DNA from: Cliona cf. orientalis
Taxonomy: Eukaryota > Porifera > Demospongiae > Clionaida > Clionaidae
NCBI GenBank assembly: GCA_963930775.1
Contig: OZ005690.1
Location: 13,294,411 to 13,358,410, forward strand
Direction of reading: 5' to 3'
DNA length: 64,000 nt
Of the stretch, positions 1 through 64,000 are shown one piece after another. The position numbers and the translations under genes were made by a program. Below the pieces are notes generated by a model. It had not been told where the DNA came from. It worked only from the letters and a program-made list of their open reading frames with translations, and did no database searches. Positions within the stretch are counted from its first letter, which is position 1. Every line of letters starts with the position of its first letter.

Positions 1-100
1 CAACAGGTATTAATTACTTTTTAATACTAATAAAAGATGTACTGTATACATTAACAATACCTTTAATAATTTTTATAGTGTGTCTATTAATAGACATCTA

Positions 101-235
101 TTATGAATGCATCTGCTGATAAGCATGTGCATGCACGTTTGTAGCTTTCCCCCACCCTCCCCAATGTTTTCTGATTGTTGCTATGCTGACTGTACTTGGT
201 ACTGGACCATAGGCAACATTCTCCTTGAGTGCCAT
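101..235 (-). pseudogene. Relic of an ITIM-type receptor tail
   Basis: Read on the minus strand from 229 to 200, the DNA encodes LKENVAYGPV, nearly identical to the last residues of the tails of genes A, B, D, J and K (LKENVAYGPIVK). After GPV the frame runs into unrelated residues and stops at 101-103. No PLYEEL segment or transmembrane exon is visible to the right on this strand. This is most likely a decayed 3' fragment of an inverted receptor copy. The match is seen directly; its status as a relic is inferred from the missing partner exons. Confidence 0.5.
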
Positions 236-363
236 TTTTTATGTTCTTAGATATTAGTTATTGAAATTGATTAGGAAAATTATTATAAATGATGCACCTC
301 TCAAATTGGGTGAATAATAATAATATCATTAATATGCATAATATTATACTCCTTGTATACTAG

Positions 364-652
364 AAACAGCCTTTTCAGTTTCTGAGAAGACAGTAATCAT
401 TGGAACTAGTGTTGCTGCTGGGTTGTTGCTAGTGGGAATATGTCTAATTTTGTTTATCACTGGAAGTGTTAAAATTATTGGCAGACGTTCAAAGAAGTTT
501 ACTCAAGTTACCAGAGCAAGTCATCAAAAGTAAAATTAATTAATATTACAAATTATTATTATCTGATACTTACTTCTGCTGGCTACAGTAACAGAGGTGT
601 ATCCGATGATCAATATGATGATCGTGAGCCCAGATATACAATTCAGAAGTAA
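364..652 (+). CDS. 3' end of a receptor: TM segment and short tyrosine tail
   Basis: Two exons are visible. Exon 364-529 follows an AG and encodes a short stalk, a hydrophobic membrane segment (VIIGTSVAAGLLLVGICLIL), and a basic stop-transfer region with GRRSKK. A GTAAAA donor follows. Exon 589-652 restores the frame (phase 2 to phase 2) and encodes a short tail containing QYDDRE and PRYTIQ before TAA. The arrangement of phase-1 entry, membrane segment and tyrosine-bearing tail matches the neighbouring receptor family, but the tail differs from all others in the window. The extracellular exons must lie left of the window edge. TM assignment is firm; family membership is inferred. Confidence 0.6.
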
Positions 653-1233
653 TGGTTAATTAATTCTTGAGAGACTCCAGAAGCAGCTGAAAGAAACTTG
701 GTGGTTAGAAGCTCGCTAAGATCAATATAGTGTGTTCACGGTTCATGAATGCCCGCTCTCATATTCACTAAAATTAATTGCATTGCAATTTGTTTCTGTC
801 ATTATTGGATCCTGCATGTTAAATTTGTATGAGTATACTGTATACAATACAGAATAGCGGGAAGCTTTGGCGACGTTTTTAAATTGGTGATAATTTTGGT
901 ATAGATCGCCAAATTAAAAACTCGCCTGTTTAACATGTGTGGCTATAGGCAGTAAGGCTTCAGATTTCCAATAAACTTTGTCAATACCAATGGAGAGCCA
1001 TTTCATCAATTATTTAATGATCCGCCATACAGTAGATTGAAAAGACAGCTTTACATTAAGCAATGGCGACACCACTGTTTTCAACAGTTACTGATACAGT
1101 TTAGAGGTGGATCCGGATTTTTATCACCTGCTCAGGTATTACCCCCGCTGATTTTAGCAGATGGTAATAATTATTATTAATTATAGCATTGAAGGTTGTT
1201 GGTCACTTTGGTATAGCAGATTCTTGCCCACAT
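653..1233. other. Intergenic, no gene seen
   Basis: AT-rich spacer. I see no exon with good splice sites and no family homology. A receptor 3'UTR may occupy its left part. Confidence 0.4.
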
Positions 1234-4135
1234 GTATTAGATATTATATGTTAAGAATAATATTATATGTTGTCATTCATTTTGTTGGGAAATCACACAT
1301 GCATGCATGCATTGACAATTAAACGCCAGTGCACATGCATATACAACTATAATGCAACAAAATCACTGTGTACAATTAACCATGCAAGAGATCTTAGTGA
1401 CACTGTTATCGTTATCTACAGGAAGTATACATTTGGGTTTCAACCTATCTCCCAATGTATTGAAAAGAAACCTTATCACCATAATAATAATATTTATGAT
1501 TATGATACACTTTCAGACTGCCGTATACTGAGTCAACAACACAACCAGGTAGGAGGCCCATGCAGATAAATAATATACCTTTTCTAGTCATAATTTATGC
1601 TCGCAGACATGCCTATTAGGTAATGCAGGATTGTAGCCACAAGGTAAAATGAAGGGCGGCCACCCTCCTCCTTCCTCTCCTATCTCAGTTTTGTTTGATG
1701 TGGTTTTTAAACCACAATAAAGCTTTGATCTTTTAGCTACCACCCCCTTTAAAATACGAGCTGGCTACAACACTGGTAATGCTTTCAATATATCTGCTCT
1801 GAGATGCATTCCAAGGCATTTTTTAAGCTGTACTCTGATCTTTGCTTTACGAAAAGGTTGGGAAGGGGGAGGTCTGTTTGTAGTAGCAGGTGTTTATCGG
1901 TCACTAAAACAACAAAATTTAATGACTGAGAGAATGGTATGCTACTGTGGATGTGTTACTTCGGAGAACTCCATGAGGATTTGATTTTGTTAGATATTAT
2001 ATTATTGTACTATGACTTTCCCTTGCTGCAACATCTAGCTTGCTGATTAGCTGGTAATAGAAGTTAAAGTTGAAGTTAACTTAGTTTGATAATTGAATAA
2101 GTAAGTTCCGTGGTAGTTACATCAGACCATGACATGTCATTGAGTAATTCTCATAGATTACTCAACATGCATACCAGGTGTTAGGGTACACTGCATGTCA
2201 CACATTATGTTGCATGTTCAATATTATGTTGAAATATTATTATTATTATAGATAGCAGCCTAGCTTGTTGATACTCATGTATTTGCTCGTATTTCCCATG
2301 AGAATTGGTTGAAAGTAAACAAACATGCAATATCAGATTCTGGTGACAAGAAATCATCCATGATCTTATAATCTTACTAAAATGATTGAGAATATATAAA
2401 TCTGGACCACTGGCATAAGAATCAGGGAGGCTGGGGGCTGAAGTCCCCCCCCCCCCCCTTTGTTTACTTCATTTGGTGATAGTGTATATAATATTATCTG
2501 GACGCCATTGCCTAAAACAGTGTTGGAATTGGTCGTCAAGAGGGAAAAACTCATTTTATATATCATTTATGTACGATACGGGCAAGGAGTTTGCCAAAAT
2601 TGATATATACGTAGCTGTTTCTATCCCCAACGACCATTACCATCCCCATACTTCAAGTCTCGTTACGGGCAAGTATTAGATATTATATGTTAATAATAAT
2701 ATTATATGCTGTCATTCATTTTGTTGGGAAATCACACATGCATGCATGCATTGACAACTAAACGCCAGTGCACATGCATATACAATGCAACAAAATCACT
2801 GTGTACAATTAACCATGCAAGAGATCTTAGTGACACTGTTATCGTTATCTACAGGAAGTATACATTAATTTTGGGTATCAACCTATCTCCCAGTGTATTG
2901 AAAAGAAACCTTATCACCATAATAATAATATTAATGATCATGATACACTTTCAGACTGCCATATACTGAGTCAACAACACAACGAGGTAGGAGGTCCATG
3001 CAGATAAATAATATATTTTTTCTAGTCATAATTTTATGCCTGCAAACATGCCTATTAGGTAATGCAGGGTTGTAGCCACAAGGTAAAATGAAGGGTCGGC
3101 GGCCACCCTCCTTCCTCTCGGATCTTAGTTTTGTTTGATGTGGTTTTTAAACCACAATAATGCTTTGATCTTTTAGCCACCACCCCCTTTAAAATACAAG
3201 TTGGCTACAACACTGGTAATGCTTTCAATAGCTGCTCTGAGATGCATTCTAAGGCATTTTTTAAGCTGTACTCTGATCTTTGCTTTACGAAAAGGTTGGG
3301 AAGGTTGTTTGTAGTAGCAGGTGTTTATCGATCACTAAAACAACAAATGACTGAGAGAATGGTGTGCTACTGTGGATGTGTTACTTCGGAGAACTCCATG
3401 AGGATTTGATTTTGTATTATTGTACTATGACTTTCCTCTGCTGCAACATCTAGCTAGCTGATTAGATGGTAATAGAAGTTAAAGTTGAAGTTAACTTAGT
3501 TGGATAATTGAATAAGTATTAAAGTTCCGTGGTAGTTATATCAGATCATGACATGTCATTGAGTAACTCTCATAGATTACTCAACATGTATACCAGGTGT
3601 TAGGGTACACTGCATGTCACATATGTTGCATGTTCAATATTATTATGTTGAAATATTATTATTATCGATAGCAGCCTAGCTTGTTGATACTCATGTATTT
3701 GCTCGTATTTCCCATATGAGAATTGGTTGAAAGTAACTGAGTCGACAAACATGCAATATCAGATTCTGGTAACAAGAATCATCCATGATCATAATAATCT
3801 TACTGAAATGGTTGAGAATGTATAAATCTGGACCACTGGCATAAGAATCAGGGAGGCTGGGGGGCTGAAGTCCCCCCCCCCCCTCCCCATCTGTATATTA
3901 TACTACCAGCAAGAAAGTATCATCTATCAGTAGTTGATTATCTCATTCGGTGATAGTGTATATATACCTGGACGCCATTGCCTAAAACAGTGTTGGAATT
4001 GGTCGTCAAGAGGGCAAAACTCATTTTATATATCATTTATGTACGATACGCGCAAGGAGTTTGCCAAAATTAATATATAGCTGTTTCTATCCCCAACGAC
4101 CATTACCATCTCTATACTCGTTACGGGCAAGGAGT
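1234..4135. repeat. Tandem duplication of a ~1.44 kb unit
   Basis: Copy 1 runs from about 1234 to 2672 and copy 2 from 2673 to about 4135. Both begin with GTATTAGATATTATATGTTA and keep the same order of landmarks: a CATGCATGCATTGACAA stretch, AAACCACAATAA, a poly-C run (2445 and 3870) and GACGCCATTGCC. Differences are scattered indels and substitutions, so the duplication is not brand new. Short open frames at the start of each copy (near 1267 and 2706) are shared only because the DNA is duplicated. I see no coding signature. Confidence 0.85.
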
Positions 4136-4245
4136 TTCCCGGCTGAGTAGTAAATCTGCCACGTGCATGTGGTTTGTAATTAGACTAGCCTATTGACGTG
4201 ACGACCAATTCCAACACTGTGTATGGAGCAACTATCTTTATTTCA
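4136..4245. repeat. Dispersed repeat, GACGACCAATTCCAACACTG family
   Basis: Contains GGGCAAGGAGTTTCCCGGCT, a CCACGTGCATGTGGTTTGTA segment and GACGACCAATTCCAACACTG. The same ordered block recurs near 11750-11900, 17480-17670, 51000-51120 and 52180-52300, and in part near 2540 and 12545. It is probably a small non-autonomous element. Confidence 0.65.
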
Positions 4246-4254
4246 GGGACAGAT

Positions 4255-4605
4255 CTATCTTTAGATCCTACTTGTAACAAATACTGTGATCTGATTGGTT
4301 AAACTGAAGTATCTATCCTTCATAGAAAATCATGTAACCTCTGTAGAAAATCATGTAAAGTTCTGTAGAAAATCATGTAAATTTTCTTGCCTATGGTTAG
4401 GGTTGTTGCTAGGCAGCAGTTTATGTGTCTAGCTTTTGGGCATTGTTGCTAGGATCTAAATATGTTAGACACTGTTTAGTCGGTTTCTACGTAATTTAGA
4501 AGACCTCAGGCTTCAGTAGAACCCTCGCTTCGCTCGGGATTCTACATAGAGCCCTTCGGTCTTCTAAATTACGCAGAAACCTCCTAACCAGTGTCTAACT
4601 ATTAT
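4255..4605. mobile_element. MITE copy 1 (TTAGACACTGTTTAG ends) with flanking module
   Basis: The palindromic core 4464-4600 begins GTTAGACACTGTTTAG, carries TAATTTAGAAGACC and its complement GGTCTTCTAAATTA, and ends CAGTGTCTAAC. The left flank, with CTTGTAACAAATACTG, GATCTGATTGGTT and repeats of AAAATCATGTAA, also accompanies the copies near 8978, 13439 and 58202, so the mobile unit is about 350 bp. No transposase gene is present. Confidence 0.75.
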
Positions 4606-5250
4606 GTAGAGGATCTGTATTTCCATACTCACAGGTAGCTACATTAATTTTAATCTTGCATACACCCATTGTGTCCAGAAGCTTGAAAAATGCATACTTT
4701 GTTGCACATTTTTGGCTATTCCAAGTACATGTATCACTAGAGTGAAGACAACAGCTAGTTACTAGAATTTTATCAAGTCTATATACTATTGCTCAAAAGT
4801 GGTGATGTAGTCTAACCTATAGTAATACAGTATATGTAATAAAACTAATATAAATTGTACATAGATTTCTGGATTATTTATAATCTAGCTGTAGGGTACT
4901 ACCAGCCCCAATTAAATCCCCACATCATGGGTGTAGGGTCTGGGGAAGGTGGTCTATTCCATGCATGCACTACTTATAGTAAACCTGGTCCCCCTCTGCT
5001 CATGCAGCTTACCTAGATCTATGGCAGTATTTATAGTCACGGATGTTCCAACTGAAGCCATATCCTTCTGAGATGTACTAAGACTAAGCTCACTAGTTCA
5101 CAACATTATGTACATGTAGGTGCATGTATGTACATAATATTAAGTGCATGTCACTTATAGCTAGTATCTTTGACCCCTACAATAACATTATAGCCTTTGA
5201 TACTGGCTAGGGGACCAGGGTTATTTACAATTTCTATCACCCCCAGTAGC
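4606..5250. other. Intergenic, nothing recognised
   Basis: AT-rich DNA without convincing exons or structured repeats. Confidence 0.35.
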
Positions 5251-5590
5251 ATGGTGAAATACAAACCACCTTCAGAATTGGAACTAGACTTTGTGTTGCT
5301 AGATCAGAACCTGGCCTGATTGTGTACACAAAATTCCTTCATGCTAAGCAATAAATATACCTCAATACTAAAATACATTCCAGTCATGCAACACAAAGTC
5401 TCATTCCTAAAACACATTCCAGTCACGCTACACAAAGTCTCATTCCCATGCATTAGTAAACCAACAAGGTGATTACACAAACAACATTCATGGTTCTGAT
5501 TCATGCTGCAACACAAAGTCCCATTCCCATTATTCATGGCACATGGGGCCGACCCTTGTTGTTTTAGTACATACCAGTACAAAGAAGGTA
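5250..5590. repeat. Dispersed repeat, CAACACAAAGTC family
   Basis: Several internal repeats of the type CATTCCAGTC plus CAACACAAAGTCTCATTCC. Related blocks lie at about 12905-13210 and 51220-51480. An antisense open frame with many cysteines (5304-5582) arises from this internal repetition and is not treated as a gene. Confidence 0.65.
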
Positions 5591-6600
5591 TTGTACATGC
5601 CCATTATGAGCTATAGGTGTGTTCCTTACATCTTGACATTGTAGTCATGCATTCATATGGCTGCCAAGTGATGTATTATAATAGTCATAACTAGCCAATT
5701 ATGCAAGCTTCAAATTAGCAATTACATTTGTACAATAATTAATATTAGGGGACACCAAGCCTGTATAGTTCAGATCTTGGTGTATATGCATGTGAATCCC
5801 TACGATATTCACTATTCATGTCTGATCTTGCACACTACTGTATTTTCTGGCTAATATTAATAATACCACATTTTGATTCCTTAGCCTCAAACTATGCTAA
5901 TGATCCCTAGCTTAAGCTTCTTCATGAAATCAAAGTTAGGCTATATATATTGTAGTCTTTTGAAATTGAAATTTCCTGCATGCATGCACGTGTGAATCTG
6001 AGGGATTGAATCTACATAGCTGGGATGGCACCTAGTGGTAAGCTGTTGCCACACAAACTGACTATAACTATAAGACTTTCAGTCTTAATGTGGGAAGCCA
6101 TTAATTTAGTCTGTAAGTTTTCTATGGCAGATATATACATTATCCGTTTTGTGCATATATTAATAATATAATGTTGTGAAGGAGAATCTGCTAATGTACA
6201 ATATTAGTGGAGGAAGTCCTGTATGCACCCATTGACTTAATTTGTGTGGAGTAATTTAATTTACTGTATGCACACATGCACCATTCAGATCCACACAATT
6301 AGTATGTGGATGAACTACATATACATGTGATCACACATCAATATAACTGTGGCCATGTACATGTACATGCGATATGCACGTGTTGATAACCTTTACATTA
6401 ATGATCGATAGCTAGTAATGAACAGTTTCACTGGTCAGATAATCACTATAATATACTAAGCATTTAAGCTACGTGCTCAGTACATGAGATAGTTCATACA
6501 TATCTACATATCTACAATAATATTATTGTACCAGTGTAACATTATTATGTTATCATCAGTTTGTGCGAGTTAACTAACTTATTATGTTGGCTGTAGATAG
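5591..6600. other. Upstream region of gene A, nothing recognised
   Basis: AT-rich DNA with short TA-rich stretches. It must contain the promoter of gene A, but I cannot point to a defined element. Confidence 0.3.
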
Positions 6601-8240
6601 ATGGTAGAAATGAACAAAGTTGACTTAGCACTCAAAGTAGCACTCAGTTTGATAATAATATTGCACTGCTGTGAAGGTGAGCTAATATTGAGAATTAACT
6701 TACATGTATCTGCTATAACTATAATCAAGGGCTTATAGACTTGGGATCTACTAGTCAGCCCTAATTATAGCTATAGGCCTTAAGGACAGATTTCCAGGTG
6801 AGTATAATATTATATTAAGATCATTCTAAATTTGTATAGGTACATCCATATCACTGTCTCCACTGGGAATGGTGTCTGTCTGTCCTGGAGGACAAATTCT
6901 GTTGACTTGTGAGACAAATAACTCCGTCTTCCACTGGATAGTTTCCAGTCCTCATCTGGACAGGCCTCGTGAAAGAATTGTCACAAGTCAAGGAATTTTA
7001 TTTTCACCAGAATTTAGGATAGGTTTCACAGAGTTCAATATCACACTGATATCAAGAAGCCCACTGATTAGTCAGCTGCTGATTAACAATGTGACTAATG
7101 GATCAAGAGTGTACTGTTCTGAAGACGGAAATGAAAACAATTCACCAATGAGCATAATTAACCAATTGCAAGGTATGATTATAGTCTAATTGATTATAGT
7201 TATAAATTAACAGGTGCGGATCAGAGTTCAAATCCCGGCCGGTTTGTTCCTGAATTTTTTTCTCTTCCCTTCACTTCTCAATCGCCTGTTTAGAGTACCT
7301 GCCTAATCAGTTACTAATAAGTTTACTATAGTAGCTGTTTAATTTTAATCCATAGATGATGCTTTAAGAAATGCCAATCATTCCCTCAATGTAACCTTGG
7401 TAAATCACATAATATTGAGGATTGACAATATCACAGTCACACTTCAATGGCCTCGAGAGCCTGGAGCAGTTTACAGCGTTAGTGTTTCACCGGAAATACC
7501 TCATACTGAATTTACTACAAGTGATCATGTCTTTGTGATTAACCTAACCATTTCTTACAATATTCAATATAATGTATCCATTGTATCAAGTCTCTGTGGT
7601 GTCACTACAACCAGGGTATTGAAATATGGTAAGCATAAACTATATAATGAATACACACATAATAATTATTATATTATTTTTCTTGTTAGCTGATTGTGGA
7701 GTACCACTGGTAGACAGTAATGTCAAGCTAGACTACAATTCTACTCTGGAGGGTTCTGTTTTAACATTGACCTGTGAGAATGCCTCATCTAGATCTACTG
7801 ATGAAGAAATCGTCAGTGTGACATGTCACAACAGTGGAAATTGGATTCCTGATCCAACTCAATTTACTTGCTCACCACCTACAACTGTACCATCAGGTAC
7901 AGAAACATCACCATTGACAACAGTAATGCTGACCGGATCTGCTAATCTGATAGCAGCAGTTTCATCGACTATGACTATTGTGTGTGCCGTAAGCTCAATA
8001 GTGTTCCTTTCCATTGGATATGCCTGTGGCTGGTTTAGTCAGAAACACAGGCAATCACGTACAAGTAAAGCAACATTTGATTCATCAGCTGAGGAGAATA
8101 TCAGCACTGCCAATGAAGGATCTCAACTGCCACCAACCCCAGGACCGCTATACGAGGAATTACAACAGAGATCTACGCCAGAACATCAGGACCTGGTTGA
8201 ACTGAAAGAGAATGTTGCATATGGACCAATTGTAAAATAA
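6601..8240 (+). CDS. Receptor A: Ig, FN3, CCP, TM, ITIM tail
   Basis: Exons: signal peptide 6601-6676, Ig 6840-7172, FN3 7356-7628, and CCP2+TM+tail 7690-8240; 410 residues. The signal exon has a hydrophobic core ending CCEG; an in-frame ATG at 6610 is an alternative start. The Ig exon has LLTC, then a Trp (HWIV), then VYCSEDG. The FN3 exon has TLQWPRE and YNIQYNVSIVSSLCG. CCP2 has four cysteines and GNWIPDP. The tail carries PLYEEL and the strict ITIM VAYGPI, with tyrosines 23 residues apart. Two oddities: CCP-1 is missing, with only a 61-bp gap between FN3 and CCP2, and the CCP2-to-TM intron present in B and D is gone, leaving some intron start sequence (GGTACAGAAA) as in-frame coding sequence. 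It is probably an inhibitory-type cell-surface receptor. The domain assignments are seen; the function is inferred. Confidence 0.85.
7200..7300 (+). repeat. tRNA-B-box-like repeat fragment in intron of A
   Basis: GAGTTCAAATCCCGGCCGG resembles a tRNA internal promoter B box. A closely similar block follows the Ig exon of pseudogene C (about 14165-14270), so the insertion predates the duplication that made A and C. Confidence 0.4.
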
Positions 8241-8748
8241 TAATATTATCATACAGGCTCATGCTAAATTATAGTATGGAAGTACACACAAGATAATAAT
8301 TTACCTATGAGAGCTAATGATAATATTATGAGGTCACAGGGTGGAGAATATACTATTGCTCCATTAAGACAAAGTTGGCAAAGAGCCTATTCCATCCCAT
8401 TTTTAATGTTGCTTGACATACATTCCAAATTAATTACTGCCATGCAATGGAATTCCAATTTGTTTCAACAAGAGGCTTCTGTAAACTTTAGTCACAATTC
8501 TGTATTAATGAAGTGTACACTCAACTATATTATATGGTCATCAGGATCACCACTAATTACAGTGTCATGATGATATGTCCTTCCTTGTACAGTATAGCTA
8601 TTGATCGATCAGTATATATAATCCATGCTTTGGTAGCTACCATGGCCAGTGTTAATAAGTCAATAGCTTTTTACAGATCGATCAACTAGCATCATCCGTT
8701 TGTTGGTGTCACCAATTCAAGTGTACAGCTATACACAGTCAGATAGAC
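8241..8748. other. Conserved intergenic spacer between receptor units
   Basis: Runs from the gene A stop to the gene B start. Its blocks, such as CAGGCTCATGCTAAATTATA and GAGCCTATTCCATCCCATTT, recur after C (14510-14870), I (56425-56640) and J (59830-60210), and inverted at 60420-61010. The repeating unit of the cluster is therefore gene plus spacer. Confidence 0.6.
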
Positions 8749-11539
8749 ATGTACCAATTTATGTGTCTGGCTTTCCAAGTAACACTCATCATCTGTGCTC
8801 AGTTACTCTTCTGCTGCTGTGAAGGTAAGCTCTTATAATAATTAATTAATCATGCACATCAAAAATGATTATGAGCTCATAATCAATGATCACAATAACA
8901 ATATCTAATACTAGTTATGGAAGTATTCGGGATATGTTGAGAGTTTTCCTATGCTTTAGCACTGGCTTTATGTAATAGTTAGACACTGTTTAGGAGGTTT
9001 CTACGTGATTTAGAAGACCGAAGCGCTCTATGTAGAATCCCGAGTGAAGCGAAGGTTCTACTGAGCCCTGAGGTCTTCAAAATCACGTAGAAACCGACTA
9101 AACAGTGTCTAACAACTTTAAATCCTAGCGACAATGTCCATAGGGTTGATATATAAACTGCTGCCTAGCAACAATCCTAACCATAGGCAACAATCTTTTA
9201 CAGGTTTATATGAAAAATTTATATGAGCTTTTTATAAGTTTATATGGGAAAAAGATACCTGCTTCTGACCAATCAGATATCAGTATTTGTTACAACTAGG
9301 ATCTAAATTATTTTTGTTTATAGCTACATCTATAATACTATCTCCATTGGGAATGGTGTCAGTCTGTTCCGGAGGGCAAGTTCTGTTGACGTGTGAGAGA
9401 ATGTCTGGCTCCATCTTGTACTGGGATGTTTCTGTTCCTCATCCAGTAGCCACAAATCGTGAAAGAATTGTCCTGAATCAAGGAATTTTACTGTCACCAG
9501 ACTTTAAGATAGGTTTTACAGAATTTAATGTCACCCGTACATCTGACAGCCCATTGACTAGTCAGCTACTGATTAACAATGTGACTACTGAGATAAATAG
9601 ATCAACCATCTACTGTTCTGAAGATGGTAATGAAAACAATGCACTGATGGTAACAATTGATGTCACAAGTGAAGGTATTATAATTCATACATGGGTGTAG
9701 GGATTATTATTCTTTCATAATCCTATAGATAGTTTTCTTAATCGATTGAATATTACCTTGATGAATCACTTCATGAGGAACAGTGTCACAGTCACACTTC
9801 AATGGCCTCGAGAAGATGGAGCAGTTTACAATATCAATGTTTCACCATTCACTGAGTTCACTAATGTAACGGGCCACAACAGCGCAAGCATTGTGATAAA
9901 TTTAACAATTTCTTATAACATTCAATACAATGTGAGCATTGCATCAAGTCTCTGTGGTGTCGCTACAACCAGGGTATTGAAATACGGTAAGTCACGATGA
10001 AAATGTATTATGTGGAAATAATCAATTATTTCCTGTTGCATGTATGCAGTAATCTGTGATCTACCGACACAACTGTTACATGACCCTGTTGTTATGGTCA
10101 ATGGATCTAAGGAAATCCCTTACAGAGAGGGACAGTTTATCACATACACATGCCCTACTGGATTTGTACTGAATGGCTCAAATACATCAGTGTGTACTGA
10201 GAATGGAGAATTGGAACCAGACCCTGGGGAGTTAGCTTGCATAGGTGATAATTAATGCCACTATATACTAGTACCATGGATAATAATAGTCAATGGATGT
10301 AATATTATTACTGCAATACAGCCGACTGTGGAGTACCACTTGTGGACAGAAATGTCACTCTGAACTACAATTCTACCCTGGCTGGTTCTAGTTCTGTTTT
10401 GGTATTAACCTGTGAAAGTGACATACCAGCTGTATCTATTATTAAACAGATTATCACTGTGACATGTTACAGCAGTGGAAATTGGATTCCTGATCCAGCT
10501 CAATTTACTTGTTCACGACCTACAACTGTACCATCAGGTACAGAAATATTGATCCATTCTGCACATTCTTCAGGTAGCAAACATTTATCACACTACCTAT
10601 ATGCAGTAGTACTATTGTCAAGGGTTAATTACTGTGCATGCATGTGCTTTTTATAATAGTTAGACACTGTTTAGGAGGTTTCTACGTGATTTAGAAGACC
10701 AAAATTAATGATCCACTGGGTACGAGGCCCTCGTACCCAGTGGATCATTAAAACAGTGTCTAACTATTATAAAACAGTGTCTAACTATTATAAAAAGCAC
10801 ATGCATGCATGCACAGTAATTAGGCAGGGGGGGGTGCTCAGGGGGCTCGAGCACCCCCCTCTGCTCTTGGCCTAGTCATGCCTAGTTCACATAGTCCATA
10901 GAACAGCCTCATCCAGCACCCCCTTGGCTACTCCAAACTATCGTCTACTACAAAAAAAACAGCTTAGAAGATAGTTAGAAACTTATCTCATCCCAAGATT
11001 CGGCCGAAAACCTTGAGCTAGCTCGCTAGCTACATTCAGAACGCTTGACAATTTGAACTTCGACCTTGACGGTTAATAAGTGGGCGTGGCTAAAATCCTG
11101 GCTACGCCCCTGGAGGCTATAGTAACTGCCAAAAGCAACATACAGTTTTAATATGGCACAGTAATAATATTCGAGAGTATAATATTATTATATTACCCGG
11201 TAGTACATATTAAATTTTATACAATGTAAATTTTTTTCAAATGCAGACTCTACAGTATATAGCTGTGTTTTCATCGACTGTATAATTGTCGTGTGTGCCG
11301 TAAGCTCAATAGTGTTCCTTTCCATTGATATGCTTGTGGCTGGTTTAGTCAGAAACACATGCAAGCAGTCACGTACAAGAAAATCAACATCAGCTGAGAA
11401 TACTGGCCCCAATGAAAGATCTCAACTGCCACCAACCTCAGGACCACTGTACGAGGAATTACAGCAGAGATCTACACCAGAACATCAGGACCTGGTTGAA
11501 CTGAAAGAGAATGTTGCCTATGGACCAATTGTAAAATAA
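8749..11539 (+). CDS. Receptor B: Ig, FN3, CCP, CCP, TM, ITIM tail
   Basis: Exons: signal 8749-8824, Ig 9324-9674, FN3 9729-9986, CCP1 10050-10244, CCP2 10322-10537, TM/tail 11247-11539; 462 residues, all internal boundaries phase 1. The signal peptide starts MYQFMCLAF and ends CCCEG. Each CCP has four cysteines; CCP1 has GQFITYTCPTGF and CCP2 GNWIPDP. The tail has PLYEEL and VAYGPI. The end of the membrane segment is unusual: a one-base loss turns the normal GYACGWFSQKHK into DMLVAGLVRNTC, and a small insertion about 30 bases later restores the frame before the tyrosine motifs. Intron 1 and the CCP2/TM intron each carry a MITE. The gene is likely functional as a membrane protein, but the altered junction makes this less certain than for D. 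Confidence 0.83.
8978..9113. mobile_element. MITE copy 2 in intron 1 of receptor B
   Basis: Palindromic element from GTTAGACACTGTTTAGGAGG to CAGTGTCTAAC. The right flank to about 9305 holds the accompanying module (CCAATCAGATATCAGTATTT, GTTACAACTAGGATC). Confidence 0.75.
10636..10812. mobile_element. MITE copy 3 embedded in a larger inverted repeat, intron of B
   Basis: The left MITE arm starts at 10659. The centre is replaced by a perfect palindrome, AATGATCCACTGGGTACGAG and its complement (about 10707-10750). The right side has two copies of AACAGTGTCTAACTATTATA. Flanking intron sequence GCATGCATGTGCTTTTTATA reappears inverted on the right, so the whole 177 bp forms one hairpin. Confidence 0.65.
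10820..11115. repeat. G/C-tract repeat in intron of B
   Basis: Begins GCAGGGGGGGGTGCTC with a matching GAGCACCCCCC nearby and ends near CTGGCTACGCCCCTGG. It looks like a decayed element related to the one at 12163-12408. Confidence 0.35.
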
Positions 11540-11689
11540 CCCATTGCCTTGCAGGGATTGACTGAACAGATATAAAAAGAATATTATCATTACTTACTTA
11601 AGCAGACTATTCAATTGCGTGGGATTTGAATCGGAAGTTTGTGCATAACTGATGTTGAGAAAATTAATGGTGCGACATCGAGCTTAGAT

Positions 11690-11910
11690 GGAAATGGTCG
11701 CACATGTAATAAGTGCTCATAGTCTTAGGCGGCCACCTAACTCATTGCCCGTGATGTCCGCAAGCTCTCTCACGCTTACGATGTGTACGGGCAAGGAGTT
11801 TCTCGGCTGGGTAATTAAAATCTACCACGTGCATGTGGTTTGTAATTAGACTAACCTAGCCTGTTGACGTGACGACCAATTCCAACACTGCGTATGGAGC
11901 AACCATATCT
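11690..11910. repeat. Dispersed repeat, GACGACCAATTCCAACACTG family
   Basis: Has CTCATTGCCCGTGATGTCCG, an inverted GGGCAAGGAGTTTCTCGGCT, the CCACGTGCATGTGGTTTGTA block and GACGACCAATTCCAACACTG. The arms suggest a small inverted-repeat element. Confidence 0.6.
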
Positions 11911-12162
11911 GTATCCTTATTGATTGCTCCTTCAATTACATTAGTAGACCATGGTGTGTATGAGTGTAGAATGAAGCTAAGTTGTGTAGATATTAAATGT
12001 GTTTACATAACTATGAAACAACTCAGAAAAAAAAAAAAAGCAATAGCACAAGAAGCAAACAGCTCACCAGGTTGTAGTTTTATATTCGTGTTTCCTTACA
12101 GCAACATTGTTACGGAAACAGCATAACATCAAGCTTGTTTGGTATCAATACCTTAAGCCTTC

Positions 12163-12408
12163 AGGCCCGTAGGCAGGGGATGCACGTGCACCCCCCTTTT
12201 TCAGCCTAATAATTGCATGTCATTTCACAGAAGTACGTTATAGACTGAGGCTGCATGCTATCCCCTCTATCAGCTTGACAAAACCACATTTAGTGCAGCT
12301 AATTAACATCACACCTCAATCAATAAGTAGTTGTGAGTACATTATAGTAATTAAACCATGCATACACATGTGCACCCCCCTTTTAAAAAGTCTGGCTACG
12401 GGCCTGGC
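12163..12408. mobile_element. Short element with CAGGCCCGTAG / CTACGGGCCTG ends
   Basis: Terminal inverted repeats CAGGCCCGTAG and CTACGGGCCTG bound about 246 bp, with GTGCACCCCCCTTTT near both ends. CAGG-type ends suggest a hAT-like non-autonomous element. No clear target duplication was identified. Confidence 0.5.
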
Positions 12409-12656
12409 CTTTCCTGTAAACAGTGTAGCTATAGCTAGGTTATTGCTACTATCAAAGCGTTGTTTTCAAGGAGAAGGTGGGTGATGGGGTAGTCTCATTC
12501 ACAGACCCCACCAAGCAAATGTGTATGTGGTCATAGGGTATTTTTGCCTGTTGACGACCAATTCCAACGTTGCATGTGGTTGAACATGACTATGATTAGT
12601 GCTATTGTACAGCAACATGTACACTAGTGTACTGTGTTAACTTATAGTGGGGGCGT

Positions 12657-12724
12657 GAACACATCCATAGATAGTAGAATGGTAAAGGTATACTATAACC
12701 TTTCTACTAATCTATCTATGATAC
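12657..12724. repeat. Imperfect hairpin
   Basis: CATAGATAGTAGAATGGTAA and its imperfect complement ending CTAATCTATCTATG flank an ATACT centre. Confidence 0.45.
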
Positions 12725-12904
12725 ATCCTATGCAAGTACATGAAGGGGGGGCATGAGATTAGGTATCCCTAGAGTCAACATGCAGTGATACACTGGGACC
12801 AGAAGAAGACTACTACATAGTCATGTAATAAACTGTCACACTACCTATAGTATCTTAATGCCTTTAGGAAAATTTGATATTCATGATACTTTTTACATCT
12901 CAGT

Positions 12905-13210
12905 ATGCTGAAATACTTCAGAATTGGAATCAGACTTTGTGTTGCTAGATCAGAACCTGATTGTTTACAGTTGCATGCACACCTGGCCATAATACTATAA
13001 TTACCCTAATACTAAATCACATTTCAGTCATGCAACACAAAGTCTAATTCCTAAAACACATTCCAGTCTTGCAACACAAAGTCTCATTCCCATGCATATT
13101 AGTAAACAGTTTCATAAAGGATATTCATGTTGCAACACAAAGTCCCATCCATTATCACATGTGGGGCTGACCCCTTATCCTAGTACACTTCCCATAATAC
13201 CATACTATGC
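12905..13210. repeat. Dispersed repeat, CAACACAAAGTC family
   Basis: Same internal repeat as at 5250-5590, including CAGACTTTGTGTTGCTAGAT at the left end and CCATAATACCATACTATGCA to the right. Confidence 0.6.
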
Positions 13211-13283
13211 AGTACAAGGAAGGTATTGTGCATTGTCTATTATGAGCCATGTGTGTTCCTTAAATAGCATTAGATCATAGCTG

Positions 13284-13580
13284 TAACAAATACTGCGATT
13301 TGATTGGCTACTGACAGGTATCTATATCTCATAGTCACCTACAAGCTTCTCATAGTCACCTACAAGATTTTCATAGTCATGCACCTACAAGTTTTGCCCT
13401 CTGGCTCTTAGCAATACAAAACTATATGATCTAAACTTGTTAGACACTGTTCAGTCGGTTTCTATGTGATTTAGAAGACCTCAGGGCTCTCATAGAACCC
13501 TCGCTTCGCTCAGGATTCTATACAGAGTCCTTCGGTCTTCTAAATCACATAGAAACCTCCTAAACAGTGTCTAACTAATA
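13284..13580. mobile_element. MITE copy 4 with flanking module
   Basis: Core 13439-13575, GTTAGACACTGTTCAGTCGG to CAGTGTCTAAC. The left flank has GTAACAAATACTGCGATTTG and three repeats of CATAGTCACCTACAAG, corresponding to the flank of copy 1. Confidence 0.7.
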
Positions 13581-13789
13581 TATATTATTATTGTGCATGT
13601 ATATTAGACATGCATTCATATGACTACAATGCCCTAAGGAGCCTAATTAAGCAAGCTTCAAATTAGCAAACTTTAATTAAATTATGCTATCTAGAGGACA
13701 AGCCTAGCTCAGTTATTTGTGTATAACTAGAACTAGGCACAGATTTCCAAGGCAAGCTAGTATTAAGCTCATTCTTTAAATTTGTATAG

Positions 13790-14416
13790 GTGCACACATC
13801 CATAATACTGTCTCCACTGGGAATGGTGTCAGTCTGTCCTGGCTGACAAGTTCTGTTGACCTGCGAGAGAATGTCTGGCTCTATCTTGTACTGGATAGTT
13901 TCCAGTCCTCCTCTGGGCACTCCTCGTGAAATAATTGTCACAAGTCAAGGAATTTTACTATCATCAGAATTTAGAATTGGGTTCACAGAGTTTAATGTCT
14001 CCTGTACATCTGACAGCCCTTTGATTAGTCAGCTGCTGATTAGCAATGTGACTGCTGAGATAAATGGATCAAGAGTGTATTGTTCTGAGGACGGAAATGA
14101 AAAAAAAATTCACCAATGAGCATAATTAACGAAGGTATGATCATAGTCTAATTGATTATAGTTATGAACTGAGGCGTGGATCAGGGTTCAAATCCCGGTT
14201 TGGTTCTGAATTTTTTTCTCTTCTTTTCACTTCTCAATCGCCTGTTTAGAGCATCTGCCAAATCAGAACAATCCACACCGGCATAATGAAGGAACTCAAC
14301 AATTACAACCTCAAACCCCGGCCCCAGGACCACTATACGAGGAATTATACCAGAACATCAGGACCTGGTTGAACTGAAAGAGAATATGTTGCCTATATGG
14401 ACCAATTGTGAAATAA
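13790..14416 (+). pseudogene. Pseudogene C: Ig exon joined to a tail remnant
   Basis: The acceptor and Ig exon begin as in other copies, but the conserved CPGGQ is read as CPG-stop-Q because GGAGGA has become GGCTGA. The second cysteine region (VYCSEDGNE) is followed by an A-run that shifts the frame. Sequence then jumps through a B-box-like repeat to a tail remnant (about 14323-14416) with PGPLYEEL recognisable. The remnant has lost the QQRS segment and has two 2-base insertions around the ITIM. FN3, both CCPs and the membrane segment are absent. It is clearly non-functional. Its intron repeat matches gene A, its closest relative here. Confidence 0.85.
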
Positions 14417-14439
14417 TCCATGTACAATATTAGACAGAC

Positions 14440-14520
14440 TTAGCCTTGTCCCCAGGCTCCCGTCATGTTCTCCGCGTGCAACATTGAGAACATGACGGGA
14501 GCCTGGAGACGAGGCTAGGA
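14440..14520. repeat. Inverted repeat, ~30-bp arms
   Basis: CCAGGCTCCCGTCATGTTCTC and GAGAACATGACGGGAGCCTGG flank a 13-base loop, and matching CCTTGTC / GACGAGG extend the arms. A similar but weaker GACTCCAGGCTCCCC block lies in an intron of gene I near 55232. Confidence 0.7.
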
Positions 14521-14959
14521 CAGACTCATGCTTTATAGTAAATTCTATTGGAAGTACTCACAAACTAATAATTATATTATATAGAACGTATAAGGATATA
14601 TGAGGCCATGAGCGCTGGGTGGAGAAATGGCTCCGTTGATTAAGATGGCAAAGATCGAGCCTATTACATCCCATTTCTTTAATGCATCTCTAATTGACTG
14701 TACATGCATGCATCCAAGTACATATACCAGGTACATATCCCAAACACATTAACTGCAGCTATGCAATGGAATTCTATTCTGTTTCAATAACAGCTGATTT
14801 CTGGTCATGAGTCACGAGTCTGTTGTGTACATTCAACTCTGGTCATCTGAATCACCGCTTAGTAGAGTAGTAAATTGCATGTACTGGTATATATAGCTAT
14901 CGATCAGCCTGATCTACTGTTTATTAGTGTCATCAAGTCGACAGCTTATTTATACAGAT
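14520..14959. other. Conserved intergenic spacer upstream of D
   Basis: Related to the A/B spacer (GAGCCTATTACATCCCATTT) and, inverted, to 60420-61010. It ends at the gene D signal exon and should contain its promoter. Confidence 0.5.
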
Positions 14960-17073
14960 ATGCACCAATTTATGTGTTTAGCTTTCCAAGCAGTTCTCAC
15001 CACTTGTGCTTCACTCTTCTGTTGCTGTGGAGGTAGTAACCATGACTTTTAGCCTGGGGACTAGACTACTGTTGCACTGTGCATCCCTTGAATTGGCAGC
15101 CCAATAATAGACCTACCTCTCTAAGAGGTCTATAAGTGAACTAAGAGGTCTCTAAGTAAGTGGAATAAATAATGGACCTCCAATTGACCAATCAGATTGC
15201 TATAACTCTATTCTAATAATAAATTAAGCTATCCATAGTAACGTAAGAACATAGAGGCATGGTTGAAGGTTTTCCTATAGCTATAATATTTATTTTTAAT
15301 ACCTAAATTTAAATTTTAGCTACATCCATATCACTATCTCCACTGGGAATGGTGTCAGTTTGTCCTGGAGGGCAAGTTCTGTTGACTTGTGAGAGAATGT
15401 CTGGCCCTTTCTTGTACTGGAATGTTTCTGTTCCTCGTCTGGCTATGAATCGTGAAATTATTATCTCAAGTGTAGGAGTTATCAGTGCAACATATTTAAA
15501 TTTTGGCACATTACTTTCTACAGCATTTAATATCACACGTACATCTGTTAGCCCATTGATTAGCCAGATGGTGGTTAATAATGTGACCACTGCAATAAAT
15601 GGATCAACCATCTACTGTTCAAATAATGGTGATGAAAATGGAGCACCAATGGCAATGATTAATGTCATCAATGAAGGTATATTGAATGATACATGTGTTG
15701 TTTGAAATTAATAATTAAATCTGTTCATGATTCTTGTGAAGTACAGAATCTGATAATCCTCTCAATGTCAACTTAATGAATCACTTCTTGAGGAACAGTG
15801 TCGCAGTCACACTTCAATGGCCTCGAGAGGCTGGAGCAGTTTACCACGTCAATGTTATGCCAGAAATACCTCACACTGAGCTTACCAATACGATGCATGA
15901 CCACGTTTTGATAAATCTAACTATTTCTTATAACACTCAGTACAATATATCCATCATATCAAGGCTCTGTAGTGTCACTACGACTAAGGTGTTACAATTT
16001 AATTATGGTAATGAGCCATAATATTATTATCCATGATGAATCATGGATATTATTATACTCATTATCCACATACTCCAGTTACCTGTGATCTACCATTGCA
16101 ACTGTTAGAGCGACCTGTTATTGTGGTCAGTGGATCTCAGGATAGCCCTCCAATAGAGGGACAGTTCATCACATACACATGCCCTCCTGGATTTATACTG
16201 ACTGGCCCAAATGCATTGGAATGTACTGGGAATGGAAGATGGGAACCAGACCCTGGACAAGTGGACTGCATAGGTAATAATACCAGTAATTAAATCCATG
16301 GCAATGGACATAATATTAATGCAGCTGACTGTGGAGTACCACAATTGGACAGAAATGTCACCTTAAACTACATTTCTACACTGGAAGGTTCTATTTTAAC
16401 ACTAACCTGTGAAGATGATACTTCCGCTGATGGACAGATTCTCAGACTGAATGTGACATGTCACAGCAGTGGAAATTGGATTCCTGATCCAGCTCAATTT
16501 ACCTGTTCACCACCTACAACTGTACCACCAGGTACAGAAATATTGATCCATTCAACTCCACATTCTTCAGGTAGCAAAAAATATTTATTGCACTACCTAC
16601 TAATACCTATACCTAGATCAACCAAAAACTCTGAAACACTCAGTATCACATGCACTGTAATTTCTTAGAATCTAATAAATATTGTGCACCGCAGAAATCT
16701 TTGTAGTTTATGGCACTGTAGTAATAATATAATAATTGAGGATATTATAGTACATAATATTTATACGGCATAAATTTTCTCAAATGCAGACTCTGCTAAT
16801 TTGATAGTAGCTGTATTCTCATCGACTATAGTTATCGTGAGTGCAGTCTGCTCAATAGTGTTCCTTTCCATTGGATATGCCTGTGGCTGGTTTAGACATA
16901 AGTACAAGCAATCACGTACAAGCAAAGCAGAAGATGGGAAGAGCAATGAAGGATCTCAACTGCCACCAACTCCAGGACCACTATACGAAGAATTACAGCA
17001 GAGATCTACACCAGAATATCAGGACCTGGTTGAACTGAAAGAGAATGTTGCCTATGGACCAATTGTAAAGTAA
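14960..17073 (+). CDS. Receptor D: Ig, FN3, CCP, CCP, TM, ITIM tail (intact)
   Basis: Exons: signal 14960-15032, Ig 15320-15676, FN3 15747-16007, CCP1 16079-16273, CCP2 16325-16531, TM/tail 16790-17073; 458 residues. This is the cleanest member of the family: all splice sites are GT/AG, all boundaries phase 1, and no lesion is seen. The signal peptide starts MHQFMCLAF and has a Leu/Cys-rich core. The Ig exon has LLTC, LYWNV and TIYCSNNG; the stretch between the Trp and FNITR differs strongly from A and B. CCP1 (GQFITYTCPPGF, WEPDPG) and CCP2 (GNWIPDP) each keep four cysteines. The TM is followed by GYACGWFRHK and a tail with PPTPGPLYEEL and VAYGPI. It probably acts at the plasma membrane, recruiting SH2-domain phosphatases or adaptors once phosphorylated; that role is inferred from the ITIM consensus only. 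Confidence 0.9.
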
Positions 17074-17329
17074 TCCATGGCCTTGCAGGGATTGACTGAA
17101 CAGATGTAAAATTACTTATTTAATAATCCATGCCATGCCCAGGTTGAGTGGACAAAATTAATGTAAACTTCTTTGTTTATTATTGTGATTTATGACTCAT
17201 GTAGATAATAATACTATATTGTGCATAGGATTTAGCTATGACCTAGAGCTTGAATAAATTCAAGTGGCATCCATGATTCACTTGTTCTACCAGGTCATTG
17301 TTTAATACTGGTACTTGCTTGCATGACAT

Positions 17330-17680
17330 TAAAAATTGAAGGTAATGGTCGTAAATGGTCCGGGTGCCCAAGGTGAAGATTCGAGGACATGGTAAGCTTG
17401 CCACCGCCGCGCCCATGTAGCCGCTTAATGCCGTACCATATGCCTCTCCCATGCATGATAACAGCCTCGACAACTTGCTCAGATGTGGTAATGGTCGCAC
17501 GTGTACTAAGTGCTAATGGCCACCGAACTCCTTGCCCGTGCAGTTCGCACTCTCTCTTACGTTACGTACGGGCAAGGAGTTTCCCGGTTGAGTAATTAAA
17601 ATCTGCCACGTGCATGTGGTTTGTAATTAGACTGGCCAATTGACGTGACGACCAATTCCAACACTGCATATGGAGCAACT
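17330..17680. repeat. Dispersed repeat, GACGACCAATTCCAACACTG family, longer copy
   Basis: Starts near GGTAATGGTCGTAAATGG and includes GCACGTGTACTAAGTGCTAA, an inverted pair CTCCTTGCCCGT / ACGGGCAAGGAG, CCACGTGCATGTGGTTTGTA and GACGACCAATTCCAACACTG. TAATGGTCGT and ACGACCAATT may be the two ends. Confidence 0.6.
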
Positions 17681-19189
17681 ACCTCTTGATCACTCCTTCA
17701 AATTCTTACAGCAACACCAGCAAAGTTATACAGAATGTTACATAATAATATTATTATGCTTATGGTGGATTATTCTCAGGTGTAGATATAGATTCTAGAG
17801 GATCTAGATATCTCTCTAGTACAGTATTAATTTTATGCTGTGTCTACAGTGCCGGTACTGGCACCGCAATTTAAGCGTTATAGTGCCGGTAAGTCCATAT
17901 AAAATGCTGTACTCTTACGTAGCCCTAGTCCCCACCCCCTCCTGCATATGGCAATATAAATTTGTACATAAATTTGCCAGCACTCTAGACACTGGGTTAA
18001 TTTTAATTCTTGCATACCAACACTGGCTGAATAATTCTGATCTATTTGCACAATTATGCCACTGTCTGGATCATAACAGTTACTCTGATAACTACATACT
18101 GTAATGAAGGGCAGGATGAGGATTGATATTAAAGGCAAAGTGAAATAGTCACAGGCATTCACATCATTCTATATTATGCTACATATCAGATATATCAATA
18201 GGAACTTTCATGAAGTATAAGCTTTAAGATGGTGCATGTGATAATTATTTGTGTTTTACAGCTGTCAGTGCTGCCTGAAATTTATTTATTATTGAGCTTG
18301 AAAATGGCCTAATTAGCATAGTATGTAAATGAAGCATATTAGCTGCTGTTTATTCTCATAAGATTTGCCTGGATTTTCTTCTCAAATCTTGAGATTTCAA
18401 CACTGAGCTAGCTGTGACTATAATATACAGTGGCGCATGGACCATTCGATCAAATTTGAAAAGATCACAGTATATTGTTTACAGTGCACTCTATCCTGAT
18501 TATAGGCAAACTGTAGTCCGTGCCAGGATAATATTATGATCAGTGCTTCTCCCAAAGGAATTCCGTGTTATTGTACAGCCTCCATTAAGGCAACCACAGG
18601 CTTGCTTAGTAATTGAAAGACATTTGGGATAGTTCCTGATAAGAGCTGATTTGGGATTGCATGCATGGATAATATTATGGGTTGTAGAAGATAAACTTAC
18701 TCGACTATCTGACAGAGTAATCAACCTTTCTATGATATCTGATAGTATGATATTACTATGCAAATAATAAACGTCAACACACACTATAACAAACAATCTG
18801 GGTATTATTAGTGATTTTACATGTAGATCTGAGCCAACTGCAATAATTTATTATAATATTACTCTGCTCTCTGAACCTACAATGTCAGTCAAAATATTGC
18901 ATGTACACAATGTTTTTTTATGTGGGGCATGAGTTATGAATTTAATATGGATACTAATAATAGAGTACTGTTCGTGTGCGTACATACATAATCTTATACT
19001 GCATGCATGTAGGTACAACAAGAGAGACTGCTGTATACAGCCATGCACAAACTTGAATTCACAGTATATTATATTTTTCGATATTGATGAATGAAAACTG
19101 ACCTTTGCTATAAACATAATATTATTGTTTCCCTTTTTCACCGCAAAAAGGTAATCACCACATAGTATTGTTATTCTAGGCTAGCTAGC
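17681..19189. other. Intergenic, nothing recognised
   Basis: Short open frames occur on both strands, but none has family homology, a signal peptide or good splice sites. Confidence 0.35.
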
Positions 19190-19790
19190 ATGTGCACCTC
19201 GTATAATATAATAACACTGACCTGTGAAAATGAGATGTCTCTTAATTCCACTACTGAAACAACCCTCAGCGTGACATGTGATAGCAATGGAAGTTGGATT
19301 CCCAATCCAGCTGATTTCATTCAGTCTTGTTCACCATTCAGTACAACTGTATCACCAACAACAGGTACTACCGTGTTTAATTTATGCTAATAGAATGCAA
19401 GCTAAAGAATAACTACGACTTAAACTTGCACGGTAAAGGTCGTCACGTGCTCCATTAAGATACGCTATGAAAAATCCTAGAACATGAATTTTCTTGCACT
19501 AATTAGATCATAATACTATGTTTTATTAGCATAAACACGGTAATTAACTTTAAAGGTGGGCTGTAAACACTTACAATAAAATGTCATTTAATTTATAGTG
19601 GTCTATTAATGAGTAGTCGAAAGTATCTGATAAAATTCTATGGTCAATTCTTTTTATTGAAGGAAGATATTGTTCATTTCCTCAGATGCAGGAACCTTGA
19701 CAGTCTTGTTTTGGACACCAGTTTCATCAGTTCTAATTGCTATATGTATTGTAAGCTCAGCAGTGTTCCTTTCCATAATAATTCTCTACA
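19190..19790 (+). pseudogene. Relic E: partial CCP2 and TM exons
   Basis: 19200-19364 encodes the second half of a CCP2 exon of the J/K subtype (LTCENEMSLNSTTE, SNGSWIPNPADF, CSPFSTTVSP), ending at a GGTACT donor. The first third of the domain, with its first cysteine, is missing. After an AG at 19684-19685, the region 19686-19790 encodes the matching membrane segment (LFWTPVSSVLIA, SSAVFLS), then diverges before the cytoplasmic tyrosines. The tail is replaced by unrelated DNA containing the small inverted repeat TGGGTGCACCGG / CTGGTGCACCCA. No other exons were found. Confidence 0.75.
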
Positions 19791-20642
19791 CTGGTGTAGG
19801 AAGCATGGGTGCACCGGATGCTGGTGCACCCATGAAATTTCTGAGTGGAACACACACTAAGTCACACTTTGCTGTGAATTGTTTTCTTGTTATCGATTTA
19901 GTGTACATGCACATAGGCAGAGCATCCGTTTACCAAATCATCTTCCTACGCAAAGGCTTATGTTCATTTGAGCTCATAGAAAACAGCTCATCTACGTATA
20001 TATAAACACCCTATACCTGCACTAATGATGTAACAGTTGTGTGAGTTATGCACAATGTTGACTAAAAACTAACTATAATGCGCCTGCATGTTAAAAAGCC
20101 TCATGATCATTTGTGATTTTCTTAACACTGTATAGTTACTGTATTGAATTAAAATTTAATACGCAATACTATCGTTATTATAGTGACTTTTTGGTGCGAT
20201 TGTTGTTGTTTATGATTCTCTTATCATAAATAAACAGATATTAACAAATAATAGTAATTCACTTAGTATGAACTTGAATCGATAAGCATCTGCTGCATGT
20301 ATTAAAAATTAGATAATCTTGACAATTATACCTTGACAATGTATAATCATCTGTATAATAATAATAGTATTATATTACTTGCAGGCAAAGTGTACGTGTA
20401 ATCATGTATAAGCTAGGCTGCATAATAGTATTATTATGAATATTATTATTTCCTGTTTTTTCTGACATGACCTTGGGAAAACTATAGTACCTGTACACTC
20501 TGCTGATTGAAGTATCTCTGACCTAGCTACTACAGTGAAGTGTACTGGCAAATGGAATCCTTTGCATAGAGTATGAAGCTCATTCGTTTATGTGATAATC
20601 ACCAACAGTAGTCTGCAGCAGCATTATTGCCAGATATCAGAA
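19791..20642. other. Upstream region of gene F, nothing recognised
   Basis: Very AT-rich. It presumably includes the promoter of F. Confidence 0.3.
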
Positions 20643-22789
20643 ATGAATTACCGACTTCGAAGTTTAATGTTTCAAGTAGTCCTTGTCAGTGCTTTATGCT
20701 TGTACTACTGTGAAGGTATATTATAAGCTCCATGCCATGGCATTTATTGTAGGCAATAATATCATGAATATATACTAATTATAACTAGCTTAAGTAGCAC
20801 ATTTTGTTAAGCTGCAGAGAATTGTGAGTAGCTACTTAAAAATTTAGTTTTACAATGTTATGATAGGTACATCCATATCACTATCACCAATGGGAATGGT
20901 ATCTGTTTGCCCTGGAGGACAAGTTCTGCTAACATGTGGTATAAACACTGGCCCTTTCTTGTTCTGGACAGTTTCTGTTCCTCACCTGGCTATGACCCGT
21001 GACACTGCAGTCGCAAATCAAGGAGCTATCCGTACAACAGATCTACGATTTGATGACTTACATTCTTCTGCATTTACTGTCACACGTACCTCCAGTAGCC
21101 CATTGACTAGCCAGATGATGATTAATGTTACTACTGAAATGAATGGATCAACCATCCACTGTTCTGAAGAAATGATCAATGGCAATGCAAATAGAGTGCC
21201 AATAGTAACAATTAATGTCACCAATAAAGGTATTTGAACAATAGAGAATTATTATTTTTAATTATAATGTTTTATCATGGAAGTACAGATCATCCTCTTA
21301 ATGTTACCTTGATGAATCACTTCTTGAGGAACAGTGTCACAGTCACACTTCAATGGCCTCAAGAGCCTGGAGCAGTTTACCACGTCAGTGTTTCACCAGA
21401 AATATCACACACTAGCCACAATAGTACAATGATAAGCCTAATGATCTCTTATGACATTCAATACAATGTTAGCATTGAATCAAGTCTCTGTGGTGTTACT
21501 ACAACCAGGGTATTAAAATATGGTAGGTATGAAAGAATATTGCATGTATACCTATGCCTCAGGACTAATAATTATTACACGCAGTTACCTGTGATCTACC
21601 AACACAATTGTTAGAGCGCACTGTCATTGTGGATACTGGATCTCAGGAAAATCCTCACATAGAGGGACAGTTCATCACATACACATGTCCACCTGGATTT
21701 GTACTGAATGGCTCAAACGCATCAGTCTGTACTGAGAATGGAGAGTGGGAACCAGACCCTGGAGAATTGGATTGTATAGGTGATAATTAATGCCAAAATT
21801 AATATTATCACTAATCTGACTCGATTTCTGTTGCAGTGAATAATTTATATAAAGTATTCATACACATACGTATACAGCTGACTGTGGAGTACCACTTATA
21901 AACAGCAACGTGAAGCAAAATTATAATTCAACTTTGGAGGATTCTGTTTTAATGCTAACCTGTGAAAATGTGGTGTCTAGTATTGTGCATATGAACACTA
22001 CAGATCAACAGATTCTCAGTGTGACATGTCACAGCAGTGGAAATTGGATTCCTGATCCAACTCAATTTACTTGTACATCATCTACAACTGTACCATCAGG
22101 TATCATAAACTTAATAATGAATGCAAAGTTTTTATGAGCGGCTTATAATAAGGGCTCAGAAGCAAAGTGGGCTAACCCACAATAATAAATGGTCACTTAT
22201 AGCAATCCCCCATGTAGAATCTGCATGCCAGGACATCAAAAGGCTCGTGCATCCAGTTCCATCGAAGACATACTATTGCCTATAGTTAGCACACGCAACC
22301 GAGAAATACCATACAATAACTGATGATTTGTAAGTGTAAATTAAATCTCTCTTGTAGCGATCCTTGCACGTTATGTTATGCATGTTAAATATAATATGAC
22401 AGGCATACATGTCCAATGTATGTTGATGTTGTATGTCCATGAGATTGATAGTATGTATACTATAGCAAAGTAATAATATATTTATATGCATAATTACAGG
22501 TTTTACTTGGAGTACCCTACTAATTATCATACTAATTCTTTCTGGTGTTATTTTAATTATTATTTTACTTGGATTACTGTTAATAATTATCTGTGTGATT
22601 AAAAGAAAGTGTGTGGTCACAAAGACACCAAAGACATCAAAGAATGATCTGCAGAGCCAGGAGCCAATGTACGACGAAGTCAGTGACACACATCTTAAAG
22701 GAATACAGATGGAAGGTAATGCTGCATACAGCCACATGGTACAGACAAGTCAAAACGAACACTTGCCGTTGAAGTCAACAGGTATTTAA
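20643..22789 (+). CDS. Receptor F: Ig, FN3, CCP, CCP, TM, YxxM tail
   Basis: Exons: signal 20643-20715, Ig 20867-21229, FN3 21289-21522, CCP1 21585-21779, CCP2 21878-22099, TM/tail 22500-22789; 458 residues, all internal boundaries phase 1. The ectodomain follows the family plan and its Ig exon is nearly identical to that of gene G (both contain LFWTVSVPHLAMTRDT and SEEMINGNANRVPIVTI). The last exon is unrelated to the ITIM tail: a long Ile/Leu-rich membrane segment, a basic IKRKC stop, then PMYDEV and, 19 residues on, AAYSHM. The latter fits YxxM, the consensus for PI3-kinase p85 SH2 domains. This suggests a positive-signalling partner for the inhibitory-type members. Motifs are seen; signal polarity is inferred. 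Confidence 0.9.
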
Positions 22790-23735
22790 TTAAATAATTA
22801 TAATTATATGTGTGTTCATCAGTACTAAGTCTTAATGGATATAATAATTATTATTAAAGTGTTATTATTTTATGTAATAATAATTTTTGTTGGAACATAT
22901 TATTTGTATCATTACGTATTATTAATTACATAAAAACGCGACAGCAATGCCATATATGGTAAAGGTCGTCATCATAGTGGGTACACAGGTATTGATGCTG
23001 GCGCATCAGTCGCGCGATCCGCGATCGCAGACTATGTTCGTCAGGAGTGGCTCTCGACCTCGATAGCGACAAGTTTCGAAGCTTCAATCATAGACTGAGA
23101 GAAGAACTCGATAGTACACGATCCGGTGGCACGCTACTCATGGTGCGTGCTATATATAGCGCAGGGCTATATGTAATAGTTATATCACGGGCGCGAGGGA
23201 TGTATGGCATTTATTGCACCGAAGCCCGAGGGCCTTGTGCCCGAGGGTTGAGGGCAATAAATGCCATGCATCCCGAGTGCGCGTGATATAACTATTTTAT
23301 ATCCCGTGGGCATAGCTACCATGGATACGCATAGAACACTAGAAAATAAAGAAAAATAGGCTCGTCTCTTACTCGAAACAGACACACAAAGCCGCTCTCC
23401 GAGTGGGGCTCAGCTCGAATGCCAGTCGAACTTCTGATGGTCTCGTGACCAAGGGGTGTGGTCAAATCGACACGACCATCGAAGTGTGACCAAGCATCAT
23501 CGACTTTAGCAGAAGGGTGCAGTAATGGCTAATTTACTAATTAGACTAAATTTGATACATATTTGACTGTCAAATAGTATAATATACTAGTTGATAGCTG
23601 TTGAAATATCGATTATCTAAGAAGCAAACATAGGAATATATCAAGCAGAGAGTATAATTTGTCTAATTTGTATATTTACATTTATGTATTGTATAATATT
23701 GCGTCAAACTTGTCAATTATAATATTATGTAACTG
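22790..23735. other. Repeat-derived spacer with a strong hairpin
   Basis: From about 22970 the DNA is CpG-richer than its surroundings. An inverted repeat at 23173-23296 pairs AATAGTTATATCACGGGCGC and GGCATTTATTGC with their complements around a CCGAAGCCCGAGGGCC core. No gene was seen. Confidence 0.5.
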
Positions 23736-24440
23736 TTTAAATGCCTGGACCCCCCTGCCAAACGTAATTTGTTTAAATGCCTTGACCCCCCTGCCAAAAT
23801 GACGTAATTTGTTTAAACACCACTACCCCCCTGACAGACCGTAGTTTTGTTTAAATGCCTCGATCCCCTGCCAAACGTAATTTGTTTAAACCCCACTACC
23901 CAGTACCCCCTGACAAACTGTAGTTTTGTTTAAATGCCTCGATCCCCCTGCCAAACGTAATTTGTTTAAATGCCTCGACCCCCCTGCCAAACGTAATTTG
24001 TTTAAATGCCTCGACCCCCCTGCAATACGTAATTTGTTTAAACACCACTACCCCCTGACAATCGTAGTTTTGTTTAAATGCCTCGACCCCCCTGCCAAAT
24101 GTAATTTGTTTAAATGCCACTACCCGGTACCCCCTGACAAACCGTAGTTTTGTTTAAATGCCTCGATCCCCCTGCCAAACGTAATTTGTTTAAATGACTC
24201 AACCCCCCTGCCAAACGTAATTTGTTTAAATGACTCGACCCCCCTGCCAAACGTAATTTGTTTAAACACCACTACCCCCTGACAAACCGTAGTTTTGTTT
24301 AAATGCCTCGACCCCCCTGCCAAACGTTATTTGTTTATACACCACTACCCCCTGGCAAACCGTAGTTTTATTTAAATGCCTTGACCCCCCACTGAATGTA
24401 TCATGTATTTAAGGCCTCAACCCCCTTGCCAAATGTAATT
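23735..24440. repeat. Minisatellite, ~34-40 bp unit, about 18 copies
   Basis: Units such as AATTTGTTTAAATGCC plus TCGACCCCCCTGCCAAACGT alternate with a variant having GTAGTTTTGTTTAAA and CACCACTACCCCCTGACAAAC. Open frames across it (about 23926-24147 on plus, 23896-24323 on minus) encode the repeat itself and are not genes. Confidence 0.9.
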
Positions 24441-24455
24441 TGTATAATTGTAATG

Positions 24456-24930
24456 CATTTTGACATTCCAAATTATACTGTATATTGTCAAATTGCTATA
24501 TATTTTATGTATCAAGTTAGTGTCAAGTTTATCTAATTATACAAAATATACAAATTAGACAAATTTGACACCCTCTACACACTATAGTTAAGTTATACGC
24601 ATATGTATTATTGTATATGTATACTATAATGCAATTTGACATTCCAAATTATACTGTATATTGTCAAATTGCTATATATTTTATGTATCAAATCAGAGTC
24701 AAACTTACTGTATTATACAAAATATACAAATTAGACAAATTTGACACCCTTTACACAGCTATGCCTAGTTAAGTTGATTACAGTATGTATAGTATAATGC
24801 AATTTGATATTCCAAATTATACTGTATATTATCAAATTGCTATATACTTTATGTATCAAATCAGAGTCAAACTTAGTATAATATACAAAATATGCAAATT
24901 AGACAAATTTGACATCCTATTACTCATGAT
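24456..24930. repeat. Three tandem ~165-bp AT-rich units
   Basis: Each unit has AATGCAATTTGACATTCCAA or a close variant, AATTATACTGTATATTGTCA, and ACAAATTAGACAAATTTGACA. They begin near 24456, 24630 and 24797. A partial fourth unit may continue to about 25020. Confidence 0.75.
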
Positions 24931-25431
24931 TATTTTGATAATCCAATGGTATAGTTTGTCAAATTATTATCTAATTAATGTATAAAATTAGTGTCAAACT
25001 TATCTAATGGTAACTGTACTATAGCTACCATAAAATTGACAAAATATACTGGCAAAATCAAACTTTATCTTAATTTGACAAATCAAATGAGTGTAAAACA
25101 CGTATAATATCATTGATAATACACAGAAGTTATACAATTGTAAAGTCAAATAGCATTTATAAGGTAAAATTAGCCAAAACTGCACCAGTCTCGACTTTAG
25201 AAGCCAAGAAACAAAGCTCGAGCTGTTGCTTATCCTAGAAACAAGTCTACGCATTTCCATGCTATTTAAAGTGCATGCCATGGCTACGCAGTAAGCGTAC
25301 CTTTCAATCGATCGACGACTCCTCGAGCTGGACTCCGCCCTTCGCACCAAACCACTCAGTACTTCGATATCCTGCCGCCATACGCTCCTTTGAAACAGTT
25401 TACAGAGCACTGAGTCGCTAATCCTGGGACC

Positions 25432-25545
25432 GTTTTGCCTAGAGTACTTCATATTGCACTGTGGTTGCCTGTAGCTACTCATATTGCACTGTGGTTGCCC
25501 AAAGCTACTCATATTGCACTGTGGTTGCCTGTAGCTATTCTATAT
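25432..25545. repeat. 30-bp tandem repeat, three copies
   Basis: ATATTGCACTGTGGTTGCC occurs at 25451, 25481 and 25511. Confidence 0.85.
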
Positions 25546-25663
25546 GGATTTTAATGCACATAGCAACAATGTAGTAACGGGATATAAATTATAATAATAA
25601 TATAGTAAGGCAACTAGTAAATTTACTTATTGACAGGTATGCTGCATCTACACAAGTAGGTTT

Positions 25664-26132
25664 TCATATAGGTAGGGTTTCCACACAAAAAAATGAAGTT
25701 TTTCAAAACTTCTCAAAACTGTGGTAGGACGAAGATGTTCTTGGACTAACACTAATTCTCACTCCAGGTCACGCCCCCATGTTCATTTGCCGAGATATCG
25801 AGACTTTAATTATTCTCCAAATTTTGGCAAAATTTGCCAAAACGTGGGGTACCATCGTTATACAGTATGGTAAACGCTTCCTCATGCAATCACTGGATGA
25901 GGACGATCAATTTAGTAAGGCAGCCACAATAAATCACAGGTTGGAGCATATTAACCATCTGGCGCGACAATTTCGCCAAAAAACGCCAAATTTTTGTATC
26001 TCCACGTAAGAGTAATTTTGCACAGTATCATTCGAGATTTAGGGACGGTCCCAGTAGGCTAGCTAAATGCCGCAAAATGAGTGGTTTTTGGAAAGTTTGA
26101 TTTTTTCGTTGGATACCCTAATATAGGTCCTG
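25664..26132. mobile_element. MITE-like element, TAGGGTTTCCA / TGGATACCCTA ends
   Basis: The left end TATAGGTAGGGTTTCCACAC followed by AAAAAAATGAAGTTTTTC is mirrored by the right end, which reads outward as TATATTAGGGTATCCAACG then AAAAAATCAAAC. No transposase was found. Confidence 0.55.
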
Positions 26133-26269
26133 TAAACAGCTAATTACACAACAAAAATTCAACAATATTAACTACATAATAATTATTAAGGAGTGCCTGA
26201 TCAGTGCTCTTTATGAAAGTGGCCTTTCTTTCTGGGGATCTTATTTTGTTAGGAACTTAGGAAAGGGTG

Positions 26270-27115
26270 TTAAACATAATTATTATAGGGCACTTTGAAA
26301 TTCGTGGTTGGTCTTTTTAAGTGAAATTTATTTGCTCCCCTTGTACTGCTGTAATCAAAATTTGAATTTGTCATAAATTTGTAGAGTGGGGCACATCTGT
26401 GGAGGCATCTATGAACTTGGAGTAGCCGCAGGGTAGCATTCTGCCTTCTAATCTTCAGTGTGGTTAGGCCAAGCTGCTTTCTGAGTGGTTCACTGCTTGT
26501 ACACGGTGGTGGTTTGCTAAGGATAATCCTCATAGCATAGTTTTGGATTTGTTCTACCTGGTCACTGAGCTAGGGTTTTAATACTGCTTCAGCAGTCATA
26601 TACAACTGAATAGTAGTCAAGTTGGGAGAGTATGAAACTCAGAGCTGGTATAGTGATTTCCAAAAGCTTACTGGAAGATGGTTCCATAACGGCGAAGAAA
26701 GGCTATAGGCCGACTAGACACTTCCGGCGCAGGTTTAGGATGTGAGGTTTCCAGTTAATTGAGCTTGCATATTGTTGTCTACAATGACTCCAAGATACTT
26801 CACCTTTTCTTGCTGGACAATTTCCATTTAGACAAAGTTTGATAGTTTTGGCATACTTCTGTCTCCTTGGTGGACTCAAAAACCAACAATTGTGTTTTAT
26901 CTTCAAACCATTATCCTCTATCCACTTTACTAAACATGCCAGATCACTGCCAAGTCGGTCTCTAATGATGGATGGGTCCTTGGCAGAGCAGTAGATAGTG
27001 GTATCGTTTGCATAGAGATTTATGGAGCAGTGTTCAACGACTCGGGGTATATAGATCATTCACAAAGATAGTAAACAGCAATGGACCCAGGATGGTACCC
27101 TAGGTGACTCCAGTA
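26270..27115 (-). pseudogene. Decayed non-LTR retrotransposon reverse transcriptase
   Basis: The minus strand encodes LYANDTTIYCS near 27010, a degenerate form of the reverse transcriptase catalytic motif (usually YADD), followed by LACLVKWIEDNGLKIKHNC. The upstream text resembles the G-P-x-G-S-x-LGPLLF region but contains stops. A second open piece, 26533-26270, has LRKQLGLTTLKIRRQN and LHRCAPLYKF, typical of the region after the RT domain in LINE ORF2. Stops and frame breaks separate the pieces, so the element cannot be active. The family looks CR1/L2/jockey-like; I cannot resolve it further. Confidence 0.75.
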
Positions 27116-27505
27116 TGAACATAATTATATCATCACGGGATTACATCAACCAAGAGAACGCATGAAGTGAATCAGTCATCGCTACTCGTCAGAGAAGGCA
27201 ACATGCTGCTTACAAGGTATTTGCTGGATACTCTACATAATCACCGAATTCAAGTCTCAGATCTAGAAAGGCTCCATCGAGGCCCTGAATTTTTGCATGA
27301 TTACCTCATAGGTTACGTCACAATTACTCATAATTACCTAATAGCTGTAATTGAAGACAAAAATTTAACTATAATAATATTATAGCTACACTAGTACTGG
27401 TACCATTATTGACTAGCTAGCGTGCACCACTGTATATAATATTATAATACATAGTTCAGTCTTGCAAACACGATTTATCCATTCATTCTGTAGTTCAAGT
27501 GGTTA
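27116..27505. other. Spacer downstream of gene G, nothing recognised
   Basis: Contains the 3' flank of receptor G on the minus strand. No independent gene was seen. Confidence 0.35.
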
Positions 27506-30500
27506 TCATTTTGGTACACTCTTTGGTGGCCTGGGGGGAGCTGATATCTTTTTAGGCACATCAGATCTGCAATATTAACCAATAACTTAAAAGAAGTCTG
27601 ACTAACCGTATTCTATTGAATGAATACCACATGTACGTACATTGTCAAGTGAAACTTTAACATTGGCTAGCCTAAGGGTACATACATATTATTATAATTA
27701 ATATTTACCCAGCAAGTGGCTTAGGTGGTAGAGGTGGTAGTGATTCATCCTGATAGTGGTTGTACTTGTTTATCCTTACTCTTTCCTCCTCTTGTTGAGG
27801 CAACTCCAGAGCAGTTTTGGTGAACACTTGTTGGGAATCATCATCATCATCAGCATGTACAGGTAGTTTTCCTGAAAAATATGGCAATACTAGTGCACAC
27901 ACACACACAAAATTAATGTCATGTGCACACACATGTAATGTACACACTATCATGCATAATATTATGCACATAATATTAAGTTCGAACTCTTATGCCACAG
28001 CAAAATCAAGTAAACACGCCACTTTCTAGTGAAAAATTAGGTATTATAATAATTATTATTACCTGTTTCATAAACCATTTCAATATCATTAGCCAGTTTC
28101 TGAAGACCAATCCTTCTCAGTGCATTAGCGACATCTCTCCAAGTTGGGCGTCCTGGGAAGTTTCTAAGCCACTGATCCAGTATCTCCACAATGCTCTCCT
28201 CAGGTGGATAGTTAGAACACTTGTCCAGAACATCTTTACTGACCTCAAGAGCCTGACCTAACTGATACCACCGCGATGTTACAGCTCCTCGTACTTGGAT
28301 CAGTAGAGTGTTAAGGTTGAGGGAATCATCTGCATCAAAATTTACTTTAGGCAAAATTTGCATACATTATAAAATTTAATATGTTTACCAGCAATGGAGT
28401 CCTGGTTTGTTGCGATAACTGGCCTCTGTAAATTGTGATTTAATAGTGCATACTCCACTCTGTCATCCATATCATCTGGTTTTAGAGTGATAAACTGTTT
28501 AGCCCTCTTTTTTACAAAAGATGGTCCAATGTCAGCATAAACCACGGTATGATCCTGCTGGACTACTGGGTCTGGCTGTCCTGGTGAATTCTGCATAAAT
28601 AGTGGATCGGTTAGATACCTAGGACAAGGAATCTATATACAGTATTTAGCATCCCAATTGCAATGGTCCTGAGCTGTGACACCCGAGCATTGCGAGGGTA
28701 TTACAGTGTAGTCCACTTAATTCAAATCCGCTTAAGATGAATTTTGTCTAATTCAAATTCTTTCAGATTCCCTACATAGAGTTAATAATGATAAGCTTAC
28801 TACCAATGGCCTTGGTAAAGGCAGATGTGGAAACAGGCTAGAGAAGAGAGACACATTATCCTGGAACAAATTCCAGGATCCAGCCGGGATTTGAACTCGG
28901 GACCTCCTGATTTCTAGTCAGACACTCTTACCACTGAGCTACTGGACCGGCAGCGGAGTGTAGGAAGATGGCATTTCCATAGGACATGAGGTCCTATGGA
29001 AATGCCCTAGGTCCAGTAGCTCAGTGGTAAGAGTGTCTGACTAGAAACAGGGGTGGGCAAATGGGAGCCAAAGAGCCAATTGTGGCTCCACCAGGATTTC
29101 TTGTGGCTCTTGGCTAAGATCTGACAATTTGTTAGCTACACTAAGCTAGAATAATTGTCACTGGCTTTAGGTATTTTAATTATGTGATCAATTGAAGAAT
29201 ATCACTGCGGCTAGCTATTTATAATACGAGGTTTAAGAACATCTTATCAACTTGACAAGTATGTTTTTTTCTCAAAAAGAAGGGATAGCTAATGAGTAGT
29301 TTTGCCAGCCCCCATAAAATAAGTAATGTTTCAAGTGAAGTTTTGGGGGGGGGGGGGGAGGGGGAGGGGGTGGGGAGTGGGGAGGTCGAGATCGTCAGTG
29401 CTGTGTATGCATGGGCATTGGCTCTACAGTAGAACTTTCCTTGTAACTTTGGCTCAGTGATTCAGTTCGCTTGCCCACCCCTGTAGAAATCAGGAGGTCC
29501 CGAGTTCAAATCCCGGCTGGATCCTGGAATTTTTTCCAGGATAATGTGTCTCTCTTCTCTAGCCTGTTTCCCTACATAGAGCTAATACATAAATTTGAAT
29601 TGGTCTTTTAAATTCTCTTAATTAGAAAAATTACAGCCAGCTTTAGCATACAAAAGTACACATATTTATATAAATATAGAACAGAGATCACATGCATAAT
29701 ATTATGGAGATCACTACAATCCTCATTGAGATACTGTGAAACTATAAGTGTCTATTATACTTAAATCACTCTCAGAACAATTCTAAAGCTTCATATATGG
29801 CTGAATGCTCCACTAATAAGCATTGCAGGGTCTCAATACAGTGTTTTATATGGATCTCTGTAATTCAAATTTTCGTTTAATTCAAATATTTTTCATGGAT
29901 TTAGAGATTCGATTTAAGTGGACTACACTGTACTAAGGGATGCTAAATACCATTGGCCAAGGTGAGCTAAGTTATTTAGAGTTTTACAACTGTTGCTATA
30001 GTAATTTGCCTTGGAGCTCCATGGATCCTATTGGCCAAAATTTACAAGTAACTGATACCTACAAGTAATTTATAGCTATTCTAAAATTACCTAGTGCACT
30101 ATATGAATTATAGTATTGCTAATAATTATGCAGATCTATTAGCCAACTGTTTTGCCGCTCATTGATGCTAGCTATATACTATACTATAATATTATTATAA
30201 ACTCTGAAATAAGTACCATAATAATGTTATAATAATTACGTGTTGATTCTATAATTATGTCATGCATGCATGGAAATTTCCCAAACACAATACGTATCAT
30301 GCATGTAGTTACCTATACTCGTATATTAATTACCTCAGCATGTTGGTGATAAGCATTTTCTAGCTGAATGTTACTGCAAATAATATTATTATTATATCGA
30401 TGATACAATTTTATGATATAGCCATATATTGAACATGCATGGTTTCTGTGGCCTGTATAATAATATAATATTATTATTATGACATTGTAGAGTTTCTCTA

Positions 30501-32243
30501 CATCTTGGTATGTGCATGACTTTCTCTCAGTTTCTACACCAGTTTACCTGTTAGCGACTATCCTCTTTGATTGCATAAAATCTATAAAATTGGCTTTGTT
30601 TCAGGGTATATACTCACAATAATTATTATGGCAGTACCTCCTTTAATCAAGCATAAAATAGCTGCAACAGCAGTGATAATGACTGTAGCACCAATTATTA
30701 GTACCCCCAGCACACTGCCAAGAATTATTTCTAGACCAGTACCTGCAGCTGGTGGTACATGTACAGTTATAGATGATGAACAAGTAAACTGAGTTGGATC
30801 AGGAATCCAATTTCCACTGCTCTGACATGTTACAATAATAATTTGTTCATTATCATTCATATTTTCACAGGTTAAAACTAAAACAGATCTAGAACCCTCC
30901 AGAGTAGAATTGTAGTTTAGAGTGACATTCCCGTCCACAAGTGGTTCTCCACAGTCAGCTGCATGATAAAATAATAATATCATGTGCATGACATAATAAT
31001 TATTATTATCACCTATGCAGTCCACCTGTCCAGGGTCTGGTTCCCATTCTCCAATCCCAGTACATACTGATGCATTTGGGCCAATCAATACAAATCCAGC
31101 TGCAGGAGGGCATGTGTATGTGATGAACTGTCCCTCTCTGTGAGGATTTTCCTTAGATCCATTGACCATAACAACAGGGTCATGTAACAGTTGTGTTGGT
31201 AGATCACAGGTTACTGCATAATATGTTAAATATAATTATGCAATAGCAATGTTAATATTGTGCATAATTATTAATTTTCCACATAATACATTTTCATCGT
31301 GACTTACCATATTTCAATACCCTGGTTGTAGTGACACCACAGAGATTTGATACAATGGATACATTGTATTGAATGTTGTAAGAAATTGTTAAATTTATCA
31401 CAATGCTGTTGTGGCCCATTACATTAGTAAACTCAGTGACTGGTGAAATATTGACACTGTAAACTGCTCCAGCTGCTCGAGGCCATTGAAGTGTGACTGT
31501 GACACTGTTACTCAAAAAATGGCTCACTGTGGTAACTTTCAATCTATTAAGAAAGCGATCTATAGAAAATCAACATCATAATAAGAGATTACAACTCCAA
31601 TTCATTCAAATACCTTTATTGGCGACATTAATTGTTACTATTGGCACTCTATTTGCATTGCCATTGATCATTTCTTCAGAACAGTGGATGGTTGATCCAT
31701 TCATTTCGGTGGTAACATTAATCATCATCTGGCTAGTCAATGGGCTACTGGAGGTACGTGTGACAGTAAATGCAGAAGAATGTAAGTCATCAAATTGTAG
31801 AACTGTTGTACTGGTAGCTCCTTGATTTGCGACTACAGTGTCACGAGTCATAGCCAGGTGAGGAACAGAAACTGTCCAGAACAAGAAAGGGCCGGTGTTT
31901 ATATCACATGTTAGCAGAACTTGCCCTCCAGGGCAAACAGATACCATTCCCAGAGGGGACAGTATTATAGATGTACCTATCACTGATAAAAAAATTAATA
32001 AAGTCCATAAAATATTTCAAGCAATAATCATGATTGATAGCAATGTTAAACTTTATAGCTACACAGCTTTTTTGCTGTAGATACTCCACTATGACCACGT
32101 ACGTTTTGGTAATAAAATTTAATAGGTTAGACACTGAAGCCAAGGGATCTACTAATTATTATACCTTCAGAGCAGCTGGAGAGTGTTAATGTTATCATTA
32201 ATACTCGAAATGTTGACTTGTGAATCGGTATAAATAGGTACAT
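27506..32243 (-). CDS. Receptor G: Ig, FN3, CCP, CCP, TM, two ITIMs, Death domain
   Basis: Eleven exons (minus): 32243-32165 signal, 31976-31614 Ig, 31559-31308 FN3, 31213-31013 CCP1, 30958-30638 CCP2+TM, 30581-30548, 30373-30334, 28590-28389 ITIMs, 28344-28063 Death, 27871-27709 proline-rich, 27566-27506 end. Together 665 codons plus stop, with every phase matching. Ig about residues 27-147, FN3 to 231, CCPs to about 360, TM about 376-404. The tail has VVYADI and VEYALL, both strict ITIMs, tyrosines 29 residues apart. Residues about 500-590 form a Death domain (SRWYQLGQALEVSKDVLDKC, LDQWLRNFPGRPTWRDVANA, LRRIGLQKLANDIE). The C-terminus has PPLPPKP and APPRPP, SH3-ligand type. The long intron 28591-30333 holds nested transposons. 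This combination is unlike any receptor I know. It implies a membrane receptor linking phosphotyrosine and Death-adaptor signalling (inferred). Confidence 0.92.
28876..28948 (-). tRNA. tRNA-like sequence (anticodon AGA), probable SINE head
   Basis: On the minus strand GGTCCAG pairs with CTGGATC as a 7-bp acceptor stem with one G-T wobble pair. The D arm is GCTC/GAGT and the anticodon stem TCTGA/TCAGG encloses CTAGAAA (anticodon AGA). The T arm CCGAG-TTCAAAT-CCCGG has one mismatch. Serine tRNAs normally have a long variable arm; this one has only about 5 bases. That, and its repetition at 29010, favour a tRNA-derived repeat over a working tRNA gene. Confidence 0.5.
29010..29524 (+). other. Second tRNA-like copy, split by an insertion
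   Basis: The 5' part 29010-29047 (GGTCCAGTAGCTCAGTGGTA onwards) and the 3' part from 29484 (TAGAAATCAGGAGGTCCCGA onwards) are the same tRNA-like sequence as at 28876-28948. The break falls in the anticodon loop and TAGAAA is repeated on both sides. Confidence 0.65.
29048..29483. mobile_element. hAT-type non-autonomous element
   Basis: Ends CAGGGGTGGGCAAATG and CTTGCCCACCCCTG form terminal inverted repeats. TAGAAA is duplicated at 29042-29047 and 29484-29489. Inside is a G-rich tract from 29345. CAGGGG ends are typical of hAT elements, although the visible duplication is 6 rather than 8 bases. Confidence 0.75.
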
Positions 32244-33004
32244 TGTAGCTAATGCCTATCTTTCAATCACTCCTTTATGGTTGACAGTGAGTTGTTGGAG
32301 TCCTGATCGATTAATTATTGATAGGCGGAGATAAATAATCGTACTTCGAGCGCATGCAAGAAATGAAACGATTTATTGTACGATCTTGCGTCCACTGATG
32401 ATCACGAAGTCACTGAGATTTGTCCTCAATGAAGTGTCGAAAAATCACACTTGCAAGTGCTATTGGGAATAAGTCTAGTTACTGCGCATGCTCACGTCCC
32501 CCACTCATCGTGTCCATTCCTAGTCCCATTTTATCCCACCGTGGGCCTGGAAATCGGAACGAGCCTGCGACCGGGTGCTGCTGAAGGCTATTTTCAAAGA
32601 AAATTATGGTGAGTTTGTGTAACTGTGTGTGGGTCTTATACTAAGGAAAGAGAGGGGGGAGGCGACGGAATTGGGAAGGATCGCTTAAGGTTGAAGCCCG
32701 GGGTCAGGGCCTATTCGGTCGAAAAGTTTCGCTAATGCGATAAAAATCGCTTTACAGGGTAAAGCTTTTACCAACGAGGATAGTGGCAAAGTTGGCAAAA
32801 TCTCTCACCATACTTCTATAGTTGTATAAGCTAATATTATTTATTAGCCTTGTAGCTACCCAGACCCGGAAGGAGGAGGAAGGAACTTTACTGGTACTTT
32901 AATATTGAATGCACATGCACCAACTACCCCAAGAAAACCTAGGGTGCCGCAAGTGACTATATGCTTTTTCACCCTTTCTCCTTCCCCACTTTAAGGGCCA
33001 TGGT
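32244..33004. promoter_or_regulatory. Shared upstream region of divergent genes G and H
   Basis: Gene G starts at 32243 on minus and gene H at 33005 on plus, leaving 761 bp between start codons. The middle (about 32380-32740) is visibly richer in CpG than the flanks. A likely 5'UTR intron of H runs from the donor ATG|GTGAGT at 32609 to a pyrimidine-rich acceptor ending TTTAAG at 32995. Transcription start sites cannot be fixed by eye; promoter activity is inferred from layout and base composition. Confidence 0.5.
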
Positions 33005-36000
33005 ATGAGTAAACGGATTTGCAAAGCTATTCTATTGGTGATCTGGGTATATGTATGTACATGTAAGATTGCTCATATCTTCATGTCAATTTGCAGGTGC
33101 AATGATAATAATATTATTATAATAATATTAAAATTTGTAGTTGTTAATGGTGGCCATCATGAAGTCAAACTTTACTTTATGCAATGTTTTTTTATATATG
33201 TAGATAGTTACATTTTTGTATTTATTATGCTAGGGCTGGTTCTGCTTGTCATGGATAATTATTATATCAGGTAAGTGCTACTAAGTATATTGATACCTGC
33301 AAAATGACTGCTATTACTGTACATGTATCTTTGCAAAAAAGAACCCATGGGCAGTGTACCTTACATGTACATTGGACCTAGACTAGGACCCGGGGGGGGG
33401 GGGGGGGGGGGGGGATGGGCCGGTGTTCGAATTATCACTCGCTGTTAGATGTGAAAGAGCAACCAGATAAGTACCTTCACAATCTTCATTGTTAGAATAG
33501 TAGGCACAACTGCTATTGATTTCACAGTGCCACGTCACCACCATAACTCAAATATGACGACTATACTTCAAATAATCTAAATACATGTAGCCTGCCAAAC
33601 AGCCGCATAACTAAAATTTATGCCGTTTCAGCACCAAAAGCAATCGTGCATGGTTTGCAATCCTAACCATGCCCACTTAAAAGGAACTGTGTCCCTATAT
33701 AAGAGCCACCTGATAATCAAAGTGGTACGTCACACGTATGCAAGCGGCATGTGCGGCCAACCACATGCCGTGTGCCATGCCCACAGCTGTTGATCAATCG
33801 AGCCCAATGCACCTTGTGATGACAGCCGCGTAAGCCCGAAAATGAACGCTAAACATTCGAATAGAGACTCGAGACTAAGTTCACCTTTCTACTCAGTTTA
33901 GTATCCTTGTGAAATTGATTTCGCCGAGTACACACCTGATTGTGGGCACAGTGCTTGACCTGCCAGCCAGGCATGGGGAAGTGGCATCTCCCACGTTCTT
34001 GATGAAACGTTGGGGATCCTCATCTGGCTTCCGTTACTAAAAATACGCTTATATAGTGATATAATTCCTTTAATAGTGATTGCACATGCATACTCCAGGG
34101 TGGCTACATATAGGCGCATAACATTTAAGTAAACATTAGACCTTAGCAGGAAATTGAACCCGAAGTGGTGGTGGGGGATATTCTATAATGGGCAAGGATG
34201 GTAATTTTGGTGATATGTTTCTATGTACGTGTTCTGTACGTGTATGTGTCAGTAATGGTTTGGAAGCTTAAGTATAAGCCAGGCACATTGCTTGTATTCC
34301 CTAGCTGGTGAGCTTTCGATGGATGAAAGAACCAGTATTGGCTTCTTTTCAACTAGGATAGCAAATGTATGATTAGCCATAGATCCAACAAGACTACTGG
34401 CTCATTATTGATTGTAGCACACCGGCAGATGACTTTCTGTGCATGCACTGCTGCATGGTACATGTGACTATTATGAAACCACATACAATATGCATTAATT
34501 TCAAGCTTGTGGTTATAATTACCTTATGCTTGGATTGACCCATGTGAGCAACTTACTGTTACAGTAATAATAAATTATTGAGCATGCAGTACCACTCAGT
34601 GCACTTGTGCCAAAGGTTTCGCACTATAGTGCTTTATATCCATTGCAATATTATCTACAGCCATTAGTGTATCATGTCAAGAATTGACCACTTTACTACC
34701 ACAAGATGGTGATGCCTGTATGAGGAGTGAAGTTACCTTCACTTGTACAGTTAGAGGCTCACGAAACCTGACAACTTTGATTCTAGCTTGGAGCAGTGAT
34801 GAGTACATTGGGAATGGTAAAGTATTTCGTTTCTTATCAACCAATACACCTGGAACAAATTTTACAAGTATGATCAATGAAAATGTAACTGCCATACTTA
34901 CAAACAAGACAAACATCGGCGGAGTACCTATACTGGTGTCTGAGTTGCATATTGTCGGTGCTAATCAGAGATCTATGATAACATGTGAGAGTGTAACAAA
35001 TGAAAGTTCAGCGAATACAGTAATTTCTATATCAGGTATGTACATGTACTAGACTAAATAAATGTGCATACTGACGTCTGGTTGATCATAAAATTGAAAG
35101 TTTCATCCCATAAAACAAGTATAGTGTGGTGGTAGATTCAATGTTCGAGCAGAGCAAGAACACGGTCACGTTAAGTTCGAACAGCTGCTCTTGACATACA
35201 GTGCTAGGGCAAATTCTTGTAGCCAAATATTATGACGAGAGCCCAGGAAATTCTGTACACCAATCTTAAGAGTGCTTAGCATCGAGGGACACATTCCACG
35301 GAATATAGCACTGATAGCTACACAAAGATGAACTTTTATATATAGCTCAATCATGTATTGATCCTATCCTATCCATAACAATCTGCTGAGTCTTTGCAAT
35401 GGAGTTACAGATTAGTTTCAGTGCAAGAAGCTTCTTTACTTCAACAAAAGAGCGACTGCCTTGTGGTGGCAGATAAGCTCGATCATAGAGTGAGATAAAG
35501 TCATTTTTGCTAAATATAATTATAGTGGTGATTACGTGTGCATGATTAGAGTGTCTAGGCACAAACATGTGGACCAGGATGATATCACAGCGCTGCTTCC
35601 CCATATGCCAACTACAATTGAGTGTCCCCATTTGGCTTACTTATACATATTGATAAGTAACTTACATTGTACAACATTACAATGTAATAATCAAGGGACA
35701 ATCAAGTATATTGTTTGCATCTGAACTATTTACATGTACATTAGTGGTCAATAAAAAGTTAACGTTCCGTTTTGTTTGCACAATAATTATTGTTTAGATA
35801 CATAGCATTTTTATTTATACACGGTTCTGCAGTACACAGCAGTACACATGCGCGCATTTTTACATTCATGAGAAGGCTTAATTGGTAGGTGTGACCGCAC
35901 TGCAATAATTGACCGTTCTCGATGCCTTGTGGAAGAAATAAGCTTTCGGGAAGCTGTGAGCAATTGAGAAGCACAGCCAACCTTCGTACTGACTCGATAA

Positions 36001-39000
36001 TGTGTCTTATCAATCGTCAGGTATGTTTCGCACGAGTAGTTCGAGCGATCGCCTCGAGCTAAAGAGCTGTCGGCTTGGCTTTCAGCGAGCGACAAAGTAG
36101 AGCCACCTAGTGATCATAGAACCCAGTGCAGCAGGCGACTAAGGCTATCTTAGTATGTGCTGTGCTCACTAAGAACGTTTCTCACCTGCCAAATGAACGC
36201 TTGTCACCTTTTTGTCCGTACTGTTTCGTTCTCATTTTCTTACTGTTCAACAATCGTGGAATAGTATGTGCTGTGCTCACTAAGAACATTTCTCACCTGC
36301 CAAAAGAATCTTTGTCACCTTTTATCCGTACCATTCAGTTACCATTTCGTTCTCGTTTATTTCATCGTTCAACAATCATTGAAATGGAAATGGAACATTA
36401 ATTTTTTATGTATATTGTATATTGCAACAATTTTTTATTTGTGTGCACACATTTTAAGCTCTTCCTGGGCAACCAAAAAATGTTGTGGCAAGACAACTTT
36501 CACCTAGTAATTGTGATTTTCTGGTGACATGGGATCCTCCTACCAACATTGATAGATTTGATATTGACCGTTACATGATTTATGTTCCATTGCGAAACAT
36601 GGCAAAAGTGGAAGTTTCTACAACGACTGTTCTTAATATATCAGACTGCCGTGATAGTAGTATTCGTATAGAAGTTTCTGCTTTGAATAATTTTGGATGT
36701 GAAGGGCTGAACTCAACTGAAATCCAGCCAAGTCTTTTGGAAATGCCAACTATTCCAACTGTTAACGTTGATACTCAACATTCTGGTAAGTATAGTGAAT
36801 AATATATCACATGTACGGGCATGAGGGATGCATCCTTGTGCCGTGATGTAACTATTACATGTACTTCCTTAGCAATAACTTAACAATGGGATGTGTATCA
36901 ATAAGTTTTGCCTTGATTTCCTATTAAGATCTCTAGCTTACTCAAAAGAATGCCCAGGTATTAATCTTATGTGCCTATCAATGCATTTTTGCAAGATGTC
37001 ACTGAAGTTCTCAAGCTCATATACCGTATTTATTCGAATAGAAGCCGCACCCCGAATAGTAGCCGCCCTCGAATAGTAGCCGCACCTGGAGGTCCACCAA
37101 AGAAATAGTAGCCGCCCTCGAATAGTAGCCGCACGCATGCGTGAACACAATAAAGTGGGTGTGGCCACGTTCGCACGCCATAAATATCGTCAGTTCGAGG
37201 CAAAAGCATGACAGAAGACGTCCCTGGCTTGGTTCTGCTGCTGTTTTTCGATCATAATAACTCGTCTATTCGAAAAATAGTCCTGAAAAACTTGTCCATC
37301 ATAACAAGATACCACCGGATCGGCGCAAAGGTATCCCTCCGAAACAAATAAAAGCCGTCCTCGAATAAGAGCCGCCCTCGATTAGTAGCCGCACTCCAGC
37401 AAGGCTGAAATTAATAGTAGCCGCGGCTACTATTCGAATAAATACGGTATATAGACTTGGCAAGCTGATGATAGAGAAAGTGTAAACTATAATATTTAGT
37501 ATTAGCTAATTTTATTTCACATCCAGAAAAGTTTTAGTAACTGAGAGATACTGGATGTCATTGCATTTGTAATATATTGTACATGTATCAATTATTTATT
37601 CTGTACTTTCAATATATGCTGTTGTACATGTACATGTAGCTACAATCGCCGGTGGAGTTGTCGGTGGCTTTCTACTCCTGATCATAATCGTGATTGTAAT
37701 AGTGATGATAATTTTTGGGATTTTTGCTTGCATAAGAGGTTTGTTGATCTCTAGTCTCTTTTTGTGGCAATAATTTATTATTGTTTCCAAATGTCACTAG
37801 TTCGTGCAGATCAGAAAGGCGATAAATATCAGGTATATAATATGTGTATTAATTATGATGCTAGTGAAGAATTTCTCTTTTTGTTCGAATAGAAGCCGCA
37901 CCCCAATTAGTAGCTGCCCTTGAATAGTAGCTGCACGCATGCACAAACACAATTAAGTGGTTGTGGCTACAGCCATGAACGATTGTTAGTTTGAGCCAAA
38001 AATATGGCAGAAAAGAGGCATTTGATGGGCAGGTAGCTACATAGAGTGTCCATGATACAGAACCCTTGCAGTCAGATAAGCGTGGCAGCTGCACACAAAA
38101 AGTCTCCAGTCACTTCTTTCTTTTATATTGTGTCTAGTTGTTCTTTTCCAACTAAATGTCAACTGCTGCTCTTACTTGGGTCTTTTGGCGGCCAGCGATT
38201 TAGTTGGCGGGGCCACGAATTTGCATAAATAATTAATTAATGCCAACTTCCACGTGCAACGTACTTAGCAATGTTTCATCATATTCTGACTTACATCTCC
38301 ATGACTAGAGACTTTAAATTTGCAGTAGCAAGAAATAGTTCAAAGGTTGCAGTTGGTAATGACGGCCTTACTCAAAATTGGTTGTCAGTGTTTTATGCTT
38401 GTTTTATCATGGCGGATCACATATTAATTTGTATACTTACCAGTACTCCAAATACTGTAGAGATGCATGCATACACAGTGTATGTTAAGTGATCAAGTTT
38501 ATTATGTGCATATACATGTATATTAGGCTAGGACATAATATTTATATTATTATGCACACTATACATGTGCACAGTTACATACACGTTGGCAGGATGATTT
38601 ACAGAGGGATCTAGAATATTTATTAGCAGCTCTGAAGTTTGAGTCATCTCCTGCAATAAAAGTGAGTGCTTAGACTACTGTAGCCTTGACATTAAACTTC
38701 TCTATGGGATTCTTTTTATGGAAAATTGAGTTTGATATGATTATTTGATAAGCTCTACCATTTTATTGCACTTAGTGTAATTTATCAATGTCATATCTTA
38801 TCACAACTTCTGTCCAGTGTAATTAAGTGGAAGCTTAATGGGATGTATCAAAATTCGTAGCCACGCCCCTCATTAACTTGCATTCATATGCCTATAATAG
38901 TACTATTTAGGTGGCCCATGAGACTCCACTTAGGGAGAAAACTGAGTTCCAAGTTTTATTGTTGGCAGCAGCTACAAATGTAGCTCAGTACCAGGCATAA

Positions 39001-42000
39001 TTTTATGATCTATACGTTACTGCTCCTCGAGCCTTGTCAGAGCCTTCATATGTTAGTATGATATCTATGATTGATCCAGCGGAGCACTAGCGCTGCACGT
39101 GCTAGCGAATAGCTCGCCTATGCCTAGCGCCTTACCGCTCCTCGAGCCTTGCACCTTCATATCCATGCTTGATCTAGCGTACCGCTGCACGCGCTATATA
39201 GTAGCTAGCTAGTGATTGCCTAGGGTGCAGCCAGGCACTGTCACATGACTTCACCATGGCAACACAATTCTGAGCATGCGCATTATATCACAAAATGGCG
39301 TATCAGACACACCCACTCGTTAATGTGCTGTACACACCCACTATTACATAACTGTCGAGATAACGCCAAACTAGCGTGCCACTGCACTGCGCGCTACAAA
39401 ATAGAGTGGATTTATATGTAAAGTAAGGTACAAAGAGGTCCAGACAGTCTTTAGCTAGCCCTGGAAATGAGAAAGAAAGAAAGAATGAGAAATGGCTATT
39501 TTTTTGAATATCTGGTTCTGGCATGTACAATTGATTTGATGAATGATCTTGGTCTTGTTAGATAGATAATTTGCTGGAGATTCTGATTTTCACACTTAGA
39601 AATTTCACAAAACTACTTATTTTGAGATATTTGGGTATTTGTAATGTATTGCATACATGTATATGGCATATCTGGGCCATCCCTACTTATCGAGTCTACC
39701 GACTCTGATATGCTGGGTTTCTCAAAAGTATTTTTGCAAATGATGTGGCTGTTAGGCTGTAATATTCCATTAGTATAGTACAGACTCAACCAACTCTCTT
39801 GACTAGCTGATATGTACATGTATGTATTTGAAATTAACGAAAGATTCTCTGAGATGACTAGAGCATCTAGTCGAAACGTCAGGAAGTTTTACCGAACGAT
39901 TACATTGTCTGCAGAGAACCTTCATTTATTTATGCAGATAGCAACTGAGAACGATATCACTTCATAACTTAATATCTATGTACATGTAGGAGTATGTGCA
40001 TCGTTTGAAAGAAACAATGGAGAAAACACCATCTAGCTATATCAAAGTGAGTTGATTCATGTATAAAATTAAATATGATCTTACAGTGGAACCTGTCTAA
40101 AGCGGTCACCATTGGGCCAAATATCTATGGCTGCAATATGCAAAACATAGGGGTGTGGCTTGTAGCAGAAGTGAGGTTGCAAACCTAACTGTGGGCTGCA
40201 ATAGAGCAGTGTAGGGCGCTGTAAAGTGCTAGGAATGCCTGCAAGTGCGATTAGCTGGTGGTCTAACAAACCCACAAGTTGTACCTGGCAGCCAAGTGGG
40301 GGTTTCCCTGGGGCTGTCCTACAGTGGCCACCATAGTGTAAACGCCGTGGGACCTGGCTAACTGGCCGGTATACGCAATAGGCAGGTGGCCGTCTTATTC
40401 AGGCTGCATTCCATAGTAAATGCATTGTGGCTGTTTGGGACCTACAGGATGTGGCTGTATTAAGGAGGTGACCGCCTTGTCCAGGTGACCACTAAGGCAG
40501 GTTCCACTGTAGCATAATAACGTAAACTCTGGTTAACTAGAGCTCATAGAGCACATACCCCGCGTGCCATGGCAATATCACCCATGGCCATGCCTCTTGT
40601 TAGAGACCTCTATTCTTTGCTACTCATGAACTTTTTTGTTCCCTTCTGAGATCCATGATCACAAATGACATTAATTTTGTGCTAGAAGTATGCTGTAGAG
40701 CAGCTCGAGCATGCACAGTAGACTCCCTAGAGCAGCTTGAGCATGCACAATAGACTTCATGAGGTACTATATACTACCCTAGTAGGTGGGCGTGTCCGAC
40801 ATACTCGTATGATTTGTAGCTTCCCTGGATCTCTTGCTTGCTACTCATGAACTTTGTCGTTCCCTTCTGAGGTCCACGAACACAAATTTTGAGCTAGAAG
40901 TATGCTGTAGAGCCGCTCGAGCATGCGCAGTATACTCCCTGGAAATAGAGAGCAGCTCGAGCATGCGCAATAGACTTCAGGAGATACTAGGTGGGCGTGT
41001 CCGAAGTAGGCGTGTCCGACATACTCGCACGATTTGTAGCTTCCCTGGGTATTGCCTAGTGTTAAGAATGAGACAGGAGGTATTTTTTCGCTGTCTTACA
41101 TCATTTTGTCCCATTTATTGATCCTATTTTTGCCTAAATGTTGAGATTTGCCGATTTTTGTGCGGACAGACAACAGACAACAGACGACAGACAAACTGAT
41201 TGCTTTACCCCCTGCTGCGCATGCGCGCACGCGGGGTAATAAGTGCACATGCTTGTTATTAAGCGCGTGTTTTTCAATAAGTGCATACTTACTTCCTGTT
41301 GTTAAATAATATCTAATAAGCGCATATGCCCAATAAAGACGACAGTAGTATTCACCGCTTGATCAAGAGTTATCCATGCTCTGCATGGCTAGAATTTGTT
41401 CACCAACCTATTTCCGGATAGCCAGCTGCATGAGATTAGCTATACTCAACACTGTGATGCTCCCCTGAAACAGGCTGGGGTCTGACCCTTGACCTCGACT
41501 TCGAAGCAAGTCTCGCCAAAGAAGTTGACTGTTTTTCCATGGTTTCTTCCAGCAGCAGTGGGCATGGCCAAAACTTTACTCTCTATTAAGCGCACATCGT
41601 CTAATATGTGCATACTGTAAAGTCTGGTTAATAAGTGCACATGCTTTTTAAGCACATATTTAATAAGCGCATGCTTCCTTCCTGTTATCATCTAATAAGC
41701 GTATGCACCCAATAAAGACGACAGTAATAGTCACTGTTCGATCAAGAGTGTTCCATGCTCTACATGGCTAGAACTAATTTACCAACCTATTTGCGGATAG
41801 CCAGCTGCACGAGATTGGCTATACTCAACACTGCGATATTCCATTGAGACGGGTTCGGACTCTTGACCTTGACCAAAGCGAGTCTCGCCAAAGAAATTGG
41901 CTATCTTTTCACGATTTTCTTCTAGCGATGGCTTCCGATCATACTCCCATGAACTACTACAGAGCTTAGTCCAAGAATCGCTGTGTTCATAACTTTCTAG

Positions 42001-45000
42001 CTTTATGATTGAACGCTCGAACGTGCTGGCAGTGGGCGGGGCTAAAACTTCACTCTCTATTAAGCGCATGTTTCCTCACCACTGAGAGTGATAAGCGCAT
42101 GCGCTTATTAATCACACTCTACAGTATGCCGGCACATTCGAGCGCTCAATCATAAAGCCAGCAAGTTATGAACACAGTGATTCTTGAAAAACTTTATTAA
42201 TAATTGTGAAAGTATGATTGGAAGGCATCGCTGGAAGAAACCATGGAAAAACAGCCAAGTTCTTTGGCAAGACTTGCTTCAAAGTCGAGGTCAAGGGTCA
42301 GACCCCAGCCTGTCTCAGAGGAGCATCACAGTGTTGAGTATAGCCAATCTCATGCAGCTGGCTATCCGGAAATAGGTTGGTGAACAAATTCTAGCCATGT
42401 ACATTCGATGCCCCAGTCATGAAGATTGAGTCTAAGACTGACTCTTGACTTCAAAGGTGACAAATCACAGAGATGAACTTTGTCATCTACTGTAGTGATA
42501 CATATATCTCTCACAAAACTGCGATTTTTCTTGTAACAATGAACAGCCACACAGCTATTGGAAAAAAATGCTAATCTGGCATCAGTATCCAATTGCTTTG
42601 CCAACTTTCAAGTCATGCCACATTTGCAGGTTGATTATATATATACAACGAAAAATATTTTTCAGACGATCAATTTTCTTATATAGTCCGTGTCCTAACC
42701 TGGAGGGCATAAAAGATGCGCTCTCCTACAAGTTCAGAAGACTCACGATTGGTCAGAATTGTTGTGCCGTGTGCACAAACGAGGTTGCCAAGGCCTAGGC
42801 GCCATAGAGATGCATTCTCGAGCTCGAGCGAGCGGCGCAAGCGCCGCGCGTTTCGACAGGCCTGCTCGGCAGGCCACCGAGCCTCGAGCGAAGCGAGAGG
42901 CGATGTCTGCTCTTTGTCATGGTCTGGTGGTAGATTCGACGCTCGAGCGGAGTGAGAACTTCGCCATTACACGGTGAGTTTGATCAGTTACTCTAGGCCT
43001 CCAGTGAGGGGTGTGGTCTTCATCTGCGCATGCGCGCTATACTAACTGGCACTCTATTGTTCTATAGCATGCTGTTAGTAGTGTTCAGTCACATTATCCC
43101 ATGATTATGACATCAAACATACTTGTAATTATATATAAACAACTTACACGTATAAAAATTTTGTTATGTATGATTCGTGTTCGAAATCAGCATCACTTCA
43201 GGCGTTCAGTACAGGAGCTTACATTGGATTTATTTAGTAGAAGGCCTGATCTGCTTACATTATCAAACCAATTGCAAGCTAGAAGTCAAAGGCTTTTGTA
43301 GTTTTTGTGTGCTTGGTGATAGCTTGAAAAGTGCCAAAAATTTATGTTTTGTGCAAAGTGGGCCCTTTTCTCAAACACATATTATAGATTAATAGTAATA
43401 TCTTGTGGTGATTTTAAACCTTTTATGCAATTATAATTACTGTTCTTAGGAAGCACTAGTGAGAGCACTGGACAAAATAAAATGGGAAAAAAATGGTCAA
43501 TATGTACGGGTAAGCTTTTATTTGACTGACCTTTGTTAACCTATTGATATATTATTGTAATAATATTATGCATATACATGCACATTATTTCTCAGAAAGC
43601 TCTTGTCAATCTGACAAAGCTGATTCCAAAGATCAAGCCAATTTTTGATGAGAAATTGAAGGTGGGTTATTGTTAATGAGGCATATTCTCTAGATATGTA
43701 TAATTATAATACAAGCAGGTGCTCACTTAGCTCACCCCTGCTTGTTGCATTTACATGTAGGAATCCACAAAAGAGAGGACGTATACCATTATACTGTAAT
43801 CTGATTGGTCATTCAGGGATCTCTAACCAACTAACTTAGGGACCTACATGTCCTCTATGTACATGTACATGTAGGTCCTCTAAGCATGAGACTCAGGACT
43901 ATAGTACATGTACATGTAGCAATCTTATTGCATGCACCCCGTCCTTCCTTTGCAAGGATGGTGGGTACTGCTCTTGAAAGCACACCCATCCATTAGGTCT
44001 TCATCAGTCCTAATGTTGCTTAATTTTGTATTTTCAGTGTTCATGCCCGTAGCTATATAGTGCCATGGCTGGTGCTCACAAAGATGTCCTTGTACTTAAG
44101 TACCATGTATTTACACGCAATAACATGATATGTAGCGGTACCATGTATATAGCCTTAAAAGTTAATATGTAGCTATAGTTGACAATTTCAGGAACTATAT
44201 TGCTGGACCTATAATATTATTATATGCACTAGTCTTCTTGAAAGATGCCTCTGTCCATCAAGAGTCATCAAGAACCAAAGAAGGCAGTGGTGGCCAGCAA
44301 AATGTCACCATAAATTTTGATCAATGAAACCACACAATTTATAAATATCATAAATGCCTATTATTGTATCATGTAGCAGCTAGTGCGGTGATTAAGACAC
44401 GCAAAATGACTGGCAGTGCCATGTACATTCTGTGATTATGAACTAATTGTGATGATCTTTGATCATAGGGTGCACATGCCATTACACCTAGTGGTAAAGC
44501 ATGGACCATGGATGAGTTGATTGAAACATTACGGAGAGGTGGATTCCAGGTGAGTGTTATAAATCATAACTGCGACTCTAAAATTGTGTCTGTAATACAG
44601 TACAATAAACTTTGGCCTATAATATAATATTATTAGAACAAGCATGGAACCATGTGGGCAGCAATGGTCACATGCAATAACCATATCATTGGTATTGCTT
44701 ACATAATCATCATATATCAGCTATCATATTGTTGCCAACAACTCCTATTAACTACGTTTAATTGTAGTAACACAATATTGTAGCAACGGAAATAATATTG
44801 TTACAGTATTAGAATGATACCAGGGAACTTGAGAGTTGCTTTTTACACAATGAACTCGTGAGATTTCCCAGTATCGTCATTCTACTATCAATGGCATGTA
44901 TTATCATTATTCTATCACAGACAGTCTTTGATACATTGATATCAGAAGTGGATACGGCGGAACCTGACAGTGTCAAAGTGAGCTAATTCCTACAATTTAT

Positions 45001-48000
45001 TTTTACTGTTTGAAGGACTTTTGGTAAAGATTTACTCTAGCATTGGAATTTATTAGATAAAACAAGACGTATAAGTAAATGTTGTTTCAAATGTTTTCAG
45101 AGTGGGTGGACCATAGACTTTTAAGCTAAACTTTCCCCTCAAGCTTTGCTATTGCCTTCCTATCCCAATGAAAAAAAAAGAATCGATTTAAAGCACTATC
45201 TTATCTGCAGCTTTATTTATCTATCAAACCAGATTATAATGGTCAATTAAAGGGATATCTATTTTAATGTGTACACATTCTTTATGCAGAAACTTCTACA
45301 GGATATGTGTCACCAGCTAGAAGTGAGTTATTGTACAATAATATCGTGTAATTTTATTAATATCCAACAAGTGGAGCATTGGATTCTGTTTTAGGGGGTG
45401 GAGAAGTGAACCAGAAATTTACCTGCCATAGTTACAGTCTACACTAAGAGACCCCCCCTTCCCAATTTAATGGCAAAACGGAAATGATGTGTTCCTACAG
45501 ATGATTAGTACGCACTTGCATGTATGTATTACGCAGGTATACGCAGTAATCTCATATATGTCCACATTTCTATCAGTGTACCACGCCCTACCCAAGACAG
45601 AATGAATTTTCAAAGGGTCGTTTCTCAAAGTGCCTCGAGTGGTTCTGTACCACGCTATTGCTATACACTAGCTGCTACTACGATACAGACATCAAGGATG
45701 CCTCGTTTTTCATTCTGGAATGAGAGTTACTGAATCAGATTTATTCCCAATTCAAAATTCCATTCAGCCAGAAATATATCGAGAAAAGGATGAGTGTGTT
45801 GAACTGTCACGAAGAAAATACTCAGGATGAAGAGTTGGTAGCCAGAACTTAGCTAATTTAGTAGTTGAGAAATTTTTGGTTGATAGTCCAGCTATAATTC
45901 ACTGTAGCTACTACTAAGAAAATAGAACAGACTAAAGTGATAGATCTTCAAAGTGCACTCGTGGTGGCAGAGTGGTCCTGGAAGACTCGGGATTCAGCGG
46001 AATAACTGCTCTGGTACTTACCTACTTGTGGACCAAGTGCCCTAGCACTGGTGTGATAGTTACTGATTAGGGCTAATTAGGTAAATTATGCTGGCATAAT
46101 TTTGAGCATAATAGGTGTGTGTAAGCATTTGAGAATAATGCTAGCATTATAGGCATCTACTGGCATAATTTGAGAACTTTAGGGCACACAATTGCAGGTA
46201 GCTGTTCAACATAAGTAAATTGACCTTTATCACAACGCCTGGACTACTTATTGTGGACTGGTAATGGGTTGATCAATCAGCTGGTGCCCACTTTCGAACC
46301 CGAGCACGTGTAAAACTAAAATGGCTACACTCGATGATAGTGTAACCAAGTCTCCTTATGTCTCATATCAGGTTTTGTTAACATTATAGTTGGTTCAACG
46401 TGAGCATAATATTGGGAATTATAGGTACAATTCTTGAGCATTATTAGGGATTTTTTGAGCATTTGAGAATAGCATTATAGGCCAAAAAACTAGCATAATT
46501 TACCTACCCTTATTACTGATCTGCCCCCAATTCAAAGATGCACTCAGCCATACGCAGCCAAAATCTTGATCATCTCTACATCAGTCATCTCGGCACACTT
46601 AGTCTTGTTCTTGGTATCAATGTGAAGCTCAGCTCTTCTTTTCGATGATACTCACACTAGAAGTAAAAAATGCAGTTGTACATGGACATGCACTATTTCT
46701 CCCCCCACGTGCTATGGCATGCATATTATTAATCCCCATAGGCGCCACGCAAACAACGCGTTGACTTAAAAATGTATTGTATATGGACTTCCGGTGGTGT
46801 TAATGTGACTGATTATGGTACTAGGTTCTGAGGTAGTGATCATGACCCCTTGAAATTTCATGACGTTTGCTTACCCTTCATTTTATCACAGGAAGCAATT
46901 AGCAAACCAGTGAATCCTGACCAATCTGAAGTGAAAGTGAGCTTTAATTCCTACTATTGTACTGTTAGAGGAGTTGTATGTAATTAATCAGGCAATTGGC
47001 CAAATTATTGTAGTGATTAGGTAGCTCGCATGGTTGAGCTGGTCTTTTATTATTGTATTGAAACATTCAAAAATTATGTGGCCATTATGTACAAGCCATA
47101 ATATAATACACCAAATGAATTCAATTAATACCTGAACACTTTTTATATCCACATAATTATTATTACTTGATCTTAGGAGACCAATGTTGATACCAAGCTG
47201 AGAGATGAAGTGGGGAGAGGTGAACACCAGGTGTGCATTATAATTAGTTTCTGACTCTGATTGTGATCTGTGCTTACCCTTCATTGCATCACAGGAAGCG
47301 TTCGATACGTTGATAGAAAAAGTATCACTTGAACAAGCCAAAGTGAGCTTTCCTACTGTACTGTTAGAGGGAATTTTGATAAGGTTGTATATATCATAAT
47401 TATATACATCTATAACATTATTATTAATTTTAATCTGCATGGTAATTGGACAACCATCTAATTCATTTTCTTGTGTCGTTAATCCATGAGTACATTATGC
47501 TGATGATGAATTTGATATTATGGTGCACATGCATGTTTGATCTCGTGTAGGAACTTTTACTGGAAATTATTAACAAGCTACAAGTGAGTGAATATAGCCA
47601 TCTACATGTAACTATGCTAATATGTATGTAGGGAAGAAGTGAAAGTAGTTCTAACCTCCCTTGGCTAACAATTATCTCAGATCCAATCTGGAGAAGAAGC
47701 TAGGGTACTTTGCCCATGGGGTTCCTACTGCATGTATATCTGTTTGAGGCCTTGACCAATTATTGTGCTGGTATATTTTTGAGAAAAATAGATTATCGAT
47801 TATATCATGCAGAAACTGAAGGTTAGTAGAGCCATGAAAACTGAGAGTACTATTCATTTTTGTCTATGATATTCGACATCACCCCCATTCTTATTGAATC
47901 TTAATGTAGTATTGCCACACTGAAAAGCCTGGGGCAAGTTCCAAAGCAAGTATAAATTGCTGTCAGTTACTCCTCCAAATTCCACAATGCATGCTTGGCT

Positions 48001-48207
48001 ATAGAGTACCTCCTTTTAGAGAAATTGTCTGTGCATGCTGTACTTCAGGGGTGAGAATCAGAAGATTCATAGTTTTATGTCCAGCCGTTGTCGGCACTTT
48101 GCACCATACCGTGCACAACAAGCATAATATCATGTATATGACATACTATCTATGTGCAGGAAAAGGTCGCTATGGAAGCTTCAGATGGAGGAATCTCTCT
48201 GAGAAGA
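33005..48207 (+). CDS. Receptor H: Ig, FN3, TM, multi-exon helical cytoplasmic region
   Basis: Exons: signal 33005-33062, Ig 34661-35035, FN3 36459-36785, TM 37640-37738, then 37801-37832, 38575-38661, 39990-40046, 43450-43509, 43596-43661, 44469-44549, 44921-44977, 45290-45322, 46892-46936, 47177-47230, 47295-47342, 47551-47583, 47813-47821 and 48160-48207; 523 codons so far. Extracellular boundaries are phase 1, cytoplasmic ones phase 0, and all match. The signal peptide is MSKRICKAILLVIWVYVCT. The Ig exon has FTCTV, a Trp and MITCES; FN3 has FLVTWDPP and IRIEVSALNNFGCEG; the TM is Ile/Val-rich. The tail is hydrophilic and helix-rich (DLEYLLAALKF, DELIETLRRGGF, EAFDTLIEKV), faintly like a CARD or other death-fold. 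The 3' end is uncertain. The ectodomain differs in sequence from A-K and lacks CCPs. TE-filled introns extend 40047-43449. Confidence 0.78.
33392..33414. repeat. Run of 23 G
   Basis: Uninterrupted G homopolymer in the first coding intron of H. Length is likely unstable in assemblies. Confidence 0.9.
36152..36380. repeat. 111-bp tandem duplication in intron of H
   Basis: AGTATGTGCTGTGCTCACTA starts at 36152 and 36263, each followed by CATTTCTCACCTGCC or a close variant and CGTTCTC. Confidence 0.8.
37022..37449. mobile_element. MITE, TACCGTATTTATTCGAATAG ends
   Basis: Left end TACCGTATTTATTCGAATAG and right end CTATTCGAATAAATACGGTA are inverted repeats. The interior repeats AATAGTAGCCGC many times. 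Degenerate relatives lie at about 37885-37985 and 48283-48654. Confidence 0.85.
37885..37985. repeat. Fragment of the AATAGTAGCCGC MITE family
   Basis: TCGAATAGAAGCCGCACCCC and GAATAGTAGCTGCACGCATG match the left half of the element at 37022. The right half is missing. Confidence 0.65.
40082..40511. mobile_element. Tc1/mariner-like MITE
   Basis: Ends TACAGTGGAACCTGTCTAAA and CTAAGGCAGGTTCCACTGTA, with GGTCACC / GGTGACC just inside, as in Tigger/pogo-type elements. About 430 bp, with no transposase frame. Lies in an intron of H. Confidence 0.85.
40550..41060. repeat. Degenerate direct duplication, ~280 bp
   Basis: CTACTCATGAACTTT, TTCCCTTCTGAG, GAAGTATGCTGTAGAGC and GCTCGAGCATGC occur in the same order in both halves, which also share GGTGGGCGTGTCCGA. 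Confidence 0.65.
41385..42410. repeat. Large inverted repeat with internal direct copy
   Basis: 41385-41565 (AATTTGTTCACCAACCTATT, GAAACAGGCTGGGGTCTGAC) is found inverted at about 42225-42410 (GGTCAGACCCCAGCCTGTCT, AATAGGTTGGTGAACAAATT). A diverged direct copy lies at about 41755-41920. Internal stretches repeat AATAAGCGCATGC. It is probably a foldback-type element in an intron of H. Confidence 0.7.
42700..42990. other. CpG-rich patch in intron of H
   Basis: Contains CTCGAGCTCGAGCGAGCGGC and GCGCAAGCGCCGCGCG. Open frames here reflect high GC and have no family homology. It may be a repeat fragment or a CpG island; I cannot decide. Confidence 0.35.
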
Positions 48208-48282
48208 GTAAGTTAAATATGAGCCAACTGTTAAAACGTACATCATAAAAAGTTGGAGCCCACAGTATGTAGAAATATGACC

Positions 48283-48654
48283 TACCGTGTTTGCTCAATC
48301 AGATGCCACTCTCGATAAGTCACCGCATCTCCGGAAGTGCTGAAGGAAATGGTCGCCGCTCTCGAATAGTAGCCACGTCACACCTACTATTCGAGAACAC
48401 CAGCACATGGACATGCCTCGCAACTCGTTTTCGATGGCAGATACGTATACACGATCAACAGTCTAGAACCATCAGCACTGAAGGGGCCAGAATCTCCAAG
48501 ATTAGTGGTGTCAGTCTACCGTTTCTCTATGGATTGCCTCTCTAACAGCTACTGGTATTAATAAACGCCGCTTTCGAATAAATACCACACATGCAAACTT
48601 GGGTGATGAAATAAATAGTAGCCGTGGCGTCCGATTGAGTGAATAATATGGTAG
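48283..48654. mobile_element. Degenerate copy of the AATAGTAGCCGC MITE
   Basis: Left end CTACCGTGTTTGCTCAATC and right end GATTGAGTGAATAATATGGTAG pair imperfectly, and CTCGAATAGTAGCCACGTCA lies inside. Confidence 0.6.
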
Positions 48655-49684
48655 TTGCTGGATTAGGAAGTTTTCAATTATATATCCTTTATATATATAT
48701 ATATACCATACATGGTGGACTTGCTAAAAGTGAGTGACTAAGCATCAACTGGTAAAGGTCTATTCACTTAATTGCATGTGTGCATGTGCATGTGAATCCA
48801 CCCCTCATAGTAGTACATGATATGCTATGTATATGTACATGTATTACTCAACAAAATTAATATTAAGGCAATGCTGAGTGTATTAAACGGATAGTGCGTG
48901 TATTAAGATTCTATGGTATTGTAATCCGGCCTTCTTGCATACACTCATTATGTAGAATACTTCTGACCAATCTGGTGGTCATTAAGCACGCTTTTACGTA
49001 AGAAGAAAAGACCATTATGGTATCGAGTTCCTGAGATTTGTACTCTAGAATGCAACTGTTACTTCTAGCATTATAGATCTAATATGCATCCCTATAGCTA
49101 TTTTAGTATAATGATATTGTATTATATACTAGGTACTGTAATATGCAATCTTGATGCAAAATATGTGATAAGTTTACACTTTTTCTATACAAACAAGTTC
49201 ATCTGTTTATCAATGCTACATTGTTGTATGTATAATATAGCTACAATGTACTTGCCTTGGAAACTGTACTATACTGTTTTATGTATGTAAGAATATCTGA
49301 GAATTTTGTGAAGAAGTGAAAGGAAAACAGCTACAACTGTGAAAGGAATGACTGAGGTTTGATCACCATACATGTTTAGTGGTACTCTGGACTATGCACC
49401 AGCCTCTCTCCCACATAATATTATGTCAGCTGGTAGTAGCTATGCATAGAGGGTGACTAGGCCAAGAAAATCCATGCATAGCCAATTAATGCATTGGCCA
49501 ACTAATGATGGATTATTATCAGATTCTGTATTATAGATTCATAGTCAATGAATAATGTACTATCATAAGTACCGAGGGTATATACCACTTATATACTTTG
49601 TCCCTATTGGTGTATGCAGTGCAAGCTAAGTGGCTTTATTTGAATTTCCTGGTACTAGTACTGAATAATGAGGTGTGTTATCAG

Positions 49685-50660
49685 CCTGACCCTCTAGCTC
49701 CCTCCTTAGCATCCGACGGTAATAATAATTATTATTATAATGACATAAAGGTAGTTTGGAAGTGTTCCTTAGTTTATATATAGGGTGTGGACTTATAATT
49801 GAATGAGGTTAATGGTGAAATAACATTATTTCAACAATATCATAGTATTATATTATTTCATTCATACCTCCCTAAGTAGTATAATGATAATAATATTATT
49901 ATCCTATTTAATACATGTCATGTAGTGGCATAAATTAAAATATTATAATAATAATAATATTTGTTGGTACACTTAATTTCATTCCAAGATATTATACCTG
50001 TAATACCAGCTACCTAGGTATCTGAATGCATCTTTATCATAAACAACCACAGTCCTATTGGTTCAATTGTTGTCTTGATTCACTATGTCCCAGCTCAGCA
50101 TAAGAGTGCATGATCATGATTACCTAATAAGGTAAAGTTCATGATATTGTGTTGTTTTGATTTCCCAATAGATGGGAACAGATACAAGCATGTTTTTGTT
50201 TCAATTTTGATTCACTCCTGGATGTGTATATATTATAGTATCATTATAATATCACTTATGAAAGGTATCAGGATTCTGATTGAATTATCACCAACATTAG
50301 ACTAAGTATATAATATGGAGTGTTTTGATTTTCTATCTGATTCTAAAAGATGAGAACAGATCTAGATACAAACATGTTTATTGGTTCACAGTTTTGATTC
50401 ACTCCTGGATGTGTATCAATTGCTACATATATAGGAAAAAGGTATCTGAATGTTTTTGTATTGCCATTATCAGTATAATATGCAGTGTTGATTTTCTAAC
50501 AGATGGGAACATAAAAACATGTTTGTCATGGTTCAGTGTCACTGTAACAGTTACTATTATTATGATTTTCATTCTAGGTCTAGGTAGATCTGTTATGTGG
50601 TACAATAATTCTCAAGCAGACATCTTAAAAGGACCTGTTGAGCTAGAGAAGATAAATTGA
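49685..50660 (+). CDS. Possible 3' exons with triplicated membrane segment
   Basis: Exon 49685-49718 (PDPLAPSLASD, phase 0 to 1) could follow the last recognised exon of H in phase. Three homologous blocks then follow, each after an AG and each starting ATGGGAAC or ATGAGAAC: 50172-50264, 50350-50441 and 50503-50660. Blocks 1 and 2 share YKHV and LIHSWMCI and encode hydrophobic segments. Block 3 encodes KTCLSWFSVTVTVTIIMIFI, then a short polar tail ending VELEKIN and a stop. They may be alternative membrane exons of H, or belong to a separate small gene. Block 2 ends out of phase with block 3 and may be dead. Linkage to H is only inferred from phase. Confidence 0.35.
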
Positions 50661-50954
50661 CTGGAGATAGAGGATAGGGAGGAATGCGGGTGTATATAGA
50701 CCATCGATGGTACCCCATTCAATATTTCTTATCAAAGTTAAAAGAAATATTAATTAGAAGGAAGGTATTTCTTTTTGATATTGATCAGGGAAATCTCTAC
50801 ACTGATTCATTAGTACACTTACTGTGAAAGGAAATCTGCACTGTATATAAATAATACTCATCAAGATCAAAGTACATAGATAATATTATAAGATTACATG
50901 TACTGGTACCCCAGCATTATTAGAAAGGCAAGGATCAACGATTGCTTGGCGAAA

Positions 50955-51120
50955 ATTGATGGTAATGGTCGTTAATGGTGGGATATTATAATATTATATG
51001 GAAATCGTCGCACACGTAATAAGTGCTAGAATCTGTAGCGGCCACTGAACTCCTTGCTCGGGCAAGGAGTTTCCCAGTATATAGAGAAAAATTAAAATCT
51101 GCCAGGTGCATATGGTTTGT
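50955..51120. repeat. Dispersed repeat, GACGACCAATTCCAACACTG family, truncated
   Basis: Has GGTAATGGTCGTTAATGG, GCACACGTAATAAGTGCTAG and CTCCTTGCTCGGGCAAGGAG, then is cut short. Confidence 0.5.
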
Positions 51121-51179
51121 ATTCTGCAGTACCCATGATCTGGGAAATGTCATTTCCCAGATCATGATTACTGCAGAAT
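51121..51179. repeat. Hairpin, ~26-bp arms
   Basis: ATTCTGCAGTACCCATGATC with TGGGAAATG and its complement CATTTCCCAGATCATG with ACTGCAGAAT. Confidence 0.75.
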
Positions 51180-51219
51180 ATGGAAGCAAAAGCAAACTTT
51201 GAAATTTAGTATCCATGTC

Positions 51220-51480
51220 ACATTCCAGTTGTGCAACACAAAGTCTAATTCCTAAAACACATTCCTATCTTGCAACACAAAGTGTCATTCCCATGCATTT
51301 ATAAACTAACAAGGTACATGTAGTTACCTAAATAACATTAATTCACAGTTCATGGTGCAACACAAAGTCCCATTCCCATTATTCATCACATGTCCCTACA
51401 CTTCCCTAACACCATACTATGCAGTACAAAGAAGGTATTGTGCATTGCCTATTAAGAGCTATTAGGTGTCTTCCTTACAT
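51220..51480. repeat. Dispersed repeat, CAACACAAAGTC family
   Basis: Third copy of the block at 5250-5590, with CATTCCAGTTGTGCAACACA and CCATACTATGCAGTACAAAG. Confidence 0.6.
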
Positions 51481-52179
51481 CTTATAATGACATATTTATA
51501 TTCATATGGCTGCCAAGTTATGATCAATCATTACAGTCATAACTTAGCCAATTATGGAGCCTAAGGGATTTCAAATTAGCAAATTAAATCTGGGTACCAG
51601 CATGTACAGCTATATTATCATAGCTAATGGGGGTACACATAGCATGTCCATGCATTGTGTATCATGATCATGATGTATTCTGGTAATTGTACATATCCAA
51701 TCTAGTGGGGTTCTCCACAATTATATTGTTGGCACAAACGGATGTACTCTGCTTTCATGCAGGAAAGGGCTTCCATACATTATGCACATTAAGACTGAAA
51801 GTTCTATAGCTAGTCACCTTATGGCAACAATTATAATTTTAAGCCATATCCCATCATGATTGATCTATCTTTTATTGGGGAACTAGAAAGTGAAAATCCA
51901 CTGGCTACTTTCACTGGTGCATGTAGGAAGCATTAGTTATAAAAGAATAGGAATTTAGAGCTATAGACAAGTGCTTTATAATAATATCGTAAATGTTGAA
52001 ACTGTCAGAAAATACAGTGGGGTTAAGGCATCAGTCCCTGCATGGAACCCCCATGACACTGAATTAGCTATAGGATAGTGTGCTGTACTCAACATATTGC
52101 CAATTGGAAGTGTGTTGGCTGTGGTAGTATTAATATTCAGTGTATATAGGTGGCTTGCTATTGACACCCTGCTCAGATG

Positions 52180-52330
52180 TGGTAATGGTTGCAACGTAAT
52201 AAGTGCTAATGATATGAAGCAGCCATTGCACCTAACTCCTTGCCGGTGTAATTAAATCTGCCACGTGTTGTTGTGACGACCAATTCCAACACTGCATATG
52301 AAGCAACTACCAGTATCCTATTGATTGCTC
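52180..52330. repeat. Dispersed repeat, GACGACCAATTCCAACACTG family
   Basis: GGTAATGGTTGCAACGTAAT, CTAACTCCTTGCCGGTG and GACGACCAATTCCAACACTG in the usual order. Confidence 0.6.
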
Positions 52331-52623
52331 CTTCTGTTCCTTATCCTAAATATGATATAATACAAGTAGCTTCATTCATTCTTGTCACACCAACACTGCC
52401 AGAATAACTGAATAAGAATGATAATCATACTAAAGTTAATTCTCTGTGTGCACATGCCGCTTCCCAGATCATAATCACTGTAACGAAGATCAGGTCATCA
52501 GGGTGAGGAGGATTGATAAGCAGAGCAAACTTTGAAATCTAGTATCCATGTCACAGTTCACAGCAAAAAGACCACCAAAATCAACGCACAACATTCAAAA
52601 ATCCATCAAAGATTGAATAGTAT

Positions 52624-52860
52624 AATTGAAGGGTCGAGAACCAGAGTGGCCTAACCCCGAATTGAATGTGGGAAATTGTCGAAAAAGCTCAAAAATTGAC
52701 TAAAAACAAACACCCTACTCTACCAAATCACTCAAATTTTCAAAAACCTGAATTTTCTGTTGCTCACGAAATGCATTTTTAACATGTTTTCAAGATTAGG
52801 GGGGCTAACTCAACATTAAATTTGTGGGTTAGGCCACTCTGGTTCTGAGCCCTTCAATTA
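52624..52860. mobile_element. MITE, AATTGAAGGG ends
   Basis: Left end AATTGAAGGGTCGAGAACCA then GAGTGGCCTAACCC; right end GGGTTAGGCCACTCTGGTTC then TGAGCCCTTCAATT. About 237 bp. Confidence 0.8.
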
Positions 52861-54245
52861 TTCTTCTACCCGATTTCAGTGATTTTATAGAGGCATTTGA
52901 TTTTTGAGATGGTTTACTATAGCTATTCAATCACAGAGTGATTACAACATGATTTTGGACCAAATTTTCCTGTGCAGCCATTATTTAGATCTACCGTACA
53001 TCGATCTCAGTGCATGAATTCAGATGTCCCTTGGCAAAGCAGAAACTAGCTGCTAAGTTGGACACGTTAAAGCCCTTTATAAGGACCATTATAGTTGTCT
53101 AGTATGTAGATGTTAAATGTGTTTGCATAACTATGAAACAACTCGGAAAAAAAAGCAAACAGCTCACCAGTATTCATGTTTCCTTACAGCAAGTTAACGT
53201 ATGTGCAGGCTGGTGATCATGATAGTACCTTTTGGTAATTATTCATGCACCCAAAATGGGAAATATGTTTATAGCAAGGATCAGTTTTCCTTTGGGAGAC
53301 TTAAGCTTAGGTTTATCAGTACCAAAAAAATATAATCATACATTTCAGATGATGACAACAGTTGCATTCAATAAGAAATTCCTGCATTCTTGTACAGTGG
53401 TCTTTCTTGCTTGTTGTACCTGCATATACATGTTTGTCAATGTGTGATTTCCCAACCAATCCTCTGAGGACCAGGGAAGTACTGGAACAAAAACAACATG
53501 AATGTTTACAGACACAGGCAAGCAGCTGTACGTGTTATACCACGAATGTTATTCCGAAAAATTACCACCTGATCATCATTTTTTTTTATTCATAGGCACA
53601 TCATCAATAAGATATTTGATAATTTATTATCTCCACAATGTAAGCATGGTATTGCATGTTCTTGTACTGAAGCCATAAAAATTTAAATATGCATAATTAT
53701 AGCTTCAGGAATTCATGAACTAAGCCAGCCACTGAACAGAAATGCTACAAGTATTAACCCAACTATCACATAATGCAAGTGTGGCCCATGGCCTGAGAGG
53801 TTTTTTCCGCCTTTGCTTCCTCAAGAGCTCTGCGGAAAACAACAGTTGTTAGGCAATAATCATTGTGGAGCATATTAATAATAATATTATTGTACACGCA
53901 CTTATTATGCTTAATATTATGTTACCAAAGTAACATGATATCAAATAATAATGCTACCCATAATAATTATTCTGCCATAATGTACACTAAATTTATAAGC
54001 TTATTAATAGCTGACTGGAATAGCCAAGCAGATCTCTATAGTATACTTTTTATAGTATACTTTTTAATTTGCAATAGAATCCAGAATCCCGGTTTGTTTC
54101 AATAACAGGGTTATATAAACTATATTATAATTATTCAGTTATCAGCTCATATAATTATTATTACAGTAATTCATGTATCACTACTAACAATAATATTATT
54201 ATAGTTGTCCGTACCATCGATCCGTTCATTGGAGTTGCTAAGTTA
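52861..54245. other. Intergenic region upstream of gene I, nothing recognised
   Basis: Short open frames near 53232-53595 have neither splice signals nor family similarity. The right part should contain the gene I promoter. Confidence 0.35.
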
Positions 54246-56421
54246 ATGGTGTTCTGGCCAGAAATGCATCTACTTCTAATTTTAGTGTTCCAAGCAGTGC
54301 TCATCAGTGATTTACACTTATACTACTGTGAAGGTATATGCATATAATTACTATAATAATTGGTCCACAGTTGTGCATGTCAAAAATTAATAAATATGAT
54401 TATGGACTTCGGTGATAGGTACATCCATATCACTATCTCCATTGGGAATGGTGTCAGTCTGTCCTGGAGGGCAAGTTCTGTTGACTTGTGAGATAATGTC
54501 TGGCTCCTTCTTGTACTGGGATGTTTCCATTCCTCATCTGGCTATGAGTCGTGAAAATATTGTCTCAACTCAAGGAGCTATCAGTACAACAGCTCTGCAA
54601 TTTAATGGATTACATTTAACAGAGTTTACTGTCACCCGTACGTCTGAAAATCCATTGACTAGTCAGTTGCTGATTAATAATGTGACTACTGAGATAAATG
54701 GATCAACCATCTACTGTTCTGAAGATGGAAATGAAAATGGAGCACCAGCAGTAGCAGTGAATGTCATATATATAGTGAGGGTTAGTTTATCAGTAGAAAT
54801 GTCATTTTCACAGATCAATATTAAAATGGAACCTTCCAGGGTAGAAGTTAGTGTCATATTATATTACTATGGTATAATAATTAATGATGTCAAAATCATA
54901 ATCAATGATCTAATGCTTTTCAAAGTATAGGTCGTTTGTTCAATGTCACCATGGTGAACCAATTCTTGAGAAACAGTATCACAGTCACACTTCAATGGCC
55001 TCGAGAGGTTGGTCCAGGAGCAGTTTACCATGTCAATATTTCACCAGAAGCATCCCACACTGAGTTAACTAATCACCATAACAATATTGTGATGAATCTA
55101 ACAATTTCTTACAACATTCAATACAATGTTAGCATTATATCAAGTCTCTGTGATGTTATGAAAACTACAACCAAGGCATTGAAATACGGTAGGTATGATA
55201 ATGATTCAGAAATAATTTTACATGTACCAGGTGACTCCAGGCTCCCCAATCTCATGTATATAACTGGCATGGAAAAACTGGGAAGAGCCTGCGTATGAGG
55301 CTGGATAATAATATAATATTATTGTCATAATTATTTTTTGCAGTTACTTGTGATCAACCAACACAACTGTTAAATGATCCTGTTGTTGTGGTCAGTGGAT
55401 CTCAGGAGATTCCTCACAGAGAGGGACAGTTCATCACATACACATGCCCTCCTAGATTTGTGTGGACTGGCCCAAATGCATCCATATGTACTGGGAACGG
55501 AGAATGGGAACCAGACCCTGGAGATGTGGCATGCATAGATTGTACACAATAATATTATTATCAATGCAATGCCACTTTAGTACAATTAGTAGAATAATAA
55601 TATTTTGATCATGAATTCATAATGCAGCTGACTGTGGAGTACCTGTTTCAAATGCTACGCTTAACTACAGTTCTACTCTGGAGGGATCTGTTTTAACATT
55701 GACCTGTGAAAATGACATTTCTACTGATGAACAAAGCCTCAGTGTGACATGTCACAGCAGTGGAAAGTGGATTCCTGATCCAGCTCTGTTCACCAATATC
55801 TACAACTGTACTACTAGGTACAGAAATATTGATCAATTCAACTCCACATTCTTCAGGTAGCAAATATTTATCACACTACCTACTCAGTAGTACTATTATC
55901 AAGGGGATATTGTATATGCATGCGCTTTTAATAATAGTTAGACACTGTTTAGGAGGTTTCTATGTGATTTAGAAGACCAAAATTAATATGCTAATTAGTA
56001 ATTATGTAATTGCCAAAAGCAACACTCAGTATCACATGTGCTATAGTTTAATAATAATATTGAAAGTATAATCTATGGTACATAATAATAATATTATTAA
56101 ATTTTCTCAAATGCAGACTCTGCTAGTTTGACAGTAGCTGTGTTCTCATCGACTATAGTTGTCGTGTGTGCCATAAGCTCAATAGTGTTCCTTTCCATTG
56201 GATATGCCTGTGGCTGGTTTAGTCAGAAACACAAGCAATCACGTACAAGAAAAGCAGTGCCAGATTCATCAGTTAAGGAGAATACTGGCCCCAATGAAGG
56301 ATCTCAACTGCCACCAACCCCAGGACCACTATACGAGGAATTACAGCAGAGATCTACACCAGAACATCAGGACCTGGTTGAACTGAAAGAGAATGTTGCC
56401 TATGGACCAATTGTAAAATAA
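54246..56421 (+). pseudogene. Receptor I: family plan complete but damaged
   Basis: Exons: signal 54246-54333, Ig 54419-54871, FN3 54931-55188, CCP1 55344 to about 55541, CCP2 55628-55817, TM/tail 56117-56421 with PLYEEL and VAYGPI. Three defects are visible. The Ig exon runs past its usual end into an antisense scrap of a CCP2 exon (54795-54855) before a phase-1 GTATAA donor at 54872. The CCP1 donor, normally ATAG|GT, reads ATAGATTGT, leaving only a cryptic GT three bases on. In CCP2 a net loss of 5 bases, including AATTTACT, removes the last cysteine, shifts the phase, and gives an early stop in the TM exon. Skipping CCP2 would restore the frame, so a transcript could still encode a receptor; otherwise it is a recent pseudogene. 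Confidence 0.65.
55937..55986. mobile_element. MITE copy 5, truncated, in intron of I
   Basis: Only the left arm, GTTAGACACTGTTTAGGAGG to AGAAGACCAAAATTAAT. It lies at the same intron position as copy 3 in gene B, with matching flanks. Confidence 0.7.
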
Positions 56422-56637
56422 TATTGGACAGACTCATGCTAAATTATAGTATGGAAATACATACAAGAAAGACATAATAATTTGCCTGTACATCCATGCA
56501 TGGCGCAGTCATGTATGCAGTGAACCTAAGTATATTATTCAAGTACACATTACTGCCATTTAATGGAATCCTAGTTTGTTTCTGTAAATTTTAGTCACGA
56601 GTCTGTTGTGCACACTAAGTCTTAATTCTGGTTATAT

Positions 56638-56871
56638 ATGAAAGAATTGTCACAAGTCAAGGAGTTTTACTGTCATCAGAGGTTAGGATTGGGTTCACAG
56701 AGTTCAATGTCACACTCATATCTGACAGCCCATTGACTAGTCAACTGCTGATTAACAATGTGACTACTGAGATAAATGGATCAACCATCTACTGTTCTGA
56801 AGATGGCAATGAAACAAATGCACCAATGACTGTAATTATCGTCAAGTATGAAGTTAATGTCAAATACAAAG
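56638..56871 (+). pseudogene. 3' part of an Ig exon (receptor J)
   Basis: Encodes ERIVTSQGVLLSSE, then FTEFNVTLISDSPLTSQLL and TIYCSEDGNETNAPM, ending at an AAAG|GTAAAA donor. The first half of the domain, including LLTC and the core Trp, is missing, as is any signal exon. Spacer sequence (GTCACGAGTCTGTTGTGCAC, as elsewhere upstream of signal exons) abuts the break, so a deletion removed everything between the spacer and the middle of the Ig exon. Confidence 0.8.
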
Positions 56872-57004
56872 GTAAAATTATCCTAGCATATATAATAATA
56901 AATAATAGTTAGAGACCGAGTCCAAGGTCTCTACGCCTTTTAAGAGACCCAAAGGCCCTGGGCTGTAGCATCCCGAGCGAAAACGAGGGTGCTACTAAGG
57001 GCCT

Positions 57005-57074
57005 GAGAAATCAGAGTTGAACAAGCTACTGTTGTCATCGATGACAACAGTAGCTTGTTCAACTCTGATTTCTC
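57005..57074. repeat. Perfect 70-bp palindrome
   Basis: GAGAAATCAGAGTTGAACAA with GCTACTGTTGTCATC meets its exact complement GATGACAACAGTAGC with TTGTTCAACTCTGATTTCTC, with no loop. It follows a MITE-like block (56911-57004) with GAGACC motifs. Confidence 0.9.
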
Positions 57075-57404
57075 CCTGCCACCTTGTGATTCAAGACTAT
57101 GATACTGTCGCTTGGAGCTGTGTTCAGCTTTATTAAAATTTAGTACTGGTAGAACATCGTGTCAGCTAGCTACAACTGCGTAGAATTGCAATTTGCTGAC
57201 TCGGCGAAAACAGTCAATTGCTCCGCCCAAGCAATTAACGTAAGACCTGCCCACTACTCTCGGAGCATAGTACACCATAGCAGTTACTGCATTCTGAGGA
57301 TGCTGTAACTAGCCTAATGAGACACATAGCTGAAATAGCCTGAAGGCCAACTTATTCACCTCCCCGGGAGGTGTATATGTGATTTATTCACCTGATATGA
57401 AGCA

Positions 57405-58146
57405 ATCTGATTGGACTAAATTTACAACCATGGTATAAGTATAGGTTACATCACGAGGTGGAGGTCTCTACGGGATTTACACACCGAGGGCCGGAGGCCC
57501 GAGGCTGTGTAAATCGCGTAGAGACCGAACCGAGTGATGTAACCGACTTGTACCATGGGCTACGTGGTCCTGACAACGTATCTATGGCCTAGCAACTACA
57601 GCGCCGGCCATAAAAGGCTCGAGCGCGTACCTAGCAACAGTTCAAACCATCGTCGTCGATCGAGTCGACGCTAGACATCGACGCATAGTGAGCCGACGCC
57701 GTTTTCTGTCCAACTCGAGCTTCTTGCTTGACATTCAGAACCACAATACTATCGTCTCTGCGTATAAAAGGCCGGCCATGTCATCGCTGTCTTGATTTCA
57801 ACTCGAGGTAGTCAGAGTGCAGCTAAGTTTTTTTACTACTGCTGACTTGGCAAATCATTCGCTCCACCTATTCAATTAACGCAGTAAGACCTGCCCACTA
57901 ATCATCTGCATACAGTACTCTGCATAGCACTAGAGCTCTGTACTTGATCTCTTTCACTAACAAAAGATGCTGTAACTACCCTAGCGGGCATGATCATGTA
58001 AAATTTCATAGCCTCAGAGATAGGTGTCTAAATATTTAGACACCTACAAGTATTATTTAGACACCTACAAGAGGTATACAAGTTATTTAGACACCTCCTA
58101 TGAAGCAACCTGATTGGTCAGAATGTTACAACCATGGTACAAGTGA
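57405..58146. mobile_element. Element X, copy 1 (upstream of J FN3 exon)
   Basis: About 740 bp with similar inverted motifs near the ends (ACAACCATGGTATAAG left, ACAACCATGGTACAAG right). It contains the palindrome GGTCTCTACGGGATTTACAC ... GTGTAAATCGCGTAGAGACC and a CpG-rich interior. A copy in opposite orientation occupies 62755-63439. No transposase frame. Confidence 0.7.
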
Positions 58147-58201
58147 AATAATGGACCTCCAACTGACCAACCAGATTGCTGTATTTGTATTCTAAATAAT
58201 A

Positions 58202-58545
58202 GTTAGACACTGTTTAGGAGGTTTCTATGTGATTTAGAAGACCGAAGGGCTCTGTGTAGAATCCCGAGCGAAGCAAGGGTTCTACTGAGCCCTGAGGTCT
58301 TCTAAATCACGTAGAAACCGACTAAACAGTGTCTAACTACTTTAGATCCTAGCAACAATGCCCAACAGCTTTGTATATAAACAACTGCCTAGCAACAAAC
58401 TAGCCATAGGCAAACAAAATTTACCAGGTTTTTTATGGAGCTTACAAGGTTTTTTATGGGGCTTACAAGGTTTTTTATGAAGGATAGATACTGCAGTTCA
58501 ACCAATCAGATCACTGTATTTGTTACAAGTAGGATCTAATACTGG
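58202..58545. mobile_element. MITE copy 6 with flanking module
   Basis: Core 58202-58337 (GTTAGACACTGTTTAGGAGG to CAGTGTCTAAC). The right flank has three GTTTTTTATG-type repeats, CCAATCAGATCACTGTATTT and GTTACAAGTAGGATC. Confidence 0.75.
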
Positions 58546-58584
58546 ATAATGAATAATATTATAGTTGTTTCATGATATCCATAG

Positions 58585-59827
58585 ATGAATTTTTGTGTAG
58601 CATGGATAGTTCCCTCAATGTTACCATGGTGAATCAACTCTTGAGAAGTGATGATGTCACAGTCACACTTCAATGGCCTCGAGAGCCTGGAGCAGTTTAC
58701 CACGTCAATGTTTCACCAGAAATATCACACACTGAGCATGTTTCTATGGGGCACTACATCTTCACAATAAATGTAACCATTTCTTATAACGTTCAATACA
58801 ATGTATCGATTGTATCAAGTCTCTGTGGTGTCGCTACAACCAAGGTATTGAAATATGGTAAGTGAACTTAATATAGGAATTGATTGATTATTAAAGACAG
58901 AAAGCTGCTGTCTTTAATTATTCTTTTGCATAATATATATATACACTAATACAATACAGTTACCTGTGATTACCCACCAACGCAATCATTACATGATCCT
59001 GTTGTTTTGGTCAGTGGATCTCAGGACAGCCCTCCAATAGAGGGACAGTTCATCACATACACATGCCCTCCTGGATTTATACTGACTGGCTCAAGTATAT
59101 CAATATGTATGGGGAATAGAGAATGGGAACCAGACCCTGGAACGGTGGACTGCATAGGTAAATGCAATACATCACTGAATCATAGATTAATACATTCAAT
59201 AATAAATTATGATAATCATTGGCTATCGTACATACAGCTGACTGTGGAGTACCACTTGTGAACAGAAACCTCAAGCTAAATTTGATTTCTACTCTAAAGG
59301 GCTCTCTTCTAACACTGACCTGTGAAATTGAGACGTCTCTTAATTCCACTACTGAAATGACCCTCAATGTGACATGTGACAGCAATGGAAGTTGGATTCC
59401 CAATCCAGCTGATTTCATTCAGTCTTGTTCACCATTCAGTAATGAGTAGTCGAAAGTATCTGATAAGATTCTATGGTCAATCCTTTTAGGAAGATAATAA
59501 TATTATTATTCATTTTCCTCAGATGCAGAATCCTTGTTATGGACACCAGTTTCATCGATTCTAATTGCTGTGTGTGCCATAATCTCAATAGTGTTCCTTT
59601 CCATTGGATATGCCTGTGGCTGGTTTAGTCAGAAACACAACCAATCACGTACAAGAAAAGCAGCATCTGAATCATCAGTTGAGGAGAATACTGGCCCCAA
59701 TGAAGGATCTCAACTGCCACCAACCCCAGGACCTCTATATGAAGAATTACAGCAGAGATCTACACCAGAACATCAGGATCTGGTTGAACTGAAAGAGAAT
59801 GTTGCCTATGGACCAATTGTAAAATAA
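58585..59827 (+). CDS. Receptor J: FN3, CCP, CCP, TM, ITIM tail; 5' end lost
   Basis: Exons: FN3 58585-58857, CCP1 58960-59157, CCP2 59238-59438, TM/tail 59523-59827. All are open and phase 1. FN3 has TLQWPREPGAVYHVNVSPE, nearly the same as K; CCP1 has GQFITYTCPPGF; CCP2 has SNGSWIPNPADF and CSPF. The membrane segment is the LLWTPVSSILIAVCA subtype shared with E and K, then GYACGWFSQK, PLYEEL and VAYGPI. At the end of CCP2 a deletion fused exon and intron (TCACCATTCAGTAATGAG), but the resulting GTAATG is a usable phase-1 donor. Without the signal peptide and half the Ig domain it may be expressed only by splicing from an upstream gene, or not at all. Confidence 0.65.
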
Positions 59828-60345
59828 TCCATGCACAGTATCAGATAGACTCATGCTGAATTTATATATTATAGTACGAAAGTACACACAAGAAAGACGT
59901 TATAATGATTTGCCTATGAGATCTAGAGCTAATGATAATATTCTGAGGCCATAGGGTGTAGAATATTATTGCTCCATTAATGAAGTTGGCAAAGAGCCTA
60001 TTCCATCCCATTTTTCATGTAACTCGATATACTATAGACTGTACATCCATAGTGCAATCATGTATACAGTGAACTTATTTAATAAGTTACATTTCAAATG
60101 CACATTCATTACTGCCATGTAATGGAATCCTGGTTTGTTTCTGAATCAACAAGAGCTTCTATAAACTTTAGTCACGAGTCTGTTGTGCACACTCAACTAT
60201 GGTTATCTGAACGTAGAATAATAAACTATAGTCTTTGTATCAGCAGATCGAGCTATCACATGCACAATATCATCAGTAATATCGACAGTTTATGTACTAG
60301 ATAAATTACAATGACATAATATTATACACATGTGATGATGTGCAT
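59828..60345. other. Conserved spacer after J, up to an inversion boundary
   Basis: Matches the spacers after A and I (GAGCCTATTCCATCCCATTT, AGTCACGAGTCTGTTGTGCA). Spacer similarity in the forward direction fades near 60230-60345, where the inverted block begins. Confidence 0.55.
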
Positions 60346-60347
60346 AC

Positions 60348-60414
60348 AGCAGCAGAAGAGTGAAACGCAAGTAGTGAGTATTACTTGGAAAGCCAAACAC
60401 ATAAATTGGTGCAT
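60348..60414 (-). pseudogene. Orphan signal-peptide exon
   Basis: The minus strand encodes MHQFMCLAFQVILTTCVSL then FCCC and a GTATGC donor in phase 1, differing from the gene D signal peptide by only a few residues. No Ig exon follows on this strand; plus-strand spacer DNA begins immediately. It marks the start of a receptor that was cut off. Confidence 0.75.
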
Positions 60415-60419
60415 GTCTG

Positions 60420-61018
60420 TGTGAAATTAATTAGCTGTCGACTTGGTGACAATAATAATGAGTTGATCAGGCTGATCGATAGCTATATATATTTAGTATT
60501 ACAAATACCGGTACATGCTATTTACTACTCTACTAATTATAAGTGATTATTCAGAAGATCAGAGTTGAGTTTGCACAAGAGACTCGTGATCAGAAGTCAA
60601 CTGTTATTAAAACAGAATAAAATTCTATTGCACCACTGCAGTAATATTAATGTGTTTGGGATATGTACCTGATTCTCAACTTAAGTTCATGCTTGAATGC
60701 ATTAAAAGAAATGGGATGGAATAGGCTCTTTGCCATCTTTATTAATATACTGACAATATTTATTAACTTTATCTTAGCATCAATGAAACATTAATTTCCA
60801 GTACATTTCGACCGTGTAGGTCTTCATCAGCTGGTTGCACAACTGAACTAGAACAGGAAGCACAGTCCAAGAAATGCATGGTGATTGTGAGTGTAATATT
60901 AATGTAGCCATTTCTCCACTCAGTGCCATGGCCTCATAATCCTTACAAGCTCTATAATTATTATTAATTATGTTTACTTCCGATGTACTGTAAGCCTAAG
61001 GCATGAGTCCGTCCGATA
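60420..61018 (-). other. Conserved receptor spacer, inverted
   Basis: Read on minus, this is the same spacer type as 14417-14959 (GAGCCTATTCCATCCCATTT; TGAGGCCATG with GGAGAAATGGCT). A LINE-3'-end-like insertion with CATTTCGACC and TCTTCATCAGCTGG lies at about 60745-60890. Confidence 0.55.
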
Positions 61019-61734
61019 TTATTTTACAATTGGTCCATAGGCAACATTCTCTTTCAGTTCAACCAAGTCCTGATGTTCTGGTGTAGATCTCTGCTGTAAT
61101 TCCTCGTATAGTGGTCCTGGAGTTTGAGGATGTAATTGTTGAGATTCTTTATTATGCTGGTGTGGATTGTTTTCCTCAACAGATGAATCTGGTGCTTTAC
61201 TTGTACGTGATTGCTTATTAAGACCACAAGCATATCCAACGGAAAGGAATACTATTGAGCTTACAGCACATACAGCAATTAATATTGATGAAATTGGTGT
61301 CCATAACAAGACTGTCAAGGTTTCTGTAGCTGAGGAAGGTGAACAATGTCTTCATTCATTAAAAGGATTAACCATAGAATCTTATCAGAATCAGATACTT
61401 TAGACTACACTCATAATAGACCACTATAAATAATTATTAAAGGCAATGTATAATAATATAATCCATAATATTATAAGTGTTGAAAATTAATTAGTACCTG
61501 TTGTTGGTGATACAGTTGCACTGAATGGTGAACAAGACTGAATGAAAGTACTTGGATCTGGAATCCACCTTCCACTGCTGTCACATATCACATTGAGGGT
61601 CATTTCGTTAGTGGAATTAAGAGACATCTCATTTTCACAGGTCAGTGTTAAAACAGAACCCTCCAGAGTAGAACTGAAATTTAGCTTGAGATTTCTGTTC
61701 ACAAGTGGTACTGCACAGTCAGCTGTATGATAAT

Positions 61735-61945
61735 TACCGTATAGCGGGAAACTTTCGAGAGAGAAAACTTTCACGAATTTCGTGATTTTCCCGCCATCCG
61801 CAAAAGTTTTCTCCACGAAATTCTAGGCATGCCACACCCATTATGCGATCAATTTTAACATTCCGCGAAAGTTTTCTCCGCGAAATGCTCCTTTCCTACC
61901 GATCCGTGAAAGTTTTCTCCCTCGAAAATTTCCCGCTATACGGTA
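61735..61945. mobile_element. MITE, TACCGTATAGCGGGAAA ends, in intron of K
   Basis: TACCGTATAGCGGGAAACTT and the outward-reading right end TACCGTATAGCGGGAAATTT bound 211 bp rich in GAAAGTTTTCTCC and its complement. Confidence 0.85.
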
Positions 61946-62754
61946 TGATTTGGTGTTATAATTAATCTCTATGATTCTTAGTACCTATGCAGTCCACTTT
62001 TTCAGGGTCTGGTTCCCATTCTCTATTTCCAGTACATACTGATGCATTCGGGCCAGTCAGATTGAATCCAGGAGGGCATGTGTATGCGATGAACTGTCCC
62101 TCTATTGGAGGGCTATCCTGAGATCCACTGACCACAGCAATAGGGTAATATGTTGGTGGATAATTGCAGGTAACTGTATAATGTGTGCATGTGTATATTA
62201 TATGCATATGACATCCTTTATATATTGCCCTAGGCATCAACGCAAATTGTAGGTACAAAGATATACATGCAGCAGCTTTGTATCTAATTACTTATAATAA
62301 TAATAGCCATCGATTATTATTATTATGCTTATAACTCACCATAGTTTAGCAACTTGGCTGTGGTGACATTACAGAGACTTGATACAATGCTTATGTTATA
62401 CTGAGTGTTATAAGAAACAGTCAGATTTGTCATGATGGTCATCACATAAGTAAGTTGAATATGTGATACTTCTGGTGAAACATTGACATGGTAAACTGCT
62501 CCAGGCTCTCGAGGCCATTGAAGTGTGACTGTGACATCATCACTTCTCAAGAGTTGGTTCACCATGGTAACATTGAGGGAACGATCCATGCTATGCAAAA
62601 ATTCATCTATGGAATTAATGATTATGAAACAATTAATTTACCGTCATTTTTCATTATCATACCCTTGTATTTGACGTTTACTGCTATCATTGATGCATTT
62701 TTTTCATTGCCATCTTCAGAACAGTAGATGGTAGATCCATTAATCTCAGTAGTC

Positions 62755-63439
62755 TTGTACCATGGTTGTAACATTCTGACCAATCAGGTTGCTTCATAGG
62801 AGGTGTCTAAATAACTTGTATACCTCTTGTAGGTGTCTAAATATTTAGACACCTATCTCTGAGGCTATGAAATTTTACATGATCATGCCCGCTAGGGTAG
62901 TTACAGCATCTTTTGTTAGTGAAAGAGATCAAGTACAGAGCTCTAGTGCTATGCAGAGTACTGTATGCAGATGATTAGTGGGCAGGTCTTACTGCGTTAA
63001 TTGAATAGGTGGAGCGAATGATTTGCCAAGTCAGCAGTAGTAAAAAAACTTAGCTGCACTCTGACTACCTCGAGTTGAAATCAAGACAGCGATGACATGG
63101 CCGGCCTTTTATACGCAGAGACGATAGTATTGTGGTTCTGAATGTCAAGCAAGAAGCTCGAGTTGGACAGAAAACGGCGTCGGCTCACTATGCGTCGATG
63201 TCTAGCGTCGACTCGATCGACGACGATGGTTTGAACTGTTGCTAGGTACGCGCTCGAGCCTTTTATGGCCGGCGCTGTAGTTGCTAGGCCATAGATACGT
63301 TGTCAGGACCACGTAGCCCATGGTACAAGTCGGTTACATCACTCGGTTCGGTCTCTACGCGATTTACACAGCCTCGGGCCTCCGGCCCTCGGTGTGTAAA
63401 TCCCGTAGAGACCTCCACCTCGTGATGTAACCTATACAT
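62755..63439. mobile_element. Element X, copy 2, inside the Ig exon of K
   Basis: Inverted copy of about 57432-58146, including the GTGTAAATCCCGTAGAGACC palindrome and TTGTACCATGGTTGTAAC at the left end. It splits the Ig coding sequence between LLINN and TTEINGST. No obvious target duplication; about two bases of the exon appear replaced. Confidence 0.85.
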
Positions 63440-64000
63440 ATTGTTAATCAGCAGCTGACTAGTCAATGGGTTGTCAAATGTACGGGTGATATTAAACTCT
63501 GTGAAACCTATCCTAAATTCTGGTGACAGTATAACTACTGGACTCGCTAGGACAATAATTCTATGACTTGTGGCACCAGCCAGGTGAGGAATAGAAACAT
63601 TCCAGGACAAGATGGAGCCAGACACTCTCTCACAAGTCAACAGAACTTGCCCTCCAGGACAGACTGATACAATTCCCAATGGAGACAGTGTTATGGATGT
63701 ACCTAAAAGAATTAATGCATGATTGGCTATCATTGCAAGCAATAAATGATAAATTTTATATACTTGGAGACCTGTGCTTTTAAAGTTTATGTTAATTGAT
63801 AGCACAAAGATATGATCTCCTACATGCTATTTTATAGATTTCTTACACAATTATTATAATAATTAAAACTAATATGCAACTTACTATCGCCGTCGTAAAA
63901 ACACAGAGCATAGATGAATGCTACTAATCTTGCACTGAATCGGAGCATTTCTGACATCTGTCTAGTGTCTAGATCTATCACAATCACAGAGGGGTAGGAA

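Follow-up and report, generated by a model that had tools for sequence, protein, structure and literature searches.

We analysed a window of 64,000 nucleotides from Cliona cf. orientalis and found a target gene on its minus strand, whose reading frame runs from an ATG at 32243 to a stop codon at 27506. The gene consists of 11 exons with GT/AG borders throughout (Table 1), and the encoded modules follow in the order Ig-like, FN3-like, sushi, sushi-like, transmembrane helix (TM), two ITIMs, Death domain and two SH3-ligand motifs. A sequence-only reading of this DNA had joined the eleven exons into one frame of 665 residues; we confirmed the in-phase join, but the present junctions give 662 residues. 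The union of an Ig/FN3-like/sushi ectodomain with two ITIMs, a Death domain and SH3 ligands in one gene model also held. The least certain part of the model is the 34-nt micro-exon 6, for which alternative borders are possible. No second copy of exon 1 was found within 164 kb at E 0.01, and the paralogue p13426 showed weak similarity to it (37.5%, E 0.089). The motif of exon 7 reads QLEN(A/T)Y in four paralogues, with variants in four further ones.

Table 1. Exons of the target gene and its tandem paralogues in the window.
Feature	Position	Strand	Evidence or remark
Exon 1: start codon and candidate signal peptide (MYLFIPIHKSTFRVLMITLTLSSCSE)	32165..32243	-	In-phase join, GT donor
Exon 2: Ig-like domain (V-type pattern)	31614..31982	-	C..W..C pattern; family alignment A2
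Exon 3: FN3-like domain	31308..31559	-	Alignment A1; all-beta low-confidence model
Exon 4: sushi (SCR) domain 1	31013..31213	-	Pfam Sushi match above cut-off
Exon 5: sushi-like domain 2 and transmembrane helix	30638..30958	-	Hydrophobic stretch; homologous exons in paralogues
Exon 6: cytoplasmic micro-exon, borders uncertain	30548..30581	-	One among several phase-compatible short exons; paralogues give no confirmation
Exon 7: micro-exon with QLENAY motif	30334..30373	-	Four paralogues have a counterpart flanked by AG/GT
Exon 8: two ITIMs, VVYADI and VEYALL	28389..28590	-	Conserved in paralogues
Exon 9: Death domain	28063..28329	-	Pfam Death match above gathering cut-off
Exon 10: acidic linker and SH3-ligand motif PPLPPKP	27709..27871	-	(A)PPLPPKP in 10/12 relatives
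Exon 11: SH3-ligand motif APPRPPK and stop	27506..27566	-	PPRPPK in 8/12 relatives
Tandem paralogue, short two-tyrosine tail (PLYEEL...ENVAYGPI)	6836..8237	+	
Tandem paralogue, short tail	9320..11536	+	
Tandem paralogue, short tail	15316..17070	+	Ectodomain sister to Death-tail gene p13426
Closest ectodomain paralogue, third kind of tail (PMYDEV, NAAYSHM)	20860..22786	+	Ig 92% identical
Tandem paralogue, short tail	54406..56418	+	
Tandem paralogue, short tail	58584..59824	+	Further upstream just a partial Ig match, 56697-56837
Tandem paralogue, short tail	61022..63745	-	

To assign the domains, we compared the exons with Pfam, PDB and structure models. The Death domain of the sequence-only reading was recovered, with exon 9 scoring 29.7 bits against PF00531 (gathering cut-off 22.6). 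Sushi 1 reached 23.2 bits against PF00084 (cut-off 20.7), and the sushi domain of a window paralogue scored higher (36.1 bits). None of sushi 2, Ig and FN3 of the target reached a Pfam cut-off, sushi 2 having no scored stretch of its own. The Ig profile gave 18 PDB matches, all of them antibody or T-cell-receptor chains, but weak (E 0.32 or worse). The FN3 exon had no Pfam fn3 or PDB match, and its structure model was all-beta but poor (pLDDT 49); the homologous frame of a distant relative, L058 (family HMM E 3.8e-7), scored 18.4 bits against fn3, under the cut-off of 25. Searched against PDB by sequence, the Death exon gave E 0.14 or worse, and in a fold comparison CARD and PYD entries tied with Death entries and were not used to decide among these domains. 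We found no protein-database homologue of the whole protein at E 0.001 among the 8000 best word-sharing candidates, nor of the tail at E 1 among 1644 candidates; the database is presumed mostly microbial, and thus these absences say little.

An ITIM follows the pattern [SIVL]xYxx[ILV] in a receptor tail. Two strict ITIMs 29 residues apart had been reported for the target, and we confirmed both the motifs and the spacing, counted between their tyrosines. Across the copies covering them, target included, ITIM1 is strict in 12/12 and ITIM2 in 13/13. Two pattern matches arose by chance in 0.3% of exon shuffles, yet in 8% of whole-tail shuffles, so the count alone is weak; since the pair is kept in paralogues, it is more than chance. 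Median dN/dS was 0.30 for the ITIM exon (78 pairs) and 0.36 for the Death exon, compared to 0.56 for FN3 and 0.76 for sushi 1, indicating that the tail is held while the ectodomain is freer.

The earlier reading had spoken of a single molecule, a view that has to be given up. By hand count, about 125 related Death exons are spread over a dozen contigs of the genome. Five further genes carry all modules through the Death domain, in order and on one strand. We also fetched six distant Death-exon loci: three (L055, L057, L058) contain Ig, FN3-like, sushi, TM, two ITIMs and Death, and the other three have a TM behind Ig/FN3-like frames. Two of the six Death exons pass the PF00531 cut-off and four do not. 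Long open-frame values had suggested that some family loci might be intronless copies (natural cDNAs), but none of a set of six loci has an open frame of at least 150 aa on the one strand translated, and the collinear matches in that set are interrupted by introns; this idea was rejected. In eight other Death-match loci (L001-L008), nothing matched the target exons at E 0.01, and no Ig/FN3 ectodomain was noticed in the frames of the five inspected (L001, L002, L003, L005, L007). This makes a weak control, as these loci extend about 1.5 kb to each side, which is shorter than the target's own Death-to-Ig distance. Taken together, the Cliona genome carries a large family of predicted cell-surface receptors with an ITIM and Death tail.

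The gene model could be challenged at its 1.74-kb intron. There, an ectodomain/TM receptor might stop, and a separate cytosolic ITIM-Death gene might begin near 28590. Such a misjoin would fit the absence of a Death tail in the target's window neighbours and an in-frame ATG two codons ahead of the ITIM exon; 6/12 relatives also have an in-frame ATG within 5 codons, and another relative has one at 11 codons. However, four relatives (p12977, p12986, p12873, p13037), including three that have the full module set, show a stop before any in-frame ATG at this place, and therefore the ITIM exon cannot begin a gene that way in them; the twelfth relative, p12601, was not informative. The ATG itself is explained by ATGCAG as a common acceptor ending, seen at 4/10 target acceptors. 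The five collinear paralogues keep TM and ITIM 295-600 bases apart in the same order and strand with matching borders, the QLENxY micro-exon between them is retained, and the target's long intron contains a tRNA-like insertion. The separate-gene reading was largely rejected on this paralogue synteny, and we consider it very unlikely. Judged by sequence comparison, the predicted target gene is real and is one member among many related genes.

Within the window, the target is surrounded by tandemly arrayed copies of the same ectodomain type, most of which have a short tail; its two tyrosine motifs are PLYEEL and VAYGPI, the latter ITIM-like. No remnant of this short tail was found within the target gene at E 10. 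Its closest ectodomain paralogue (20860..22786) has a different tail, and the two reach only 92% identity in the Ig domain and 76% DNA identity across the cassette. The reading frames of some neighbouring copies are interrupted by stops, as at 13796, which might be expected if the target were a silent or decaying copy within a working family. The target frame is nevertheless open, its splice sites are intact, and its dN/dS against the closest ectodomain paralogue is 0.30-0.37, all of which makes a silent or decaying target highly unlikely.

Turning to the exchange of tails, we found that the ectodomains of Death-tail genes are not a single clade (AU p 1e-32), with 4 label changes on the tree. 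Fourteen rows of this tree were labelled short-tail; one of them, s_m1359, showed no short tail in the slice taken, and the clade test stands because s_m1359 also has no Death exon in 164 kb. A neighbour pair on contig C13 shares an ectodomain 98.4% identical over 1.2 kb and carries different tails. Near-identical ectodomains on different tails, the criterion for paired receptors, are thus found in this pair. The family appears to be a paired-receptor system, one of whose arms carries the ITIM-Death tail. Sister receptors with a closely similar outer part and a different tail may read out one recognition surface in two ways, and related genes with the short two-tyrosine tail would provide the other readout of the same binding surface.

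We consider it somewhat probable that the target is a type I membrane receptor and belongs to a paired-receptor system, with its tail acting as a two-way switch between an SHP brake and a Death-domain trigger. The ectodomain would bind a self, non-self or microbial ligand, and a Src-type kinase would phosphorylate both ITIMs. Once phosphorylated, these would dock a tandem-SH2 phosphatase of SHP type, which would restrain nearby signalling and Death-domain assembly. Clustering without the brake would allow the Death domain to nucleate a FADD-like or related Death-fold complex, and the outcome would be cell death or an NF-kB-type response. The PxxPxK motifs could recruit SH3 proteins, such as the kinase. 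Candidate partner genes are present in the genome: SH2-SH2-PTP matches lie in order at C8:9.936-9.938 Mb, two such sets lie on C4, and a candidate adaptor on C1 combines a DED match (under its cut-off) with a Death match 2 kb apart.

Should the tail act in the way its motifs suggest, the target would be a natural receptor that has its ITIM brake and its Death-domain trigger on one chain, in an animal far from vertebrates. Inhibition and killing, split over separate receptors in mammals, would then be united in a single molecule, and allorecognition or immune recognition would be tied directly to cell death. The family would be a concrete candidate for a gene complex of self/non-self recognition in a sponge, and would indicate that animals other than vertebrates, tunicates and cnidarians have also evolved paired receptors and tail exchange. 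The broadest form of this proposal, that an early-branching animal has a large paired-receptor system whose ectodomain cassettes are exchanged between short and ITIM-ITIM-Death-SH3 tails, with phosphatase brake and death trigger on one chain, is put forward tentatively.

Mammalian paired receptors (KIR, LILR, SIRP and CEACAM types) have near-identical ectodomains with different tails and use ITIMs for SHP phosphatases. To our knowledge they have no Death domain, and the second tail type of the Cliona family differs in not being a known activating tail. TNFR-type death receptors have a TNFR cysteine-rich ectodomain, whereas exons 2-5 of the target gave no TNFR match at E up to 1. Like the target, Fas and TRAIL-R carry a Death domain in the tail and are reported to recruit SHP-1; they bind it through that domain, and TRAIL-R is described as having no ITIM (PMC5066474, PMC10967194). 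The target, by contrast, has ITIMs beside its Death domain.

The UNC5 netrin receptors combine Ig and thrombospondin domains with ZU5 and a Death domain, and UNC5C is reported to recruit SHP2 when phosphorylated (PMC6080411), so the earlier statement that known Death receptors have TNFR-type ectodomains was wrong, and its contrast between Death receptors and ITIM receptors is too strong. Thrombospondin and ZU5 set UNC5 apart, as neither matched in exons 2-5 and 8-10 of the target, each exon scanned separately. We know of no sushi domain in UNC5, nor of its occurrence as a tandem array. That UNC5, which acts in guidance, has a Death domain and SHP2 recruitment together with Ig domains (PMC6080411) supports a different reading, in which the tail is a scaffold and not a death switch. 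Its Death domain would hold a signalling complex, as in UNC5 or ankyrins, and the conserved tyrosines would dock kinase, adaptor or endocytic proteins in adhesion or cell migration. The SH3-ligand motifs and the extra conserved tyrosine (QLENxY) fit a docking tail. However, large tandem arrays with exchanged tails are generally known to typify recognition systems, not guidance receptors, and we regard the scaffold as possible but rather unlikely.

Another of the closest known systems is that of the fester co-receptors (FcoR) of Botryllus schlosseri, with 53 loci encoding variable-type Ig, sushi, TM and a long tail with ITIM or hemITAM, whose alleles and splice forms swap motifs (PMC12065747). 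The likeness, a multigene family with Ig, sushi, TM and ITIM tail, is one of described architecture; FcoR has two C2 Ig domains where the target has the FN3-like domain and the second, sushi-like one, and its description there mentions no Death domain (PMC12065747). In sponges, Ig-TIR receptors and, in Dysidea avara, an Ig-plus-CARD gene similarly join an Ig ectodomain to a TIR or Death-fold module, but these signalling modules are different, and ITIM has 0 occurrences in the text of that paper (PMC6208332). The TM-DED-TRADD-N expansion of Crassostrea virginica is likewise a large lineage-specific receptor set with an intracellular Death-fold module, but it has a cysteine-rich ectodomain with DED and TRADD-N, and the account consulted mentions no ITIM (PMC8195603). 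In the literature searched, whose coverage leaves out most subscription papers and all preprints, we found no description of an ITIM-plus-Death receptor. The new signalling architecture proposed earlier is therefore to be narrowed, since SHP recruitment together with a Death domain has precedent in Fas, TRAIL-R and UNC5. What is new here is the presence of explicit ITIMs adjoining a Death domain, together with tails exchanged between ectodomains.

The predicted receptor gene was found on the minus strand as eleven exons bordered by GT donors and AG acceptors, as the sequence-only reading had described. On joining, the exons form a single frame, but its length is 662 residues rather than the claimed 665. 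The least certain part of the model is a micro-exon with several phase-compatible alternatives. The predicted Death domain was confirmed by a Pfam match above the cut-off (29.7 vs 22.6 bits), and sushi 1 also passed (23.2 bits vs 20.7). In the same Pfam scan, neither the Ig nor the FN3 module of the target exceeded its cut-off, nor did sushi 2. Furthermore, a profile of the Ig exon built from six copies in the window matched only antibody and T-cell-receptor chains in PDB (E 0.32 or worse), and the predicted fold of the FN3 exon was all-beta with poor confidence. Thus, we call these modules Ig-like and FN3-like.

We examined 12 tail relatives from fetched loci. In the target, an in-frame ATG lies two codons ahead of the ITIM exon, and 6/12 relatives have one at most five codons ahead, so that on this criterion the ITIM and Death exons could form a gene of their own. 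However, in four relatives, including three that carry all the modules, a stop precedes any such ATG, and ATGCAG is a common acceptor ending (4/10 acceptors of the target). Also conserved are module order, strand and, between TM and ITIM, a QLENxY micro-exon. We consider it almost certain that the ectodomain-TM and ITIM-Death exons belong to one gene. The distance between TM and ITIM matches is 295-600 bases in the five collinear relatives described below, 478-1136 in four others and 2048 in the target. A tRNA-Ser (AGA) match in the target's long intron is perhaps a tRNA-derived SINE that lengthened it.

A genome-wide search with the target protein returned at least 37 rows reaching the Ig part, target included (a hand count and lower bound, with 67 of 1064 candidates scored). 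It also found Death exons that were 53-93% identical. Nearly all matches lay at 12.0-13.9 Mb of contig C2, with two on C10. Five relatives (p12615, p12873, p12977, p12986 and p13426) carry Ig, FN3, sushi 1, sushi 2, TM, ITIM and Death collinearly on a single strand, although three of them show only a weak TM match; the other seven are truncated by locus ends or partly unmatched. Exon borders agree with the target wherever matches extend to exon ends. ITIM1 is strict in 12/12 covering copies, target included (p12601 is missing this stretch), ITIM2 reads VEYAxL in 13/13 copies, and a tyrosine spacing of 29 residues holds in all of the 12. SH3-ligand motifs of the APPLPPKP type were found in 10/12 relatives, and PPRPPK in 8/12. 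In the tail, median pairwise dN/dS was 0.30 (ITIM exon) and 0.36 (Death exon), from 78 pairs each; ectodomain exons gave 0.56 (FN3, 15 pairs) and 0.76 (sushi 1, 36 pairs). Since the tail medians are lower, these ratios indicate that the tail is under tighter constraint than the ectodomain among Death-tail genes. The single comparison of the target with its nearest relative, which gave 0.30-0.37 across four ectodomain exons, does not show this. All of these values may be distorted by gene conversion.

In the 164 kb surveyed (the window and 50 kb either side), the Ig-FN3-sushi-sushi ectodomain occurs in many copies on both strands, and ITIM and Death exons were found in the target copy only. The tails of 15 neighbouring copies were tested by slice: 13/15 carry a conserved short tail (PLYEEL, ENVAYGPI) and one a third tail; in the slice of the remaining copy, just left of the window, the short tail was not found. 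An ectodomain copy with an in-frame stop is probably a decaying array member.

Features of the target, its surroundings and related loci (window positions unless a contig, C, or fetched distant locus, L, is named)
Feature	Position	Strand	Observation
Target gene	32243-27506	-	
Target micro-exon	30581-30548	-	
tRNA-Ser (AGA) match	28876-28948	-	ARAGORN; Rfam 61.8 bits
Inverted repeat pair accompanying the tRNA match	28829-28916 / 29484-29571		88 nt, 99%
Nearest relative	20860-22786	opposite to target	10 kb off; third tail
Target vs nearest relative	31982-30761 vs 20861-22093		ectodomain block; DNA similarity 76%, ending at block limits
Neighbour in divergent orientation	34630-37770	+	Ig-like exon; FN3-like exon (15.3 bits, below cut-off); TM stretch
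Copy with in-frame stop	13796-14413	+	broken short-tail remnant
Weak reverse transcriptase similarity	26706-27059	-	just downstream of target; 15.0 bits, below cut-off
Tandem repeat array	23734-24433		36 bp (TGTTTAAATGCCTCGACCCCCCTGCC...), variants interleaved
Shared ectodomain stretch, adjacent C13 genes	L057:553-1759 vs 2943-4159		1.2 kb; 98.4% DNA identity
End of another Death-tail gene	L055:1-447 (C2:11.334 Mb)		PPPIPPK motif
Other Death architecture, L003	C2:2.99 Mb		Death, TM stretch, putative NTP-binding (STAND-like) part; one long frame, by eye
SH2, SH2, phosphatase matches	C8:9936138-9938107		consecutive
Similar SH2-SH2-tyrosine phosphatase sets	C4:7505653-7513694; C4:7445030-7460998		
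DED and Death matches	C1:36.37 Mb		2 kb apart; DED below cut-off

C2 holds 59 of the 60 rows returned by a genome search with the short tail. We built a tree from 21 ectodomains (6 Death-tail, 13 short-tail, 1 third-tail, and 1 of unestablished tail labelled short), and found that the Death-tail ectodomains do not form one clade (AU p 1e-32, four label changes). Sister pairs in the tree include the target with the third-tail copy (100/100), and p13426 with one of the short-tail copies (100/99). The two adjacent C13 genes differ in their tails, the first having PIYEEV...NVAYGPI and the second LVYADI, VQYADI and a Death domain. Because Death-tail genes are not one clade and the C13 pair carries different tails, the sequences indicate repeated exchange between ectodomain and tail. 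Such exchange is possible since the four ectodomain exons of the target are phase 1 at both ends.

The tail alone gave 154 matches, about 125 of them Death exons (a hand count among the matches listed, after subtracting 12 ITIM and 14 C-terminal rows), spread over C1, C2, C3, C4, C5, C6, C8, C9, C10, C11, C13 and C18. We chose six distant loci, on C1, C2, C3, C10, C11 and C13, and examined about 6 kb of each. All six match the target Death exon (E 1e-21 or better); Pfam Death scores reached 33.0 bits in L055 and 23.8 in L056; the other four fell below the cut-off (17.1-20.3). In L055 (C2), L057 (C13) and L058 (C11), target-family HMMs match Ig (E <=1.5e-6), FN3 (E <=9.9e-5) and sushi frames; a TM stretch comes next, then two strict ITIMs and finally the Death exon. 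In L058, 2/3 sushi frames passed the cut-off (35.2 and 22.5 bits). These HMMs had no match in L053, L054 and L056, where reading by eye shows Ig-like and FN3-like frames ahead of a TM stretch and Death; an FN3 frame in L053 scores 21.3 bits vs a cut-off of 25. L054 has a single strict ITIM, and none was noticed in the 6 kb of L053 or L056. Distant members also occur in tandem, as the end of a Death-tail gene directly adjoins the L055 gene upstream.

The three SH2-SH2-phosphatase sets on C8 and C4, each collinear on a single strand, are candidate SHP-type phosphatases of the animal. From order and strand, we infer that each candidate partner set, including DED-Death on C1, is a single gene. The receptor ITIMs would recruit an SHP-type phosphatase and restrain Death-domain signalling, and receptor clustering without this restraint would trigger it. 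The main rival is that the tail is an UNC5-like scaffold without killing function; phosphorylated UNC5C is reported to recruit SHP2 (PMC6080411).

The sequence-only reading had suggested that the union would be a new signalling architecture. Paired ITIM receptors and death receptors are already known; a receptor tail that joins explicit ITIMs to a Death domain is not described in the parts of the literature searched, and so far as could be seen their union in one exchangeable tail was not previously known. Among death receptors, Y291 of the human Fas Death domain is reported to be required for SHP-1 binding (PMC5066474), and TRAIL-R to bind SHP-1 at its Death domain without an ITIM (PMC10967194). 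Botryllus FcoR comprises 53 reported loci combining Ig and sushi with ITIM or hemITAM tails (PMC12065747). Sponges have Ig-TIR receptors, with one reported Dysidea avara gene joining Ig and CARD domains (PMC6208332), and oysters show a TM-DED-TRADD-N expansion (PMC8195603).
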